The translations under genes were made by a program, and so were the position numbers. Shown in pieces: positions 1 through 64,000 of a stretch of 64,000 nt of DNA. The notes beneath the pieces were generated by a model that ran no database searches, was not told the DNA's origin, and saw only the letters and a program-made list of their open reading frames with translations. Source of the DNA: Agromyces protaetiae (GTDB lineage: Bacteria; Actinomycetota; Actinomycetes; Actinomycetales; Microbacteriaceae). The DNA lies in contig NZ_CP035491.1 of NCBI RefSeq assembly GCF_004135405.1, positions 2,914,001-2,978,000 of the forward strand, read 5' to 3'. The number at the start of each line of letters is the position of its first letter. Position 1 is the first letter of the stretch.

Positions 1-289
1 TGTGCTCGGCACGAGCCTGCGCGATCGTCGTGTACGCGTCGAGCTGGTCGTGGTGAAGGCCGGTCGCGTCGGTGACGGCGGCGGTCGCGTCGACGCGCTG
101 CTGCGACTCGACGGACGACTGGATGGTGAAGCCGGTTCCGACGAGGAGTCCGACGGCGGCGACGGCGCCGGCGGCGACGATGCGGCGGCGGCCGAGGCGG
201 AGGTCGCGGAGGCGACGGCGGGTGACGGGGGTGTTCGAGGCGGTCGAGTCGACCGTGGTGCTGGGGGAAGTACGGTTCTGGTTCTGCAT
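1..289 (-). CDS. Secreted transglycosylase-type protein, N-terminal part (runs off window)
   Basis: The reading frame starts at the ATG at 289 and stays open to the left edge, so the C-terminus is missing. It begins MQNQNRTSPSTT, then has an Arg-rich stretch and one hydrophobic segment (about residues 37-57) ending in VGTGFTIQSS. An Ala/Asp/Thr-rich extracytoplasmic stretch follows. The first four residues, the membrane segment and the GTGF.xQSS pattern match the complete gene at 4485-5381, so the two are paralogues. By that likeness I infer a cell-wall-associated SLT-type transglycosylase, but the catalytic domain is outside the window. Confidence 0.6.
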   Translation of the reverse strand, partial: MQNQNRTSPSTTVDSTASNTPVTRRRLRDLRLGRRRIVAAGAVAAVGLLVGTGFTIQSSVESQQRVDATAAVTDATGLHHDQLDAYTTIAQARAEH

Positions 290-414
290 AGGTGTTTCGA
301 TGCTCGGAAGTGGGGGATCAGGGGAAGCACCCTCCGAGCGGGGCGCACGAGCGGTCACTCTGCCCCCCGAATCTGGACGAATCCTCAGTTCAACCTGTGG
401 AACCCATGACCGGG

Positions 415-434
415 GTATCTCGAATACGAGATAC
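415..434. promoter_or_regulatory. Inverted repeat just upstream of the ychJ-like gene
   Basis: GTATCTCG-AATA-CGAGATAC is a perfect inverted repeat with 8-base arms and a 4-base centre. It ends 7 bases before the ATG at 442 and lies in the divergent gap between the transglycosylase-type gene and the ychJ-like gene. Its shape fits a dimeric repressor site. No regulator gene adjoins it, so the binding protein is unknown. Confidence 0.45.
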
Positions 435-441
435 TCGGAGG

Positions 442-858
442 ATGCCCGACCCCGCCGCATCCGCGAGATTCCCGGCCTCGGAAGCCCCCTGCCCATGCCG
501 CAGCGGCGATCGTTTCGGAACTTGCTGCGAATCTTTCGTGTCGGGGCGCGCGACCGCCCCCACGGCGTCTCAACTCATGCGATCGCGCTACACGGCGTTC
601 GCCGTCGGCGCCGCCGACTACCTGCTCGCGACGTGGCATCCGACCACCCGGCCGGCCGCCCTCGACCTCGACGACCGCCTCGAATGGAATGGGCTCACGA
701 TCCTCGCGACCGAACGCGGCGGCCCGTTCGACAGCGACGGCACGGTCGAGTTCGTGGCCCGCTACCGCGAAGGCGACGAACGGGGCAGGCTGCACGAGGT
801 GAGCCGCTTCCGCCGTGAGGGCGGGCGCTGGTACTACCTCGACGGCATCGTCGAATAG
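442..858 (+). CDS. ychJ: YchJ/UPF0225 family protein
   Basis: This 138-residue protein has an N-terminal SEC-C-like cysteine cluster (CPCRSG, then CC at about residue 30). The LMRSRYTAFAVG motif and the C-terminal GRWYYLDG ending are typical of the UPF0225/YchJ family, whose function is not established. The ATG at 442 was chosen because the family-like sequence starts just after it. The open frame extends upstream to 292, but that part is not family-like. The only purine-rich sequence (cggagg) touches the ATG, so the gene may be read from a leaderless transcript. The inverted repeat at 415-434 lies directly upstream. Confidence 0.8.
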   Translation: MPDPAASARFPASEAPCPCRSGDRFGTCCESFVSGRATAPTASQLMRSRYTAFAVGAADYLLATWHPTTRPAALDLDDRLEWNGLTILATERGGPFDSDGTVEFVARYREGDERGRLHEVSRFRREGGRWYYLDGIVE

Positions 859-889
859 GACCGAGCGCGAGTCATCCGTCGCCGCCCGA

Positions 890-1921
890 TCATCCGTCGC
901 CGTCGGACTTCCGCGCACGACTCGGCTGCACGCGCGGCGGTTCCCCCGGCATCTTCGGGAAGTCCGGCGGGAACGGCAGTTCGCCGAGCCCCGCATCGAG
1001 GTCGCGACGCCACCACTCGAGGAGCGCGTCGATGCGACCGGGCGCGTCGTGCATGCGCGCCCAGGGATCGCCGACGGCGGTCAGCCGAGCGGGGACCGTC
1101 AGCACCGTGAACTCGCGCGGATCGGCCGAATCCAGTTCACCCCAGTCGAGCGGGCACGACACCGACGCCCACGGCAGCGCACGCGGGCTGTAGGCGCCCG
1201 CCATCGTGCGGTCGCGGTTCGCCTGGTTGAAGTCGACGAAGATACGCTCGCCGCGCTCCTCCTTCCACCATGCGGTCGTCACCTGGCGGGGCATCCGCCG
1301 TTCGAGTTCGCGCGCCGCGGCGATGACCGCGTGTCTGACGTCGAGGAACTCCCATTCGGGGACCACGGGCGCGAAGACGTGGATGCCGCGATTGCCCGAC
1401 GTCTTCACGAACGCCGTGAGGCCCGCCTCGGCGAGCACCTCGCGGAGCGCGACCGCGACGGGCACGGCCTCGGCGAAGCCCGTGCCCGGTTGCGGGTCGA
1501 GATCGATGCGGAGCTGGTCGGGGAAGTCGGATGCCTCGGCGCGCGACGCCCACGGATGGAACACGATCGTGTTCATCTGGGCGGCCCACACCGCCGCCGC
1601 CGGCTCGTCGATCACGAGCTGCGGGTGCGACCTCCCGCTCGGGTAGGTGACCGTCACGGCGCGCACCCACTCGGGTGCGCCCTTCGGCGGGTTCTTCGAG
1701 TAGAACTGCTCGCCGTCGACGCCCTCGGGGAACCGCTGCAGCGACACGGGGCGGTCGCCGTTGGCGGCGACGAATGCGTCGCCGACGGCGACGAGGTACT
1801 CCGCGAGGGCGAGCTTCGTGATGCCGGGCTCGGGCCACAGCACGCGCGTCGGGCTCGAGATCCGGATGTCCCGTGCGCCCTTCGGGCCCGGGACGGTGAG
1901 CGTCGTCGCCTCGGAAGCCAT
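890..1921 (-). CDS. ligD: LigD-type DNA polymerase/primase domain protein (non-homologous end joining)
   Basis: This 343-residue protein matches the stand-alone polymerase domain of LigD. It contains the RVLWPEPGITK opening, the FYSKNPPKGAPEWV stretch and the acidic metal-binding motif DLDPQPG. KTSGNRGIHV and FVDFNQANRDRTMAGAYSPR follow later. Proteins of this family add nucleotides at broken ends in Ku/LigD repair. The ligase and Ku are not encoded in this window. It is the last gene of a minus-strand operon. Its ATG (1921) lies 1 base after the hydrolase stop codon at 1923-1925, so the two are probably translated together. Confidence 0.9.
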   Translation of the reverse strand: MASEATTLTVPGPKGARDIRISSPTRVLWPEPGITKLALAEYLVAVGDAFVAANGDRPVSLQRFPEGVDGEQFYSKNPPKGAPEWVRAVTVTYPSGRSHPQLVIDEPAAAVWAAQMNTIVFHPWASRAEASDFPDQLRIDLDPQPGTGFAEAVPVAVALREVLAEAGLTAFVKTSGNRGIHVFAPVVPEWEFLDVRHAVIAAARELERRMPRQVTTAWWKEERGERIFVDFNQANRDRTMAGAYSPRALPWASVSCPLDWGELDSADPREFTVLTVPARLTAVGDPWARMHDAPGRIDALLEWWRRDLDAGLGELPFPPDFPKMPGEPPRVQPSRARKSDGDG

Positions 1922-1922
1922 G

Positions 1923-2822
1923 TCAGTGCTCCGTTCGGTGGTCGTCGGTCCGGTCGTGCCGGGCCGGTTCCGCGGGTGGGAATGCGTGGTCGCGCAGCCA
2001 GTCGAGGGCGTCGGGGATCGTGTCGAGGATGCTCACGTGCCCGTCGTCGAGGCGTGCCCACATGGTGCCGTCGCGGAGGCGGCTCATGAGCCACGCGGCG
2101 TGCTTGCGGGGCACGATGCGGTCGTGCTCGCCCTGCACGACGAGCACGGGCGCCCCGACCTCGTCGAGGGAGAAGCCCCAGTCGTTCGCGTAGGCGACAT
2201 CGTCGTCGACGAGCCCGTCGGGGCCCGCCGCTTCGGCTCGGCCGGCGTCGGCGCCGATCCACGACCAGCGGCCGTCGAGCGCCTCGAGGTCGGCGGGGAG
2301 GAACGCTTCGGGATCGAACTCGTCGGCCTCGGCGAACCGAGCGCGCGCGTCGCGGCCCGCGAGCGCAGCGCGCAGTGCACCAGGCGCATGCATGCCCGCG
2401 AACCAGTCGAAGACGTCGGTGTACGGCGCGACGCCCGCGAGGGTCACGACCCCCGTGACCCGACTCGGCAGGAGGGCCGCGGTTGCGAGCGCATGCGGGC
2501 CGCCGCCCGAATAGCCCACCGATGCGAACAGGGCGACGCCCGCGGCATCCGCCACCGCTTCGACGTCGCCCGCCGCCGACGCGACATCGCGGCCGGGTCG
2601 CGGCGTCGAGCCGGCATACGAGGGACGGGCGTACGAGAGCAGCCGGATGCCTCGTGCCGCCGCCTCCTCGACGAGCGGCGGCGGCGGCGCGCCGGTCGCC
2701 GGTGAGCCGTGGTGCCACACCACGACGGGCGCGTCGGCGTGGGGCGGGTCGGCCCCGGGCGCCGAGTCGTACCAGCGGAGCATCCGCCCGTCGGCGAGTC
2801 GGAGGTCGCGTGACTCGGTCAT
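1923..2822 (-). CDS. Alpha/beta-fold hydrolase
   Basis: This 299-residue hydrolase has the oxyanion-type segment WHHGSPATG near residue 40. The nucleophile elbow is GYSGGGPHAL, with Ser as the likely nucleophile. A late VVQGEHDRIVP strand supplies the acid, and DDGHVSIL supplies the histidine. The substrate cannot be told from sequence. The start at 2822 overlaps the stop of the deazaflavin reductase by four bases (ATGA), and ligD follows at once, so it is the third gene of a four-gene operon. Confidence 0.85.
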   Translation of the reverse strand: MTESRDLRLADGRMLRWYDSAPGADPPHADAPVVVWHHGSPATGAPPPPLVEEAAARGIRLLSYARPSYAGSTPRPGRDVASAAGDVEAVADAAGVALFASVGYSGGGPHALATAALLPSRVTGVVTLAGVAPYTDVFDWFAGMHAPGALRAALAGRDARARFAEADEFDPEAFLPADLEALDGRWSWIGADAGRAEAAGPDGLVDDDVAYANDWGFSLDEVGAPVLVVQGEHDRIVPRKHAAWLMSRLRDGTMWARLDDGHVSILDTIPDALDWLRDHAFPPAEPARHDRTDDHRTEH

Positions 2823-3340
2823 CCCCGCTCCCCAGCGGCGTCGATCGGCCCGAGCTCCCGCACGGGCTGCAGGAGGAAGAGCCGCACGACGCGGCCCGAG
2901 TCGCGCTCATAGGCGCGGTAGCCGGGCCATTGCCGCTCGATGCGCGCCCACGCGGTCTCGCGGGCCTCGCCCTCGATGAGCGACGCGCGGACGGCGAGGC
3001 CGCGTCCGTGGACGGCGATGCGCGCGTCGGGGTGCGCGAGGAGGTTGTACGTCCAGGCGGGATGGCGGTCGCGCGCGAAGCTCGTGCCTGCCACGATCGC
3101 CCGCCCGAGGCCGTCGGGCGTGTACATGAGCTCGCTCGCGCGCGGCTCCCCCGACTTCGCGCCGATCGTGTGGAGGACGAGCGAGGGCACGAGCAGCGCG
3201 CTCAGCTGCACGCGCCCGCGGCTCCATGCGGCCAGCCGCCGTTCGACGAGCGGGAGCACGACGGGCGCGGAGCGCCGGAAGAGTCGGGTGCGGGTCAGCG
3301 GCGCGACCGTCTTCCGTACGACGTCCACCACGATCGTCAT
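2819..3340 (-). CDS. Nitroreductase/deazaflavin-dependent oxidoreductase family protein
   Basis: This 173-residue protein contains the signature of the F420-dependent Ddn-like family: HTIGAKSGEPRASELMY, then IVAGTSFARDRHPAWTYNL and HPDARIAVHGRG. Members bind deazaflavin F420 or related flavins and reduce varied substrates. I chose the ATG at 3340, which follows a good ribosome site (aggcgggg) and overlaps the yihY stop by four bases. A longer open frame to 4300 is only the shadow of yihY. The 3' end overlaps the next gene by ATGA. Confidence 0.82.
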   Translation of the reverse strand: MTIVVDVVRKTVAPLTRTRLFRRSAPVVLPLVERRLAAWSRGRVQLSALLVPSLVLHTIGAKSGEPRASELMYTPDGLGRAIVAGTSFARDRHPAWTYNLLAHPDARIAVHGRGLAVRASLIEGEARETAWARIERQWPGYRAYERDSGRVVRLFLLQPVRELGPIDAAGERG

Positions 3341-4377
3341 CGCCCCGCCTTCCGGTCGACGGCCGCTCGTGCCGCCTCCACTTCGATCACTGCCTCCTGC
3401 GCGCGTCGTTCGGCGCGTCGCAGCCGACGGAGCGCCATCGACCTCGCGCCGTACCGTTCGGCGATCCGATCGTGCGCCTCGTCGTCGCCCGTCACGATAT
3501 ACGCTCCGGCGATCAGGATGACCTGGGCGGAGAAGTTGAACCAGATGAGCAACGCGACGATCGACCCGAAGGAGGCGAGGAGCGGATTGCTCGCCGCCCC
3601 TCCGACGAAGAGCCCCGAGAGCACCTGCAGGACCGTCAGGCCGAGGCCTCCGAGGATCGCTCCCGGCCAGAGGGCGCGAGCGCCCGGACGCAGCCCGGAG
3701 AGCAACCGGAACAGTCCAGCGACGACGAGGGTGTCGATGACGAAGGTGACGACGATCCCGACGGCGCGCGTGCCGCCGTCGAACAACGGGCTGCGCTCGG
3801 ATACCCCGAACCATCCGAGCGCGACCGAGAGCGCGGTCGTGCTGAAGACGGTGACCGCGGCCGACGCCGCGAGGAGCGCCCCGAAGGCGATCGCGATCGC
3901 GAGGTCTCGAAGGATGACCCAGAGGAAGAACGTGTCGGCGTCGGGAAGGCCGGCGAGCGTGCGGAACGCGGTGCGGATCGATCCGATCGCACCGATCGCC
4001 GTGCCGACCAGTCCGACGAGTGCGATCACTCCCGCGACGGTGAACACGAGCGGATGGATGAGGTCTTCGGGGGCGATGAGGCCGCCCACGAGACCGGGGA
4101 TCGCAGAATCGAGCGCGGCGACGAGCGCATCGAGGGCCTCGGGATTGCCCGCGAGCCACACCCCCGCGACGGCGAACCCGAGGAACACTCCTGCGAACAC
4201 GGAGAAGAGGGTCCGATAAGTGACGCTGTCGGCGAGCATCGCACCGTGTCGTTCCTGGTACAGCAGGAATGCACGCACGGGTTTCGTGCTCAACGCCCAT
4301 TCACCGGCGTGTCGCACCCAGGTGACCAGGCGCGCCCACGGCGAAGGTCGCCGGTCGTCGCTCGAAGAGGCCGCCAC
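3337..4377 (-). CDS. YihY/virulence factor BrkB family membrane protein
   Basis: This 346-residue protein has about six membrane-spanning segments. The family-typical opening is FLLYQERHGAMLADSVTYRTLFSVF, at about residues 37-61. A later stretch includes SIVALLIWFNFSAQVILIAGAY. The C-terminal tail is charged and probably cytoplasmic. YihY/BrkB proteins are inner-membrane proteins of uncertain function. They were once called RNase BN, wrongly. It is the first gene of the operon running to ligD. Confidence 0.9.
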   Translation of the reverse strand: MAASSSDDRRPSPWARLVTWVRHAGEWALSTKPVRAFLLYQERHGAMLADSVTYRTLFSVFAGVFLGFAVAGVWLAGNPEALDALVAALDSAIPGLVGGLIAPEDLIHPLVFTVAGVIALVGLVGTAIGAIGSIRTAFRTLAGLPDADTFFLWVILRDLAIAIAFGALLAASAAVTVFSTTALSVALGWFGVSERSPLFDGGTRAVGIVVTFVIDTLVVAGLFRLLSGLRPGARALWPGAILGGLGLTVLQVLSGLFVGGAASNPLLASFGSIVALLIWFNFSAQVILIAGAYIVTGDDEAHDRIAERYGARSMALRRLRRAERRAQEAVIEVEAARAAVDRKAGR

Positions 4378-4438
4378 GGGATCAGGCTATCGAGCACGTG
4401 AGCGAATCCGACAGGGCTTGACCGCCTTCTGGGACGAC

Positions 4439-4471
4439 GAAGGGCGCGGGCCCCGACGGCCCGCGCCCTTC
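4439..4471 (-). terminator. Strong hairpin downstream of the transglycosylase gene
   Basis: The arms GAAGGGCGCGGGCC and GGCCCGCGCCCTTC pair perfectly over 14 bases around a 5-base loop. The hairpin lies 14 bases past the stop codon of the gene at 4485-5381 and before yihY. There is no clear T-tract, as is common in GC-rich actinobacteria. Confidence 0.75.
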
Positions 4472-4484
4472 GATCAGCGGAAGC

Positions 4485-5381
4485 TCAGTACCAGCCCTTG
4501 GCGTTGAACGAGTCCCACGCGCCGCACGGCGTGCCGTAGCGGCCCGAGATGTACCCGAGGCCCCAGCGGATCTGCGTGTCGGCGCTGTTCTGCCAGTCCG
4601 GGCCGGCCGAGGCCATCTTGCTGCCGGGGAGGGCCTGCGGGATGCCGTAGGCCCCGCTCGAGTTCGCGGCGTGGACGTTCCAACCCGACTCACGGTTCCA
4701 GAGCTGCACGAGGCATCCGAACTGGTCGTCGCCCCAGCCGTACATCGCCGCCATGAGGTCGCGGGCGATGGCCTGGGCCTCGCTCGGGTTGGACGGGGCC
4801 GCCGGGCGCGAACCGCTCGAGGGGGCCTGCGCGCGCTGCGCCTTCGCGGCCTCCGCCTCGGCCGCGGCCTGCGCGGCCGCGGCGGCGGCCTGCTCGGCGG
4901 CGACGCGGTCGAACTCGGCGACCTGGGCGCGAACAGCGTCGGCCTGCGCCGTGGTCGTCTTCGCGAGGGCGAAGACGTCCTTGGCGTCGAGCTTCTCGTA
5001 GCCGCCGAGCGATGCGACGGACGCGGCGAGGGCGGTGGCGTCGGCCTTGCCGCTCGCCGAGGCGATGACGGCGGTGGCCGCCGTGATGGTGTCGTTCGCG
5101 GTCTTCTTCACGCGAGCGTCGAGCACGGCGCTGTGGGCCTCGAGCTGGTCGACGTCGAGGTTCGCGGCAGCCGTGAGCGCGCTGGTCTCGGCGACGCGGT
5201 CGCTCTGCGCCGCGAACGACGACTGCACAGCGAAGCCGGTTCCCACCATCGCGCCGAGGGCGACGACGGCGCCGGCTGCGAGGAAGAATCCGGTTCGGGG
5301 CTTCGCGGCCGCGCGGCGGCCGGTCGGCTTCGGAGCGCCCTGTTCGGGCGCGGAGGTCTCGGGGGAAATCTGGTTCTGCAT
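4485..5381 (-). CDS. Secreted SLT/APF C-terminal-like transglycosylase
   Basis: This 298-residue protein has a short basic N-terminus, one membrane segment (about residues 32-58) and an Ala-rich coiled-coil region (to about 190). It ends in a small lysozyme-like domain. That domain has the CLVQLWNRESGWN motif (catalytic Glu candidate), SGAYGIPQALPGSKM and the closing CGAWDSFNAKGWY. This is the organisation of actinobacterial resuscitation/aggregation-promoting wall hydrolases, which cleave peptidoglycan outside the membrane. The start at 5381 gives the same MQNQ N-terminus as the paralogue at 1-289. A strong terminator follows. Confidence 0.85.
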   Translation of the reverse strand: MQNQISPETSAPEQGAPKPTGRRAAAKPRTGFFLAAGAVVALGAMVGTGFAVQSSFAAQSDRVAETSALTAAANLDVDQLEAHSAVLDARVKKTANDTITAATAVIASASGKADATALAASVASLGGYEKLDAKDVFALAKTTTAQADAVRAQVAEFDRVAAEQAAAAAAQAAAEAEAAKAQRAQAPSSGSRPAAPSNPSEAQAIARDLMAAMYGWGDDQFGCLVQLWNRESGWNVHAANSSGAYGIPQALPGSKMASAGPDWQNSADTQIRWGLGYISGRYGTPCGAWDSFNAKGWY

Positions 5382-5550
5382 AGGTATTCACAAAGCCGCG
5401 GCATCCGGTGCTGTCCGGGCGCCCGGCGGATCGTCCACTCGGGTACAGGGGGCTCGCCTTGGGCGAAGTCGTCAGTCTGCCGACGGTTTCTGGGCGAAGA
5501 CCGGCCATTTCCTGTGAAAGTCGTGCGAATCTCGGTTTTCGAGGGCGTGC

Positions 5551-7329
5551 TCAGTCGTCGTCTGCAGCGGCCCGGAGCTCGATCGAGATCTGTTCGGCGT
5601 CGAGGGTTTCGAGAGCCCAGCCGAGCATCGCGGAGCTGAAGATGCCGTCGTCGCGCGCGTCGAGAAGCGCGTCTCGCTGCGCGGCGATGAGCTCCAGTCG
5701 CTGCCGTCGATGGCGGTCGCGCAGTGCGTCGGATGACTCGGCCGCGCCGTCGTCCGACGGTACGTCAGGGTCGAGGGCCGGGTCGGCGTCGGAGCCGTCG
5801 AGCTCGAGCCGCCCGGGCTCGGCGAGCCTCGCACGCACGACCTTCTCGGTCACATCGCGGAGCAGCGCCAGGATCTGCTGACGTTCGGCCGCTTGCGCCT
5901 GGCGGTCGACGCCCGCAGGCTTCACGACGCGGACGAGCCACGGCAGTGTGCCGCCTTGGAGGAGCAGGGAAACGCCCGCGACGCAGAACGCGACGAACAC
6001 GAGGAACGACCGCGACGGCGTCTCGTGCGGGAGGGTCTGGGCGGCCGCGAGCGTCACCGCCCCGCGCATGCCCGCCCACACGATGACGGCGCCTTCGCGC
6101 GGCCCGAGCGGAACGGCCCTGAAGTAGTCGAGGTCGGCGGCCCGGCGGCGGAGCCTCGATCGGATGCGCTGGATGAACTCGGGGTTCGTCGCACGCCGGA
6201 GCCACCGCTCGCGGCCGCCTTCGCGGACCGCGCGCTCGGCGTGCTCTTCGTCGACCGCTTCGGTCGCGAGGGCGACCTCGCGTTCATCGAGCCGGCGGTT
6301 CGCGGCATCGAGCCTCGGGCGGAGCTCTTCGGCGCGACGGGTACGGCGACCGATGAGCGCGAGCGTCGGGAAGACGTAGACCGCCCGCACGAGGAGCACG
6401 ACGACGAGCGCGAGGACCGCGATGCCGAGGCCGTGTTCGGCACGGAGCTCGCCTTCGGCGAGGTCGGCGACGATCTTGTTCATCTCGAGGCCCATGACGA
6501 GGAAGACCGCGCCCTCGAGGACGAACTCGATCGCGCGCCACGAGTTCGCGTCGCTCATCCGGTGCTGCGGACTCAGGACTCTGATCGCTCCGCGCCCGGT
6601 GACGAGCCCCGCGACGACCGCCGCGACGAGTCCCGACGCGCCGAGCGCCTCGGCCGGGACGCTCGCGAGGAACGGTACGGTGAACGAGATGACGGTGTTG
6701 ACCGTGGCATCCGTCACCCGCGCGCGCACCCACAGATTGAGCCTGCCGACGACGAAACCGATGACGACGGCGACCGCGACGGCGAAGAGGAAGTCGCCCG
6801 CGACGTCCCAGAACGTGACGCTCGCGGCGGTCGCCGCGATGGCGGAGCGCAGGAGCACGAGTGCCGTCGCATCGTTCAGGAGACTCTCGCCCTCGAGCAC
6901 CGTCACGACGCGCGGGGTCACGCCGATGCGCTTCACGATCGAGGTCGCGACGGCGTCGGTCGGGCTGACGATCGCGCCGAGCGCGATGCCGGCCGCGAGG
7001 CCGAGTCCCGGGATGAGCAGGGAGAAGAGGACCCCGAGCGCGACCGAGGTGAGGACGACGAGCAGCACTGAGAGCCCGCCGATCGCGCTGAACTCGCGGC
7101 GGAACTCCATCGAGGGCATCGCGACGGAGGCCGCGTAGAGCAGCGGCGGCAGGATGCCCGCGAGGATCCACTCGGGGTCGACGACGAAGTCGGGCACGAA
7201 CGGGAGGAAGCTGACCGCGATGCCGACGAGGACGAGCAGGAGCGGCGCCGCGACCCTGAGCCGGGGCCCGACGGCGCTCGCGGCGGCGATGCCGAGGAGG
7301 CCGAGGACCGCGACGATCAGGATCTCCAC
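5551..7329 (-). CDS. Sodium/proton antiporter, CPA1 family
   Basis: This 592-residue protein has about twelve membrane segments in its first 430 residues. CPA1 hallmarks are present: SPTDAVA in the discontinuous helix and GESLLNDATALV with the acidic transport residues. WAGMRGAVTLAAA occurs later. A cytoplasmic tail of about 160 charged residues follows. It exchanges monovalent cations for protons across the membrane, for pH and salt balance. The GTG start at 7329 follows a ggagggg ribosome site. It appears to be a single-gene unit. Confidence 0.9.
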   Translation of the reverse strand: MEILIVAVLGLLGIAAASAVGPRLRVAAPLLLVLVGIAVSFLPFVPDFVVDPEWILAGILPPLLYAASVAMPSMEFRREFSAIGGLSVLLVVLTSVALGVLFSLLIPGLGLAAGIALGAIVSPTDAVATSIVKRIGVTPRVVTVLEGESLLNDATALVLLRSAIAATAASVTFWDVAGDFLFAVAVAVVIGFVVGRLNLWVRARVTDATVNTVISFTVPFLASVPAEALGASGLVAAVVAGLVTGRGAIRVLSPQHRMSDANSWRAIEFVLEGAVFLVMGLEMNKIVADLAEGELRAEHGLGIAVLALVVVLLVRAVYVFPTLALIGRRTRRAEELRPRLDAANRRLDEREVALATEAVDEEHAERAVREGGRERWLRRATNPEFIQRIRSRLRRRAADLDYFRAVPLGPREGAVIVWAGMRGAVTLAAAQTLPHETPSRSFLVFVAFCVAGVSLLLQGGTLPWLVRVVKPAGVDRQAQAAERQQILALLRDVTEKVVRARLAEPGRLELDGSDADPALDPDVPSDDGAAESSDALRDRHRRQRLELIAAQRDALLDARDDGIFSSAMLGWALETLDAEQISIELRAAADDD

Positions 7330-7413
7330 CGCTGCATCCCCTCCGGTCCGGGCCGGTCAGCGCCCTTCCCGACAGTCTGTCGGAGCGAAGGCCTGCCGAC
7401 CAAGAGTGCCCGG

Positions 7414-7935
7414 TCAGTCCCGGTCGGAGTCGCGGTCGTCGCGGTCGTCGAACGGCTCGGGCTCGAGCCGCCTCGGCCCCGCGCCGCTCTCGGCGAGCGC
7501 GTCGCCGGGGTTCAGGAGCGCGCACGCCTTCATCGAGAGGCAGCCGCAGCCGATGCATCCGGTCAGTTCCCGCTCGAGTTGCTCGATGCCGCGCCGTCGT
7601 TCTTCGAGGCGCCGCTTCCAATCGCGCGACGCACGTTGCCAGTCGGCGTGGCTCGGGGTGCCGTCGAGGGGGACGTGGGCGAACGACGCCTGCACGTCGG
7701 CGAGCGGCACGCCGAGGCGCTTGGCGACGGCGATGAGCGAGACCCGGCGGAGCATGTGGCGGGGGTATCGACGCTGGTTGCCGCCCGTGCGGACGGAGGC
7801 GATGAGGCCGAGGTCTTCGTAGAAGCGCAGGGCGGATGCCGCGACTCCCGTTCGCCGGCTCATCTCGCCGATGGTCAGGAGGTCGTCGGGTGCGTGACGT
7901 CGTGCGTCGTCGTCCGTCGCCCGAGCATTCGCCAT
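7414..7935 (-). CDS. soxR: SoxR redox-sensing MerR-family regulator
   Basis: This 173-residue protein has an N-terminal MerR helix-turn-helix (LTIGEMSRRTGVAASALRFYEDLGLI, given here in part as residues 20-45) and a dimer helix. The C-terminal iron-sulfur cluster motif has Cys at 127, 130, 132 and 138 (CIGCGC then C). This is the [2Fe-2S] arrangement of SoxR, which senses redox-cycling compounds or superoxide. The acidic tail after residue 150 is unusual. It is divergent from a ferredoxin gene, and a canonical SoxR box lies between them. The ATG at 7935 has gagg upstream. Confidence 0.93.
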   Translation of the reverse strand: MANARATDDDARRHAPDDLLTIGEMSRRTGVAASALRFYEDLGLIASVRTGGNQRRYPRHMLRRVSLIAVAKRLGVPLADVQASFAHVPLDGTPSHADWQRASRDWKRRLEERRRGIEQLERELTGCIGCGCLSMKACALLNPGDALAESGAGPRRLEPEPFDDRDDRDSDRD

Positions 7936-7952
7936 GAGGCATCCTCTCGTTT

Positions 7953-7983
7953 TGACTTCAAGGGTACTTGAGGTTCTAACGTG
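7953..7983 (+). promoter_or_regulatory. SoxR-controlled promoter with 19-base spacer and SoxR box
   Basis: The plus strand has a -35 TTGACT (7953-7958), a 19-base spacer and a -10 TAACGT (7978-7983). The over-long 19-base spacer is the hallmark of MerR-family promoters. The dyad at 7956-7973 reads CTTCAAGGGTACTTGAGG and closely matches the known SoxR box CCTCAAGTTAACTTGAGG. It drives the ferredoxin gene 45 bases downstream and may also repress soxR. Confidence 0.85.
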
Positions 7984-8028
7984 GCAGGTGCCCGAAGCCG
8001 AACCGCATCACCGACCCGAGGAGCTGAC

Positions 8029-8355
8029 GTGACGTATGTGATCGCCCTGCCGTGCGTGGACGTCAAAGACAAGGCGTGCATCGACGAGTGTCCGGTCGAC
8101 TGCATCTACGAGGGCGAGCGGTCGCTCTACATCCACCCCGACGAGTGCGTCGACTGCGGAGCGTGCGAGCCCGTGTGCCCCGTCGAGGCGATCTACTACG
8201 AAGACGACCTGCCCGACGAGTGGGCCGACTACTACAAGGCCAACGTCGAGTTCTTCGACGAGATCGGCTCGCCCGGCGGCGCAGCCAAGGTCGGCGTCAT
8301 CGCCTACGACCACCCCCTCGTGAGCGCGCTCCCGCCGCAGGCGGCGCACGCATGA
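8029..8355 (+). CDS. fdxA: Seven-iron ferredoxin (FdxA type)
   Basis: This 108-residue ferredoxin has the [3Fe-4S] plus [4Fe-4S] pattern. Its Cys residues are at 9, 17, 21, 25, 40, 43, 46 and 50, including ECPVDC and [12 protein letters not shown]. The length is normal for the FdxA family. I chose the GTG at 8029, preceded by gaggagctgac. Starting at 7981 would add a non-conserved N-terminus and begin inside the SoxR promoter. The stop overlaps the next start by ATGA. It probably carries electrons in a redox-stress response under SoxR. Confidence 0.9.
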
Positions 8356-8876
8356 GCGGGGTGTCGAACGGAGCGGCAGACCACGCGCGCGAACTCGGCG
8401 ACCGGCTCAAGTCGGCGTTCCGGATGCATCCCGCCGGCGTCGCCCTCATCACCGCCGCCGCGGCGACGGGCCCCGTCGGTCTGACGGCCTCGAGCGTGTC
8501 ATCCGTCGCCGCCGAACCCGCCGCGCTCTCGTTCTCGGTGACGCGCGCGACCGGCACCGCGGGCGCCCTGCTCGCCGCGCCCTCGTTCGCCGTGCACTTC
8601 CTCGGCGAGCAGCACGCCGACCTCGCGCGCGTGTTCGCCCACTCGGGGGCGCCGCGGTTCACGCCCGAACAGGGCTTCGTCCGGCTGCCGACGGGCGAGC
8701 CGTTCCTGCCCGACTCCCCGGCGGTTCTGCGGGCGCGGGCCTTGCACCTGATTCCCGTCGGATCGTCGACGCTCGTCGTCGCCGAAGTGCTCGACGTGCA
8801 TCTCGGCGACGAGGCGCCGCCGCTCCTGTACCGCGACCGCAAGTTCCTCCGACTCGACCCTGAAACGGAGCTCTGA
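8352..8876 (+). CDS. Flavin reductase-like domain protein
   Basis: This 174-residue protein resembles the flavin reductase/flavin mononucleotide-binding split-barrel family. It has [14 protein letters not shown], then [23 protein letters not shown] (described as residues 40-62) and [19 protein letters not shown]. Such proteins reduce free FMN or FAD with NAD(P)H. The ATG at 8352 overlaps the ferredoxin stop, so both are one SoxR-controlled unit. Pairing with a ferredoxin suggests a shared electron-transfer role. Confidence 0.82.
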
Positions 8877-8922
8877 GCCCGGTCCTCGTGCGCTGGCGCG
8901 CCGCTTGCCCCCGCACCGCACG

Positions 8923-8940
8923 GCTCTCCATGATGAGAGC
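8923..8940. promoter_or_regulatory. Short inverted repeat ahead of the first DUF308-lipase gene
   Basis: GCTCTC-CATGAT-GAGAGC has perfect 6-base arms and lies 20 bases upstream of the start at 8961. It could be an operator for the neighbouring LuxR protein or a leader hairpin. The evidence is weak. Confidence 0.3.
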
Positions 8941-8960
8941 ACGACGACGGAGAGGCTCGC

Positions 8961-10837
8961 ATGGCCGACGCAGGCGACACCGGAAGAAGCTCCGCCCACC
9001 TGACCGCCTGGTTCGGTCGACTGCCGCGCTGGGTGCGCGGGCTCGGCGGACTGGCCGCCGTCGGTCTCGGCGCAGTGCTCATCGTGCGGCCGACGACCTC
9101 GCTCGGTGTGCTCGCGCTCCTCATCGGTGCGGGCCTCATCCTTTCGGGCATCCTGGAGCTCGTCACGCGGCCCGACCGAGGCGCCGACGACGCCGAGCCT
9201 CCCCGATTCGCGGCGGCGCTCTCCCTCAAGGCGATCCTGTGGATCGCGGCCGGACTCCTCGTCCTCTTCCTCCCCGGCCTCACGGTACGCCTGCTCGCCC
9301 TCATCGTCGGCGTCGCGCTCATCGTCAACGGCGTGCTGTCGATCCTCACGGGGTTTCGGAAGCGGCGCACGCTCGACGCCCGCATCGCCGACATCGCGTT
9401 CGGGCTCGCGGGGTCGTGTTCGGCGTGCTCGCGCTCGCGTGGCCCGACATCACCCTGCTCGTGGTCGCGGTCGTGTTCGGCGCGCGGCTCATCATGGTCG
9501 GACTCGTCGCGGTGTGGCAGGCGGTGCGCGGGCGGCGCGACCGCGAGCGGGCCGGCGAGGATTCGGCGAGCGCGGGCGCAGAGGGCGAGGCTACCGCGGG
9601 AGCGCCGGATGCCTCGCCGCGCCCCCTGCGCCGATGGACGCGCACGATCGCGGCCGTCGCCGCTCTTCTGTTGGCGGGCGGCGCCGCCGCGCTGAGCGCG
9701 AGCCTGCAGAGCGGCTCCCCCGTCGTCGACGACTTCTACGCCGCCCCTCGCACGGTCCCGGGCGAGCCCGGAAGGCTCATCCGCTCCGAGGCGTTCACGA
9801 GAGACATCCCGAGCAATGCCCGCGCTTGGCGCATCCTCTACACGACGACGAGCGGCGACGGCTCGGCTGCCGTCGCGAGCGGGCTCGTCGTCGTGCCGCG
9901 CGACGGCGACGGGCCCTGGCCCGTCGTCGACTGGACCCACGGCACGACGGGCTTCGCCGAGAACTGCGCGCCCTCGCTCGCCGAGCACCCGTTCGAGTCG
10001 GGCGCGTTCTTCCTCGTCGACCAGGTCGTCGACCACGGCTGGGCGCTCGTCGCGACCGACTACATCGGCCTCGGCACGAAGGGTCCGCACCCGTACCTCA
10101 TCGGACCCGACACGGGCCACGCGGCACTCGACGCCGCGCGCGCCGCGCGCGAACTCGACGGGGCGGACCTCGGCGACCAGAACATCGTGTGGGGACACTC
10201 GCAAGGCGGTGCGGGCGCGCTCTGGACGGGCGCACTCGCCGACGTCTACGCCCCCGACCTCGACATCGAGGGCGTCGCGTCGCTCGCGCCCGCGAGCAAC
10301 CTGCCGGGCCTCGTCGGCAACCTCGACGAGATCCCCGGCGGGAGCGTGTTCGCGTCGTACGTCGCCGCGTCGTACACCGCGATCTACCCCGACGTGACGA
10401 TGCGCGAATACATCCGCCCGGGCGCCGTCGTGACCGTGCGCGAGATGGCGAAACGCTGCCTCGCCGAGCCCGGCGTCTTCGTGTCGGTGCTGAACGCGCT
10501 CGCGCTCTCGAGCGACCCCGTGATCTTCTCGAAAGACCCCACGACCGGCCCCCTCGGTGTCCGACTCGAAGAGAACACCCCGCCGCCGACGATCTCGGCG
10601 CCCCTCCTCCTCGGGCAGGGCGCCGCCGATCCTCTTGTGGTCCCAGCAGCACAGGACGCGTACGTCGAAGAGCTGTGCACCGCCGGCCAGCAGGTCGACT
10701 ACCGGCTGTACGCCGGGCGCGACCATGTCGGGCTCGTCGAACCCGACTCGCCGCTCGTGCCCGACCTCTTCGAGTGGACCGAGGCGCGACTCGCGGGTGA
10801 TCCGGTCGAGCCGGGGTGTACTCGCGTCGAACGCTGA
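8961..10837 (+). pseudogene. DUF308 (HdeD-like) membrane domain fused to secretory lipase, frameshifted
   Basis: The first frame (8961 to about 9410) gives an HdeD-like run of membrane segments. The sequence then continues in another frame from about 9413 to 10837 as FGVLALAWPDITLL and a secretory-lipase domain with WGHSQGGAGALW (nucleophile Ser). Adding one G to the four-G run at 9410-9413 joins the two parts. The product then aligns throughout with the intact paralogue at 13569-15407, which makes a one-base deletion the simplest explanation. The repaired protein would be about 625 residues: six short membrane helices, one more helix, then an external lipase/esterase. The start at 8961 follows ggagagg. 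It may be a sequencing error rather than a true pseudogene. Confidence 0.8.
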
Positions 10838-10843
10838 ACGGCG

Positions 10844-13411
10844 TCATCCGGGCCTCGTGAGGTCGAGGCCCCCGAGCGACGCGGGCGCGAGCAGCCGCAA
10901 CTCGCGCGCTCGCGCGACCGCCGCCCGCCGGCCGTCGACGCCGAGTTTGCGGTAGATCGACCGCGCGTGGGTCTTCACGGTGTTCACAGAGACGAAGAGC
11001 GCCGCCGCGATCTCCTCGTGCGACATGTTCGACGGGAGATAGCCGAGCACCTGGCGCTCACGCGGTGTCAGTGGTTCGGGGGCCGCGGCGCCCGCAAGAC
11101 CCGACGTCGGCGCCATGAGCTCCAGCGCCTCGGCGACGAAGGCCGCATGCGAAGTCCCGTGCGCGAGGTGCGCCGCGAGGAGCGTCGCGAGGAGCGGCCC
11201 GTGCGAGACGAGCGGGCGAAGGAACCGGGCAGGCTCCCCGAGATCGAGCGCCGCTTCGAGCCGTGCATGCGCCTCGGCGGTGCGACCGGCCGCGCGCAAT
11301 GCGAGGGCGTGGACGAGATCGATGTCCATCGCGACCGACGGGAACACGGTCGTCTGAGTCTCCCGCGCCGCGGCGACGGCCGCGAGCGCGGCCCGAGCAT
11401 CGCCGCGATCCAGATAGAGGCGGGCGATGACCGACCACATCAGGGGACCCCGTGCTGCATCCTTCACGAGCGCGTCGGCTTCGTCCGTCCGTCCGGACGC
11501 GACGAGCAGGCGGAGCTTCCAGGCGTCCAGCGTGTCGACGACGACGGGATCGGCCGGCCACGACCGAAGCCCCGCTTCCGCGCGACGGATCTCGTCGAGC
11601 GCATCCGCGACCCGGCCCTCCGAGACCAGGAGCACGAGGCGCGGCAGCGCGATCGCCGCACGCTCGGGTCGGTCGCGGGGGCGACGTGTCGCCGCCTCAG
11701 CGACGTCGACGAGCGCGGCCGCGTCATCGAACCGGCACTGCAACGTCGCGATGAGCGCCCCCATCACGGCGGCGGCACCGACCGCAGACGACCGCATCCA
11801 ACCGTGGCGATCCGCCGCCCGGAGCGTCTGCTCGACACGATGGAGCGAGCCGGGGATGTCTCCGCACTTCGCTTCGGCCTCGGCGAGGAATCCCGTCGCG
11901 ATGAACCGGAGCCACGTCGACCCGGCGTCGTCGGCGAGGGCGAGCGCCTCGCGCAGATGGGCACGCGCCTCGAACACATCGCCGGTCCACGACTCGGTCG
12001 TGCCGACGAACGACAACAGCAGGCTTCTGAGCTGGAGCGTCGCAGCCGCCCCGGCCGTTCCCGTGTGAAGAAGTCGGTCCGCCGCCTCGCGAGTGCCCTC
12101 GGCATCGCCCGCGGCGCGAGCCGCGAGCACGTCGAGCAACAGCCGAGCGGGCGAGTCCGCCGCGACGGACGACCTCATCGCCGCGTGCACCTCGCGCAGG
12201 CGCTCGGCCGACCGATGATCGGGTTCGAGCTGGAGGCTCAGCGCTGCGAGGGCGATGCCGAGATCGAGGTCACGGCTCGAGTCGACGGGGATCGACGAGA
12301 GCAGGGGCTTCAATCCGTCGAGTTCGCCGGCCTGGATGAGATCCGGCCAGAGTGCCGCTGCGAGCTCCGCCGCGTACTCGAGCCGATTGCCCGCGAGCGC
12401 ATGCTCGATCGCGCTCCGGCCGTCGCCGCGGTCCGCGTACCAGCGGGCGGCCTTCCCGTGCACGTGCGCGAACCCGTCGGGGTCGACGAGCGCGAACCGC
12501 GACCGGAGGTAAGAGCGGAACAGGGTCCCGTAGCGGAAGGTCGACGGGTCTCCGTCGACTGGCTCGAGGAAGAGTCCGGCCCGCGACAGCTCGCCCAGCC
12601 GCCGACCGGCATCACGCGAGCCGGTGAGCGCTTCGGCGAGCGGCACGTCGAACTCGTCGACGACGGATGTCCCGAACAGGAACCGCCGATCGTCGTCGGA
12701 TCGAGGCTCGAGGAACTCGACCGCGAAGTATTCGCGAAGGCGTGGGTCATCCGCAGCCGACTCATCGACCGGCGCGTCTGCGCGGCCGCCCGCGCTCGTC
12801 GCCTCGCGGGCGCGGAGTCCAGCGTGGACGATACCGGCCATCCAGCCTCCGGTTCGCGCGTGGAGCCGATCGGCCGCGTGCCGATCGGCGACGACGCCCA
12901 GTCGCGCGAGGATCTCCAGGGTCTCCCGCGCCGTGCAGGCGAGGTCGCTCGACCCGATGACGGCCACGTTTCCACCGAGCCTCGAGCGGTGCGAGCGCAG
13001 CGTCGGCGTCGGACGTGCGATGAGGATGACGCTCACGCCTTCGGGGATCGCTGCGAGGAGATCATCGACCGATCCGGGCCCAGGCGCGGTGAACGGTTCC
13101 CCGTGCTCCTCGTCGAAGACGAGCACGGGCGGCGGACCGGAGACGGCCTGCCCGATGGCCAGCTCACGCACTCGTTCGGCCACCGGACGCGCGTCGCCGC
13201 CCGTGATCCAGATCACCCGTCGATCCGTCCTCGCCGCCCAGTCCGAGACCGCCACGGTCTTCCCCGACCCCGCCTCGGCGACGACGAGCGTCAGCGGGTG
13301 CGACGCGCCCGCGTCGAGGAGTCCGTCGATCCGGCCGCGGGCCACGAGATGCGCAGGCCGAAGCGGCAGCCGGTCACCGGACCGCTCGGAGAACGTCGAA
13401 CGGGGAAGCAT
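10844..13411 (-). CDS. MalT-like LuxR-family transcriptional regulator
   Basis: This 855-residue protein has an N-terminal NTPase with Walker A (VVAEAGSGKTVAVSDW), a long helical TPR-like middle and a C-terminal LuxR domain (TPRERQVLGYLPSNMSHEEI, then VNTVKTHARSIYRKLGV). This is the MalT/LAL design, in which ligand and ATP binding permit DNA binding. I chose the ATG at 13411, preceded by gaggaagga. The open frame runs further to 14275, but that part is antisense to the next lipase gene. The gene lies between the two DUF308-lipase genes and is divergent from the second, so it probably controls them. Confidence 0.87.
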   Translation of the reverse strand: MLPRSTFSERSGDRLPLRPAHLVARGRIDGLLDAGASHPLTLVVAEAGSGKTVAVSDWAARTDRRVIWITGGDARPVAERVRELAIGQAVSGPPPVLVFDEEHGEPFTAPGPGSVDDLLAAIPEGVSVILIARPTPTLRSHRSRLGGNVAVIGSSDLACTARETLEILARLGVVADRHAADRLHARTGGWMAGIVHAGLRAREATSAGGRADAPVDESAADDPRLREYFAVEFLEPRSDDDRRFLFGTSVVDEFDVPLAEALTGSRDAGRRLGELSRAGLFLEPVDGDPSTFRYGTLFRSYLRSRFALVDPDGFAHVHGKAARWYADRGDGRSAIEHALAGNRLEYAAELAAALWPDLIQAGELDGLKPLLSSIPVDSSRDLDLGIALAALSLQLEPDHRSAERLREVHAAMRSSVAADSPARLLLDVLAARAAGDAEGTREAADRLLHTGTAGAAATLQLRSLLLSFVGTTESWTGDVFEARAHLREALALADDAGSTWLRFIATGFLAEAEAKCGDIPGSLHRVEQTLRAADRHGWMRSSAVGAAAVMGALIATLQCRFDDAAALVDVAEAATRRPRDRPERAAIALPRLVLLVSEGRVADALDEIRRAEAGLRSWPADPVVVDTLDAWKLRLLVASGRTDEADALVKDAARGPLMWSVIARLYLDRGDARAALAAVAAARETQTTVFPSVAMDIDLVHALALRAAGRTAEAHARLEAALDLGEPARFLRPLVSHGPLLATLLAAHLAHGTSHAAFVAEALELMAPTSGLAGAAAPEPLTPRERQVLGYLPSNMSHEEIAAALFVSVNTVKTHARSIYRKLGVDGRRAAVARARELRLLAPASLGGLDLTRPG

Positions 13412-13481
13412 GCGCGGTCGTCCTTCCTCGAGCGACCCGCGGCGGGGCGGACCGTGTCGAACAGCGCCATTCTCCCGCATG

Positions 13482-13500
13482 CTCATCCGCCGAGGATGAG
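13482..13500. promoter_or_regulatory. Inverted repeat in the luxR/lipase divergent gap
   Basis: CTCATCC-GCCGA-GGATGAG has perfect 7-base arms. It lies 69 bases ahead of the lipase start and 71 bases ahead of the luxR-type start. Its position suits an operator for the divergent LuxR regulator. The binding protein is inferred only from location. Confidence 0.4.
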
Positions 13501-13568
13501 GCCCGGGTCGCCGGCCGCGGATAGGAACGTAGGAGAGACATCCAGGGGAAACGACGCGAGGAGCGCGA

Positions 13569-15407
13569 ATGACGGAAGAACGGACCCGCACACCGCGAGC
13601 GGGCCGGGTTGCGAGTTGGTTCCGAGGCCTCCCCCGGTGGCTCCACTCGGTGCTCGGGGTGATCGCGACCGTCCTCGGCGCCGTCGTGATCGTCCGTCCG
13701 ACGACCTCGCTCGGTCTGCTCGCGATCCTCATCGGAGCGGGCCTGCTCCTCTCGGGGGTGCTCGAGCTCGTGGGGCGGAGAACGGGCGACAACGACAGCG
13801 ACAGCGACAGCGACGGAACGCCGCGTCCGTCGTTCTGGCGGATCGCCGGCGCCGCCGTCTGGATCCTCGCGGGACTCCTCGTGCTGCTGCTGCCGGGTCT
13901 CACGGTTCGCGTGCTCGCCGTGATCGTCGGGCTCGCCCTCATCGTCGACGGCGTCCTCTCGGTCGTCGCGGCGTTCCGTCCTGGCAAGACGGTCGACGCG
14001 AGGATCGCCGCTGCCGCGCTCGGCATCGCGGAGGTCGTGTTCGGAGTGCTCGCGCTCGCGTGGCCCGACGTCACGCTCATCATCGTCGCAGTGGTCTTCG
14101 GGGCCCGGCTCGTCATCTTCGGGCTCCTCGAGATCTGGCACTCGATCCGAGGCACTCGACGTCGGCGGGCCGACGCCGACGCGAAGCCGACCGCACTGCG
14201 CCGGTGGGCGCAGACGACTGCGGCCGTGGTCGCGCTCGTGCTCGCGGTCGGGGCCGCGTCGGTGAGCGCCGGCATCCATGGCGGCTCCCCCGTGGTCGAC
14301 GAGTTCTACGCGGCACCGCGCACGGTTCCGGACGAGCCGGGGAAGCTCATCCGCTCGGAACCCTTCACCAGAGACATCCCCGACAACGCCCGAGCCTGGC
14401 GCATCCTCTACACCACCACCCTCGGCGACGGATCCCCCGCCGTCGCCAGCGGCATCGTCGTCATCCCGCGCGACGCCGACGGCCCCTTCCCCGTCATCGA
14501 TTGGACCCACGGCACCACCGGCTTCGCCGAGAACTGCGCCCCCTCCCTCGCCGAGCACCCCTTCGAATCGGGTGCCCTCTTCCTCACCGACCAGATCATC
14601 GACCACGGCTGGGCCCTCGTCGCCACCGACTACATCGGCCTCGGCACCAAGGGCCCCCACCCCTACCTCATCGGCCCCGACACCGGGCACGCCGCCCTCG
14701 ACGCCGCACGCGCCGCACGCGAACTCGACGGCGCGAACCTCGGCGACCAGAACGTCGTCTGGGGCCACTCCCAAGGCGGCGCCGGCGCCCTCTGGACCGG
14801 CGCGCTCGCCGATGCCTACGCCCCCGACCTCGACATCCAAGGCGTCGCGTCGCTCGCGCCCGCAAGCAACCTGCCCGGCCTCGTCGGCAATCTCGACATC
14901 ATCCCCGGCGGAAGCGTCTTCGGCTCGTACATCATGTCGGCGTACAGCCGGATCTATCCCGACGTCACGATGCGCGACTACGTTCGCCCGGGCGCCGAGG
15001 CGATCGTCCGGCAGATGGCGGAGCGCTGCCTCGCCGAACCGGGCGTGTTCGTCTCCCTGCTCGACGTCCTCGCGCTCTCCAACGACCCCGTGATCTTCTC
15101 CAAGGATCCGACGACGGGCCCCATGGGTGTGCGACTGGAGGAGAACACGCCGCCGCCCACGATCTCGGCACCGCTCCTCCTCGGACAGGGCGCCGCCGAT
15201 CAGCTCGTCATCCCGTCGGCGCAGGACGCGTACGTCGAAGGACTCTGCGGGGCCGGGCAGCAGGTCGACTACCGCCTCTACGCCGGGCGCGACCACGTCC
15301 CCCTCGTCGAACCCGACTCGCCCCTCGTGCCCGACCTGTTCGCCTGGACCGAGGCGCGCCTCGCCGGCGAGCCCGTCGACCCCGGGTGCACGCGCGTCGA
15401 ACGCTGA
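13569..15407 (+). CDS. DUF308 (HdeD-like) membrane domain fused to secretory lipase
   Basis: This 612-residue protein has a DUF308 part (about residues 20-195; IVRPTTSLGLLAILIGAG repeats) with six short membrane segments. A seventh segment lies at about 215-235, followed by an alpha/beta hydrolase of the secretory-lipase type. The nucleophile elbow is VWGHSQGGAGALW. The late GQGAADQLVIPSAQDAYV and GRDHVPLVEPDSPL segments supply the remaining triad positions. I infer a membrane-anchored lipase or esterase facing outward. It is the intact paralogue of the frameshifted gene at 8961-10837, and their lipase halves are nearly identical in protein sequence. Confidence 0.85.
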   Translation: MTEERTRTPRAGRVASWFRGLPRWLHSVLGVIATVLGAVVIVRPTTSLGLLAILIGAGLLLSGVLELVGRRTGDNDSDSDSDGTPRPSFWRIAGAAVWILAGLLVLLLPGLTVRVLAVIVGLALIVDGVLSVVAAFRPGKTVDARIAAAALGIAEVVFGVLALAWPDVTLIIVAVVFGARLVIFGLLEIWHSIRGTRRRRADADAKPTALRRWAQTTAAVVALVLAVGAASVSAGIHGGSPVVDEFYAAPRTVPDEPGKLIRSEPFTRDIPDNARAWRILYTTTLGDGSPAVASGIVVIPRDADGPFPVIDWTHGTTGFAENCAPSLAEHPFESGALFLTDQIIDHGWALVATDYIGLGTKGPHPYLIGPDTGHAALDAARAARELDGANLGDQNVVWGHSQGGAGALWTGALADAYAPDLDIQGVASLAPASNLPGLVGNLDIIPGGSVFGSYIMSAYSRIYPDVTMRDYVRPGAEAIVRQMAERCLAEPGVFVSLLDVLALSNDPVIFSKDPTTGPMGVRLEENTPPPTISAPLLLGQGAADQLVIPSAQDAYVEGLCGAGQQVDYRLYAGRDHVPLVEPDSPLVPDLFAWTEARLAGEPVDPGCTRVER

Positions 15408-15566
15408 ACGGCTCGGCGGCCGTTAGCCGCGGCGGCCGCTCACCCCCGCTCGGGCGCCGGCGGCCCGAGCCGCGGGCGCCGGTGCGCGGTGTCGCCTGCG
15501 CCCACCCTGTTGCCTTCGGTGAAGGTGTTCGCAAGTCGGCGGCGACCCCGGCGCTACGCTCCCCTC

Positions 15567-15932
15567 GTGGGACTCTCGCCGCTCGGACTGCTCGTGAGCG
15601 TGCTCGTGTTGGCGCCGAACCTGCTGCTCGTCGCGTTCCCGCCGCGAGCCCCGCTGCCCGACGTGCGCGTTCCGCTGCCCCTGACCATCCTCGAGCGGGC
15701 CGGCCAGGCGCTGTGCCTCGTCGTTCCGGCGGTCACCGAACCCGGCCGCGTCGTCTGGTGGTGGGCGGTGCCGCTGCTCGCGGCGCTCGCAGGCTATTGG
15801 GCGCTGTGGGGTCGCTACCTCGCGACCGGACGCGACGGCACTGCTCTGTACCGGCCGCTCGCGAGGGTGCTGCCCGTGCCGATGGCGGTGCTCCCGGTCA
15901 CGGTGTTCCTCACCGCCGCAGGCTGGTCGTGA
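15567..15932 (+). CDS. Small membrane protein, unknown
   Basis: I do not recognise this 121-residue protein. It is mostly hydrophobic with about four membrane segments (LGLLVSVLVLAPNLLLVAF; AGQALCLVVPAV; VWWWAVPLLAALAGYWALW; VLPVTVFLTAAGW). I chose the GTG at 15567 because TACGCT, a -10-like box, sits 6 bases upstream, which suggests a leaderless transcript. An upstream start at 15489 is possible but would add a basic non-hydrophobic lead. Its stop overlaps a 31-residue frame by GTGA. Confidence 0.6.
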   Translation: MGLSPLGLLVSVLVLAPNLLLVAFPPRAPLPDVRVPLPLTILERAGQALCLVVPAVTEPGRVVWWWAVPLLAALAGYWALWGRYLATGRDGTALYRPLARVLPVPMAVLPVTVFLTAAGWS

Positions 15933-16024
15933 ACCCGTGGATCGCGCTCGCGGCGCTCGTCCTCGCCGCCGGCCACATCCCCGCCTCGGTGCTCCTCGCT
16001 CGGGCGATCGAGGCGGCCGCCTAA
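15929..16024 (+). CDS. Putative 31-residue hydrophobic peptide
   Basis: A GTG overlapping the previous stop by four bases opens a frame encoding a 31-residue hydrophobic peptide (NPWIALAALVLAAGHIPASV and so on). The overlap type is the one used throughout this genome for coupled genes, so a small membrane partner of the protein before it is plausible. There is no homology evidence. Its end overlaps the end of the thioesterase gene on the other strand. Confidence 0.35.
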   Translation: MNPWIALAALVLAAGHIPASVLLARAIEAAA

Positions 16025-16530
16025 CCGCCGATCGGGAACACGAGCAGCGAACTCGTCGCGGTCGCGACGACGCGACCCTCGGGGTCTTCGATGCGCCCTT
16101 CGGCGAACGCCACGCGCGAGCCGGGTTTCGTCACGGTGCCCGTGATGCGAAGCGGTTCGGTCGACGGCTGGATGGGCCGCAGGTAGCTCACGTTGATGTC
16201 GATCGACGTGTATGTCGTCCCCGCGTCGAGCGTCGAGTGCACGGCGCAGCCGAGCGCGGTGTCGAGCGCGGTGCACGCCCAGCCCCCGTGGATCGTGCCG
16301 AGCGGGTTGAAGTGCGCCTCGGCGGCATGTCCGAGGAAGACGACTTCGCCTCGCCGCACCTCGGCGAGGTCGAGCCGCATGACCGACACGATGGGCGGCG
16401 GCGGGAGCTCCCCCGTCTTGAGGGCGGTCAGGTAGTCGAAACCCGAGAGTTGGGCGAGCTTCGGGAGCGGCACGCTCGGGTCGATCCAGGTGAAGGTCGC
16501 GGAGTGCACGTCGGCGGGATCGTGGGCCAT
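16021..16530 (-). CDS. PaaI-family hotdog-fold thioesterase
   Basis: This 169-residue protein has the hotdog-fold signature EAHFNPLGTIHGGWACTALD with the conserved HGG, and later TYTSIDINVSYLRPI. PaaI-type thioesterases hydrolyse acyl- or phenylacetyl-CoA esters. The ATG at 16530 is followed directly by the expected family sequence. It ends convergently with the small membrane-protein unit, and the LacI regulator lies 9 bases upstream on the same strand. Confidence 0.87.
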   Translation of the reverse strand: MAHDPADVHSATFTWIDPSVPLPKLAQLSGFDYLTALKTGELPPPPIVSVMRLDLAEVRRGEVVFLGHAAEAHFNPLGTIHGGWACTALDTALGCAVHSTLDAGTTYTSIDINVSYLRPIQPSTEPLRITGTVTKPGSRVAFAEGRIEDPEGRVVATATSSLLVFPIGG

Positions 16531-16539
16531 GCGTGCACA

Positions 16540-17538
16540 CTACGCGCTCTCCCGCACGACGACCTCCGACGGCGGTTGCCGCCACTCCCCCGGTTCGAGC
16601 CCGAGCACGACGCGCGCGGCCCGGCGCCCGAACCCGGCGGAGTCGATGCGCACGGTTGTGAGCGACGGCCGCCAGAGCTGCCCGTGGCGAGCGTCGTCGA
16701 AGCCGATGACGGCGAGGTCGTCGGGTGCGGAGAGTCCGAGATCCGCGATCGCACCGAGGACCGCGAGTGCGACCTCGTCGCTGTAGCCTGCGACGGCGGT
16801 GACGGATGTCTCGTCGACGAGCGCCCGCATGGCCGAAGCACGCCGCCCGCGGTCGTCGCCAAGGTCGATCGGCATCACGCGCTCGAGTTCGAGGCCGAGT
16901 TCGCGTGCGATGGCCGTGACGTGCTCGGCGCGCGTCGCCGCGAGCGCCGCGCCCGGGACATCCGGCAACGCGAACGCGATCCTGCGGTGGCCGCGCGCGA
17001 CGAGATGGCCGAGCTGGGTGCGCGTGTGGAAGGCGAGGCCTGCGCGGTCGCCGTCGACGATCGCAGCGAAGGGGTCGTCGCCCGCGGGCTCGCCGAGCAG
17101 TCGGGCGAGGTCGAGCACGGCGCGCGGGGCGAGGGCTTCGACGGCGTCGGCGGGCACGCCGCCGCGCTCGGCGCTCGTCGTGACGAGGAGCGAATGCCCG
17201 AGGGCGCGCAGTTCGTCGCTCATGCCCGTGATGAACGTGTCGAGTCCTTCGCCGCCGAGGAACGACCCGACGTTCAGCAGCACGATGCGCGACATGCCCT
17301 CGCGGAGGGCCCGCGCGAGGCCGTGCGGCACGTAGCCGAGCGACGCGACGGCGGCTCGGACTCGCTCGCGCGTCGCCTCGGTGATGGTCTGGCCGGGAAC
17401 GTCGTTGAGCACATAGCTCACGGTCGCGGTCGAGACGCCAGCGGCGGCGGCGACGTCGCGGATGCGCACCTTCCGAGCGCGCGCGGCGTCGGTCGAGGCA
17501 TCCGGATGTCTCGAAGCCTCCGTGCTCGAAGCTCGCAT
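16540..17538 (-). CDS. LacI-family transcriptional regulator
   Basis: This 332-residue protein has an N-terminal LacI helix-turn-helix (VRIRDVAAAAGVSTATVSYV, residues about 24-43) with the hinge helix after it. A periplasmic-binding-like sensor domain follows, ending DDLAVIGFDDARHGQLWRPSL. It is divergent from a zinc-type alcohol dehydrogenase. A LacI-type operator (17554-17567) lies between them, 16 bases from its own start, so autoregulation is likely. The ligand is unknown but is probably a sugar or sugar alcohol. Confidence 0.9.
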   Translation of the reverse strand: MRASSTEASRHPDASTDAARARKVRIRDVAAAAGVSTATVSYVLNDVPGQTITEATRERVRAAVASLGYVPHGLARALREGMSRIVLLNVGSFLGGEGLDTFITGMSDELRALGHSLLVTTSAERGGVPADAVEALAPRAVLDLARLLGEPAGDDPFAAIVDGDRAGLAFHTRTQLGHLVARGHRRIAFALPDVPGAALAATRAEHVTAIARELGLELERVMPIDLGDDRGRRASAMRALVDETSVTAVAGYSDEVALAVLGAIADLGLSAPDDLAVIGFDDARHGQLWRPSLTTVRIDSAGFGRRAARVVLGLEPGEWRQPPSEVVVRESA

Positions 17539-17553
17539 GTCCGCAGATTACCG

Positions 17554-17567
17554 CTTAACCGATTAAG
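17554..17567. promoter_or_regulatory. LacI-family operator
   Basis: CTTAACCGATTAAG has 12 of 14 positions symmetric around a central CG. A central CG step is the mark of LacI-family operators. It stands between the divergent lacI-type gene and the alcohol dehydrogenase gene and is AT-rich against GC-rich surroundings. Confidence 0.7.
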
Positions 17568-17641
17568 TAACTAGCGTCGAGAACGACGGGCCATCCGGAC
17601 CCGCCCCGGAACACCCGGGAACCGCAAGGAGCGCGAGCACG

Positions 17642-18604
17642 ATGAAGGCTTGGCAGTACACGGGCGACCACGCCCCCATCCAGCAGAACGAGATCCCCGA
17701 GCCGACCCCCTCGCCGACCCAGGTGATCATCGACGTCAAGGCCGCGGGCCTCTGCCACTCCGACGTCATGTACATGGAGACGGGCGACCGGGCGATGCCG
17801 TTCCTCCCTATGACGCAGGGGCATGAGAACGCGGGCGTGATCAGCGCGATCGGCGCCGACGTCGTCGGGTTCGCCGTCGGCGAAGTCGTCGGCGTGTGCT
17901 CGTCGGGCGTGCAGCCGCCGCTCGGCATGTTCACCCCCGGCGGCTTCGCCGACCGGCTCGCCGCCGACTACCGCGACCTCGCGCGCGTGCCCGACGGCCT
18001 CGACCTCTCGCTCGCCGCGCTCGCGACCGACGCCGGCATGACCTCGTACCACGCCATGATCAAGGCGGGCGGCGCGAAGGCCGGCATGAAGGTCGGCGTC
18101 ATCGGTTTCGGCGGCCTCGGTCAGATCGGCGCGCGGGCGGCCGTGCTCGCGGGCGCCGAGGTGCACGTCGCCGAGATGAAAGAAGACGTGTGGCCCATCG
18201 CGCGGGCGGCCGGCGTCGTCGATTGCGTGAAGGATGCCTCGGAGTGGGCCGCGGACGCCGAAGGCAACCCGCTCGGCGGGGCCGACTTCGACCTCATCGT
18301 CGACTACGCGGGCTTCGACACGACGCAGAAGGCGCTCAACGCCGTCAAGCGCGGCGGCACCGTCGTGCAGGTCGGCCTCGGCAAGCCCACCTTCACGGTC
18401 ATCACGCCGACTCTGCTCGGCCGCACCCTCATCGGCTCGCTCGGCGGCACCGTCGAGGACATCGAAGAGGTCTTCGCGCTCATGGCGGAAGGCGAGATCA
18501 CGCCCGTCTACGAGGAGATCGCGTTCGACGAGATCGGCGCGGGCCTCGAGCGCCTGAAGAACAACCAGGTGACCGGGCGGCTCGTCGCGCGCTTCGGCGA
18601 CTGA
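17642..18604 (+). CDS. Zinc-type alcohol dehydrogenase (MDR family)
   Basis: This 320-residue MDR protein keeps the catalytic-zinc pieces (AAGLCHSD with Cys/His, and MTQGHENAG). The Rossmann motif is GVIGFGGLGQIGARAAV. The four-cysteine structural zinc lobe is absent: the place where it should be reads VCSSGVQPPLGMFTPGGFA. That makes the protein about 25 residues shorter than classical alcohol dehydrogenases. It probably oxidises an alcohol or sugar alcohol with NAD(P). The LacI operator upstream implies substrate-induced expression. Confidence 0.87.
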   Translation: MKAWQYTGDHAPIQQNEIPEPTPSPTQVIIDVKAAGLCHSDVMYMETGDRAMPFLPMTQGHENAGVISAIGADVVGFAVGEVVGVCSSGVQPPLGMFTPGGFADRLAADYRDLARVPDGLDLSLAALATDAGMTSYHAMIKAGGAKAGMKVGVIGFGGLGQIGARAAVLAGAEVHVAEMKEDVWPIARAAGVVDCVKDASEWAADAEGNPLGGADFDLIVDYAGFDTTQKALNAVKRGGTVVQVGLGKPTFTVITPTLLGRTLIGSLGGTVEDIEEVFALMAEGEITPVYEEIAFDEIGAGLERLKNNQVTGRLVARFGD

Positions 18605-18631
18605 GCGAGCCGCCGCGGCTAGCCTGAGCGT

Positions 18632-19141
18632 ATGGCCCAGGCAGCTGCGGCGGCGCGTGCGTGGATCGGGACGATCGCGTTCCTCTTCCTCGCGCCCGGC
18701 GTGATGGCCGGCGTCATCCCGTGGCTCATCACCGGCTGGCGAGATCACGACTGGGGTACCGCGACCTGGGTCGTCGCGGCGGTCTCGTGGCTCGTGATCG
18801 CAGCCGGCATCGCGGTGCTGCTCGTCGCGTTCGCGCTGTTCGCGCGCCAGCGCGGCACGCCCGCGCCCGTCGCCCCGACCGAGACCCTCGTCGTGACGGG
18901 CGTCTACCTCTACGTGCGGAACCCGATGTACCTCGCCGTGCTCGCGATCATCCTCGGCCAGGCGCTGCTCTTCGGCAGCCCGGCGCTCCTTCTGTATGCG
19001 GCGCTCTTCCTCGCCGCGGTCGTCGCGTTCGTGAAGGGCTACGAGGAGCCGACCCTGACCCGCACCTACGGCGAGCAGTACCTCGAGTACCGGCACAACG
19101 TGCCCGGCTGGTGGCCTCGGCTGACGAGATGGCGGCGCTGA
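18632..19141 (+). CDS. Isoprenylcysteine carboxylmethyltransferase-like membrane protein
   Basis: This 169-residue protein has four membrane segments and the ICMT/PEMT-type motif TGVYLYVRNPMYLAVLAIIL. The C-terminal EEPTLTRTYGEQYLEYRHNV also fits the family. Enzymes of this type methylate small or lipid substrates with S-adenosylmethionine, but the substrate is unknown here. It starts 28 bases after the dehydrogenase and may share its transcript. Confidence 0.8.
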   Translation: MAQAAAAARAWIGTIAFLFLAPGVMAGVIPWLITGWRDHDWGTATWVVAAVSWLVIAAGIAVLLVAFALFARQRGTPAPVAPTETLVVTGVYLYVRNPMYLAVLAIILGQALLFGSPALLLYAALFLAAVVAFVKGYEEPTLTRTYGEQYLEYRHNVPGWWPRLTRWRR

Positions 19142-19181
19142 GAGGCATCCGGATGTCTCTGCGCTCGCCGCTGCCGTGTGC

Positions 19182-19379
19182 TCAGCCTGCCCGGCCGACG
19201 AACGAGCGCGAGGGGCTGGCCGCGTCGCGCAGGCGCGCCGCCTCCAGGCGGAGTGCGTGACGCTCGGCGAGCTCCGCGCGGGTCGGCTCGACGCGCGTGC
19301 GCGCGTTCGGGCGGCGGATGCGTACCGCCGCCGCGATGCGGGTGAGGATCGGGAGCCGGGTGATCGTGGTGGTGGTCAT
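19182..19379 (-). CDS. Small basic protein, unknown
   Basis: This 65-residue protein is rich in Arg and Ala (TITRLPILTRIAAAVRIRRP). I chose the ATG at 19379, with gaagga 7 bases upstream. An in-frame ATG at 19457 would add 26 residues with no ribosome site. I recognise no family. It is the only gene between the methyltransferase-like gene and the large LuxR regulator. Confidence 0.45.
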   Translation of the reverse strand: MTTTTITRLPILTRIAAAVRIRRPNARTRVEPTRAELAERHALRLEAARLRDAASPSRSFVGRAG

Positions 19380-19489
19380 GATGCGTCCTTCGTGATCGGT
19401 TCCGGTGGCGACGCAGATCGCTGCGGTCGCCGGGTTCGGACACGAAAGTAGAGGCACGCCCCGGGTCGCCTAGGGAGAGTCCCGAGTCG

Positions 19490-22152
19490 TCAGGAGTCGG
19501 ACCAGGAGCCGGGACCGCCCGCGACGAGATCGCGCAGCCCGCGACGGTTCGGGACGCCGAGCTTCGCGTAGATCTTCGCGAGGTGGTACTCGACCGTCTT
19601 CGGTGAGATCGCGAGCTCGGCTGCGACCTCGGGGTTCGTGAACCCGCGCCCGACCATCGCCGCGATCTCGTGCTCGCGCGAACTGAGCTCGCGCGCCCAG
19701 GGCGCGGGCGCAGGGACATCCAACGCTTCGATGCGCTGCTGCACACGCTCGAGCGCCGGCCGCGCGCCGACCGTCGCATACACCTGCGCCGTGCGCTTGA
19801 GCGCCCGCACGCCGCGCGCGAGCTCACCGGTCGCCACGAGGAGGCCGCTGTACGACTCGAGAAGCTGGCCCCTCGTCCAGAGCGGTTCCCCGCCGACGGG
19901 CTTGACCTCGAGACCCCGCTCGTACAGGCCGCGGGCGCGCGCCTTGTCACCCCGGGCTTCGGCGAGCCGCCCGCCGAGCCAGGCTCTGGTGACGGGGATC
20001 CATGCGCCGGTCGCCGGGGCGTGTGCGAGCGCCTCGAGGGTCTTCTCGGCGGGATCGAGCCGGCCGGTCGCGAGCTGGAGGTCCGCGAGGACCGGCAGCC
20101 ACCACACATGGAAGAGGCGGTATCGGTCTTCCTCCATCGCCCGAGGCGACAGCGACGCGAGTGCGTCGTAGGCGCCGTCGATGTCGCCGAGGGCTCGCGC
20201 GACGGCCGCCCGGGAGAGCGTCAGGTGGATGACCGGACCGAAGTAGTCGGCCGCCGACGAGAGCGAGCGTGCTTCGGCGGCATCGCCTTCGGCGGGCGCG
20301 ATCTCGCCGACGCCCGCCTGCATGATCGCCGACAGCGAGTACAGCACGGGCCGGTCGAATCCTCGGCCGAAGAGCTCGGCGGCCGCGATGCCCGTGCGGA
20401 CCTCGCGCATCGCCTCCGACCAGTTCCCGAGGAGGTAGCTGCACCACGAGAGGTGGATGTGCGCGGACGATCCGAGGATCTCCCCATCGCCGGCGATTGG
20501 CGGCGCGACGCGATGAGGAGGTCGGCGCGTGCGGTGTTGAGTTGGCCGAGGAGTCCGCGCAGGATGCCTCGGTGCACGAGTTGCGGGAGGTCGTTCCGCA
20601 CGCACTGCGACGGATTCTCGGGGAGCGTGCGGAGGAGGCCGAGTCCGGCTTCGGGGCCGTCGAGGAGCGCCCTTCCCATCGCGCCGAACGCGAGGGCGGC
20701 GGACTTCTCGGCCGCGGTCACCGTGTTCGCGCCACTCGCGGCGACCGCCTCCGCCGCGGTCACGGCGTCGGCGCCGAGGCCGATGAGCGTCGCGACGCAC
20801 GCGAGTTCCACGTTGAGCCGTGCACGCATCCCGGGTCGGTCGTCGACGCGCGGGTCGGCGAGCGCCTCGAGGAGCAGGTCGCGCGCCCGGCCGGGGTGCG
20901 CCTGGCCGAAGGCGATGAGTGCCTGCACCTCGGAGCGTTCGGGGCTCGACGGGAGTGCCCGGATCTCGTCGGCGTACCGCGAGGCCTCGGCCTCGTGCGC
21001 CGAGAGTGCGAGCAGCCGGACGCCCTCGAGGAGCCGTGGCGCCCGTTCGACCGCCGCGCCGAGCGAGGCCGCCCAGATCAGGTAGCGTGCCGCGCGCACA
21101 GGTTCGGCGGCGGCCTCCCGCCGCGCTTCGGCTTCGATCTCCGCGGCGAGCGCGCTTGGGTCCTCGTCGCTCGCGGCGAGCCGGTGTCGCCATGACGCTT
21201 CCCCGGTCGACACGGCGACCGCGCGTCGGTGCAGCTCGCGTCGTCTGGCGCGCGGGAGATCGCGAGCGAGGATGTCTCTGACGACGGCGCTTCGGAAGGC
21301 GACCGCGCCGGGCGCGGGTCCTTCTCGCAGCACGCCCGACTCGACGAGTCCGGCGACGAGCCCGGCGAGGTCGGGCTCGCCCGACACCTCGGCGAGGTCG
21401 ATGAGGGATGCGCCGCCGCCGAGCACGGCGAGTGCGTCGAGCACGCCGCGTTCGTCGGAGCGCAACGGGGGCGCGGCATCGGCGAGTGCGAGGTCCATCG
21501 ACTGGGGTGCGTCGAACGGCGCCGGCCCTGCGGCGAGCGCGGGGTCGGTGTCGGCCGACCATCCGCGCAGTGCGATCCGGGTGTCGCCGATCGTCCATCC
21601 TGCGCCCGAGAGGGCGCGGAGCCAGGTTCCGGGTGTCGATCGGCCGATGAGGACGAGGAGGACGGGCTCTGCGAGGAGTCGTCGCGCGAATCCGTCGAGT
21701 ACGCGCAGGGACTCGTCGTCGGCCTGCTCGAGGTTGTCGCACACGAGCGCGAGCGGCGACGCTCCGCGGAACGCGTCGAGTTCGTCGAGCACGCGTGTCG
21801 AAAGGGCGTCGGGATGCTCCGGCTGCTCCTGCTCGCCGGCGAACCCGTCGATCGATTCGGTGATGCGCTCGGCTGGGACATCCATCGCCTGGAGCAGGAG
21901 TCGCAGGAAGTCGAACGGTCGCGGAATCCCGGACCCGAGCGGCACCGTGGCCCACACGGCGCGCACCTCGGGGCGCGCGCGGAGCGCTGCCTCGACGAGG
22001 AAGGTCTTGCCGATGCCGGGCGGACCAGAGACGACCGAGACGGCGGCCGAACCGCGCTCGACGGTCGTGACGAGTTCGTCGAGCCGGGCGAGTTCGGCAC
22101 GTCTGCCGATGACCGTGCCGCCGTCGATCGATCCGTCGTCGACCCCCGTCAT
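19490..22152 (-). pseudogene. Large LuxR-family ATPase regulator, frameshifted
   Basis: The N-terminal frame (from 22152) has Walker A in VVSGPPGIGKTFLVEAALRA and a helical ATPase region. The C-terminal frame (to 19490) continues the helical repeats and ends in a LuxR domain (LSSREHEIAAMVGRGFTNPE, then ISPKTVEYHLAKIYAKLGVP). Protein-like sequence leaves the first frame near 20500 and resumes in the second near 20490 (SRRQ then AGDGEILGSS). One missing base there would restore a single protein of about 887 residues, the usual LAL regulator size. The target is unknown. It may be an assembly indel. Confidence 0.8.
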
Positions 22153-22176
22153 GGCGCCATCATACGGGCACGTGAA

Positions 22177-22212
22177 CGGGCCGGTTGCGGGCGATCGCCT
22201 GCAACCGGCCCG
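22177..22212 (-). terminator. Hairpin terminator of the secreted-protein pair
   Basis: CGGGCCGGTTGC and GCAACCGGCCCG form a perfect 12-base stem. The hairpin lies 17 bases past the stop of the gene at 22229-22747 and before the LuxR regulator start. Confidence 0.75.
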
Positions 22213-22228
22213 GGGTCGGGTGATGCTC

Positions 22229-22747
22229 CTACTTGTCGTGGAACTCGACGCCCCAGTCGCCGTAGCGGTACTGGAACCGCAGGCATGAGAGCGGCGACGA
22301 GGCGTCCTCCGAGCAGTAGCTCGCGTTGGGGCCGGCCGGTCCGACGCGCATCGTGGAGCCGAGGTCCTTCTTCTGGGGCCCGCACGTGTCGGCGGTCGCG
22401 CCGCACGCGGTGTACCAGGCCGTGGGATCGTTCGTCTTGAACGGGATGAACTGGACTTCGAAGTAGTGGCGGCCGCCCGGGGCGAGCACGTCTCCGAAGA
22501 CGGGACGCCCCTCGAAGCGGTCGGTCGTCACGGAGTCGAACCGGACGAAGTTCGAGGACTCGTTGATGACGAGGAATCGGTAGCTCGATGCGGCGGCGGG
22601 TTCATCGTCGAGGTCGTCGGATGCGACGGACGAGACGACGAGCTCGGATGCCATGGGCGGAGGGCTCGGCAGGGTCGGATCGGTGAGCGGCGCCCCGGTG
22701 AGGAGGAGTCCGACGGCGGGGGCGAGCGCGAGAAGGGAGATGGTCAT
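22229..22747 (-). CDS. Secreted protein, unknown (paralogue of next gene)
   Basis: This 172-residue protein has a signal-like N-terminus (MTISLLALAPAVGLLLTGAP). The mature part shares RFEGRPVFGDVLAPGGRHYF and the following FEVQ-type strand with the gene at 22777-23310. Cys pairs in the second half (TACGATADTCG; YCSEDASSPLSC) suggest disulfides outside the cell. I chose the ATG at 22747, with aaagga upstream. It has no recognised family and looks like a beta-rich secreted domain. Confidence 0.65.
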   Translation of the reverse strand: MTISLLALAPAVGLLLTGAPLTDPTLPSPPPMASELVVSSVASDDLDDEPAAASSYRFLVINESSNFVRFDSVTTDRFEGRPVFGDVLAPGGRHYFEVQFIPFKTNDPTAWYTACGATADTCGPQKKDLGSTMRVGPAGPNASYCSEDASSPLSCLRFQYRYGDWGVEFHDK

Positions 22748-22776
22748 GGTCGTTTCCTTTGGTGGCTTCGTCGTGG

Positions 22777-23310
22777 TCAGCGGTTGCGGAAGGTCACGCC
22801 GCGGGTCGGTCCGTTGAGGAGGTTCTCGTCGTTGTACTTCCAGGCGGCGCAGTCGATCGGCGCAGTGGTGACGAGGCACTTGATGTCGGTCTGCCGGTTG
22901 TAGGTGTACGTGAGGGTCGCGCCCACGACGCGTCCGCTCGGGTCGCAGATCGAGGCGTCCGGTGTGCAGAACCCGTACCAGACGGTCGGCGTGTTGTCGC
23001 CGCTCAGGACGTTCTGCACCTCGAAGGAGTGCTGCCCGCCCGGCATGAGCACGGCGCCGACATCGGGCCGGCCTTCGAAGCGGTCGCCGACCTTCGAGAA
23101 CTCGATGGCGTTCAGCCGGAGCGGCTGCGTGGTCGAGTTCTCGACGATGAACCGCTTGCTGACGAGCATGCCGGGGGCGTCGTCGGTGCGTTCGATTCCG
23201 ATGCTGAGTGCGGGGGCTTCGGAGACGACCGAAGCGGCCGGCACGAGGGCCGTCGGCGCGAGAGCCGAGGTGGTGAGGGCGAGTGAGACGGCGAGTGCTG
23301 AAGTGATCAT
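22777..23310 (-). CDS. Secreted protein, unknown (paralogue of previous gene)
   Basis: This 177-residue protein has a clear signal-type N-terminus (MITSALAVSLALTTSALAPT). The shared block reads RFEGRPDVGAVLMPGGQHSF and is followed by EVQ. Cys residues occur in FCTPDASICD and IKCLV...DC. It is 29 bases upstream of the related gene at 22229-22747 in the same direction, so the pair is probably a tandem duplication secreted together. The function is unknown. Confidence 0.65.
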   Translation of the reverse strand: MITSALAVSLALTTSALAPTALVPAASVVSEAPALSIGIERTDDAPGMLVSKRFIVENSTTQPLRLNAIEFSKVGDRFEGRPDVGAVLMPGGQHSFEVQNVLSGDNTPTVWYGFCTPDASICDPSGRVVGATLTYTYNRQTDIKCLVTTAPIDCAAWKYNDENLLNGPTRGVTFRNR

Positions 23311-23407
23311 GCGGAGATGACATCACGTCTCACCGGGCCGACTGGGGGAAGCCCCTAGTGACCCCCGGTGCACGCCGCGTTCGGCGGGTACACGCAGGGC
23401 CCCGACC

Positions 23408-23761
23408 TCACGCGCCGCGCAGGATCGAGGTCATCTTCTTGCCTCGCGCGACCTCGTCGACGAGTTTGTCGAGGTAGCGGATCTTCTGCATGAGCGGGTC
23501 CTCGATCTCCTCGACGCGCACCCCGCAGATGACGCCCGTGATGAGCGACGCGTTCGGGTTCAGCCCAGGGGCATCCGCGAAGAAGCGCTCGAGCGTCGTC
23601 TCGCGCGCGATCGCCTCGGCGAGCGCGGCGTCGTCGTACCCCGTGAGCCATTCGATGACCTGGTCGAGTTCGGCCTTCGTTCGACCCTTCTTCTCGACCT
23701 TCTCGATGTAGAGCGGGTAGACGCGCGCGAAGCTCATCTGGAAGATGCGGTGGCCGGCCAT
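23408..23761 (-). CDS. DUF2200 family protein
   Basis: This 117-residue protein fits the DUF2200 family: [20 protein letters not shown] at the start, [15 protein letters not shown] sequence in the middle ([11 protein letters not shown]), and [20 protein letters not shown] later. The function of the family is not known. The ATG at 23761 follows gggagcacacc. It lies 23 bases downstream of the GH65 phosphorylase and may be co-transcribed with it. Confidence 0.85.
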
Positions 23762-23784
23762 GGTGTGCTCCCGTCGTCGCAGGG

Positions 23785-26061
23785 TCAGACCGGATGCGCG
23801 ACGACGAGTTCGCCGTCGACGGTCACGGTCCGGTCGTGCACCACGAGTTCGAGCGGCGCACCGTCCCGCAGTGCGAGCAGAACCCGGTCGGTCTCCACGC
23901 GGACTTCGAGCACGCGGCCGCGGTAGCCGACGGTGAACGAGAACGCCGACCAGCCTGCGGGCAGGAACGGGCGGAACGACAGGCCGGCGTCGGTCGCGCG
24001 CATGCCCGCGAACCCCTGCACGATCGCGAGCCACGCGCCGCTCATCGAGGTGATGTGCAGGCCGTCCTCGGTGTCGTTGTTGTAGTTGTCGAGGTCGAGG
24101 CGGGCGGTGCGCCGGTAGAGCTCGATGGCCTTCTCGCGTTCGCCGATCGCGGCGGCGACGACGGCGTGGATGGAGGCCGACAAGGATGACTCGTGCACGG
24201 TCATCGGCTCGTAGAACTCGAAGTTCCGCCGCAGCTCGTCGACGGTGAAGTCGGATTCGAACAGGTACATGCCCTGGAGCACGTCGGCCTGTTTGATGAA
24301 GCATGATCGCAGGATGCGGTCCCATGACCAGTGCTGGTTGAGCGGGCGCTGGTCGGCGGGGATCGTGTCGACGGGGCGGAGGTCCTTGTCGAGGAAGGTG
24401 TCATGCTGCACGTTGACGCCGAGGGCGTCGTCGTGCGGCAGGTACATGCCGCCTGAGATCGCCCGCCACGCGTCCCGTTCGGGCGCCTCGACTCCGACCG
24501 CGACGAGTCGCTCTCGGGGAAGCGCCTCGAGCACGTCGGCGGTGTACCGCAGCACCCAGGCGGCGAGGGAGTTCGTGTACCAGTTGTTGTTGACGTTGTT
24601 CTCGTACTCGTTCGGGCCCGTCACGCCGTGGATCATGTACGTCTGCGCACGCTTCGAATAGTGGACGCGGTCGGCCCAGAACCGGGAGATCTCGACGAGC
24701 ACCTCGATGCCCGGGCCCTCGAGATACGACCGGTCGCCCGTGTACCGCGTGTACTCGGCGATCGCGTGGGCGATCGCACCGTTTCGGTGGATCTCCTCGA
24801 AGGTGATCTCCCACTCGTTGTGGCATTCGATGCCGTTGAACGTCACCATCGGGTAGAGCGCGCCGGCGAGGCCCTGCTGCCTGGCGTTGTGCTGCGCCTG
24901 CGGCAGTTGCGCGTGGCGGTACGCGAGGAGCGCGCGCGTGACGTCGGGCGAGGCGACCGACAGGTAGAGGGGCACGAGGTAGGCCTCGGTGTCCCAGTAC
25001 GTGGCGCCGCCGTACTTCTCGCCGGTGAAGCCCTTCGGGCCGATGTTGAGCCGGTCGTCTTCGCCGTAGTAGGTCGAGAACAGCTGGAAGAGGTTGAACT
25101 GGATGCCTTGCTGCGCTTCGTCGTCGCCCTCGATGACCACTTGCGATCGGGCCCAGCGCTCCTCCCAGAGAGCGGTGTGGGCTGCGAGCTGCTCGTCGAA
25201 CGTCGTCCCTGCGGCCGCTTCGAGGAGCCGAGAGACCGTGTCGACATGCGCCGCCTCTTCGACGTCGCGCGTCGTGACGACGGCGGTCGTCTTCAGGATC
25301 TCGGATGTCTCGCCCGCGGCGAGTTCGCCCGAGAACACGAGACCCGCCTGCAGCGGAGCATCGACGACTCCGGACGGGTCGAGCCCCGTGACATCCGCTC
25401 GCATGCCCGCCGTCACCGTGAACTGCGGCGTGCCGAACGGATTGGGGATCGTGCGGAGCGACAGGTGCGGCACCGGCGCCGGGCCGCGGGCGACCTCGCT
25501 CCAGAACTGCTCGCCGTAGTTCGCGTCGAGGTTGTGGACGTCGCCGTCAAGGCGCGGCGTCGCGCGCACGCGCACCGAGCCCTCGAGCGCGCGTATGCGA
25601 AGGCGTTGGAGGCACAGTTCGGGGGTGGCGATCGAGAGGAACCGTTCGAACTCGAAGCGGACCTTCGCCGTGCCGGTGATGTAGGTGAACGACCGGGTGA
25701 GCAGTCCGTTCCGCAGGTCGAGTCGGAGCGCGAAGTCTTCGTGCCGCCCGGTGAAGAGGTCCACCGGTTCGCCGTCGAGCTCGAGGTCGATCGCGATGAG
25801 GTTCGTCGCGTTGATGACCTTGCCGAAGTACTCGGGGTAGCCGTTCTTCCACCACCCGACGCGGGTCTTGTCGGGGAACCAGACGCCCGCGATGTACGTG
25901 CCGCGATGGCTGTCGCCCGAGTAGCCCTCCTCGAAGTTGCCGCGCATGCCCATGTGGGCGTTGCCGGCCGAGGTCATCGACTCGATCAGGCGCATGCGGC
26001 CGTCGTCGAGCCGTGTCGTGCTGATCGCGTACGGTTCGACGTCGAACACCCGCTCGCTCAT
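23785..26061 (-). CDS. GH65 family phosphorylase, most like maltose phosphorylase
   Basis: This 758-residue protein has an N-terminal beta-sandwich and a helical barrel typical of GH65. [17 protein letters not shown] (about residues 345-361) is the maltose-phosphorylase form of this motif. TGPNEYENN places the expected catalytic acid Glu at 485. [12 protein letters not shown] lies in the phosphate-binding region. It would split a glucosyl disaccharide with phosphate to give beta-glucose-1-phosphate and glucose. I chose the ATG at 26061, preceded by gaggagg. No beta-phosphoglucomutase adjoins it, unlike many such loci. Kojibiose or trehalose specificity is possible. Confidence 0.83.
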
Positions 26062-26173
26062 GCAATGCCTCCTCGTCGGAACCCGCATCCGAGTCCGACG
26101 GTATCGCGCGCACGCGTCGGCAGGCTAGGGCCGCTCGGGCCGGGCTCGCGAGGCTCGATCTCGACGCCCGCGC

Positions 26174-26202
26174 TTGTTCCGGCGCCTCGCACGGAGCATA
26201 TT
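26174..26202 (+). promoter_or_regulatory. Candidate promoter of the BchC-PTPS-GT-RibD operon
   Basis: TTGTTC (26174-26179) and CATATT (26197-26202) are separated by 17 bases, a good housekeeping-promoter fit in a GC-rich gap. It lies 71 bases upstream of the first gene of the operon. Confidence 0.5.
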
Positions 26203-26219
26203 CATGTAGGGGGTCCTGT

Positions 26220-26263
26220 TTCGTCCGACGGCTCATCGAAGTTCGTCCGACGGCTCATCGAAG
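26220..26263. repeat. Perfect tandem 22-base direct repeat in the operon leader
   Basis: The 22-base unit beginning TTCGTCCGACGG and ending CTCATCGAAG occurs twice with no gap (26220-26241 and 26242-26263). The second copy runs into the AAGGAGGG ribosome site of the gene at 26273. It could be a two-copy regulator site or a recent duplication. Confidence 0.8.
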
Positions 26264-26272
26264 GAGGGCGCG

Positions 26273-27253
26273 ATGGCTTCAGCGGTCGCGTTCTGGGTCG
26301 ACGAGCCGGGCGTGGGGGTGCTCCGGACGGAGCCGCTTCGCTCGCCGGGCCCGGGCGATGTGCTGATCCGCACGGCCTGCACGGGGATCAGCCGAGGCAC
26401 CGAGACCTCGGTCTTCCTCGGCCGGGTGCCGCCGAGCGAGCACGAGCGGATGCGTGCGCCCTTTCAGGAGGGCGACTTCCCGGGCCCGGTCAAGTACGGC
26501 TACCTGAATGTCGGCGTCGTCGAACACGGGCCCGCACCGCTCATCGGACGCACGGTCTTCAGCCTCTTCCCCCACCAATCGGCGTTCGTGGCCCCGGCGG
26601 ACGCCGTCGTGCCCGTCCCGGATGAGGTGCCGACGCGCCGAGCGGTCCTCGCCGGCGCGGTCGAGACCGCCGTGAACGTGCTGTGGGACGCCGCCCCGGT
26701 CGTCGGCGACCGGGTGACCGTCGTCGGAGCGGGCATGATCGGGTGCTGCGTCGCACGGCTGGCCCGCGGCATCCCCGGCGTCGAAGTCGTGCTCGTCGAC
26801 ATCGACGCATCGCGTGCTGAGACGGCCGAGCTCCTCGGGGTGGGGTTCGCAGCCCCCGACGCCGCTCCCCGCGATCAGGACCTCGTCGTGAACACGAGCG
26901 GGTCGGCGGCCGGACTGCAGCTCGCCCTCGAGTCGGTCGTGACCGACGGGGAGGTCATCGAGGCGAGTTGGTACGGCGACCGGCCCGTCACCCTCGACCT
27001 CGGAGGCGACTTCCACTCGCGCCGCCTCACCATCAGGTCGAGCCAGGTCGGTGCGGTCGCGCGTCGGCGCCGGGAGCATCGCACGACGCGGGACCGCCTC
27101 GCCCTCGCCCTCGGACTCCTCCACGACGACGCGTTCGACGCCGTGCTGACGGGGAGCTCGTCCTGGCGGGACCTCCCCGCCGTGATGGCGGGCATCGCCT
27201 CCGGCTCGGGGAGCGATCTGTGCCGCACGATCGATTGGACGGATGCCCCGTGA
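26273..27253 (+). CDS. Zinc-binding-type dehydrogenase, BchC-like MDR protein
   Basis: This 326-residue MDR-superfamily protein has the BchC-type opening ([20 protein letters not shown]). The nucleotide-binding motif is [16 protein letters not shown]. The usual catalytic zinc Cys/His pattern is not visible, as in other BchC-like proteins. The exact reaction is unknown. The ATG at 26273 has a perfect AAGGAGGG ribosome site. It leads a five-gene operon in which every junction is a four-base GTGA or ATGA overlap. Confidence 0.82.
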
Positions 27254-27651
27254 GCTTCACCCTGACCGTCCGAGACCACATCATGGTCGCCCACAGCCTC
27301 ACGGGCGAGGCCTTCGGCCCGGCACAGCGCCTGCACGGCGCGACGTTCGTCGTCGACGCAGCGTTCCGCGCACGGGAGCTCGACGCGGACGGCGTCGTGG
27401 TCGACATCGGCGACGCGGCCGCCGCGCTCCGCGAGATCACGGGGTCGCTCACCTACCGGAACCTCGACGACGAGCCCGCGCTCGCGGGCGTGAACACGAC
27501 GACCGAGGCGCTCTGCCGTTTCATCGCCGACCGCCTCGCGGAGCGGATCGCCGACGGCCGCCTCGGCTCCGGCGACGGCCGGCTCTCGTCGATCGAGGTC
27601 ACCCTGCACGAGTCCCACGTCGCGTGGGCGAGCTACGAGCGGGATGTGTGA
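27250..27651 (+). CDS. 6-pyruvoyl-tetrahydropterin synthase/QueD family protein, degenerate active site
   Basis: This 133-residue protein matches the PTPS/QueD fold: [20 protein letters not shown] near the start and TLHES near the end. By alignment to QueD, zinc ligands His15 and His29 remain. The third (the second His of HGH) is Ala31, the nucleophilic Cys is Ala25, and the Asp-His pair of the LDHHYLN region reads LTYRNLD. It therefore probably does not perform the classical reaction. The GTG at 27250 overlaps the previous stop. Its neighbours (a RibD-type reductase, glycosyltransferase and methyltransferase) suggest a pterin-like product. Confidence 0.78.
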
Positions 27652-28778
27652 GGCGAATGGATGCCCCCGTGCTCCACTTCCTCGTTCCCGACGGCTTCGA
27701 CGAACCCGCCCGCGCGAGCGGGGGCAACGTGTACGACCGCAGGGTCGCCGCGGCGCTCCAGGCGGCCGGATTCGACGTGCGCCTCGCGCCCCTCGACGTC
27801 GGGGCTCGCGATCGGCTCGATCGCGCACTCGTCGCCGTGCCCGACGACGGGCTCGTCCTCGTCGACGGACTCGTCGCGGTCGCAGCATCCGAGGTCCTCT
27901 CGGCGCACGCGTCGCGCCTGCGCGTCGTGGTGCTCGCCCACATGGTCGCGAGCGCGCTCGCGGAGTCATCGGATGCCTCGGCGACCGCCGGAGACGAACG
28001 CACCGCGCTGTCGGCCGCCCGGCGCATCATCGCGACGAGCGACTGGACGCGCTCGGAGCTCGCGGCGCGCGGGCTCGCGGAGTTCGATCGCATCGCGGTC
28101 GCGCGACCCGGGGTCGACGTCTCGGCGGCGCGGATCGCCCGCATCCGGGCCGCGCCGGTCCGGCCGGAGCCCGCGCGCGATCAGCGGCGAGCGGCCCGGT
28201 TCCTCTGCGTCGGCGCCCTCGCCCGCCACAAGGGACAGGATGTCCTCGTCGAAGCGCTCGCGGGTCTCACCGACGTGCCCCCGTGGACCTGCTCGATCGT
28301 CGGATCCCACACGGCGGACCCGTCGTTCGCGGGCCGGATCGTCTCCGACATCTCGGCCGCCGGACTCGAGGGCGTGACCCTGGCGGGCGTGCTCACGGGC
28401 TCACGGCTCGACGATGCGTTCGGCAGCGCCGACCTCGTCATCGCGCCCTCGCGCGCGGAGAGCTACGGCATGGTCGTCGCCGACGCCCTCGCGAGAGGGA
28501 TCCCGGTGGTGACGACACGCGTCGGCGGGATTCCCGAGGCCGTCGCGGGGCACACGTCCGCGGTGCTCGTCGCGCCCGACGATCCCACGGCGCTCCGCGC
28601 CGTGCTGAAACGATGGCTCGCGGATGTCCCGTGGCGCGACCGGCTCACGGCCGCCGCCCTGCGCTCGCCCACCCCGGCACGATACTGGTCCGAGACCACG
28701 CGGGTCGTCGCCGGAGTCCTCACGAGCGTGCGAGCGGAGTCCGGCATCGGCGCCGCCGAGGTGCGGAGCACCGGGTGA
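27648..28778 (+). CDS. GT4-family glycosyltransferase
   Basis: This 376-residue GT-B glycosyltransferase has an N-terminal Rossmann domain with the acceptor-side GGNVYD loop. The donor domain has [20 protein letters not shown] and [20 protein letters not shown]. The family EX7E motif appears as E-x7-D. It would transfer a sugar from an NDP-sugar to an unknown acceptor. I chose the GTG at 27648 (GTGA overlap). An ATG at 27657 is the alternative and removes three residues. Confidence 0.87.
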
Positions 28779-29590
28779 GTGGGGTCATCGACGTCGATGC
28801 AGACTGGCTCGCGTTGCGCGAAGCCGAAGACGCCCGCGCGCGCTCGCGCGAACTCGCCCTCGCCGCCGCCTCCGCGCTCGCACCCGGTCAGGTCGTCGTC
28901 CACGACCTCGGAAGCGGAACCGGCTCGATGCTGCGATGGCTCGGGCCGCTCCTGCCCGGCCCGCAGGTCTGGGTGCTGCACGACTGGAACGCGGCGCTCC
29001 TCGATCGCGCGCTCATCGGCGATCCCGCTCGCGACCGCGACGGTCGACCGATCTCGGTGCAGATCCGCACCCGCGAACTCGCGCGGCTCCGCCGCGCCGA
29101 CCTCGACGGGGCCGACCTCGTCACGGCGTCGGCACTCCTCGACGTCCTCACCGCCGAAGAGATCGGCGCCGTCGTCGAGGCGTGCACCGCGGCCGGATGT
29201 CCCGTCCTGATCAGCCTGAGCGTGACGGGCGACGTCGAGCTCGATCCCGTCGAGCCCCTCGACGACGAACTCCGGGCCGCCTTCAACGCGCACCAGCAAC
29301 GGTTGGTCGGCGGACGGCGGCTCGTCGGCCCGTCCGGCGCGGCGCTCGCCGAAGGACTGTTCCGCGAGGCCGGCTGGAGCGTCGCGCGCGCGACATCCCT
29401 CTGGCGGCTCGGTCGGCGCGAGCCGGGCCTCCTCGGTCGGTGGCTCGACGGATGGCTCGACGCCGCCCTCGAACAGCGCGCCGACCTTCGCCGCGACGGC
29501 GTCCGCTACCGTGCCCTGCGCGAGGCGCAGTTGCGGCGCGGAGCGCTCTCCGCCACCGTCTCCCACGCGGATCTCCTGGCGTCGCCATGA
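28775..29590 (+). CDS. Class I SAM-dependent methyltransferase
   Basis: This 271-residue protein has the SAM-binding motif VVVHDLGSGTGSMLRWLGPL (about residues 40-59) and a second acidic strand (WVLHDWNAALLDRAL). A helical C-terminus rich in Arg follows. The GTG at 28775 overlaps the glycosyltransferase stop by four bases. The substrate is probably the same intermediate made by the operon's PTPS-like and glycosyltransferase proteins. Confidence 0.82.
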   Translation: MSGVIDVDADWLALREAEDARARSRELALAAASALAPGQVVVHDLGSGTGSMLRWLGPLLPGPQVWVLHDWNAALLDRALIGDPARDRDGRPISVQIRTRELARLRRADLDGADLVTASALLDVLTAEEIGAVVEACTAAGCPVLISLSVTGDVELDPVEPLDDELRAAFNAHQQRLVGGRRLVGPSGAALAEGLFREAGWSVARATSLWRLGRREPGLLGRWLDGWLDAALEQRADLRRDGVRYRALREAQLRRGALSATVSHADLLASP

Positions 29591-30276
29591 CCGAGGCGCC
29601 GTACGTGACCCTCAGCGTCGCGATGTCGATCGACGGACACCTCGACACCGTGCCGCCGCCGCGGCTCATCCTCTCGAACGCCGCCGACTTCGATCGCGTC
29701 GACGAGGTCCGCTCGCAGAGCGACGCCATCCTGGTCGGCGCCCGCACCGTTCGCGCCGACAACCCGCGGCTGCTCGTACGGAGCGAGGAGCGCCGTCGCC
29801 GCCGCGAGACCGAGGGGCTGCCGTCATCCCCGTGGAAGGTCACCGTCACGGCCTCGGGCGACCTCGACCCGCGCGCGGAGTTCTTCTCCGCGGGTCACGG
29901 GGAGAAGCTCGTGTACTGCCCGGAATCGGCCGGCCGAGACATCCGGAACCGCCTCGGCGAGCGCGCGACCGTCGTCGAGCTCGGCGAATCGGTCACGATG
30001 GCGGACCTCGTCGACGATCTGGGCGACCGGGGCGCACGGACCCTCCTCGTCGAGGGCGGCGGAACCGTGATCACGCAGTTCTTGACCGGCGATCTCGTCG
30101 ACGAACTGCAGTTGGCGATCGCCCCGTTCTTCGTCGGCGACGGGCGCGCTCCACGTCTCGTCGGCGACGGGCGATTCCCCTGGACGCCCGACCGCCGAGC
30201 ACGGCTCATCGAGACTCGGCAGGTCGGCGACATCGCCGTGCTCAGATACTCCCTCTCCGAACGCTCGCCCGACTGA
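29587..30276 (+). CDS. RibD C-terminal / dihydrofolate-reductase-family protein
   Basis: This 229-residue protein fits the RibD reductase fold: YVTLSVAMSIDGHLDT at the start, SDAILVGARTVRADNPRLLV, and LLVEGGGTVITQFL near the end. Such enzymes reduce pyrimidine or pterin-like ring intermediates with NADPH. No RibD deaminase domain is present. The ATG at 29587 overlaps the methyltransferase stop. It is the last gene of the coupled five-gene operon. Confidence 0.87.
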   Translation: MTEAPYVTLSVAMSIDGHLDTVPPPRLILSNAADFDRVDEVRSQSDAILVGARTVRADNPRLLVRSEERRRRRETEGLPSSPWKVTVTASGDLDPRAEFFSAGHGEKLVYCPESAGRDIRNRLGERATVVELGESVTMADLVDDLGDRGARTLLVEGGGTVITQFLTGDLVDELQLAIAPFFVGDGRAPRLVGDGRFPWTPDRRARLIETRQVGDIAVLRYSLSERSPD

Positions 30277-30395
30277 TCGCGGGCTATCGGCCGGCGCGCG
30301 CGAGGGCTACAGTGAGCGCGGAGCAGGATTGGGCGTCGTCGACCCAACGCGCCCGGCCTTCCCCCTCAGCGCTCGACCTGAGAGGAAGATCCCCG

Positions 30396-31505
30396 ATGCC
30401 GCATGACATCTCGGCAGCCGTGCTGCCCGACTACGACCGGCCCTTCGAGGTCCGAACGGTCCAACTCGACGATCCGCGCCCGAACGAAGTCCTCGTGAAG
30501 CTCGTCGCCACGGGAGTGTGCGGCACCGACCTCGGCGTTCAAGCGGGCCACACGCCGTTCCCGCTGCCGGGCGTGCTCGGGCACGAGGGCGCCGGAGTCG
30601 TCGAGGCGGTGGGCGCCGGCGTCTCCACGGTGAAGCCGGGCGACAAGGTGCTCCTCTCGTTCACGAGCTGCGGAGTCTGCCGCAACTGCAAGCTGGGGCA
30701 TCCGGCCTTCTGCCAGTACTTCCTGACCTTGAACCTGATCGGCGGGCGCCGCGCCGACGGCAGCTACACGCTCCACGAAGGCGGGGAGCCCGTGAACGGC
30801 CACTTCTTCGGTCAATCGTCGTTCGCCACGCACGCGCTCGCCGACGAGCGCGGCGTGACGAGAGTGTCGGACGACGCCGACCTCGCTGCGCTCGCACCCC
30901 TCGGATGCGGCATCCAGACCGGCGCCGGCACCGTGCTGAACATCCTCAAGCCCGCACCCGGAACCACGATCGCGGTCTTCGGCGCGGGAGCGGTCGGTCT
31001 CGCCGCCGTCATGGCGGCGCGACTCACCAGCGTGGAACGGATCGTCGTCGTGGACATCGTCCAGTCGCGCCTGGATCTCGCCGCGACGCTTGGTGCGACG
31101 CATCCGATCAACTCGCGCGACCTCGACCTCACCCAGGTGCTGCTCGATCTGACCGACGGTTGGGGGATCGACTACGCCGTCGACGCCACGGGAAACGTTC
31201 CCGTGATCCACAGTGCGATCCTGGCGCTCGCCCCGCTGGGCGAGCTCGCCCTCGTCGGCGCCCCGCCCGTCGGCCACACCGTCGACCTCGACGTCAACTT
31301 CATGTTGAGCGGACGACGCGTCATCGGTGTGACCGAGGGCGACTCCACGCCGCAACTGCTGATCCCTGCCCTCATCGAACTGATCGCGCAGGGGCGGTTC
31401 CCGCTCGACAAGCTCATCACGCCGTTCGACTTCTCGAACATCAACGACGCGATGAGCGCCCTGAAAGACGGCTCGGCCTTGAAACCTGTGCTCCATTTCG
31501 CCTGA
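30396..31505 (+). CDS. Zinc-dependent NAD(P) alcohol dehydrogenase
   Basis: This 369-residue class-III-type MDR enzyme has both zinc sites. The catalytic site has TGVCGTD and LGHEGAG. The structural site has four Cys in SCGVCRNCKLGHPAFC. The Rossmann motif is IAVFGAGAVGLAAVMAARL. It resembles aryl/benzyl-alcohol dehydrogenases. It begins 119 bases after the RibD-type gene with its own AGAGGAAG ribosome site, so it may be a separate unit or the last gene of that operon. It converges with the sulfatase gene. Confidence 0.88.
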   Translation: MPHDISAAVLPDYDRPFEVRTVQLDDPRPNEVLVKLVATGVCGTDLGVQAGHTPFPLPGVLGHEGAGVVEAVGAGVSTVKPGDKVLLSFTSCGVCRNCKLGHPAFCQYFLTLNLIGGRRADGSYTLHEGGEPVNGHFFGQSSFATHALADERGVTRVSDDADLAALAPLGCGIQTGAGTVLNILKPAPGTTIAVFGAGAVGLAAVMAARLTSVERIVVVDIVQSRLDLAATLGATHPINSRDLDLTQVLLDLTDGWGIDYAVDATGNVPVIHSAILALAPLGELALVGAPPVGHTVDLDVNFMLSGRRVIGVTEGDSTPQLLIPALIELIAQGRFPLDKLITPFDFSNINDAMSALKDGSALKPVLHFA

Positions 31506-31535
31506 TCGGCATCGGATCCCGCATCATCCCGGACT

Positions 31536-33188
31536 TCATCCCCGGCTGAACGCGTCGACGAATCGATCGCGGAATGCGCTCATCGGCCAGACGGGCGCGT
31601 CCGGCCCGGGGAGCACGCCGTCCTCCCACTCCCACTCGTCGATCGCGTCCGAGACCGCCGGGTCTTTGGAGATGATGCTGATCGGAACATCGTGGCCGGG
31701 ATCCCGGCCGGTCACGATCGTCGCGGGCTGGTGGTCGCCGAGCACCACGAGCACGAGGTCGGGATCGTCCGATTCGTGCAGGAACGAGAGCATCGCGGCG
31801 AGCGCATACCGAATCGACCGGGCGTACGCCTCTCGCACCCGGCCGGGTTCCTTCCAGACCTCCGCGGCCGACTCCCCTCGCGCGGCCTGCGACCCGAACA
31901 CGGAGCCGTCGCCGATCTCCGGCCAGGGAACCAGCTCGGGCAACGGCGCCCATGGCGTGTGCGAGGAGAGCAGGTCGACCTCGGCCATGACCGGCCGATC
32001 GTCGGCGGCGAGCACCTCGTCGGCGAGGTGCTTCCAGGTGTACTGGTCCGGAACCAGCGCGTATCCGAACGACGGACCGCGGTAGCCGACGTCGCTCGCG
32101 TCGATCAAGGTGTCGAAGTGATAGAACGACGTGCCGAACGACCACGGCTCGGTGCCGGCGGGCGAGAGGCTGACCGTGTGCCATCCGGCTCTCCCGAAGA
32201 TCTCGCTGAGCGTGAGTCGATCGCTCCGGATCACTTTGCTGTAGACCGGCTGCCGATCGACCCAGAGACCGGTCATGAGCGTCGAGTGCGCAAGCCAACT
32301 GAGGCCGCCGAAGGTGGGCGACGTGAGGAAGGCGCTCCTCGAGACGTACCCGTCGGCCTCGAGTTGCGCGTTGCCCTCTCGCAGAGTGCGTCGGATGTCG
32401 GCTGAGAAATCCGTCCCCTGCACGGCGACTCTGCCGTAGCTCTCGACGAATGCGAAGACGACGTCCTTGCCCTCGAGCCCGGTGAGCAAGCGGGAGCCCG
32501 GCGTCGCTCGAAAGCGATCCGCCGCGATCTGCCTCGGCAGGGCCGCGACCGCCGTGAGCCCCGCTGCCGAGTGCGAGGCCGACGTGCTGATCGCGTGCAC
32601 GGCGGCGGCCGCCGCGATCGGTCGCCCCGGCACGAGGTGCGCGCCCGTCGCCGCCCCGACGATCCACACCGCGGCGACCGCCGCGATCGCGCACGTGCCG
32701 CGACCGCGGTCGTGACGCATTGCGGTGTCGACGCGAAGCACCGCCCACGCGAGCGCGACGATCGACAAGGCGGTGGCGATCGCGATGAGCACCACGAGGG
32801 TGATCGCGGGCCCCGCGCCGATCGCTCCCGTGACGACCCCGAACGCGTCGCCCAATTGCTGCCAATCGAGCGGATCGAACGGGATGTCGAGCACCTCCCG
32901 GTAGCCGGCGTCGATGGCCCCGAGCACGATCGCGAAGACGACGACCACGCCGAAGCAGGCGGCGAGGACGAGTCGCACCGGGCGCCAGGGAACCATGAAG
33001 AGCACGAAGAGCACGAGGATCGACTCGGCGGGAACCCCGAGGATCGCGAGCGGGAAGCCGTCTGCGAGCGCCGCAGGCGCCCGCGGCGCCAGCGGGAGGA
33101 GGACGAGCACGACGATCGCGACGGCCAGCGAGAATCGGCGGAGCGGCGATCCCGACGGTCTGTCCGCGCCGACGGGCGCATCGGTCAC
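31536..33188 (-). CDS. Membrane-anchored sulfatase/phosphoglycerol-transferase-like protein
   Basis: This 550-residue protein has four or five N-terminal membrane segments (residues about 20-210) and an external alkaline-phosphatase-superfamily domain. Metal-site pieces are VVFAFVESYGRVAV, SPTFGGLSWLAHSTLMTG (nucleophile region) and VVLGDHQP. LtaS-like and sulfatase enzymes of this shape act on envelope lipids or polymers. I chose the GTG at 33188, overlapping the upstream stop by four bases. The longer open frame to 34196 is antisense or shadow sequence. It ends a four-gene minus-strand operon. Confidence 0.82.
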   Translation of the reverse strand: MTDAPVGADRPSGSPLRRFSLAVAIVVLVLLPLAPRAPAALADGFPLAILGVPAESILVLFVLFMVPWRPVRLVLAACFGVVVVFAIVLGAIDAGYREVLDIPFDPLDWQQLGDAFGVVTGAIGAGPAITLVVLIAIATALSIVALAWAVLRVDTAMRHDRGRGTCAIAAVAAVWIVGAATGAHLVPGRPIAAAAAVHAISTSASHSAAGLTAVAALPRQIAADRFRATPGSRLLTGLEGKDVVFAFVESYGRVAVQGTDFSADIRRTLREGNAQLEADGYVSRSAFLTSPTFGGLSWLAHSTLMTGLWVDRQPVYSKVIRSDRLTLSEIFGRAGWHTVSLSPAGTEPWSFGTSFYHFDTLIDASDVGYRGPSFGYALVPDQYTWKHLADEVLAADDRPVMAEVDLLSSHTPWAPLPELVPWPEIGDGSVFGSQAARGESAAEVWKEPGRVREAYARSIRYALAAMLSFLHESDDPDLVLVVLGDHQPATIVTGRDPGHDVPISIISKDPAVSDAIDEWEWEDGVLPGPDAPVWPMSAFRDRFVDAFSRG

Positions 33189-33910
33189 GATGCACGCACC
33201 TCTGCTTCGGCGGATCGAGCGCGTCCTCGCGTCGCGAGCCAGACGACATCGCGACCGAAGGACTCGACGAGCAGGACGAGTGCGACGGCGACCGCGGCGT
33301 ACGAGAACTCGGGGAACAGACCGGTCGCGGCGAAGGCGAGGACGATCCCCTGCACCGCGGCCACGACCTTGCGCCAATACCGGTACGGGAGCGGCCCGCG
33401 CAGCCGGGGAAGCATCCATCCCGCCACGACGAAGGCGTACCGCATCAGGCCGATCGCGAGCACCCACGGGCCGAGGGACCGCGCCACGTAGACGCTCAGC
33501 ACGAGCAGCAGGAACGCGTCGACCTCCCAGTCGAACCGGGCGCCGAGCGCGGTCGCGCTGCCGGTCCGCCGCGCGACCCATCCGTCCACGGCGTCGAGTG
33601 CGAGCGCCGGCACGGTCAGGCCGATGAGGAGCGGCACCGGGATCGGTGCGACGAACGAGGCTGCGACGAGACCCGTGATGACGCCGACGAGCGCCGACCG
33701 GATCGCCGTCACGAGATTCGCCCATCCGAGACGCGAGGCGCCCCGACGTCGCAGCGCGATCCCCAGCAACGCGGTGCTCGACGCGAGGTACCCGATCGCG
33801 ACAGCGAGCCCGATCGCCGGCATCGCATCGACCGCCCAGAGGGTCGCGGCGCCGACCGCGCCGAGCACCGCCACGCCGATCGGAACGAGCTGCACCTCGC
33901 CGAGTGCCAT
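33185..33910 (-). CDS. CDP-alcohol phosphatidyltransferase family protein
   Basis: This 241-residue protein has about six membrane segments and the full family motif D-x2-DG-x2-AR-x8-G-x3-D-x3-D (DAVDGWVARRTGSATALGAR, then F-D-WEV-D). Such enzymes join a CDP-lipid and an alcohol. The ATG at 33910 overlaps the methyltransferase stop (TGATG), and its own stop overlaps the next start (GTGA). With the sulfatase-like partner it probably makes or modifies an unusual phospholipid headgroup. Confidence 0.88.
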   Translation of the reverse strand: MALGEVQLVPIGVAVLGAVGAATLWAVDAMPAIGLAVAIGYLASSTALLGIALRRRGASRLGWANLVTAIRSALVGVITGLVAASFVAPIPVPLLIGLTVPALALDAVDGWVARRTGSATALGARFDWEVDAFLLLVLSVYVARSLGPWVLAIGLMRYAFVVAGWMLPRLRGPLPYRYWRKVVAAVQGIVLAFAATGLFPEFSYAAVAVALVLLVESFGRDVVWLATRGRARSAEAEVRAS

Positions 33911-34620
33911 CACGTGCCTTCGACGACGACGCGCCGATCCCGGGTACCGGTTCCGCGGCCGGATCCGGCCGCGAGGAAGGCGCTCCCGAAACACAGCTCC
34001 ACCCAGGAGGGATCGACCAGCCGCTCCTCGATCGCCCCGCGAATCGCGTCCCAGGGGCGGCGCTCGATCCACTCGTCGAGCGAGGCCGAACGGCGCACCG
34101 CTGCGATTCCGAGCCGGGACAGCCAGGCGGGCGTCGCGCCGGGGATCTTGAGGTCCAGCACGACCCACCGACCGCCGCCGGAAAGCGCGGCGGCACCGTT
34201 GGCGATGACCGTTCCGCACTCTGCCACCTGCGTCAGCGCGTACGTGGACAGAACAGCGTCGACCTTGTCGGGAAAGGCGAACTCCGCCGCATCCGCCTGC
34301 ACGAGGGTGACGTTGCTCCACCCGTTCGCGTCGGCCCGATCGCTTGCACGCGCGAGCATCGCGTCGGTGAGATCGACGCCGACGAGCCGGCCGCTGGGAC
34401 CGATCGCCTCCTCGATGAGGGCGAAGTTCAGACCCGTTCCGCACGCGACATCGACCACGGTGTCGCCCGCTCGGAGGCCGAGCGCCTGCACCGCGCGTGC
34501 ACGCTGCGACCGCTGCGGGTAGCCGGGCGCCGGGTAGAGCCGGGACACGAGGTCGTATCGCTTGGCCTTCTTGCGGTACACCTCGATGAGGTGCGCTCGC
34601 GTGCGGTCGGCCTCGCTCAC
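33910..34620 (-). CDS. UbiE-like SAM-dependent methyltransferase
   Basis: This 236-residue protein opens with VYRKKAKRYDLVSRLYPAPG, typical of UbiE/COQ5-like enzymes. Its SAM motif is VVDVACGTGLNFALIEEAIG, followed by GRLVGVDLTDAML. The GTG at 34620 overlaps the SRPBCC gene's stop. The substrate may be a quinone-like or lipid compound, but the neighbours favour an envelope lipid. Confidence 0.85.
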   Translation of the reverse strand: MSEADRTRAHLIEVYRKKAKRYDLVSRLYPAPGYPQRSQRARAVQALGLRAGDTVVDVACGTGLNFALIEEAIGPSGRLVGVDLTDAMLARASDRADANGWSNVTLVQADAAEFAFPDKVDAVLSTYALTQVAECGTVIANGAAALSGGGRWVVLDLKIPGATPAWLSRLGIAAVRRSASLDEWIERRPWDAIRGAIEERLVDPSWVELCFGSAFLAAGSGRGTGTRDRRVVVEGT

Positions 34621-35084
34621 GGCGATCCCGCTCCCGCTCGAAGGTCGGATTCGACGGCGGCTTTGATGCCCGCCATCTCGATGTCGCTCACGCGCTGGAT
34701 TCGGTCGTGGAGGGCGCGTCCCGGGATGGCGCGCATGAGCTTCGCGGGGTCGACTTCGACCCACATCATCGCGTCGGTCCGGCGGTCGCCTGCCGGCGCG
34801 AACTCCATGCCCCAGCGGGCCACGGACGTTCCCATCGTTCCGGCGAACCCCATCGAGCGCGGGGCATCGACCTCCGTGATCTGTTCGCGCCGGCGGTGAT
34901 TCCAGCCGAAGTCCCTCGCCCGCTGCTCGACCCATGCGCCGGGCTCGAACCGTTCACCGTCGCGAACGCGGCACTCGATCACGGTCGGCGCCCACTCGGG
35001 CCACCGCCGGACGTCGGCCAGGTATCCCCATACGTCCTCGATGCCCCCGTCGACCGTGATGCGGCTCTCGGTTCTGATGGTCAT
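34617..35084 (-). CDS. SRPBCC family (polyketide cyclase/START-like) protein
   Basis: This 155-residue protein has the START-like fold signature SRITVDGGIEDVWGYLADVR, followed by WPEWAP. The family binds hydrophobic ligands. I chose the ATG at 35084 (MTIRTES), which has ggagg 11 bases upstream. An ATG at 35102 would add six residues but lacks a ribosome site. It is the first gene of the minus-strand operon. Confidence 0.8.
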   Translation of the reverse strand: MTIRTESRITVDGGIEDVWGYLADVRRWPEWAPTVIECRVRDGERFEPGAWVEQRARDFGWNHRRREQITEVDAPRSMGFAGTMGTSVARWGMEFAPAGDRRTDAMMWVEVDPAKLMRAIPGRALHDRIQRVSDIEMAGIKAAVESDLRAGAGSP

Positions 35085-35208
35085 GGGTTCCACCGCCTCC
35101 ATGCGTCGCGCCTGCGGCCCCCACCGCTCCGCGACACGCCATGCACAATACTGTTGTCATGCCACTGCCGCGAGGGGGTGCAGCGATCGGATCGCTCGGA
35201 GGACCGTG

Positions 35209-36000
35209 GTGACCCGGCGCGCCGACGTCGACGCGGCGCTGCACGACGCTCGAGTGGCCGCGCATCTCCCCGCCCGCTTCGTCGGTCAGGAGAGCTTCAT
35301 GACGGCCGAGGGGATCCTGGCCCTCGCGCGCAGCGCCGGCGTGGGCGCCGACACGCGCGTGCTGGACGTCTGCTGCGGCACCGGCGGTGCCGGGCGCCAC
35401 CTCGTGCGCACGCTCGGCTGCTCTTACCACGGTGTCGACGCAGATGCCGAGGCCGTCGCCTCGGCCCGGCACCACGCCGTCGGCTTGTCGAGCACCTATG
35501 CAGTGCACACGGTGCCGCCGCTGCCCGTCGGCGAAGCCGACGTCGACGTCGTGCTCCTGCTGGAGACCGTCCTGGCGTTCCCCGACAAGCATGCGCTCGC
35601 ATCGGCAGTCGCGGTCGCCTTGCGACCGGGCGGTCGGTTCGCGTGCACGCTCGAAGAAGGAACGCCGTTGACGCCCGTCGAGCGCGAGGCGATGCCCGCC
35701 GCCGATACCGTCTGGCCCGTGCCCTTGGCCGAGTTCGTGTCGACGTTGGCAGACGTCGGACTCGCAACCGTCTCGGTTCAGGATGACACCGCGTCGCATC
35801 TGCGCGTCGCGACCGCTCTGCTCACGCAGTTCACAGCCGCTCGCGACCGCATTGAGGCGGCGCTCGGCGCGACGTTCACCGATGACCTGCTCGCGTCCCA
35901 CCGACTGTGGCGGGACTGGATGGCGTCGGGTCGCATTCGCAAGTTCGCGCTGGTCTCGGAGCGTGAGCCGATCGACGGAGTCCTCGAGGTCGCGGACTGA
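35209..36000 (+). CDS. SAM-dependent methyltransferase
   Basis: This 263-residue protein has the SAM motif TRVLDVCCGTGGAGRHLVRT and the motif-III area ALRPGGRFACTLEEG. I chose the second of two adjacent GTG codons (35209), which sits 6 bases after GGAGG. The GTG at 35206 is equally in frame. It is divergent from the SRPBCC operon and is the last core-like gene before the accessory island. Confidence 0.82.
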   Translation: MTRRADVDAALHDARVAAHLPARFVGQESFMTAEGILALARSAGVGADTRVLDVCCGTGGAGRHLVRTLGCSYHGVDADAEAVASARHHAVGLSSTYAVHTVPPLPVGEADVDVVLLLETVLAFPDKHALASAVAVALRPGGRFACTLEEGTPLTPVEREAMPAADTVWPVPLAEFVSTLADVGLATVSVQDDTASHLRVATALLTQFTAARDRIEAALGATFTDDLLASHRLWRDWMASGRIRKFALVSEREPIDGVLEVAD

Positions 36001-36081
36001 TCGATCGGTTATCGACGAGCGCCGTGCGTGCAGCGACGACGCCGTGTCGTCGGCGAGGGTTCCGATGCGTGCTCTGGAGAG

Positions 36082-36483
36082 TCAGGCGGCAGTCTCGGTT
36101 CTTCGGAAACAGCCCTTGAGGTCGTCTGGGCGGTCTGGCGCCCGACATCTCGTGGATCGGCCCGGCGTCCGTCGCCGCCCACCAGCCTTCCGACCGCCAC
36201 GCGCCTTCCGACGACTCTTGCGGGCGTGCTTGTGCATCGGAAGCTGCTTCCGCAGTGACGCAGCGGACATGGGGACGTCGCGGCTCCGCCGCAGCGCCTG
36301 ACCTCGCCGAGCCAGGAGCTTCAGCGTTCGGTACGCAGCCTTGCGCACGCGCTTTGGAGCGAACAGTGAGAGCAGCGGCAAGACCGCGTCGCGCACTATA
36401 CGCGTGAGAGCCACGCCACCGGCCGTAACAAGCGCGACGACGACGGCGCCCGTCGCCATGTTTGAGCCGAACCAATCGAACAT
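36082..36483 (-). CDS. Hypothetical small membrane protein, basic C-terminus
   Basis: I do not recognise this 133-residue frame. From the ATG at 36483 it reads MFDWFGSNMATGAVVVALVT, giving one membrane segment (about residues 9-32). A long Arg/Lys-rich tail follows. The open frame extends to 36690, but that part looks non-coding. It lies at the left edge of the accessory island. Whether it is expressed is uncertain. Confidence 0.4.
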   Translation of the reverse strand: MFDWFGSNMATGAVVVALVTAGGVALTRIVRDAVLPLLSLFAPKRVRKAAYRTLKLLARRGQALRRSRDVPMSAASLRKQLPMHKHARKSRRKARGGRKAGGRRRTPGRSTRCRAPDRPDDLKGCFRRTETAA

Positions 36484-36847
36484 GTTGCAACCGCCTTCGA
36501 ATCGGGGGAAGACCGGCGGCGCATGGCTGCGCCGCCGAGGTCGGTCGGCACCGCCCCGGATTGGTGCGTCCGACTCGTCCGTGCTGGACGAAGTTCGAGC
36601 CGCACCATGTGGCCGAGTGGAGTCGCCCGTTCCCGCCGGGCGTGAGTGGTCGGCTTCATCGTCGAAGCCTGGACCGCGAATGCGGCTCACGCTCTCCCAT
36701 CACACGCGGAAGACTCCACGTGTGCCTCGCGTCGAGGGCGGTCCTTGAGTCGGACTCGGCTACGGCACGGAATGCAGGTGTCGATCGACTGATGCGATCT
36801 TCGAATCTGCGTCGGCGGGTATCACCGATGGGTACTGTTCACTTTCG

Positions 36848-36863
36848 ATGGTCCCGGGACCAT
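36848..36863. promoter_or_regulatory. Perfect 16-base palindrome
   Basis: ATGGTCCCGGGACCAT reads the same on both strands. It lies in the gene-free edge of the island, where the base composition drops. It could be a protein-binding or recombination site. No partner site was seen. Confidence 0.4.
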
Positions 36864-37015
36864 GTCGAGATGATAACGAGCCGGTAACGAATGGGGGAAG
36901 GCTTCCGGAATCCAAAGCTTGGGTTCGGACGATGTCGCAATCCGCCATGTTGGCGGCCCCGCAACATTCGTAAAATCTAAGCTTGGGCGGGTTTCCCTCG
37001 CGATCCGACGACGAA

Positions 37016-37044
37016 GCCCCGGCAGAACTCAGTTCCACCGGGGC
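37016..37044. other. Two-part hairpin
   Basis: GCCCCGG and CCGGGGC form an outer 7-base stem. Inside it, GAACT and AGTTC form a second 5-base stem with a one-base loop, separated by CA on each side. It could be a terminator or a folded DNA site. There is no T-tract. Confidence 0.35.
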
Positions 37045-37217
37045 CAATCTGTCGGTCGGTCGACATCGTCTACCTCTGTTCCAATAAATCAACCACCTCT
37101 GTTACGGCGGCCCAGATCCGCGAGATCTCGGGCGTCGAAGGCGGATCTGAGCGGACGTTCCAACCTCGCGTCAAGCGCGGCTGGAACCACCTGAACGCCG
37201 ACCAGCAGGCGGCAGTC

Positions 37218-37496
37218 GTGGCGCGATATGGCGCAGGCGAAACATCGACAACACTCGCGGAGGAGTACCGCGTCGCCAAGTCCACGATCCTCCGCGTCCT
37301 TCGTGAGGCCCGCGTCGTCGTGCGACGTCAGCCGATGACACCCGACCAGGTGAGCGAAGCCGCACAGCTCTACGAGGCGGGGCTGTCTCTCTCGCAAGTC
37401 GCCAAACGACTCGATGTAAATCAGGAGACGATGCGAATGGCCATTTTGAAAGCTGGTGTCGTCCTGCGTGCGCCGACGAAAGCGAAGACCGCGTAA
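37218..37496 (+). CDS. Double helix-turn-helix protein, recombinase-tail-like
   Basis: This 92-residue protein has two helix-turn-helix units. The first is LAEEYRVAKSTILRVLREAR and the second is LSLSQVAKRLDVNQETMRMA. The pattern resembles the DNA-binding tail of serine recombinases. The sense frame upstream (from about 37104) still reads protein-like (for example GWNHLNADQQAAVVARYGAG) but has no start codon there. The gene may therefore be the remnant of a larger recombinase, and the GTG at 37218 only an apparent start. It ends in a shared terminator. Confidence 0.5.
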   Translation: MARYGAGETSTTLAEEYRVAKSTILRVLREARVVVRRQPMTPDQVSEAAQLYEAGLSLSQVAKRLDVNQETMRMAILKAGVVLRAPTKAKTA

Positions 37497-37523
37497 CGCT
37501 CGACGCCCGGCCATCCAACAAGT

Positions 37524-37556
37524 GAAGGACCGCCCGCACAGGCGGGGCGGTCCTTC
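37524..37556. terminator. Bidirectional terminator
   Basis: GAAGGACCGCCC and GGGCGGTCCTTC form a perfect 12-base stem with a 9-base loop. It lies between the converging HTH gene (ends 37496) and the DUF3892 gene (ends 37575). Confidence 0.8.
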
Positions 37557-37574
37557 GCCTGTGCGGCGTCGCGG

Positions 37575-37835
37575 TCACAGGTCCGGGAGGTCGTCCAGGT
37601 TGTTGCGGGTCGTGTTGTCGCGATCGGTGCGGAGGTACTTGCCGGTCGCGCCGTTCACGACGCGGATCTCCGTGCGCTTCTCGGGCCACTGCACGTAGTA
37701 CGTGTGGATGCGGAGCTCGATGTCGCTGATGGCGTCTGCCTTCGCACGCGGCGACCAGTACTGGCCGGGCGTGCCGATGGCGGTGATGTCACCGTCGCGG
37801 TTCTTGCGTGAATGGGTTACTCGTCGATCTGCCAT
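37575..37835 (-). CDS. DUF3892 family protein
   Basis: This 86-residue protein fits DUF3892: GDITAIGTPGQYWSPRAKAD, then DIELRIHTYYVQWPEKRTEI and a C-terminal GKYLRTDRDN. The function is unknown. The family is often found in mobile or phage-derived DNA. The ATG at 37835 has aaggaa upstream. It lies 75 bases after the 51-residue gene and is probably on the same transcript from the sigma-type promoter at 38110-38139. Confidence 0.72.
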   Translation of the reverse strand: MADRRVTHSRKNRDGDITAIGTPGQYWSPRAKADAISDIELRIHTYYVQWPEKRTEIRVVNGATGKYLRTDRDNTTRNNLDDLPDL

Positions 37836-37910
37836 GATTCCTTGCTCTCTTGATGAGGGTGAGATGAAGCGGTGACGAGCGGAGCCAGCACCGGGCCGGC
37901 TCCGCTTCGA

Positions 37911-38066
37911 TCACTTCTCGTTGCGGACGCCCTTGTGCTGGCTGGGGCTGCCGTTCATGATGCGGCCCGTCGAGGTGTCGCGCTTGAACCAGGTCTTGCC
38001 GACCTGGAACTCGCTGCGCCCCTTGACCGCACCGACGCGGTGGCCGCGTCCTGTGTTCTTCGCCAT
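37911..38066 (-). CDS. 51-residue basic protein of mobile-element type
   Basis: The frame from the ATG at 38066 gives 51 residues, starting MAKNTGRGHRVGAVKGRSEF and continuing through a QVGKTWFKRDTSTGRIMN stretch. It is basic and gap-free with normal codon use. It has no catalytic motif. Its promoter-like element (38110-38139) is the same as that of the island sigma-factor gene, and DUF3892 follows. I infer a co-regulated pair of unknown role. Confidence 0.6.
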   Translation of the reverse strand: MAKNTGRGHRVGAVKGRSEFQVGKTWFKRDTSTGRIMNGSPSQHKGVRNEK

Positions 38067-38082
38067 TTCCGGCTCCATCTCC

Positions 38083-38101
38083 GGGGCTGACCGTCAGCCC
38101 C
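38083..38101 (-). other. Hairpin at the start of the 51-residue gene's leader
   Basis: GGGGCTGA and TCAGCCCC form an 8-base stem with a 3-base loop. It would begin within a few bases of the transcription start expected from the element at 38110-38139. It could equally end the upstream immA transcript, whose stop codon is 33 bases away. Confidence 0.5.
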
Positions 38102-38109
38102 TCACCAAG

Positions 38110-38139
38110 TAGTCGGAGCAGGAGGCGATCGAGTTAGCG
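38110..38139 (-). promoter_or_regulatory. Candidate ECF-sigma promoter, copy 1
   Basis: On the minus strand, CGCTAACTC (38131-38139) and CGACTA (38110-38115) are separated by exactly 15 bases. The same two blocks with the same spacer occur upstream of the island sigma-factor gene (40391-40420), while the spacers differ in sequence. The copy overlaps the stop codon of the immA-type gene and would drive the 51-residue gene and DUF3892. Confidence 0.6.
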
Positions 38140-39147
38140 GCAGCTCTCGCAGAGTCCGTCGACGAGCAGGTGGCGCTGGAAGATCATGTAGCAGCCGGTG
38201 CAGGTCTCCTCCGTCTTGGCGGCTCGGTCGCACTGACAGTTCTTGCAGACGGGGCAGAATCCCTTGCCGCAGGTAGGGCACGGGTAGCCACGGAACGTGC
38301 GGCTCTGTCCGCAGCAGTAGACGGTCAGAAGGGGGCGCGTGTCGAAGTCGCGCGGCTGGATCATGTAGCCGGGGTCGATCTTCCAAATGTCATGCCCGGC
38401 CAACACCGCGATGATTCGCCTGTCGTCGGCAATGGCATCGGCGTAGAAGTCGGCGGTCCTCCCCCACGAGTCACGCCAGGTGATCCTGCGCGTGAACGCC
38501 GCTCCAGGAGCGATCTGTCGGAGGGCATAGGCATCCGGAAGAGTCTGGCCGCGCCACGGATAGACAACAGGCCACCCATCGTCAGGCTCCGGCTGGATGC
38601 TCGCGTGCGCGACTTGGCCGTCGAAGCGGTCGATGAGCACGACGGCGCCCAGTCCACGGATGCGTCGTGAGATCGCGATTGCGCAGGCTTGATAGCTGGC
38701 CTGGCTGTTGTCGAAGAGATCCTGAATGTGGTGCGCCCGCACAAGGTCATCGCCGACCACTTCGGCGATGAGGGCCTCGGGCAGCAGGAGCCGCTGCGCG
38801 ATCTGGTCACACACCGTCTCGAGCAGCGCCGGCGGATCCGACTGATCGGCGATCCAGTCGAACAGCCCCTCGTCTTGCTCCACGATCCAGTGGCCAAGTT
38901 CATGCGCGAGGGTGAAGTTCTGCCGGCGGCTGTTTGGCGTCGGGGCGTACAGGATCACACCGTCTTCGAGAAATGACATCCCGTCGCAGAAGCCGCCGTC
39001 ACCACGACTGCTGGACAGCGAGTCCACGGCACGGACCGTCAGCCGCAAACCCGCGGTGAGCGCGTCGATTGGGTCGAGGGCAAACTGCTCCTGTATCGCC
39101 GGATCGAGGATCTTCACGGCGCGCTCGATCCACGGCCCGAGCTTCAC
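38134..39147 (-). CDS. ImmA/IrrE-family metallo-endopeptidase with C-terminal zinc ribbon
   Basis: This 337-residue protein has the zinc protease motif HELGH at residues 82-86 inside FTLAHELGHWIVEQDEG. Its C-terminus has about a dozen Cys (YCCGQ, then YPCPTCGKGFCPVCKNCQCD), forming one or two zinc ribbons. That tail is unusual for the family. ImmA-type proteases cleave partner XRE repressors to induce mobile elements or stress genes. The ATG overlaps the stop of the XRE gene (ATGA), and a sigma-factor gene precedes that, so the three form one regulatory unit. Confidence 0.85.
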   Translation of the reverse strand: MKLGPWIERAVKILDPAIQEQFALDPIDALTAGLRLTVRAVDSLSSSRGDGGFCDGMSFLEDGVILYAPTPNSRRQNFTLAHELGHWIVEQDEGLFDWIADQSDPPALLETVCDQIAQRLLLPEALIAEVVGDDLVRAHHIQDLFDNSQASYQACAIAISRRIRGLGAVVLIDRFDGQVAHASIQPEPDDGWPVVYPWRGQTLPDAYALRQIAPGAAFTRRITWRDSWGRTADFYADAIADDRRIIAVLAGHDIWKIDPGYMIQPRDFDTRPLLTVYCCGQSRTFRGYPCPTCGKGFCPVCKNCQCDRAAKTEETCTGCYMIFQRHLLVDGLCESCR

Positions 39148-39812
39148 GAATCCTCGGCACCTTCGACGGACTCGACCAGCGCCTCGAGCGACTCAAGTAG
39201 GACGTTCGCTTCGGGCGCGCCACCTCGGTGCACCGCCACCAACATGCGCGACTCCAGAGCAGAAGCCGCCAGTGCGACCGTCGTTCCCTGGATCCGCGCC
39301 CACCGTTGCGCCAGCCCTTTGAATGCCTCCGATCCCACAACGGCGGCCAGTCGAGCACGCTCGGGATCCGCCCCGGACTTGTGGCGCAGCCGATCCGCAT
39401 CGACGCCGGTCTCTTCCGCAAGCGCGTTGATCAGCGCCGGGACGTGAGTCAGGTTCTTGCCGCTCTCCCACGCGAAGACGTCCCTGTTCGTGATTTCCCA
39501 GCCACGTGCAGCAAGTCGTTCGGCGAGCGCGCTCACCGTCAGCCCCGCGCGCTTGCGGGCGCTCGACACCGCCTTCCCGTCCAACTCAAGCTCTGAGTCG
39601 GGGACCAGCCCGAGCATGGCCGCGACCGGGTCATCAGCAAGCGGCGGAGCACCCTGCTGGCTGGCCCAGGCGACATCGGCCGCGTTGAGGAGCTCCTGAA
39701 TCCCCGGGTGATCAGAGGACTGATCCGCTCCTGCGGCGCGCGCAGACTGACCAGCGCGCGCATCGAGGATGGCTGCAACTTCTTCATCACGGTCGTCCGA
39801 TTGCATCGTCAT
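39144..39812 (-). CDS. XRE-type helix-turn-helix regulator
   Basis: This 222-residue protein has an acidic, disordered first 75 residues. An XRE-like helix-turn-helix follows (VSSARKRAGLTVSALAERLA, then NRDVFAWESGKNLTHVPALI), and then a helical tail. The start overlaps the sigma-factor stop, and the stop overlaps the immA-type start. By comparison with known ImmR/ImmA pairs I infer that it is the protease target and controls the sigma factor or the island. Confidence 0.75.
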   Translation of the reverse strand: MTMQSDDRDEEVAAILDARAGQSARAAGADQSSDHPGIQELLNAADVAWASQQGAPPLADDPVAAMLGLVPDSELELDGKAVSSARKRAGLTVSALAERLAARGWEITNRDVFAWESGKNLTHVPALINALAEETGVDADRLRHKSGADPERARLAAVVGSEAFKGLAQRWARIQGTTVALAASALESRMLVAVHRGGAPEANVLLESLEALVESVEGAEDS

Positions 39813-40321
39813 CCTCCTCCTTCCACGGCGGCATTGATCTTCGACAAGACTTTCGTATTGATCTGACTGATTCGACCCGGCGTCACACCAAGCTCTGCTG
39901 CGACCTCATCACGCGGACGGTCCAGCACGATGTACTGCGCGAGGACGTAGTGCTCCTGAGCATCAAGGCGCGCGATCGCGGCTCGTGCCCGCGCCATCTT
40001 CTCGAGCCGCTCCAAGGCGTCGTCCTCGTCCGGCGCCGCGCCGCCCGCCACGTACTCCTCCGCGTACTCCACACCGCGCACGACAGCAGCAGATCGCACG
40101 ATGTCGAGGGCCCTCCGCTTCGCGGTGACCACCAGCAACGCCTCCCAGCTACGAGGCGGTTCCGACGGAGGCGCCTTCATCAGCGACACCATAGCCTCCT
40201 GGACTGCGTCGGCCGCGAGATCCCACCGCCCGCTCCCGCGCAGCACTTCGTAGGCGACTCCGTACATCGCGTCGCGATGCTTCTGATACAGAGCCGCCCA
40301 GTCGTAGGAGGGATCAGCCAT
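39809..40321 (-). CDS. ECF-like RNA polymerase sigma factor
   Basis: This 170-residue protein has a region-2-like part (YQKHRDAMYGVAYEVL; DLAADAVQEAMVSLMKAP) and a region-4-like part (LAQYIVLDRPRDEVAAELGV, then TPGRISQINTKVL). I chose the ATG at 40321, preceded by gaggag. An ATG at 40345 would add eight residues. It leads the sigma-XRE-ImmA unit. Its own upstream element matches one before the 51-residue gene, which suggests autoregulation. Confidence 0.8.
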   Translation of the reverse strand: MADPSYDWAALYQKHRDAMYGVAYEVLRGSGRWDLAADAVQEAMVSLMKAPPSEPPRSWEALLVVTAKRRALDIVRSAAVVRGVEYAEEYVAGGAAPDEDDALERLEKMARARAAIARLDAQEHYVLAQYIVLDRPRDEVAAELGVTPGRISQINTKVLSKINAAVEGGG

Positions 40322-40390
40322 GCGCAGGCTCCTCGCCGGGTGCACTCATCTCATCACCTTCCATCAGCGCCGATGGTCGTCGCTTCAAAA

Positions 40391-40420
40391 GGTAGTCGAG
40401 ACAGACTGCCGGAGAGTTAG
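40391..40420 (-). promoter_or_regulatory. Candidate ECF-sigma promoter, copy 2
   Basis: CGCTAACTC (40412-40420) and CGACTA (40391-40396) on the minus strand are 15 bases apart, about 70 bases upstream of the sigma-factor start. All 15 block bases and the spacer length match the copy at 38110-38139. Confidence 0.6.
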
Positions 40421-40536
40421 CGACGCGTTGGCAATCGGCGAAGCGGCGTTCGTAAGTCCGCAGTGCATCTCGCCCGTGATCTGCGGCTCGCCGAGCCGAA
40501 CGGTTCGCGGCTGCCGGAGCCGAAGTGAGTCATCGG

Positions 40537-41250
40537 TCAGTTGAAGTGGAACGTCCGGTAGGAGCTCTGCACGTTGAACCGCCGGCCATCCTTGCGCCGC
40601 TGCAGGAATCCGACGACCGTATCGACGTCGTCCGGCCGCATGCCCAGCTCTCGACACTTCGCGCGGACCTGCTCGGGCGTGATCGGCACCCAGCGGTCCG
40701 GCCGATTCATCATGTCGGCCTTGAGCTTGTCCTCCTCGTTCCACTTCAGGCCTGACGAGTACCCGGCGGCCATCCCGGCGATGTGCTCGAGAATCCCTTC
40801 GACACCATTCGGAAGCTGTTCCCGCGTCTCGGGCACGTCACGCGCAGGGGCCGGTGGCACCGTCTCACCTCGCAAGAGTTGCACTGGGTTCGCGTCTTCT
40901 ATCCACTCGGCCGTCTCGCTCTCATTCCACTCGATTACCACGAGTGCGTCCGCGTCGACGTCCCAGAGGCCGTTGAGGTGCTGGCGATCCGGCCATGCGT
41001 AGAGCGCTCGACGCCCCGAGAGCGAACCGGTCGAGAGCCCACGCCAGCTCAAGTGCAGTACGCCAGGCTGCGACACCAACTGCTTCAGGCTGTCGCCGTG
41101 GAACTGCTTCTGGGGCGTGATCACGACGACGGATCCACCGGGCTGATCGAGCAGCCATCTGATCGCCCGCATGTTCTGTGGTTCGCGCGAAGTTTCGCCC
41201 TCGCTGAGTCGCGAGATCGCGACGGGGAACTGGTACGCCTCGGATGTCAT
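40537..41250 (-). CDS. Hypothetical island protein
   Basis: I do not recognise this 237-residue protein. It is soluble and rather acidic. Its first half looks alpha/beta (RAIRWLLDQPGGSVVVITPQ; DADALVVIEWNESETAEWIE). The end is helical and basic (VDTVVGFLQRRKDGRRFNVQ). The ATG at 41250 overlaps the stop of the gene at 41247-41858 by four bases. It is the last gene before the sigma-factor unit. Confidence 0.6.
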   Translation of the reverse strand: MTSEAYQFPVAISRLSEGETSREPQNMRAIRWLLDQPGGSVVVITPQKQFHGDSLKQLVSQPGVLHLSWRGLSTGSLSGRRALYAWPDRQHLNGLWDVDADALVVIEWNESETAEWIEDANPVQLLRGETVPPAPARDVPETREQLPNGVEGILEHIAGMAAGYSSGLKWNEEDKLKADMMNRPDRWVPITPEQVRAKCRELGMRPDDVDTVVGFLQRRKDGRRFNVQSSYRTFHFN

Positions 41251-41858
41251 CTGGTATCGCCTCGCTTCGGGTACGGGACACTCACACTAGACATGGCCTC
41301 CGACATCCACGGGGTATTGAGTTGTCCATCGGCCAAGTGCTGGTGCCGCTGCACTATCGCCAACGTCCGCGAGTGCAGACCTCCAAACTTATGCCCACCG
41401 CTCAACTCGATCGCTGCACTTCCTCGGGCTTGAAGTATCGATCGCTGCACTTCCTCGGGCTTGAAGTACTCCACGAAGAGCCGTCCGAGCACGATCCAGT
41501 CATCGGCGGTCACGTCCGTATCGGCGTGGAGATCGAGGGCTTCCTCCACCGTCCAGTCGTCGAGGGTGATGTACGGCGCGCTCCATCGGCCGCTGTCCCA
41601 CGCTGCGCATGCACCGACGCGGCGCTCGGACTTGCCGAGCCCGATCCAAAACAGGTTGCCGGGATCGTGGCCTTTGATGCTCGGGAAGAACCGTGCCTCC
41701 GGCCACCGCCTCCACGCGTGGTTGAACGCGAACCCGAGCGCCATTTTGTTGCTCGTCACAGCGCCGACGCCTTGAGCGAGCACGCCGAGCGCCATGCCGA
41801 TCACGACGGCCTTGACCTGCTGATCTTTGCTTTGGGTCACGCGGGCTTCGCCTCTCAT
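41247..41858 (-). CDS. Hypothetical protein with duplication-altered C-terminus
   Basis: I do not recognise this 203-residue protein. It has one weak hydrophobic segment (VKAVVIGMALGVLAQGVGAV). A perfect 31-base tandem duplication (41407-41468) falls in its second half. Because 31 is not a multiple of three, the rest (about 60 residues) is read in a shifted frame. Without one copy the frame would stop at 41402-41404, just after VEYFKPEEVQR. The ATG at 41858 or the GTG at 41840 could be the start. The present stop overlaps the next start by ATGA. Confidence 0.5.
   Translation of the reverse strand: MRGEARVTQSKDQQVKAVVIGMALGVLAQGVGAVTSNKMALGFAFNHAWRRWPEARFFPSIKGHDPGNLFWIGLGKSERRVGACAAWDSGRWSAPYITLDDWTVEEALDLHADTDVTADDWIVLGRLFVEYFKPEEVQRSILQARGSAAIELSGGHKFGGLHSRTLAIVQRHQHLADGQLNTPWMSEAMSSVSVPYPKRGDTR
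41407..41468. repeat. Perfect 31-base tandem duplication inside a gene
   Basis: The 31-base unit (starting TCGATCGCTGCAC and ending GGGCTTGAAGTA) occurs at 41407-41437 and again at 41438-41468 without mismatches. It shifts the reading frame of the gene at 41247-41858. Confidence 0.9.
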
Positions 41859-41881
41859 GGGTGTCTCTTGCGGATGCGCGC

Positions 41882-43417
41882 TCAGGGCGCCTGCCGTACG
41901 TGTTGCATCCGCGGCCTTGTGGCAATAGGGGCGACACCCCGCCGCGCGCGCAGCAGCGCCTCATCCTTCGTGTTCTCGCTCACGACCATGCGGCTAAGGA
42001 TCCGTTTCTGCGTCTCGGGCGTCCAGTAGATCTTGAGGTGCTGGCGGGCGCGGGTGATGGCGGTGTAGAAGATGCTGTGCGAGATTCGCTTCTCGTTGGC
42101 GTCGGTGATGACGACCTTGACGCTGGAGAACTCGAGGCCCTGCGCACGATGGATCGACACGGCGTATGCGATCTGGAACGGCAGCACCGTCGTCGCGGAA
42201 TCGTCATCGTCGTCCGTGTTCGCGCGCTCGAAGACGTCGAACTGCACGACCGTGTCCGACACCCAACGCAGATCCGTTCCCCACAGGTCTGCGGTCGTGA
42301 CGGTGCGCTTGATGTCGACGTCGAACGTGATCTGGCCAGGGGCGTAGTCGATCTTCGTGATCGTGCCCTTCATGTTGTTGAAAATCACCGGTCGGAAGCG
42401 GTCCGTCTCGTTGAAGAGCACAGGGTCGCCGACCTTGAAGATCGAGTCGCCCCACGCGACGGCGGGGTTCCGGTTGCTCGTCTGCATGAAGCGGTTGATG
42501 TTGTTGATGCCGTAGAGGCCGTCGTAGTTCAGGCAGAGCACGATCTCGTCCGGGTCCGCGCGGGTAAAGAGGGACGCGTCGAGCGGGCCTGCGTATTCGC
42601 TCCCGGAGATGGACTCCTCGATCCGGTCGTCGAGGGTGCGCACCCGGTTCCAGAGGGTCAGGAGCGCGTCGTCCTTGGTGCGGTACGGCTCGGTGAGTTC
42701 GAAGACCGAGTCAGGCGTGATGTAGGAGCGGATGGTCCGGAACCAGTTGCCGAACTCGATGGACTCGATCTGGTAGACGTCACCCACCAGCACCAGAAGG
42801 TCAAACGACGTTTGGTCGAGCACCTTGAGCAGATCCGAGTTGCCGACGGTGCTGCACTCGTCGATGACCAGCAGGTCGTAGCGCAGTGAGCCCGTCGGCC
42901 CCGAGCCGAGGTGGCTGTCGATGGTGCTGAAATGGGCGTCGCTCGTCTCGACACGGCTCCGTAGGTTGTCGACGGCGGTGTTGGTCTTCGCGAGGAAGAG
43001 CTGCCGAGACCCATCGAAGTAGGCCGCAATGTGCTCGACCATCCGGGTCTTGCCGGTCCCGGCCGCGCCGTAGATCAGGGCGACCTTGGACTCGGCGAAC
43101 AGCCGGGTGAGGGCATCGGCCTTCAGATCATCATCGATCTCGAAGGGGTTGGCGTCGAGCCAGGCCTTCGCATCGGTCTCGTGGTCGGTGAGGCCGCTCG
43201 CGGCGATGGCCTGCAGCTCGTTGACGATCGTGACCGAGTCGTTCTCGTATCCGGTGATGAAGACATGCCCCTTGTCGTGGGCCATGATGCGCGGCTTGTG
43301 CTTCTCGGTCGGCGGCAGCAGCCCGTTGTAGGTCGCGACCAGCTGATCCAGATCGCCGAGGTCTTCGAGCTCTGCGTCGGGTGTGTAGATGGCGCCGTGC
43401 TGCTCGACGTTGTTCAT
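41882..43417 (-). CDS. Superfamily I DNA/RNA helicase, C-terminal piece of a frameshifted gene
   Basis: This 511-residue piece has Walker A GAAGTGKT (residues 117-124), Walker B LLVIDECSTV, a GDVYQIESIEF motif, SIHRAQGLEFS and YTAITRARQHL. These are the motif set of UvrD/RecD-like helicases. The frame continues upstream of the ATG at 43417 with protein-like sequence (RFYDLATAIGSKGREHEFLA), which joins the end of the gene at 43414-44628 after a one-base shift near 43490. I therefore read both pieces as one protein of about 935 residues. It is downstream of hsdR and part of the restriction island. Confidence 0.75.
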   Translation of the reverse strand: MNNVEQHGAIYTPDAELEDLGDLDQLVATYNGLLPPTEKHKPRIMAHDKGHVFITGYENDSVTIVNELQAIAASGLTDHETDAKAWLDANPFEIDDDLKADALTRLFAESKVALIYGAAGTGKTRMVEHIAAYFDGSRQLFLAKTNTAVDNLRSRVETSDAHFSTIDSHLGSGPTGSLRYDLLVIDECSTVGNSDLLKVLDQTSFDLLVLVGDVYQIESIEFGNWFRTIRSYITPDSVFELTEPYRTKDDALLTLWNRVRTLDDRIEESISGSEYAGPLDASLFTRADPDEIVLCLNYDGLYGINNINRFMQTSNRNPAVAWGDSIFKVGDPVLFNETDRFRPVIFNNMKGTITKIDYAPGQITFDVDIKRTVTTADLWGTDLRWVSDTVVQFDVFERANTDDDDDSATTVLPFQIAYAVSIHRAQGLEFSSVKVVITDANEKRISHSIFYTAITRARQHLKIYWTPETQKRILSRMVVSENTKDEALLRARRGVAPIATRPRMQHVRQAP

Positions 43418-44628
43418 GACGCGCCGGGCAAGGAACTCGTGCTCGCGCCCCTTGCTGCCGATCGCCGTGGCCAGGTCGTAGAAACGCGGCGTGTGTTTGC
43501 GGGGTAGGTGCAGAAGGGCATGGTGTCAAACGGTCTCGACATCGGCGTGATGTAGAGGTTCGACAGCCACCCACAGCGGTCGGGCTGGTACTGGGCGCGC
43601 ACCACGTTGTTGTTCATGCCTAAGAGCAAGTAGCGCAGGATCCGCGTGCCGGGTCGGTTCAGCCGGATGACGTCGCGCGAACTCTGGAGCATGGTGAAGA
43701 TCTCGTCGGCGCGCTTGATGCCGTCCGTCGCCCAGGTTCGGATGCGCTTGAAGTCCGCGTCGGGCATGTCGACCAGATCCAGCAGGCTGAACTGGGTCGT
43801 CGTAAGGTACTGCATGAGGTTCCGGTACTCGAGCTGCCCGCTGCCCACTTTCGTCTGCTGGCCGAAGAAGCGGGCGTAGTTGTTGAACTCGCAGGGGCGG
43901 ATCGAGACCTCCCACGAACGGATCAGGACGATCGGCATCGCCTGCCCGAAGACATCAATCGAGCTGCCCTCCAACTCCATGTTCGCGGCGTAGGAGTCCG
44001 ACACCTCGATATTGGTGAAGCCGATGATGCGGTCAAACTTGCTCGTCCGGTTGTGCGCCGGCGCGAAGGTGACCTCGTAGTAGATCCTCCCGTTCGCGTA
44101 GAACGGTCGCGAGCTGAGCACGTAGTACCGATCACGATGCGGGCCGCCGGGCGGAATCAGGCCAGGCGCTTCGATCCTCGCCGCGATCTTCTCGTGGTAT
44201 TCCCTCAGCAACGGATCGAGATCGAGCGGGAAGCTCTCGAGGTTTCGCAGGATCTCGACGCCGAGGTGGTCCTTCGCGATCTGGCGGGTGCGGAGCAGGT
44301 ACTCGTAGTACTTCAGCATCAGCCGCTCGGACGGATCCTCGTCGAGAGTGAAGTGCGACACGCTGACCTGCAGCATCGCGTGGAAGCGCGTCAGCGGCCG
44401 GTACTTCGCCTGCGCCTTCGCGAAGTCCCGAGCCGGGTCGAACTGCGTCTGGTAGGTGAAGCGCTGCGTCGGATCTCCGATGTGCGCCCACACGATCATC
44501 GCCTCGACGAGGTCGCGCAGGTACTGCAGCACGTTCTTCGATAAGAACCCGCGATCGGCCGTAATCATCGAGATATTCGTCTCAATGGCATCGCTGGCGG
44601 CACGCACCTGCCCCTCAATCGTCGGCAT
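43414..44628 (-). CDS. N-terminal piece of the frameshifted helicase gene
   Basis: This 404-residue piece has a helical start (EGQVRAASDAIETNISMITA) and a mixed middle (YYVLSSRPFYANGRIYYEVT), with no motif I recognise. Sense ends at about PFCTYPANT near 43495. The last 28 residues are out of frame. The natural continuation is the helicase piece. The ATG at 44628 overlaps the protease gene by 14 bases. The ATGA overlap between the two pieces is probably accidental, since both sides look like shifted coding sequence. Confidence 0.65.
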   Translation of the reverse strand: MPTIEGQVRAASDAIETNISMITADRGFLSKNVLQYLRDLVEAMIVWAHIGDPTQRFTYQTQFDPARDFAKAQAKYRPLTRFHAMLQVSVSHFTLDEDPSERLMLKYYEYLLRTRQIAKDHLGVEILRNLESFPLDLDPLLREYHEKIAARIEAPGLIPPGGPHRDRYYVLSSRPFYANGRIYYEVTFAPAHNRTSKFDRIIGFTNIEVSDSYAANMELEGSSIDVFGQAMPIVLIRSWEVSIRPCEFNNYARFFGQQTKVGSGQLEYRNLMQYLTTTQFSLLDLVDMPDADFKRIRTWATDGIKRADEIFTMLQSSRDVIRLNRPGTRILRYLLLGMNNNVVRAQYQPDRCGWLSNLYITPMSRPFDTMPFCTYPANTRRVSTTWPRRSAARGASTSSLPGAS

Positions 44629-44986
44629 CGATTGCCCGTCCCGTCGCTTTTGCTCGCTCTGGCTTTTGATCGGCAGAGTGCCTGCTCTGCTTCTCAAGGT
44701 CACGCCAGTCGGGAACCAGAGCGGTCATCAATGCCTTGAACTGCTTGCCGTGATCGCGGTAGCGCAGATGCAACAACTCGTGGACGATGACGTAGTCCTG
44801 AAAGTTTTCGGCCTCGTCTGCAAGGTCGTCCGCGAAAGTCACGATGCCCTCGGGGGCACAGGAGCCCCACTTGCCTGGCAGTCGCTGGATCCGGACCTGC
44901 TCCGGGTTTACCCTGAGCTTGACTGCCCAGCCCATAGCGCGCCGGCGAAGCTGCTGCTCGGGGTAGAGCGGCGACTTGGCAACCAT
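44615..44986 (-). CDS. YgjP/DUF45-type M48-like metalloprotease
   Basis: This 123-residue protein has the typical WGSC motif (residues 40-43), FADDLADEAENFQDYVIVHE and the zinc motif HELLH at 69-73, followed by YRDHG. YgjP-type proteins are often encoded beside hsdR, and their role there is not settled. The ATG at 44986 overlaps the hsdR stop by one base (TGATG). The protein is shorter than typical YgjP (about 170-240 residues), so the N-terminal part of the fold is missing. Confidence 0.85.
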   Translation of the reverse strand: MVAKSPLYPEQQLRRRAMGWAVKLRVNPEQVRIQRLPGKWGSCAPEGIVTFADDLADEAENFQDYVIVHELLHLRYRDHGKQFKALMTALVPDWRDLEKQSRHSADQKPERAKATGRAIDADD

Positions 44987-47922
44987 CAGCTCGCCTGCTC
45001 CAGCACTTGCATGATCTTGTCGATCGCCTCGGCACGATCGTCCTTGGGCAACGCCAGGACCGGCGTATAGAGCTGTGCCCGGAGCCGGCGACGCTCCTCC
45101 GAGTTCTCCTGCCACGTCGGGAATTTGGCGAGCACAGACTCAATCTCCCTGGCTGCCGTCATCGCGTCGAACCCTGCGACATCCGCCTTGCTCTCGTGGC
45201 TAAGCGTCCAGAACACCGCGAAGCCCATGCCCGACAGACCACTCGCCTCGGCTTGCTTCTTCGCCTCGGCCTTCTCGCGGGCAAGCGCCATCAGCTCGTC
45301 CATCGCCGCGAGCCCGTCGATCTTGCGGGTCTCCATGTCCTGGAGGATGCGATCGGCCTTGACCCGGATGCTCTGCAGCACCACGGCACCAGCCGGGTCG
45401 TCGTCCATTTCCTTTCTCAGGCCGCGCAGCAGGTTGTAGACCTTGCCCTCATCCGGACCCTCGTCGACCTTGAGAGACTCCAGCGCGTCGATGTCGAACG
45501 TGACGACCTTCGAGAAACGACCCAGCCCTTCCTGGATCGCACCCTCTTCGATCAGGCGCTTGGTCTTGTGCTCCAGATCCCCGAGGAAGGACCCCGTCTC
45601 GGAGAACGCCGCTCGCACCGCGGCGTAAAGCTGACTCAGCCGCTTGTAGGTCGTGATGTGGTCGCGGAGCTGGGCGTCGGGCGACAGAATCTCCCACAGG
45701 GCCTCGACGTCCTTGTAGTCGTCGTAGAAGACCTTGCGCGCCTCGGGGTCGAGGAACCGTCCGTAGACGACGCTCTCCAGCTGGGCGTCCGGAGAGAGGG
45801 CGCTATCGACCTCCAGGTAGTTGGAGGCGGCTGCCGCGATCTTCTCGTGCAGACTGACCATCAAGAGATCGAGGTCCTCGAGTGCGCCGTTGACGTCGGC
45901 CGCGTCGAAGCTGAGCGCCTTTGTGATGTTGCGCAGGATGCCGACGAAATCGACGACCAGGCCGACCCGCTTCATGACGTTGTCGGCGTCGATGTATGGC
46001 CGGTTGACCCTGGCCAGCGACTGGAGCAGGACGTGGTTGCGCATCGGCTTGTCGAGGTACATCGCGTAGAGCACCGGAGCGTCGTAGCCAGTCAGGAGCT
46101 TGTCGGTGACGATCAGGATCTTGGGCTCTTCAGTCGCCTTCTTGAACAGCTTGCGGACGTCCTCCTCACGATTCTCGGAGATCTGCAAGGCATGAACGTC
46201 GGGGCGGTCAACGATGTCATTGGGGTTCTTGGAGTAGACGACCTCCGACCACTCGGACGGCAGGTACCGGTCGAGCGCACGCTTGTACTTGGCGCACGCT
46301 TCGCGATCGACCGCCACCATGAAGGCCTTGTAGCCGAGCGGGTCCACGTTCTCCTTGAAGTGCTCCGCAACGAACTTCGCGACTTTGTCAATGCGGTCAT
46401 CCGAGCCGAGGAACGCCCGCAGGCCGACGGCTCGGTCGAGGACCTTGTTCAGTTCCTCGATGTCGGTGACGTCGTCTTCGTCCGACAGCGCGAAGAATTG
46501 CTGCTCTAGATCCTCGGTGGCCATGGTCATCTCGGACGGCGCCAGCATGTACTTGATCGGCAGGGTCGTCTCGTCCGTGATCGACTCGATGATCGAGTAC
46601 TTGTCGAGATAGCCGTCGTCGTCCTGCGCTCCGAAGATCTGGAACGAACCGGAGCCGGATCGGCTGCTACCGACAGGCGTGCCCGTGAAGCCGATGATGG
46701 TGGCCTTGGGAATGGCTCCCATCAGGTAGGAGCCGAGGTCGGCGGCCACGGAGCGGTGCGCCTCGTCGATGAAGACGTAGATGTTGTCGCGAAGCGAGCT
46801 GTCCTTCCGGATGTCCTCGAACTTGTGGATCATGGCGACCACCAGGCCGCGGAAGTCCGAGTCAAAGATGTCCTGGAGGTCGGCCTTGCTGTCAGCCCGG
46901 CGCCAGGCGATGGCGCTGGACTGCATCTCACCGATGAGGCGCTCGACCCAGCCGTTGAGCTGACCCTCCAGCTCGTTGCGGTCGACCACCAGGATGACCG
47001 TGGAGCCGGCGAAGCGGGACTGATCTTCGAGGATCTGCTTTGCCGCCGTGAGCAGTGTGAACGTCTTGCCAGAGCCCTGGGTGTGCCAGATCAGACCACG
47101 GTCCTTTTCGGGGTCCGCGCAGCGGGCGACGATCTTGTCGACCGCCACTCGTTGGTGCTCGCGGAGGACCGACTTCTTGGTCTCGCCGTCCTCGACGTAG
47201 AAGAGGATCCAATCCTTGAGGGTCCGCAGGAAGTCGTGCGGCTCGAAGAACGCCTGAACCGCCGAGCGGTACTCCTCGTCCTCGGTGTGCTTCCACCTGA
47301 AGATAAAGCGACGACTGACGTTCCAGGTCACGCCATACCGGTAGCCGAGTAGATGCGTGATGTTGTGCAACTGAGTCTGGGCAAGGAGCTCGGGCGTCTC
47401 GATCTCGTAGCGCCGTAGCTGGGTGATCGCCCGGGTCAGGGCGTCACCGTCCTTCGGGTTCTTGTGCTCCACGATGGTCACCGGGATGCCGTTGACGAGG
47501 AAGATCACGTCGGCCCTGTTGCCCTTGCGCACGACTGGATCGATGCGCCACTCCCAGGTGACGTGCAGGGCGTTGTTCTCAGGGTGATCGAAGTCGATGA
47601 GCCGAACAGGCCGGACACGCTTCTCGGTCTCGTCCCGCCACATGTGCTCGCCGCGCAGCCACTTGAGCACCTCCCAGTTGCCCTCGATGTTCGGCGTGAT
47701 TGCCTCTATCGTCTCGATGACCGAGCGTGCCTGGTCCTCGCTGAGCCACGGGTTGAAATCGAGGATCTTCTCCTCGAGCACGTCGGCGAACAGCATGTTC
47801 TGGCGCCCATGGCGGAGCGACTCGGCCTCGAACGGCGTGAGCGGCGTCCAGCCGACCTCCGCCGCGTGGTCGACCATGGGGAACTGAACGGTGTAAGCCT
47901 CACCGATCCTGAGCGTGGTCAT
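44986..47922 (-). CDS. hsdR: Type I restriction enzyme R subunit
   Basis: This 978-residue protein has the N-terminal nuclease motif D138, E152-x-K154 (within RADVIFLV and IVEHK). Walker A HTQGSGKT is at 280-287 and the DEAH box is at 386-389 inside [28 protein letters not shown] follows, then a C-terminal helical region that docks the methylase. It translocates and cuts unmethylated DNA with HsdM and HsdS. The start overlaps the hsdS stop (ATGA). All key residues seen are intact. Confidence 0.95.
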
Positions 47923-49208
47923 GCGGCACTCCCAATAGTTTCGTCAGGAACAGCGAGTTGGTCCGACGTCACCTCGCCCGTCATGAGGCCACGCAGCAGA
48001 CGCAGGTAGAGCTCATTGAGAGCTGCCGCCTTTCGACGGTGGACGTCAACCTTGGTCTCGATCGCACATATAGTCCTGTCGATCTCATGTAGTTCACCGG
48101 CATCTGTCGGCAGAGCAACCTGAAGGTTCTCAACGTCGTTGAGGTTGAGTGTCATGGTCCCGTGGGCCGAGCTGACGATCTGACTTAGCAGGCGAGACTT
48201 TCCGGCATAGATCGCAGAGCGGAGGAAGTGACCCGACAGTTCGCTGAACTCGTCCTTCACCACTAGTGCCTTCACATCCTGGTTGAACGCCATCGGGCGG
48301 GAGATGGCTGCCACGGGCAGGTCCTTCGCGAGCCCCATTCCGCGTACAAGCAGCAGGACTGCCTCCTCCGGTGCCAGGCGACTGCCCGATTCGACGCCCT
48401 CAACGGACAAGTGGTCTACTGCGTCTTCAAGTACCGGGCGCTTGAGGTCCTTGCCCGATACCCAAGGAATGTCACCGCCCCAGAACTCAGGAACTGCCTT
48501 GCGTGGCGTCCCACCGCTCCAGATCTGACAAAGTTCGCCGATTGACTTCATCTGCCAGGACCACGGAATCGGCCCGATCTCAGAGTCCTTTGTTTCTTCG
48601 CCTCGCAGCCCAAGAGCAAACAAGTCGCGAAGGGCGCTGGCGTGAAGACTTTCCACTCCATGGACCAGCCGCTCCTGAATACCGACTCCCTCCCGGGCCG
48701 CGCCGAGCACAGCCACGATCGCCTGCTGCTCAGCCAGCTGCGGGAACGGAACGTGCAGAGCCGCCAACCGGTTACGCGACAGGTTCGGGATCGTTGTCTT
48801 GTTGCCCGCGCCCTCGAAGATTCCCAGCTGCGTGAAGCCGGATTGCAGGAAGAAGACGTAGAACCGCGGATCGATCCGCCCGACCATCTCCGGCTTCGGA
48901 CGCAAGCGGTGCAGGTGATTCTGGAACGAGATGCGTTCGATGCTGCCGTCCCAGATCGCGGCGCGACCAATCTCGCCGCCCTCGCAGACCAGCAGGTCGC
49001 CCGGTAGCAGATTCCTCTCTTCGAGTTCCGCATCCGACATTGCCATCTGATCGAGGCTGGTCAGGTCAAGCCGGTCCCAGAACACGTTGGAGGTACGCAA
49101 GAAGGGCACCTTGTTCTCACCCACGCGCGCGGCCGCGGACATGGTCTTGCCCGCACCTATGTCGAAGATCTCGCCGAGAGGACGCATCGGCCAGTCGGTG
49201 GCGCTCAC
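47919..49208 (-). CDS. hsdS: Type I restriction enzyme specificity subunit
   Basis: This 429-residue protein has two target-recognition halves. The first opens [20 protein letters not shown], the second [20 protein letters not shown]. Each is followed by a long helix ([40 protein letters not shown]). It sets the DNA sequence recognised by the complex. Its two-part target cannot be told from sequence. The start overlaps the hsdM stop by ATGA. Confidence 0.94.
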
Positions 49209-51028
49209 AGCTTCACCAGCATCTCGGCGAGCACCTGGTCGATCTCTCGCGCACGCTCGTCGAGTGCGACGAGGTCCGCGAAGATCTCCTTGACCGGACG
49301 CAACTCGGCAGCGTCAGCCTGGGCGACCCAGCGAGCCGGGCTGAGGTTGTAGTCAGCGTCTTGCACTTGTGCTGTCGAGACAACGTTGACTTCGCCCTCG
49401 ACCGCGTGGTCCGAGCGAAACAGGTCGGCGAGTTGCTGTAGCTCGTCCTCCACGAGGTAGCTCTTCGGGCGGCCCTTGCGGAACCGCTTGGAAGCGTTGA
49501 GCAGTACCACCTTGCCTTTGCGAGCCGCCGGCTTGCGCTTGTTGAGGACAACAATGATCCCTGCAGCACTGGTGTTGTAGAAGAGGTTGTCCGGCAGCAG
49601 GATGACACCCTCGATGTAGTCGCGGTCGACGAACCACTTGCGGATGTTGCGTTCTTTGTCCTCGTTCTTGGATCCTGAGCCGCGCGTGACGGCGCCGGTA
49701 TCGAGCACGACCGCCGCCCGACCTCCGTCACTCATAGAGGCCAGGGTGTGCTGAAGCCACGCCCAGTCACCCTTGCCGGATGTCACGCCACCGGACTTCG
49801 TGAAGCGGTCGTAGGGATCGTTGTCGAACAACTCAGTAGAGAAGGTCTGGTTCCACATCGGGTTGGCGATCACGACGTCGAACCGCTGGAGTCCACCAGC
49901 CGTGTCACGGAACTTGGGGTTGATCATGGTGTCGCCGCGACGGATGTCGACGTCCATGTCGTGGATGATCGCGTTCATCTTCGCGACGGCGTAACTCTCG
50001 GCCTGCAGCTCCTGGCCGAAGAGTTTGAGGGGCACCTTGCTCGTCGGGTCGAGCTCACGGGAGATGAGCTGCAGCTTGATGAGAAGCCCGCCAGAACCGC
50101 AGGCGTAGTCATAGCAGGTCTCGCCCGGCTTAGCCCGCATGATCCGAGCCATGAGGAAGCCGACCTCAGTCGGCGTAAAGAACTCGCCTGCCGACTGGCC
50201 CGAGCCCTCAGCAAACTTCCGGAGCAGGTACTCATAGGCGCGGCCGAGGAAGTCGGGCTGCACGTCAGCCAGACCAAGTCGATACCGCGGGTCAGAGAAC
50301 GCCTGCACGACATCCTTGAGCTTGGACGGGTTGATGTCGCGCTCACCGTTACGCACCTCAGCGAAGTCGACGATGTCGATCACACCAGCCAGGCTCGGGT
50401 TGTAGCGGACGATCGCGCGGACGGCCTTGGTCAGGTGCTCCCCGATGTCCTTCGGTGCCGTCGACCGACCACGCTCGTCCAGCGGCCACTCGTACGTCTC
50501 GCGCTCCGAGATGACCGCCCAGCGACCCTCCGGCGGTAGGTAGAAGCGGAGCAACGAGTGGTCAGACTCGGCAATCTCCAGGGCGACGCCGCGGTCACCG
50601 TACTCTTCCGCCAGCCGCGAAATCTCGTCGTCGAAGACGTCCGACAGTCGCTTCATGAAAAGCAGCGGGAGCAGGTAGTCCTTGAACTTGGCGGCGTCCT
50701 TCTCGCCACGGATCGAACAGGCGGCATCCCAGAGCATCTGCTCCATGGGTTTGGTCGTCTTCGCGTCGGCCTTGCCTGCGCGCTTGCGACGTCCCGCTGT
50801 CACAATGGGTGCGTCGCCCGGGTCAGCGAAGTCGACGCCAGCCTCCTCGGCCAGGACAACGATGCTCTGCAACTTGGCCTTCTGCACCTTCGTGGTACCG
50901 TCGCCACCCTCCCACCGATTGACGGTGGCAAAGGACACACCGAGTCGTTCCGCCAGCTCCGTCTGAGTGAGCTGGAGGCTTGCCCGGATGGCTCGGAGCG
51001 TGTCCGGCACCGTCGTTGCAGATGTCAT
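49205..51028 (-). CDS. hsdM: Type I restriction enzyme M subunit with N-terminal helix-turn-helix
   Basis: This 607-residue protein begins with an XRE-like helix-turn-helix ([20 protein letters not shown], then TVNRWEGG; residues 10-60). A short linker and a full N6-adenine methylase follow. SAM motif I is DYACGSGG (307-314). Motif IV reads NPMW (389-392) where NPPF or NPPY is usual. GEFFTP is present. I chose the ATG at 51028, 8 bases past a -10-like box. The promoter contains a perfect palindrome, so the fused domain may let HsdM repress its own operon. Confidence 0.92.
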
Positions 51029-51035
51029 ATTTGCT

Positions 51036-51064
51036 ATCTTTGCGATATCGCAAATACTTGTCAA
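51036..51064 (-). promoter_or_regulatory. hsdM promoter with internal perfect palindrome
   Basis: On the minus strand TTGACA (51059-51064) and AAAGAT (51036-51041) are 17 bases apart. The perfect 16-base palindrome TTTGCGATATCGCAAA (51039-51054) fills the space from the -10 box back into the spacer. The start codon is 7 bases past the -10 box, so the transcript is nearly leaderless. Any protein on the palindrome would block RNA polymerase. Confidence 0.75.
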
Positions 51065-51092
51065 GTGCGCGAGTGCCCGGCGTGTCGTGACG

Positions 51093-52556
51093 TCAGTTGC
51101 GGCGGAACCAGCGCCTCCGCATGGGGCGAGTGTCGGCTGGGACGAACGCCGCGTCCGCTTCACTCTCCTGGCCTCCAGACTCCATTTCGGAGTCAACGCC
51201 TGTACCGAACAGCAGCGCGCGAATCGCCGGTACGTCTTCATCGCGCCAGGAGGCGAACAGTTCGAGGGCTGCGATGACCGGCTCTGTCTGCGCCGCGAGG
51301 AACTCCTCGCGGGCGTAGGGCCGCGGACTGCGCTCCAGCGGAACTGTGCGGATCTCGTGACCGATCACGAGCGCACCGCCTTGGATCGGGGTGCTGCGCG
51401 GCAGTGCGGGCCACTCCCGCAGGTGGCGCAACAAGTCTTGATAGGCGCGTTCGGAGGCGCTGCCGCTCGCCGACTTCACCTCCACCAACTTGGACTGCCC
51501 GCCATAGGTGCAAAGCAGATCGGCGTTCTTGGTGCCGCCGAGGCGCACATCGAGATCGATTACTTCAATGCCGGCAAATTCGAAGACAGACCGCACGGCA
51601 TCAACGAGCTGCTGACCGGTGCCGTAGAGCAGGCCCTCACGAGTCGCGACGGTGGCCGTCTGCGCATCCTCAAGCTGGCGTTCCAGGTCGCCGCGTCGGG
51701 CGATGTAGTCGGCTTCAAGATCGGCGAGAGCGGCGCGGGCGTCACGCTCGCGGCGAGTCATGAGGTCTTGGTCGAAGGCAAGCGGACGCCGTGCTCGACG
51801 TAGGGCGCCTGGAACGAGCTCGGGCAGAGCTTGCTCGAGCAACCACGGGAGCAGCACTGTCCAGGGAGTCTCTACTGGAACCACATAGCGTCGTTCGACA
51901 CCGTCGGGCGAGATCCAAGCCCCGACGACTGGCTCGCCGAGCTCGGTCTCCAGGATCGGGACCAACTCGCCCTCAGGAGGGTACTCCCGCGTCGGGCCGC
52001 CCGGCTGCATCAGGGTGCTTCCCTCGATCGTCAGGCTGCGCCAGGTCGGCGCCGGGTTGAGGCTCAACAGTCTCCGAGCCAGATCGCCGTCTGCCCCGCC
52101 AAGGCCGGCAACGAGGCGCACCTTAGCCTCCTTACCGAGCAGCCGACCGTTGATGCTGGTGTGGGTCTGCCCAATTGAAACAGAGTCAACTGGCGGGCCG
52201 AAGACGTTGTACACGCCGAGACGCTGAGGGCCGATCGAGCCGATCGGGCTAATCACCAGCGCGGTCTCACCCCGCTTCGCGGCTCCGTGTCGAAAGCGCT
52301 CGAACTCGTCAGCACCCTGACCCGAGAAGATGCTCGGCTGCAAGGCGACCACGCAATCTGCGCTGTCGAAGCTCACCCAGCGAGGTTCGAAGCCGAGGCC
52401 GCTCCAGTCCAGGTCTGGACTGGAGACCGCTGGACGCCGCTTGTCACGCAAGTATGGCGATGCGTCGTCGCCGTACTGTCGTTGCAGCGCCTCAGTCTCA
52501 TCCCATTGTTCAGGGGTTTCCGAGCCGACGTGGACCGGAACTGCAAGCTGCGTCAC
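51093..52556 (-). CDS. Putative PD-(D/E)XK nuclease-fold protein of the restriction island
   Basis: This 487-residue protein has an alpha/beta N-terminal half (SCVV-like; [20 protein letters not shown]). A coiled coil follows (about 265-305), then a compact C-terminal domain with [20 protein letters not shown]. The metal motif there is Asp346 ... Glu359-x-Lys361 (NADLL, then [10 protein letters not shown]). This is the restriction-endonuclease fold pattern. I do not recognise the whole protein. The GTG at 52556 has aaggtgg upstream. It lies upstream of hsdM in the same direction with hsdM's own promoter between them. Confidence 0.65.
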
Positions 52557-52812
52557 GATTCAGCCACCTTGGCCACACCTGCCGCTGCCGGTCCGGCCGC
52601 TGGCACGCAACTCATCTCCCACGACGACAACAACGATGCTTTCCTCTCACTCACATACCCATTCGAGCACGTGGCGCAGACATCCGGGCGGTGCCACGAC
52701 GCGCTTCGGGGCGGATCTGTCTGCCCTCCGCCGCTCGCGTCCCCCAGATGTCGGCGCTCAGTGCCACGCTAGTTCTGCATCACCACCGATGAACGATAGG
52801 AGACGGTCCAAG

Positions 52813-54060
52813 GTGACATTCACAGCCCTCCACCGTCTGCTTGGCGATCCTCCACGCCCGCTCACCTCGGAGATGGTTGACAGCGCCGTGGCCCAGGGCT
52901 TACGCGAGACCGATGACCTGGATTGGAAGTCCGAATTGCCACCGCTCGGTGCTATCCCGAGCTCCGACTTCCCCAAAGACGTCGCCGCGATGGCCAACAG
53001 CGGCGGCGGCACCCTCATCTTCGGCGTAACTGAGAACGGAAAGGCAGCGAGCGGGCGCAAGGACACCGGCGATCTGACCGAGCGATACGAACGAGGTCTG
53101 CGCAGCGCCGCGGTGACGGCGATCAGCCCGCCGATCTTCGGCCTGGAGGTCGTCCAGCTGGGCGAGCCCGGTAATCGGTGCGTGGTGGTGGTCATCCCGG
53201 CAAGCGTCGACGGGCCGCATCTGATCTACCGGAACGAGTACTTCGGCGCTCCGATCCGCAATGACGCCGACACCGTCTGGATGAAGGAGCGCCAGATCGA
53301 GGCGATGTACCGGGCACGTTTCGATGAGCGCCGCCGATCCACAGACGTCCTCGACAAGCTCTACTCCGAGGCAGCCGCGATGCGCTCGGCCAATAGCCCA
53401 GCCTGGATTGTGGCGGTGGCGCACCCGCGACTGCCAGCCACGGTCTCGACTCGACCGGACCAATCGATGGCGCGCCAAGCCTTCGAAGAGGCGGGCAAGA
53501 ACGCGCTCGTCTACGTCGGCCGCGGCAGCTTGCATCCGCTGGAGCACGTCGACCGAAGCAACCCCCGCCCCGGCCTTCGGCGCTGGACGGCTCGTCCGAG
53601 CGTTGAGGGCGACCGACTGCGTTGGCTGGAAGCTTGGATCAGTGTCCACGACGATGGCTCGGTGAGCCTCACCGCCGCAGTGGGCGGACACCGCAACTCG
53701 AGCACCGAGTACAACGACGACTCTGTAGTCGAGTCCCGGGACGTCGAGGTGGCGATCGCGGACTTCATGGGGCTGATCCGCGAAGCCAGCAATCGGCTGG
53801 GACTCGGTGAATATGAGGTCAGGGTCGGCTTCGAGTGGACGGGCGACGATAGGCTCCAGATCTGGACAACGGACAACATGAACTTCCCCTACTCGGGGAG
53901 CACCATTCCGTTGGCGCGGTACACGCCCGTAGAGACGACAGTCCGAGCGGACGCGAATGCCGTCGCTTTCTACTGGCAGGTTCACGACCTCGCCCTCGAC
54001 TGTGTGAACGAGGGAGGGATCGCCTACGTGCGCACTATCTCTCCGCCCGCGCCGGAGTAG
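52813..54060 (+). CDS. AlbA_2/Schlafen-type ATP-binding domain protein
   Basis: This 415-residue protein has the AlbA_2 pattern: E-T-DDLDWKSELPPL, then FPKDVAAMANSGGGTLIFGV, at about residues 25-70. The rest is a large domain I do not recognise. Such proteins are common in defence islands and phages, with nucleic-acid or ATP-linked roles. I chose the GTG at 52813 (taggaga 9 bases upstream). The ATG at 52789 is in frame but has no ribosome site. It is divergent from the PD-(D/E)XK gene. Confidence 0.72.
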   Translation: MTFTALHRLLGDPPRPLTSEMVDSAVAQGLRETDDLDWKSELPPLGAIPSSDFPKDVAAMANSGGGTLIFGVTENGKAASGRKDTGDLTERYERGLRSAAVTAISPPIFGLEVVQLGEPGNRCVVVVIPASVDGPHLIYRNEYFGAPIRNDADTVWMKERQIEAMYRARFDERRRSTDVLDKLYSEAAAMRSANSPAWIVAVAHPRLPATVSTRPDQSMARQAFEEAGKNALVYVGRGSLHPLEHVDRSNPRPGLRRWTARPSVEGDRLRWLEAWISVHDDGSVSLTAAVGGHRNSSTEYNDDSVVESRDVEVAIADFMGLIREASNRLGLGEYEVRVGFEWTGDDRLQIWTTDNMNFPYSGSTIPLARYTPVETTVRADANAVAFYWQVHDLALDCVNEGGIAYVRTISPPAPE

Positions 54061-54095
54061 GACCCAGCCGCCAACCTTGCGGAACCCTGGAGTGA

Positions 54096-54434
54096 CTACT
54101 CCTCGTGACGAATGTCACGAGCGACCACAAGGACGAGTTGGTCTCCTTCGAGGTGATCCTCACTTCGGCTCACGTCGAGACGGGCTGTGAACCGAACTTC
54201 GTCGGGCGCCGGGCTAAACGGATCAAGAAGGTTGAATTCGTGCCGTTCTCGCAGGCGAGGAAGCGCTTCGATGAGGTGAAAGAACCCGTATCGGTCGTCC
54301 TGGACTCGCTTGTTGAGTTGGGCCCGGTAGCCGATCGGCTCGTTCGGCCACTCGGCGCGGGCCTTCGAAAGAAGCTCATCGAGGACTTCTACGATTTCAT
54401 CGGTCACAGATTGCCTTTGTGGAACTTCTTTCAT
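54096..54434 (-). CDS. Small hypothetical protein under a strong promoter
   Basis: I do not recognise this 112-residue protein. It is charged and helical (VTDEIVEVLDELLSKARAEW; RYGFFHLIEALPRLRERHEF). The promoter at 54447-54475 puts the transcript start next to the ATG at 54434, so translation may be leaderless. It is convergent with the AlbA_2-type gene. Confidence 0.55.
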   Translation of the reverse strand: MKEVPQRQSVTDEIVEVLDELLSKARAEWPNEPIGYRAQLNKRVQDDRYGFFHLIEALPRLRERHEFNLLDPFSPAPDEVRFTARLDVSRSEDHLEGDQLVLVVARDIRHEE

Positions 54435-54446
54435 ACCTATGTACTG

Positions 54447-54475
54447 ATTTTACAATCCGAAACGCGATCAGTAAA
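54447..54475 (-). promoter_or_regulatory. Strong sigma-A-type promoter
   Basis: TTTACT (54470-54475) and TAAAAT (54447-54452) on the minus strand are 17 bases apart. It is one of the best housekeeping-promoter matches in the window and sits in an AT-rich patch. It reads into the gene at 54096-54434. Confidence 0.7.
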
Positions 54476-54874
54476 GCGAACTGTCATTCCCCGCGCAGCC
54501 CTCGGGGCCTCGAGGGGATCGACGGGGACGGGAGCGGAGCCCCCCTTCAGGCGCCGGATCGGAACTCACGGCGGCGGGTAGTTGTCCTCAGACCATCGGG
54601 CGGCAATCGTCTGTATCGACCTCGCAGGGTATTCGATGCAGGCGGTTGGCGCCCGAGTGGAAGCATGGATAGCCGCGCGCACTCAGGTCGGAGCAACGCG
54701 CGACGGCACGACTACCAGGCACATCCCGAAGGGACATATGCATTAGGCCTGGTGATCGACATGAAAGGTGCAGGGCGGCCATAAGACGAGCCGCTCCTCA
54801 CCTTACTTATACGAAATGCGAGCGAGTCGGTCAAGAGCGATCGATGCCGCTTCGGGGGTGGGAGAAATGAAAGT

Positions 54875-54932
54875 GGCGGCGACCGCGCCGGACCGAGAAC
54901 TCGTGGTTCTCTAGGTCCGGGCAGTCGCCGCC
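54875..54932. terminator. Long nested hairpin terminator
   Basis: Three nested stems pair: GGCGGCGAC/GTCGCCGCC, CCGGACC/GGTCCGG and GAGAAC/GTTCTC. It lies 25 bases beyond the stop of the DUF3846 gene at 54958-55497. On the plus strand it is followed by TTGTTGTTTGG, so it could act in either direction. Confidence 0.75.
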
Positions 54933-54957
54933 TTGTTGTTTGGTGCCTGAGATCCGC

Positions 54958-55497
54958 TCAGGCGACGGGTTCGGTAGGGATCACTCCCCCGGCGAGGGCT
55001 TCGCCGCTGTCGGGAGGCGCGGGGACGACGCGGATGTCGTCGATCTCTTCCCAGCGCTCCAGGATGACCATCGCGTAGACGAGTGCTTCGAAGTAGTCAT
55101 CGTAGGTTCGCTGGTTCGCGTACCACTGGTCGATGCCCGGGACGTGTGCCTCGACGCGCCAGATGCCAGCGTCGGCCAGCATCTCGGCGACGTGCGTCGG
55201 GATGTCCGTGCTGTCACCGCCCGAGTCCGGTAGTCCGACGATGAGCGCCGGACCGACCAGTACCGCCTTCTGACGAGACTCGGGCACGAAGTACCACCAG
55301 AGGAGCGTGGCCCGGGAGTTGAACAGCAAGTCCAGCACCAAGCCTTCCTCGTGGACGTAGATCGTCACCCCGAGCTCCGCGACGTCGACCGGCTCGATCC
55401 AGCCGCCAACGACAGCCTGGTAGTCCTCAAGTTTCGAGACCTCCAGCTCCGTGATCGGCTCGGACTCGTCGGCAGGGATGCGAAGGGCTTTCACCAT
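54958..55497 (-). CDS. DUF3846 family protein (second copy)
   Basis: This 179-residue protein fits DUF3846: MVKALRIPADES at the start, LEDYQAVVGGWIEPVDV, then VTIYVHEEGLVLDLLFNSRA. The family is found in phages and integrative elements and has no known function. It overlaps the end of the first DUF3846 gene by seven bases, so the two are co-transcribed. The C-terminus is helical and acidic (YDDYFEALVYAMVILERWEE). Confidence 0.82.
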   Translation of the reverse strand: MVKALRIPADESEPITELEVSKLEDYQAVVGGWIEPVDVAELGVTIYVHEEGLVLDLLFNSRATLLWWYFVPESRQKAVLVGPALIVGLPDSGGDSTDIPTHVAEMLADAGIWRVEAHVPGIDQWYANQRTYDDYFEALVYAMVILERWEEIDDIRVVPAPPDSGEALAGGVIPTEPVA

Positions 55498-56027
55498 GCG
55501 CGATCACCGCCTCGGAGTGATTCGTCGCGAACCTCCGTCTCCTGCGCGTTGCTGCGCAGACGGAAGTGGGCACCGGGACGCAGGCTGCAGGTGAGCAGCA
55601 TGCACCAAGTGGCCGCATCGAAGACGTTGCCGAATCGGGCGTACGTGTCGCGCCAGGGCCCGACCCCGAAGGGCTTGGCCTGGACGACGAACTCCTGCGT
55701 CCCGAAAACGTCGCGGACGATTCGCTCCGGCACGTCTCCGGTCTCGTCGTCGGTGCCACTCCCGGCGAGAACGACGTCACCGAGGATGAGCGGATAGCTC
55801 GTCGGGTCGGCCGTGTAGAGCCACCAGAGCGCCATGGCGCGGCAGTTGACCAGCGCTTGGTTGCTCCGGGCTGCCTCGTTGACGTAGAGCGTGACTCCGA
55901 GGGCCGGGATCTCGAGCGGCTCGATCCAGCCGTCCACCGCAGCCTGGAAGTCGCCGACATCGGCCAGCTCTCGTAGACATGGGGACCGCACCGGGTCTTG
56001 CGGGATGACGATGCTTCGCACCACCAT
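55491..56027 (-). CDS. DUF3846 family protein (first copy)
   Basis: This 178-residue protein is a paralogue of the next gene. It has FQAAVDGWIEPLEIPALGVT, LYVNEAARSNQALVNCRAMA and a similar middle strand. I chose the ATG at 56027, which follows a perfect AAGGAGGT 4 bases away. A longer frame to 56150 has no support. The pair look like a tandem duplication within mobile-element DNA. Confidence 0.78.
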   Translation of the reverse strand: MVVRSIVIPQDPVRSPCLRELADVGDFQAAVDGWIEPLEIPALGVTLYVNEAARSNQALVNCRAMALWWLYTADPTSYPLILGDVVLAGSGTDDETGDVPERIVRDVFGTQEFVVQAKPFGVGPWRDTYARFGNVFDAATWCMLLTCSLRPGAHFRLRSNAQETEVRDESLRGGDRAW

Positions 56028-56054
56028 TCCCACCTCCTTACTGTTGTCGCGACC

Positions 56055-56075
56055 GAGAACCCCTGTCGGGTTCTC
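56055..56075 (-). terminator. Hairpin between the ribbon-helix-helix and DUF3846 genes
   Basis: GAGAACCC and GGGTTCTC form an 8-base stem with a 5-base loop. A weaker outer stem (CGCGAC/GTCGCG) flanks it. It probably ends the transcript of the gene at 56229-56564, 154 bases upstream. Confidence 0.5.
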
Positions 56076-56228
56076 TGACGAGTCGCGGGGCAGCAACGAG
56101 GCCGAGATGGTGGCTTCAGGCAGCTGCCCGGAGGGAGCGCGCGAGAGCACTCGACCTCCGGGACAGCCGCCCCTCTCCCAGTCCCCAAGTCGTGGGGAGG
56201 GAGCAGTGCCGCTCTCAGCGCCGACGAA

Positions 56229-56564
56229 CTACGTCTGCGCGGGAGCGGTCTTGCCGCGACTCGACGGAGCCTTCGCTCCGGAATCGGCGGCGCCGAAGAT
56301 GGCCTCGATCGCGTCCTGCTTGGTCTTCGCCTCGCGGTCGATCTCGGCACGCACCGTCTCGGCACGCTGGAGCACCTTCGGATCGGACTTGGAAGCCTCG
56401 ATCCAGGACTCCAGGGCCAGACGGATCTCTTCGGTGACGGTGCGGTCGTTCAGCTGGGCGATCACGTCCAGCTGGACACGCAGGCCGTCGGTGATGCGAA
56501 CGGCGAGCGTCCGCAGGGGTCCGAGAGCCGTGGCCGGCACCTCGGGCAGTTCATTCTCAGCCAT
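56229..56564 (-). CDS. Ribbon-helix-helix-like protein
   Basis: This 111-residue protein has a CopG/Arc-like core (LAVRITDGLRVQLDVIAQLN, then DRTVTEEIRLALESWIEAS). A coiled, charged tail follows. Such proteins bind DNA as dimers and regulate mobile elements or toxin-antitoxin pairs. No toxin gene is beside it. The ATG at 56564 has a perfect GAGGAGG 7 bases upstream. Confidence 0.68.
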   Translation of the reverse strand: MAENELPEVPATALGPLRTLAVRITDGLRVQLDVIAQLNDRTVTEEIRLALESWIEASKSDPKVLQRAETVRAEIDREAKTKQDAIEAIFGAADSGAKAPSSRGKTAPAQT

Positions 56565-56704
56565 GCTGAGCCTCCTCATCGGAAGCGATGGATGACCCCC
56601 GGGTGGGGTCCTCTACATCGCAGCCCGACGAGGAGTGGAAGAGCGATTATGAACGACCGGTCGGAAAAGTCAATACCCGTTGTCTATTCCACAACGGTCT
56701 ACCT

Positions 56705-57199
56705 CTATTGCGCGCGACGTCGGTCCTGCTTTAGGTTCGCGAACGGCAGTCGCCGGTCGTGGTCCCGTCGAAAGCCCTCAATGAGTCCCGCCTCGACGTC
56801 TTCCGGGTCCTCGTTCGCCTCGACGCGCCACCCGACGAGGAGCTGATCGCTGTCCTCCAACTGCCATACGAATCGCCCGCCCCAATGGCCAACGGGCTCC
56901 CCCGCGCCGTGGCGGGGGTATTCATCGAGCCGTCTGGCGATGCCACGGCTGCCGCGTGTACCCGCGGTGGCAACTCCGATGTAGAGGACGTCGGTACCGT
57001 CGACCCACTTCTCCTGGAGGCGTGCAAGCGAAACCGATGGCTCTCGCTGCTTGAAGTGTCCGGCCGGGCTGGTAGCGCGGAAGTGTGGCGGTCCTCTCCG
57101 TAGCGGCGTCTCTTCGAGGACGTCCTCGGCACGGTTAGGAATGGCGCAATCGGACGCTACGTGATTACCTGCGCGTGTCGGGCACTGCATTCGACGCAC
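56705..57199 (-). CDS. GIY-YIG-like protein, probably N-terminally truncated
   Basis: This 164-residue frame has [20 protein letters not shown] (YIG motif and the conserved Arg), then [20 protein letters not shown] and [16 protein letters not shown]. This is a GIY-YIG-nuclease-like fold. The stretch before it ([20 protein letters not shown]) looks like the middle of a larger family protein. The start at 57199 lies inside the end of the SDR gene on the same strand. I suspect a 5'-truncated remnant at the island edge. Confidence 0.5.
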
Positions 57200-58016
57200 C
57201 CATGCGCTGTGAGATCACGCGGTCGAGGGCACGGTCGCTCAGCAGACGTCGCCCAAAGATGGCGCTGCTAGCCCCGGCACCAACCGCGTAGCGGGGACGC
57301 GGGTTGGCTGACGTAATGGCATCGGCAATCGTTCGTCCCACCACGTCGGGGTGGGACGCCTTGTCGGGTCGGTCAGCGGCCTCGAGCACGTCCTTCACTG
57401 CGCGGGCATACGCACCATAAGCAGTGTCTCCGGAAGTAGCCAGGAGGTTTTCGCGTGCGATGTCGCTCCACTCGGTGCGGATGGCGCCGGGCTCGACGAC
57501 GACGACACGCACACCGAAAGGCGCCACCTCGACGCGGAGCGCATCGCTCATGCCTTCGAGGGCGAACTTGGTGGCGTGATACCACGAACCGAACGGCCCG
57601 TAGATCTTGCCGCCGATCGAGGTGATGTTCACGATCGTGCCGCTGCCTTGCGCGCGCATGGATGGGAGGACGAGCTGCATGAGGCGAGCCGGTCCGAACA
57701 GGTTCACCTCGACCTGTTTGCGGCCTTCATCGAACGGCACGTCTTCGAGGGCACCGTAGGCCCCGTAGCCGGCGTTGTTGACGAGGGCGTCGATGCGTCC
57801 GGTTTCATTGAGGATCGTGGCAATACCGTTCGCCATCGCGGCCTCGTCGGTGACGTCCATCGGAAGCGGTCTCGCTCCGAGGGGCTTGAGGGCCGCGAGC
57901 CGATCAGCGCGCCGAGCGGCCGCGTAGACGATGAAGCCGCGCTCGAGGAGCTGCCGGACGGCAGATTCGCCGATGCCAGATGAGGCTCCAGTAACAAGAG
58001 CAACACGGGTAGTCAT
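57165..58016 (-). CDS. Short-chain dehydrogenase/reductase
   Basis: This 283-residue classical SDR has the cofactor motif TGASSGIG (about residues 9-16), NNAGYGAYG, and the catalytic set Ser (ITSIGG) with YHATK. It reduces a carbonyl or oxidises an alcohol with NAD(P). I chose the ATG at 58016, 6 bases after AGGAGG. The GTG at 58019 is the alternative. It overlaps the SnoaL-like stop by one base and is second in a TetR-controlled operon. Confidence 0.9.
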
Positions 58017-58486
58017 CACTTGCCTCCTGACGTGATCATGTTGAGCGCCCCCGCGGCGCCGAGGCTACGGAGCATGGCGACGACATCTTCGACGAACCAG
58101 CCGCGGGCAATCTTGCCGTCCCGCAGGGTGTACACGCCGACGCCGTTCCAGGAGCCGCGCTTGCTGGTGAACGGGAAGATGCCGAATAGGCGGCCCTTGC
58201 GCTGGCCGCTGTTGGTGAAAGTCACGACCACCTGGTCGCCGCTCTCGAAGGTGTCGTGCACCACGAGGTGGAGGCCGATCCAGCGGTTCGTGCCGCCACC
58301 ACCGCCCATCATCTTCTTGTAGGCGTCGATGCCCTTCTGCTCGCCCAGGCTTCCACCCTCCCAGACCAGGTCGGCATGCCAGAGCTCCTCAATCAGCTCG
58401 GTCTTGCCGCCATTGACGACCTCATCGATGAATCTTCGAACGACGTGCACGTTGGCACTGTCCTTCGTCGTTTGTTCGCTTGTCAT
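58016..58486 (-). CDS. SnoaL-like polyketide cyclase/ester cyclase family protein
   Basis: This 156-residue protein has the SnoaL-like NTF2 fold: NVHVVRRFIDEVVNGGKTEL at the start, LVWEGGSLGEQKGIDAYKKM, and a closing RDGKIARGWFVEDVVAMLRS. The substrate is unknown. The ATG at 58486 has aaggaga upstream. The promoter (58522-58550) and TetR operator (58505-58522) lie directly in front. Confidence 0.82.
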   Translation of the reverse strand: MTSEQTTKDSANVHVVRRFIDEVVNGGKTELIEELWHADLVWEGGSLGEQKGIDAYKKMMGGGGGTNRWIGLHLVVHDTFESGDQVVVTFTNSGQRKGRLFGIFPFTSKRGSWNGVGVYTLRDGKIARGWFVEDVVAMLRSLGAAGALNMITSGGK

Positions 58487-58504
58487 TGTGTCTCCTTGTG
58501 TTCA

Positions 58505-58522
58505 TCTAACTAGTTAGTTAGA
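58505..58522. promoter_or_regulatory. TetR-type operator
   Basis: TCTAACTAGTTAGTTAGA has perfect 8-base arms around a GT centre. It abuts the -10 box of the snoaL/SDR promoter and lies in the divergent gap whose other side is the esterase-tetR unit. Binding there would block RNA polymerase. Confidence 0.78.
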
Positions 58523-58550
58523 CTATAAACGTAGCGCACGTTCCGGTCAA
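58522..58550 (-). promoter_or_regulatory. Promoter of the snoaL-SDR operon
   Basis: TTGACC (58545-58550) and TATAGT (58522-58527) on the minus strand are separated by exactly 17 bases. The TetR-type operator begins at the last base of the -10 box. Confidence 0.78.
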
Positions 58551-58603
58551 GACGATCACCGTGGAATCGTCAGCTGAGTCCCGCGCAGAAGGAGTCACAC
58601 CCA

Positions 58604-59605
58604 ATGTCAATCACCCAACACATGCGTCGCGAGGACGTCCGCCGTGCTCGACGCTTCCAGCGAACGTTCCCGTTCCTGATGAAGATTCTCTGGTCCGACA
58701 AGGACCTCGAGTTCGCAACGAAGAAGATCTCCAAGCCGGACACGCTCAGCATCCCGACCCGTCATGGGGAGATCGCAGCGCTCGTCTACAGCCCGACGAA
58801 CGAAGATCTTGCGGCCATCGCGCAGCAAGGCCGTCGGCCCCCGATTCATCTCTTGGTTCACGGCGGTGCGTTCATCATTCGCGCTCCGTGGCAGGAGGGG
58901 AGCACCGCCCGCTTCCTCGCATCCGAACTCGGAGCCGTCGTGGTCGTACCGGACTATGACACCGCGCCCGACGTGTCCTGGCCGGTCGCAGAGGAACAGA
59001 ACTCGGACGTCTACCACTGGATCCTTGACAACGGAGACGCCTACGGCTGGGATCTGTCACGCCTGACCATCGGCGGGGCCAGCGCGGGCAGCAAGTTCGC
59101 CATGAGTGTTGTCGCCACAGCAATCGACGACGGCGTTCCCCTGCCCATCGCTATTACCTCGGAGTTCGGGTGCGCGGACCTGTCTCGCTCTGACGAGTCC
59201 AGAACGACCGCGATCAAGAACCCGATCGTGACTCCCGAGATGATGGGGCTTGCGCGTCGCACCTACTTCTTCGGCGCCGACCCGCGAAACCCCGCGGTGT
59301 CCGTTGCGCTCTATCCGAGACTTGGCGAGTTTCCCCCGACACTCATCATGACCGGCGAGCACGACACGCTCCGGCACGAAATGAACGCGATGGCCGAAGA
59401 CATGGCTTCCAAGGGAGTGCAGGTCACCCATCGACAGTTCCCGGGCGTCGATCACGGATTCACTCACAACAAGCCGACTGCGATCGCCCGTGAGGCAGTC
59501 TTCATGATCGCCGACCACCTCCGTGCCGCCTACGCTCGCGTCGACGCGGTACGAGAGAATGGATCCAACGACGGCGAGAGGACGCAGCAACATGCCGCCC
59601 GGTGA
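58604..59605 (+). CDS. Alpha/beta hydrolase, hormone-sensitive-lipase type esterase
   Basis: This 333-residue protein has the HSL-family oxyanion motif LLVHGGAFIIRAPW and the nucleophile elbow IGGASAGSKFAMSV. The late acid-histidine set is TGEHDTLRHE and FPGVDHGFTH. It probably hydrolyses an acyl ester. It is the first gene of a plus-strand unit that overlaps the tetR-type gene by 14 bases and is divergent from the snoaL-SDR operon. Confidence 0.88.
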   Translation: MSITQHMRREDVRRARRFQRTFPFLMKILWSDKDLEFATKKISKPDTLSIPTRHGEIAALVYSPTNEDLAAIAQQGRRPPIHLLVHGGAFIIRAPWQEGSTARFLASELGAVVVVPDYDTAPDVSWPVAEEQNSDVYHWILDNGDAYGWDLSRLTIGGASAGSKFAMSVVATAIDDGVPLPIAITSEFGCADLSRSDESRTTAIKNPIVTPEMMGLARRTYFFGADPRNPAVSVALYPRLGEFPPTLIMTGEHDTLRHEMNAMAEDMASKGVQVTHRQFPGVDHGFTHNKPTAIAREAVFMIADHLRAAYARVDAVRENGSNDGERTQQHAAR

Positions 59606-60161
59606 TTCAGAAGCCACCCGGAAACGACTCATCGACGCTGCCATCCAGGAGTTCTCCGCCTACGGCATCGCCGGCGCACGCGTCGACCGCATCGCTGCCG
59701 CCTCGAAGTCGAACAAGGCGCAGATCTACCACTACTTCGGCAGCAAAGACGGCCTCTTCGACGCCGCGTTTGACTCCCTCGTCGTCGCGGCCGTGGAGGA
59801 CGCCCCAATCGACCCGAACGACCTTCCCGAGTATGCAGGACGACTGTTCGACGGCTACGAGGACCACCCCGAGATCCTGCGACTGGCCACCTGGTACCGG
59901 CTCGAGCGCGGCGACAGCGCCACGCCCATCGAAGCGGTGACGAAGAACATCCAGGACAAGCTCGACGCGGTCGCAAGAGCGCAAGAGGACGGGACGCTTC
60001 CGCGGAGTGTCGACCCTGTCGTCATCCTTGGTCTCGTCATCCACCTCGCCCAGATCTGGTCGGCAGCATCTCCAGAGTTCGCTCCGTTCGTGCCGAAGCT
60101 GTCCAGGGCCGACCGACGGACGGCCGTCGTCGACGCAGTACGCCGCGTCCTGGCCTTTTAG
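59592..60161 (+). CDS. TetR-family transcriptional regulator
   Basis: This 189-residue protein has the TetR helix-turn-helix (RKRLIDAAIQEFSAYGIAGA, then VDRIAAASKSNKAQIYHYFG) and a helical ligand domain. I chose the ATG at 59592, which follows agagga and overlaps the esterase end. The ORF upstream to 59523 is the esterase in another frame. It probably represses its own operon and the divergent snoaL-SDR operon via the palindrome at 58505-58522. Confidence 0.9.
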   Translation: MPPGDSEATRKRLIDAAIQEFSAYGIAGARVDRIAAASKSNKAQIYHYFGSKDGLFDAAFDSLVVAAVEDAPIDPNDLPEYAGRLFDGYEDHPEILRLATWYRLERGDSATPIEAVTKNIQDKLDAVARAQEDGTLPRSVDPVVILGLVIHLAQIWSAASPEFAPFVPKLSRADRRTAVVDAVRRVLAF

Positions 60162-60316
60162 CCGCACGCGGGAGCGGCTAGCCGAGCTGGACAAGGCCCA
60201 GCTGCGTGAGCATACCGAGCGCACTTTCGCCGCACACACGGGCCGATGGACGCCGGAGATGTCGGAGGCGCGTAGTGAAATGGAGAGGCACGTCTCGACT
60301 CAGAAGGAGCCCGCCC

Positions 60317-61411
60317 GTGACCGACAGTGTCGCTTCCATCGCCTTGGACGATGACGATGAGCCATCACAGGGACGCAGCCTGGCGGAGTCGTACGCATCG
60401 CTGTCGCGCGCCGCATCGCTCAACGCAGCGGCCCTGCAGCCGCTTCTGGACTCGGTGGCCGAGACGGTTCGGCTCAGTACCGCCACGTGGCAACCGCAGC
60501 TAGCGGCGTTGCAGACCGACATCATCCCGAAGGCACAGTTGGCCGCCATCTCCTCGCTCGCTGCGGCCATTCCTCGCACCATCGTCATGCCCAGCCTTCC
60601 GCCGGATCTCACCGAGTCCATTCGCTCCATGGCGCAGGCAGTCGCCTCGTCGCAAGCATCGGCACTCGCGCAGATCACGGCACACATGCCGCAGCTTCCG
60701 GACCTGAGCGGATTCCAGAAGATGCTCGCGGGTACGGCGCTCTCGCCGGGGATCCTCGAGTGGCTGCGCACTGCCCACCGCCCCGGCAACTGGTCCGACG
60801 CGGTGGAGGAACAGATCGACGCCGTTGTCGAACTCGTCAACGACGATGGCATCCCCGTTGCGTGGGTGCCGCGCACTGCGACCCTCGAGGAGCTTCTCAC
60901 CGCCAGCTCGGGAAACGAGCGCTCGCTGATCCTGATCGCTCGCCGTGACGAGATCCTCGAGGACTGCGCGTCAGCGCTCGCGCGATTGGAAGACGATTCA
61001 GCCGAGTTTCCCGCTCTTCCGATTGTCCAGAAGGTGCTCGCCGGATGCCGCGACGGGCATTGGGAGATCGCCGCAGTCACGGCCGTGACCATCGTCCACG
61101 GGACGGTCGAAGCCCTGCGGTGGGCGTCGGATCGGCAGCGCGCGGCGCGGCAGCACGCACTGCAGACGGACGAAGGAAGGGATCGACTCCTGGAGCAGGC
61201 GACCCGCGCGCCGCTCGTGCGCTTCTACGACGAGTGGCATGCGAAGTCTGGCAAGCCCCGACCAGCTCACCTCAGCCGCCACGTGGTGGCTCACGACCTC
61301 GCGCCGGATCAGGTGACCGAGCGCAACTGCATCGTCGCCGTGATGTTGATGGCGTCGCTGCTGCGCACCGTCTACGAGTTGGAGCTCGGTCGTGAAGACA
61401 CGCGCCCCTGA
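60317..61411 (+). CDS. Unrecognised protein with a HEPN-like C-terminal motif
   Basis: I do not recognise this 364-residue protein. The first 150 residues are Ala/Ser/Pro-rich and helical. A middle domain (VEEQIDAVVELVNDDGIPVA) follows. The C-terminus has SRHVVAHD, an R-x4-H motif (Arg321, His326) followed by a hydrophobic helix. That is the pattern of HEPN ribonucleases and abortive-infection proteins. The GTG at 60317 has AAGGAG 7 bases upstream. The longer frame to 60206 has no ribosome site. Confidence 0.6.
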   Translation: MTDSVASIALDDDDEPSQGRSLAESYASLSRAASLNAAALQPLLDSVAETVRLSTATWQPQLAALQTDIIPKAQLAAISSLAAAIPRTIVMPSLPPDLTESIRSMAQAVASSQASALAQITAHMPQLPDLSGFQKMLAGTALSPGILEWLRTAHRPGNWSDAVEEQIDAVVELVNDDGIPVAWVPRTATLEELLTASSGNERSLILIARRDEILEDCASALARLEDDSAEFPALPIVQKVLAGCRDGHWEIAAVTAVTIVHGTVEALRWASDRQRAARQHALQTDEGRDRLLEQATRAPLVRFYDEWHAKSGKPRPAHLSRHVVAHDLAPDQVTERNCIVAVMLMASLLRTVYELELGREDTRP

Positions 61412-61502
61412 GGGGTCCCGACGGGGGCTCGGCCAAGCGTGGCCGGATGGGACTCACCTTCCTACGCTGGTCCCGTGAACACGCGACAACACGGGATGCG
61501 CC

Positions 61503-62363
61503 ATGGCCGCTGAGCCCGGAGAGCACTGGGCGTATCGCGCACGGGGCGTCGATCCGCTGGTCGAAGTGACGGTGGTGCGATTCGGCACCCAGAAGCCACC
61601 ACGCGTGCTCGTCAGCTTCGTCGACGCGTCATTCGAGGGTCGAGAGGAGTGGGTGCCACCGGCACGTCTCAAGGTCCCGTGGTCGGAGGCGAAGGAACTC
61701 GAGGCGATGGAAGCGCGCTGGGACGCGGTGGATACGAACCCGGGCTTCAATGAGACACCGACGGCGTACGCGATCGAGACGGTGTTCGAGGCGGTGATCG
61801 ACTCCACGGTTGCTGAGCCGGTTTACCGATACGCGGGTGTCACGTCCATCGCGGACCCATCCGCGCTCGCACGGCGGCTCACGATCGACGAAGCGCTGCT
61901 CCGCTCGGATCCGCTCGCCTTCGAGGACGACGGAGCGCTCATCGTGCCGTGGGCCATTACTGAGCAGCTCGTGCGACGTGCCTGCGAACTGTACCCCGAT
62001 GAGATTCTGCAGTCCCTGGTCAAGGAAGAAGCCGAAGCGCTGCGAGAATCGACGCACGGCTACATGGTGCACTTCGGTCGGGGCGACGCTGGGCGATTCG
62101 TCGAACCGGAAGACGCGGCCGCGCGTGATGCTGAGTGGCCCTTCGCCAAGCGAAAGCGCGACCTCGTTCGCACCTGGTGTGGCGCCGAGGCGGTCGACCG
62201 GATGGAGGAACTCGCGGCGCTTCGGAAGGAAGTGGTGCGGGTCGACGAGCTGCTGAGCGAAGCAATACGCGCCCTCCAGGACGCCGGACAGAAGGCGAAG
62301 GCGGACGACCTCACCCGGCGTTTCGGCGTGCCGCTCTCCGAGGCGAAGAGCCACCGCTGGTAG
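61503..62363 (+). CDS. Hypothetical protein
   Basis: I do not recognise this 286-residue protein. It starts with a small beta-rich region (VEVTVVRFGTQKPPRVLVSF). A helical, charged middle follows, with a C-terminal coiled-coil region (EELAALRKEVVRVDELLSEA). The ATG at 61503 was chosen as the first good start. It ends one base before the converging gene at 62364. The pair may belong to one accessory module. Confidence 0.55.
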   Translation: MAAEPGEHWAYRARGVDPLVEVTVVRFGTQKPPRVLVSFVDASFEGREEWVPPARLKVPWSEAKELEAMEARWDAVDTNPGFNETPTAYAIETVFEAVIDSTVAEPVYRYAGVTSIADPSALARRLTIDEALLRSDPLAFEDDGALIVPWAITEQLVRRACELYPDEILQSLVKEEAEALRESTHGYMVHFGRGDAGRFVEPEDAAARDAEWPFAKRKRDLVRTWCGAEAVDRMEELAALRKEVVRVDELLSEAIRALQDAGQKAKADDLTRRFGVPLSEAKSHRW

Positions 62364-63719
62364 TCAGGCGGGCCGGCGCGGCGGGGTGCGCACCGACCAG
62401 CCGTGCGGCATGAACGCGTCCAACTCGTGAGTCGGTATGTCATCCGGCTCGTCGACGCTGAGCGCCGCGGCGTCGAGGATCGGATCTACCCGCAGCGCCT
62501 CTGACCGGAGCAACTCGGCCCAGGCTCGTGCCGACGATGCACCTCCTTGGTCCTGGAGCTCAAGGGAACGCTGCTCGATCGCATCGGCATAGTCGCGGAG
62601 GTCTCGCGCCAGGCGCCACTGCTGCAGCTGCGCCGTCGCGCGGTCCTGGTTCAGCTTCTGGACGTACCGCTGGCGGGCGACCGGGACGGCCGCCTCCCAT
62701 TCACGTAGTTTCGCCTGATACTCGTCCTCGCGGCGCTGTCGCTGCGTTCGTGCGGCGGCCGCGAGCTCGTCAACGACGTTGAAGACCTCCGGCAGCTTGT
62801 CAGCGAGCTTCCAGCGACGGCGGTCAGCCCACCATCTGTTCGGGTAGACGCTGACAAGTTCCAGACGAAGCCGCCCGTTCCATACCTCCCGCCGGGTGGG
62901 GCTGACGCGCTGCCAGTCGTACTTGCGAGTTGCGATCTCGGCGTCATCGTACACATCGCGCTTCTCCTTCTCCTCGCTGAGCACGAGACGGTAGCTGTCG
63001 TCCCCAACGGCGACCAGGCACGTCGGGGTCTCGTCGACCGTGAGCGTCCAGCCCCGTCGCTCGCACTCCTCCGCGATGGCCTGCACCACCGCCAACGCGC
63101 GCGGACGCTGCTGCTCGCTGACAAGCACAAGCGACGGGGAAGCCGTCAGCGCACGGACCTCGGTGCGTCCTCGATCCGGCTCCGCTGGGATGGCGATGCG
63201 CGCTTCCTGCGGGACCTCGTCCGAGATCGTGACGAGTTCGACCACGAGCGGGCCGGCCTTCGTGCCGGACAGTTTCAGCCGCTGATGGGGTGGAAGGTCA
63301 CCGGCAGCACGAGCCCGTTCGACTGCACGGCGAACGGCGATGCGCTCTGAAGGAGTGGGCGTCTCAATGCGAAGTACGCCGCCGCCCACGTCGAGACGCT
63401 CGAAGAGGTCCGGGATGGGCTCAGTCTGAGGCTCAGGCGGGCGGACGGGTGGAGGCGGCCGTCGCGCAGCTTTGGGCGGCTGTTCCGGTTCGTCTGAGGG
63501 TGGATAGGCGTCGTGCAGGAGGTAGTACTCACCGCCGGTGGTCAGCTGCGCTCGCCAGCTGGCACCGTGGCCACGGATAGCGGCAAGACCACGGCGCTCC
63601 AGAGCACGCGCGGTGATGCGATGATCGAAGCCCTCATCGTACACGCCCTTGGGCCGTCCATCGCCGATCCACCGGAGCACCGCGAGCTGTTTGCTGTTGA
63701 GGAGCGCATACCGAGCCAC
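62364..63719 (-). CDS. Hypothetical protein with N-terminal winged-helix-like domain
   Basis: I do not recognise this 451-residue protein. The N-terminus looks like a winged helix (LLNSKQLAVLRWIGDGRPKG; ITARALERRGLAAIRGHGAS). A Pro-rich linker (about 75-100), a mixed middle and a long charged coiled coil (about 320-390) follow. It is convergent with the gene at 61503 and divergent from the partial gene at the right edge. Confidence 0.58.
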   Translation of the reverse strand: MARYALLNSKQLAVLRWIGDGRPKGVYDEGFDHRITARALERRGLAAIRGHGASWRAQLTTGGEYYLLHDAYPPSDEPEQPPKAARRPPPPVRPPEPQTEPIPDLFERLDVGGGVLRIETPTPSERIAVRRAVERARAAGDLPPHQRLKLSGTKAGPLVVELVTISDEVPQEARIAIPAEPDRGRTEVRALTASPSLVLVSEQQRPRALAVVQAIAEECERRGWTLTVDETPTCLVAVGDDSYRLVLSEEKEKRDVYDDAEIATRKYDWQRVSPTRREVWNGRLRLELVSVYPNRWWADRRRWKLADKLPEVFNVVDELAAAARTQRQRREDEYQAKLREWEAAVPVARQRYVQKLNQDRATAQLQQWRLARDLRDYADAIEQRSLELQDQGGASSARAWAELLRSEALRVDPILDAAALSVDEPDDIPTHELDAFMPHGWSVRTPPRRPA

Positions 63720-63787
63720 GTTGCCGAAGCGTAGCCGCCAGGCGGCTTCGCTTCCCAGTGCAACTCGACGGCCCTATGGTGACCACC

Positions 63788-64000
63788 ATGGGCGTCGAGT
63801 TGAACTACTCCTGGTACGTCGCACGCCTGCGGGAGGAAGGAAGCTTCCACACGGCCACCGAGAACCTTCCCGTCGACGTGGCCGAGTTCCGCCGCGAGCT
63901 CCGCCGAGCGATGAAGGTCGCGGGGCTACGGCTGCAAACCTCAAATCGCAGCGGCCTATTCATCGCGTGGGATCCGGACTATGAAGTACCCGCCGAGAAG
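63788..64000 (+). CDS. Partial hypothetical protein (runs off window)
   Basis: The frame from the ATG at 63788 stays open to the window edge, giving 71 codons. It begins MGVELNYSWYVARLREEGSF and has a helical, Arg-rich centre (RRELRRAMKVAGLRLQ). TATGGT, a -10-like box, sits 8 bases upstream, so the gene may be leaderless. No family can be named from the part visible. Confidence 0.5.
   Translation, partial: MGVELNYSWYVARLREEGSFHTATENLPVDVAEFRRELRRAMKVAGLRLQTSNRSGLFIAWDPDYEVPAEK

Follow-up and report, generated by a model that had tools for sequence, protein, structure and literature searches.

A conserved actinobacterial locus around an SCO6650 orthologue that may convert a GTP-derived pyrimidine into a decorated pterin-like product

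Introduction

The PTPS fold is a binder of pterin-like rings, and a GTP cyclohydrolase II (GCH II) that lacks the tyrosine at its switch position stops at a formylated intermediate, FAPy. Both bear on the region around SCO6650 in Streptomyces coelicolor, in which SCO6650 is, as we take it, inactive as a PTPS and SCO6655 is presumably a GCH II with Met at the switch position that makes FAPy. The other closely related system is the archaeal entry into riboflavin synthesis by ArfA, ArfB and ArfC, together with its bacterial counterpart BrbF. According to the BrbF paper (PMC9478397), this creatininase-family protein of S. meliloti deformylates the same formylated intermediate, the bacterial enzyme making that intermediate is still undiscovered, and the reactions of more distant BrbF homologues are still open.

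Here, we analysed a 64,000-nt window of contig NZ_CP035491.1 of Agromyces protaetiae, and all coordinates below are positions within this window. A five-gene set in the window is probably orthologous to the SCO6650 region, and a description of this gene set was absent from the open-licence literature searched. We propose, with a probability of about 0.55, that these genes form the core of an uncharacterised locus, conserved among actinobacteria, that converts a GTP-derived pyrimidine into a decorated pterin-like product handled at the membrane.

The five-gene operon of A. protaetiae

Between positions 26273 and 30276, five ORFs are tiled on one strand, and ORF calling supports all of them as real:

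26273..27253, + strand, zinc-independent dehydrogenase of the MDR family, remotely BchC-like (ORF, NCBIfam profile, alignment)
27250..27651, + strand, PTPS-fold protein without the PTPS catalytic residues, orthologue of SCO6650, GTG start (3d7j, E 5.9e-52; residue alignment)
27648..28778, + strand, GT4-family glycosyltransferase, start at GTG 27648 or ATG 27657 (Pfam profile)
28775..29590, + strand, class I SAM-dependent methyltransferase-fold protein, GTG start (predicted fold; outside Pfam and NCBIfam models)
29587..30276, + strand, RibD_C-type reductase without a deaminase domain (Pfam and NCBIfam profiles)

The original prediction held that every junction is a four-base overlap and that this implies fixed stoichiometry. 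Three of the four junctions overlap by four bases, but the PTPS/GT4 junction does so only if the GT4 gene starts at GTG 27648, the in-frame ATG 27657 leaving a 5-base gap. In relatives, close gene spacing is common but variable: with distances taken from each stop codon to where the following profile match begins, junctions 1-3 have medians of 11, 9 and 0 bases and upper quartiles of 98, 48 and 152. With one ambiguous junction and variable spacing in relatives, the overlaps alone are insufficient, and fixed stoichiometry is unsupported. Of the predicted gene types, the degenerate PTPS, the GT4 protein, the methyltransferase and the RibD-type protein were all recovered, and the BchC-like label had to be reduced to a remote likeness.

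The PTPS-like protein scored 91.4 bits against Pfam PTPS (cut-off 22.4), which places it in the PTPS-family T-fold. Its orthologue SCO6650 from S. coelicolor, which the original prediction did not mention, has been solved as PDB 3D7J (178 bits, E 5.9e-52). Alignment to canonical PTPS chains showed that the catalytic Cys is replaced by Ala, HGH by HGA and the catalytic His by Tyr, so that both catalytic residues, Cys and His, and the third of the zinc-binding His are gone. QueD membership was rejected, the protein scoring below the QueD and 6PTHBS cut-offs with an incomplete set of catalytic and zinc residues. For the dehydrogenase, BchC was the best NCBIfam match, and this identity was rejected because its 52.7 bits are far under the equivalog cut-off of 291.25. 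The catalytic zinc ligands Cys, His and Glu are replaced by Ser, Tyr and Leu in 41/41 aligned sequences (the window protein and 40 sampled from 141 loci).

The GT4 protein matched Pfam Glyco_trans_1_4 with 90.3 bits (cut-off 27). No Pfam or NCBIfam model matched the product of 28775-29590 at E 0.001; its predicted structure (mean pLDDT 95.6; closest fold 3mgg, TM 0.61-0.66) confidently suggests a fold like that of class I SAM methyltransferases. The RibD-type protein scored 139.7 bits against RibD_C (cut-off 24.1), and its best NCBIfam model, the archaeal 2,5-diamino-6-ribosylaminopyrimidinone phosphate reductase (TIGR01508), gave 128.2, below the cut-off of 186.45. A Pfam scan found no deaminase domain in it. 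Since the 2-amino group would then be kept, a pterin-like product would fit better than a flavin-like one.

Conservation of the gene set in relatives

In 142 related loci, chosen by the presence of the PTPS-like gene, the core types GT4 (142), dehydrogenase (141) and methyltransferase (121) were accompanied by genes for a flippase-like protein (126), a CDP-alcohol phosphotransferase (121), GCH II (106), a RibD-type protein (79), a creatininase-type protein (58) and an LtaS-like protein (48). The dehydrogenase, PTPS-like, GT4 and methyltransferase types occur together in related loci phylum-wide and beyond chance, and the flippase-like gene mostly lies on the same strand, 3' of the methyltransferase gene. 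The gene set was found in 62/393 genomes of the class and in 41/101 genomes of one genus, by inference Streptomyces. Thus, the cluster is conserved and its relatives do carry added GTP cyclohydrolase and creatininase-type genes, the two things that the original prediction had proposed to look for; on both grounds its modified, glycosylated pterin or flavin-like product was a sound guess, the pterin-like alternative now being favoured. Two flanking genes were rejected as cluster members, the zinc-type ADH gene just downstream (30396-31505) and the upstream GH65 gene (23785-26088), each with a single match in 80 loci (25% and 27%, respectively).

The A. protaetiae locus lacks GCH II and creatininase genes and its operon lacks the flippase-like gene; the chemistry of the window is therefore read from the relatives. 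The single GCH II of the A. protaetiae genome lies outside the locus and keeps the Tyr, and no creatininase was found in the genome. Presumably, the locus draws on this housekeeping RibA.

The RibD-type gene raises the question of a riboflavin or lumazine side branch. Among the 101 genomes of the inferred Streptomyces genus, 32 have both the PTPS-like and the RibD-type gene, 9 only the former, 14 only the latter and 46 neither (Fisher p 6e-8, a test that ignores kinship, on counts made by hand from two lists assumed to cover the same genomes). In 4/4 Streptomyces-type loci inspected, a separate Tyr-type GCH II gene is found close to the RibD-type gene, and the one RibD-type protein scanned is fused to a deaminase. 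These two genes may form a riboflavin module, so the co-occurrence is not counted as evidence here, and the RibD-type gene was dropped as an obligatory step everywhere. That the whole operon is such a branch, as RibD-type and GCH II proteins and their proximity in these loci might suggest, seems improbable to us: the RibD-type protein of the window is without the deaminase domain, lumazine and riboflavin synthase models were absent among the recurrent neighbour families scanned, the PTPS fold binds pterin-like rings, and the GCH II of A. protaetiae itself is encoded elsewhere in the genome.

Pairing of GCH II type and creatininase

The GCH II proteins of the related loci differ at the position that we take, in numbering and role, to be E. 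coli Tyr105. All 48 loci with a Tyr-type GCH II lack a creatininase gene, and 57 of the 58 with a non-Tyr GCH II (Met, His, Leu or Gln) contain one, the sole creatininase gene of the 58th being 13 kb distant. This pairing was noticed in a first set of loci, and a second set was retrieved afterwards. The three zinc Cys, Asp126 and Arg128 are kept in 58/58 non-Tyr proteins, the switch residue alone being lost among the catalytic sites checked; 58 of the 106 cluster GCH IIs thus show the pattern of a FAPy-forming enzyme, with the Tyr105 equivalent replaced and the other catalytic residues kept. On the GCH II tree, a quick tree with several long branches, Tyr switches state just twice, giving 1-2 independent contrasts. 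Independent origins of the pairing were accordingly discarded as an argument and no statistical claim is made; with one or two events, the support is mechanistic.

The creatininase-type protein (212.7 bits against Pfam creatininase for one representative) has its motif residues invariant in 58/58, those that we take to be the metal ligands among them. Its best NCBIfam match was MftE (131.7 bits, cut-off 172), and it scored 37.9 against the ArfB model, below the cut-off of 180. The gene is also found in other settings. In locus L218, from another class of the phylum, a RibD-type gene, a deaminase gene and the same creatininase type stand in a row with no other cluster gene within 20 kb. Genome G644 (Tyr-type) has a similar creatininase (368 bits) without a pathway gene in 20 kb, genome G042 (locus L219) has one that stands by itself in a stretch of 12.9 kb, and locus L061 has a creatininase gene and no GCH II gene in its stretch. 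A RibD-type gene is present in just 13/58 non-Tyr loci, and 12 of these 13 are weak matches.

Alternatively, the creatininase of the relatives might not be a FAPy deformylase; it could hydrolyse an amide that arises later or attack FAPy differently, and the non-Tyr GCH II might have drifted for some other reason. The better match to MftE than to ArfB, the one or two tree events and the similar creatininases that G644 and G042 carry apart from pathway genes are consistent with this explanation, which we nevertheless regard as unlikely, because the switch residue is the sole loss among the GCH II catalytic sites checked, the row of genes in L218 places the creatininase beside RibD-type and deaminase genes, and the bacterial deformylase BrbF belongs to the creatininase family (PMC9478397).

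The convergent operon and membrane-related genes

A second operon (31536-35102) converges on the five-gene operon:

31536..33188, - strand, membrane-anchored LtaS/LtaP-like phosphotransferase-fold protein of the sulfatase superfamily (PF00884 26.4, cut-off 25; profile, fold)
33185..33910, - strand, CDP-alcohol phosphotransferase with intact catalytic motif (family profile 43.4 bits, cut-off 22)
33910..34620, - strand, UbiE-like methyltransferase, accessory (related sequence in 3/142 loci)
34617..35102, - strand, SRPBCC/polyketide-cyclase-like protein, accessory, opening the operon (profile)

Two genes of this operon went unnoted in the original prediction, those for the CDP-alcohol phosphotransferase and the LtaS-like protein, which lie about 1.3-3.6 kb downstream of the five-gene operon and are conserved along with the cluster in other genomes. 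The former protein contains DG-AR-G-D-D, which we take to be the catalytic motif of its family. For the latter, the top profile match was LtaP and the top fold matches were LtaS and LtaP; Glu249, Asp485 and His486 are invariant and Thr292 nearly so, their equivalence to metal-site and nucleophile residues resting on a weak alignment.

Alternatively, the five genes could make a soluble specialised metabolite (a pterin glycoside, pigment or antibiotic) for export, the envelope-type neighbours having a separate role. A decorated small molecule would suit the GT4, methyltransferase and dehydrogenase genes, the envelope-type genes of the window lie in a separate convergent operon, and the LtaS-like gene occurs in just 48/142 loci. 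We hold this alternative to be credible though doubtful, as the CDP-alcohol phosphotransferase (121/142) and flippase-like (126/142) genes recur with the core, and the flippase-like gene tends to follow the methyltransferase gene in the same orientation. A membrane-handled product is our preferred reading, and it is perhaps destined for the cell envelope.

Proposed pathway

The data show the conservation of the genes, the loss of residues, the pairing of GCH II type with creatininase and the assigned folds; for the preferred pterin-like pathway, we infer from them all of the reactions and their sequence, as well as what is made and where it ends up. The substrate would be 2,5-diamino-6-ribosylamino-4(3H)-pyrimidinone 5'-phosphate (DARPP), derived from GTP via GCH II. 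In relatives, a Tyr-type GCH II is predicted to convert GTP to DARPP directly, and a non-Tyr GCH II to stop at FAPy, from which the linked creatininase-type hydrolase would remove the formyl group; in A. protaetiae, DARPP would come from the single Tyr-type GCH II encoded elsewhere in the genome. The RibD-type reductase may then convert the ribosyl to a ribityl group with the 2-amino group kept, the PTPS-fold protein and the dehydrogenase, both of them zinc-less, may alter the pyrimidine or bring about closure of a pterin-like ring, and the methyltransferase and GT4 protein may decorate the pyrimidine or pterin-like ring. The CDP-alcohol phosphotransferase, the LtaS-like protein and, in relatives, the flippase-like protein could handle the product at the membrane.

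A more specific version, which we consider distinctly unlikely, is a pterin route independent of GCH I that ends in a pterin-headed envelope glycolipid. GCH II, with the creatininase-type deformylase where the Tyr is lost, would supply the ribosylamino-diaminopyrimidine; the RibD-type reductase would open the sugar, giving ribityl, and the side chain would be re-oxidised by the dehydrogenase, so that the two enzymes together would do the equivalent of the Amadori step in GCH I; and the catalytically altered PTPS, with a T-fold like that of GCH I, would close the ring. The pterin would then be methylated, glycosylated and attached, through a phosphodiester linkage, to a lipid of the membrane or a polymer of the wall.

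Our proposal brings SCO6650 (solved, without PTPS residues), SCO6655 (a GCH II that we take to stop early) and uncharacterised creatininase-family proteins into one testable pathway, and the bacterial loci described here pair a predicted FAPy maker with a predicted deformylase. In actinobacteria, a sizeable part of metabolism, perhaps related to the envelope, may still await mapping.

Comparison with known systems

Different from canonical PTPS and QueD proteins, with which it shares the T-fold and the Pfam family, the PTPS-like protein of the window has lost its catalytic Cys and His as well as the third His of the zinc site. Likewise, BchC is the closest NCBIfam model for the dehydrogenase at a score far from its cut-off, and the LtaS-like protein finds its best profile and fold matches in the lipoteichoic acid synthases LtaS and LtaP while being 14-17% identical to its top four fold matches, with TM-scores of 0.36-0.49.

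Compared with the SCO6650/SCO6655 region, the window operon lacks the GCH II, creatininase and flippase-like genes and adds a RibD-type reductase gene. The PTPS-like proteins are orthologous, and the order dehydrogenase-PTPS-GT4-methyltransferase is the same, as read in Streptomyces relatives, which also carry a creatininase and a GCH II of the Met type. From the archaeal entry, the relatives differ in having a non-Tyr GCH II in place of GCH III, a creatininase far under the ArfB model and downstream genes that are not riboflavin genes. We propose that they share with ArfA, ArfB, ArfC and BrbF (PMC9478397) a formylated intermediate, a creatininase-type deformylase and a reductase acting before deamination.

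The five-gene operon and its conserved neighbourhood

The five ORFs of the operon (26273–30276), encoding in order a dehydrogenase, a PTPS-like protein, a GT4 glycosyltransferase, a methyltransferase and a RibD_C-type reductase, were confirmed at the positions first assigned to them, and their domain assignments stand, with refinements for the dehydrogenase and the methyltransferase. Four-base overlaps were found at three of the four junctions; the PTPS/GT4 junction has one only when GTG at 27648, not ATG at 27657, is taken as the start codon. The fixed stoichiometry read into these overlaps by the original prediction is unsupported.

The dehydrogenase bears only a remote resemblance to BchC, and its catalytic zinc ligands Cys/His/Glu are replaced by Ser/Tyr/Leu in 41/41 aligned sequences (that of the window plus 40 sampled from 141 loci). 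The methyltransferase matched no family in Pfam or NCBIfam, and its predicted model (mean pLDDT 95.6) resembles class I methyltransferases. A single-sequence PDB search with the PTPS-like protein returned one match only, 3d7j (E 5.9e-52), the structure of Streptomyces coelicolor SCO6650, and its family profile matched two canonical PTPS chains with a low score. Compared to these two chains, Ala replaces the catalytic Cys, the HGH zinc motif has become HGA, and Tyr occupies the position of the catalytic His.

Relatives were collected in two sets, the first being the best 80 of at least 405 found in a scan of named genomes. In the second-set search, the PTPS-like gene was found in 10/296 genomes of the phylum and 62/393 of the class, and 64 stretches were opened, of which two duplicated earlier loci and were removed. 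All 142 resulting loci were chosen by presence of the PTPS-like gene. Neighbour profiles made from the first 80 loci, with family names taken from scans of representatives, were applied to all 142, giving counts that are lower bounds because contig ends truncate some stretches: GT4 142, dehydrogenase 141, flippase-like 126, CDP-alcohol phosphotransferase 121, methyltransferase 121, GCH II 106, RibD-type 79, creatininase 58 and LtaS-like 48. The conserved cluster with added cyclohydrolase or creatininase genes, which the original prediction had proposed to look for in relatives, is therefore present. The distribution is patchy: 5/5 other genomes of the window's genus yielded no PTPS-like gene, while a named Agromyces sp. 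has a copy 78% identical (among the matches listed).

Pairing of GCH II with a creatininase-family protein

The sharpest new point is a predicted pairing, in relatives, of an enzyme making a formylated intermediate (FAPy) with its deformylase. SCO6655 reportedly carries Met in place of Tyr, so that its reaction halts at the formylated intermediate. For the GCH II/CREATININASE pairing, every cluster GCH II was read at the alignment position of E. coli Tyr105. In the first set, 34/34 loci with a Tyr GCH II lack a creatininase, and 22/22 with a non-Tyr GCH II (Met 15, His 6, Gln 1) have one. The second set, fetched after this pairing was read, gave 14/14 without and 35/36 with a creatininase, respectively; at the exception (L134, genome G625), the sole creatininase-family match lies 13 kb from the PTPS-like gene, beyond the stretch first fetched. 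All three zinc Cys are retained in 58/58 non-Tyr GCH IIs, along with Asp126 and Arg128, and 58/58 creatininases retain their motif residues. Mapped onto the GCH II tree, the Tyr shows two changes of state and creatininase three, giving one or two independent contrasts; the 106 loci do not amount to as many separate tests of the pairing.

At locus L061 a creatininase is present, but the stretch contains no GCH II. In the Tyr-type genome G644, a creatininase similar to that of the cluster scores 368 bits and has no cluster gene within 20 kb, and a non-Tyr GCH II was found in 0/9 Tyr-type genomes searched for GCH II, G644 included. This lone cluster-type creatininase (L220:9842-10552) adjoins a helix-turn-helix gene. 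A search with the cluster creatininase was positive in 8/396 genomes of the phylum (few candidates scored per genome), six of them already known cluster genomes. In G279, from another class, a RibD-type reductase, a deaminase and a cluster-type creatininase are consecutive (L218:8803-10656), with no PTPS, GT4 or further cluster gene within 20 kb; in G042 (L219) the creatininase stands alone in 12.9 kb. We count this search, including the row of genes in G279, as other support for the pairing.

Probable precursor supply and the RibD-type reductase

The window's genome has one GCH II, of the Tyr type, and no creatininase-family match, and a Tyr-type GCH II was found elsewhere in 12/12 genomes searched (11 without GCH II at the cluster, and G625); therefore, the operon in the window probably depends on the product of the housekeeping GCH II.

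The RibD-type gene occurs in 47/48 Tyr loci (three weak matches), 13/58 non-Tyr loci (12 weak) and 19/36 loci without GCH II (one weak). Among second-set non-Tyr genomes, 31/36 have a RibD-type match of at least 175 bits elsewhere, and the other five (G639, G556, G500, G431 and G422) are exactly those with a weak in-cluster gene. Twelve such loci were opened; two share a genome, and one comes from a genome whose cluster lacks GCH II. The Streptomyces-type loci lie near a Tyr-type GCH II (4/4), and a small deaminase-type gene occurs within the stretch in 6/8 of the remainder; one representative of each kind was domain-scanned. These loci may be riboflavin modules. In the four Streptomyces-type genomes (L181-L184, about 8400-12000), the GCH II near the reductase is a second, off-cluster one, and L184 encodes a fusion in which the reductase precedes a deaminase domain, reversing the usual RibD order.

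Second operon and flanking genes

Three further features flank the five-gene operon:
23785–26088 (−), GH65-family gene, divergent from the operon and not conserved with it
31536–35102, second operon, convergent, with CDP-alcohol, LtaS-like, SRPBCC and another methyltransferase gene
35041–36000 (+), another gene for a SAM methyltransferase, transcribed divergently from the second operon; sequence related to it occurs in 8/142 loci

The second-operon methyltransferase has relatives in only 3/142 loci, and the SRPBCC gene in even fewer (<3/142). The LtaS-like protein matches LtaP by profile at E 7.9e-5 and has a Pfam Sulfatase score of 26.4, barely above the cut-off of 25. LtaS and LtaP lead its Foldseek matches (TM 0.36-0.49 for the first four), which also include sulfatases and phosphoethanolamine transferases. 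The LtaS-like label is a statement about fold, not substrate.

Proposed pathway and comparison with known systems

The locus is real, conserved, uncharacterised and biosynthetic, and no description of its pathway or product was found in the open-licence literature. Alongside the observed linkage, residue losses and folds, we propose that GTP would be converted to a diaminopyrimidine by one or two enzymes and reduced to the ribityl form without deamination. The T-fold protein and the dehydrogenase may then carry out a modification or ring closure, which would be followed by methylation, glycosylation and membrane handling of the product. The modified, glycosylated pterin- or flavin-like chemistry of the original prediction is plausible, and the search of relatives that it suggested gave a positive result.

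Cluster members have reportedly been studied in S. coelicolor, and the structure of one has been solved (3d7j). As hints from expression data, PMC2853524 includes SCO6655 in a list of genes that anticorrelate with predicted flux, and PMC3610822 gives SCO6652, which gene order suggests is the methyltransferase, log2 ratios of 4.3 (48 h) and 4.1 (72 h) in the second mycelium. The proposed deformylation step has a counterpart in S. meliloti, where, according to PMC9478397, a creatininase-family protein (BrbF) deformylates the same formylated intermediate.
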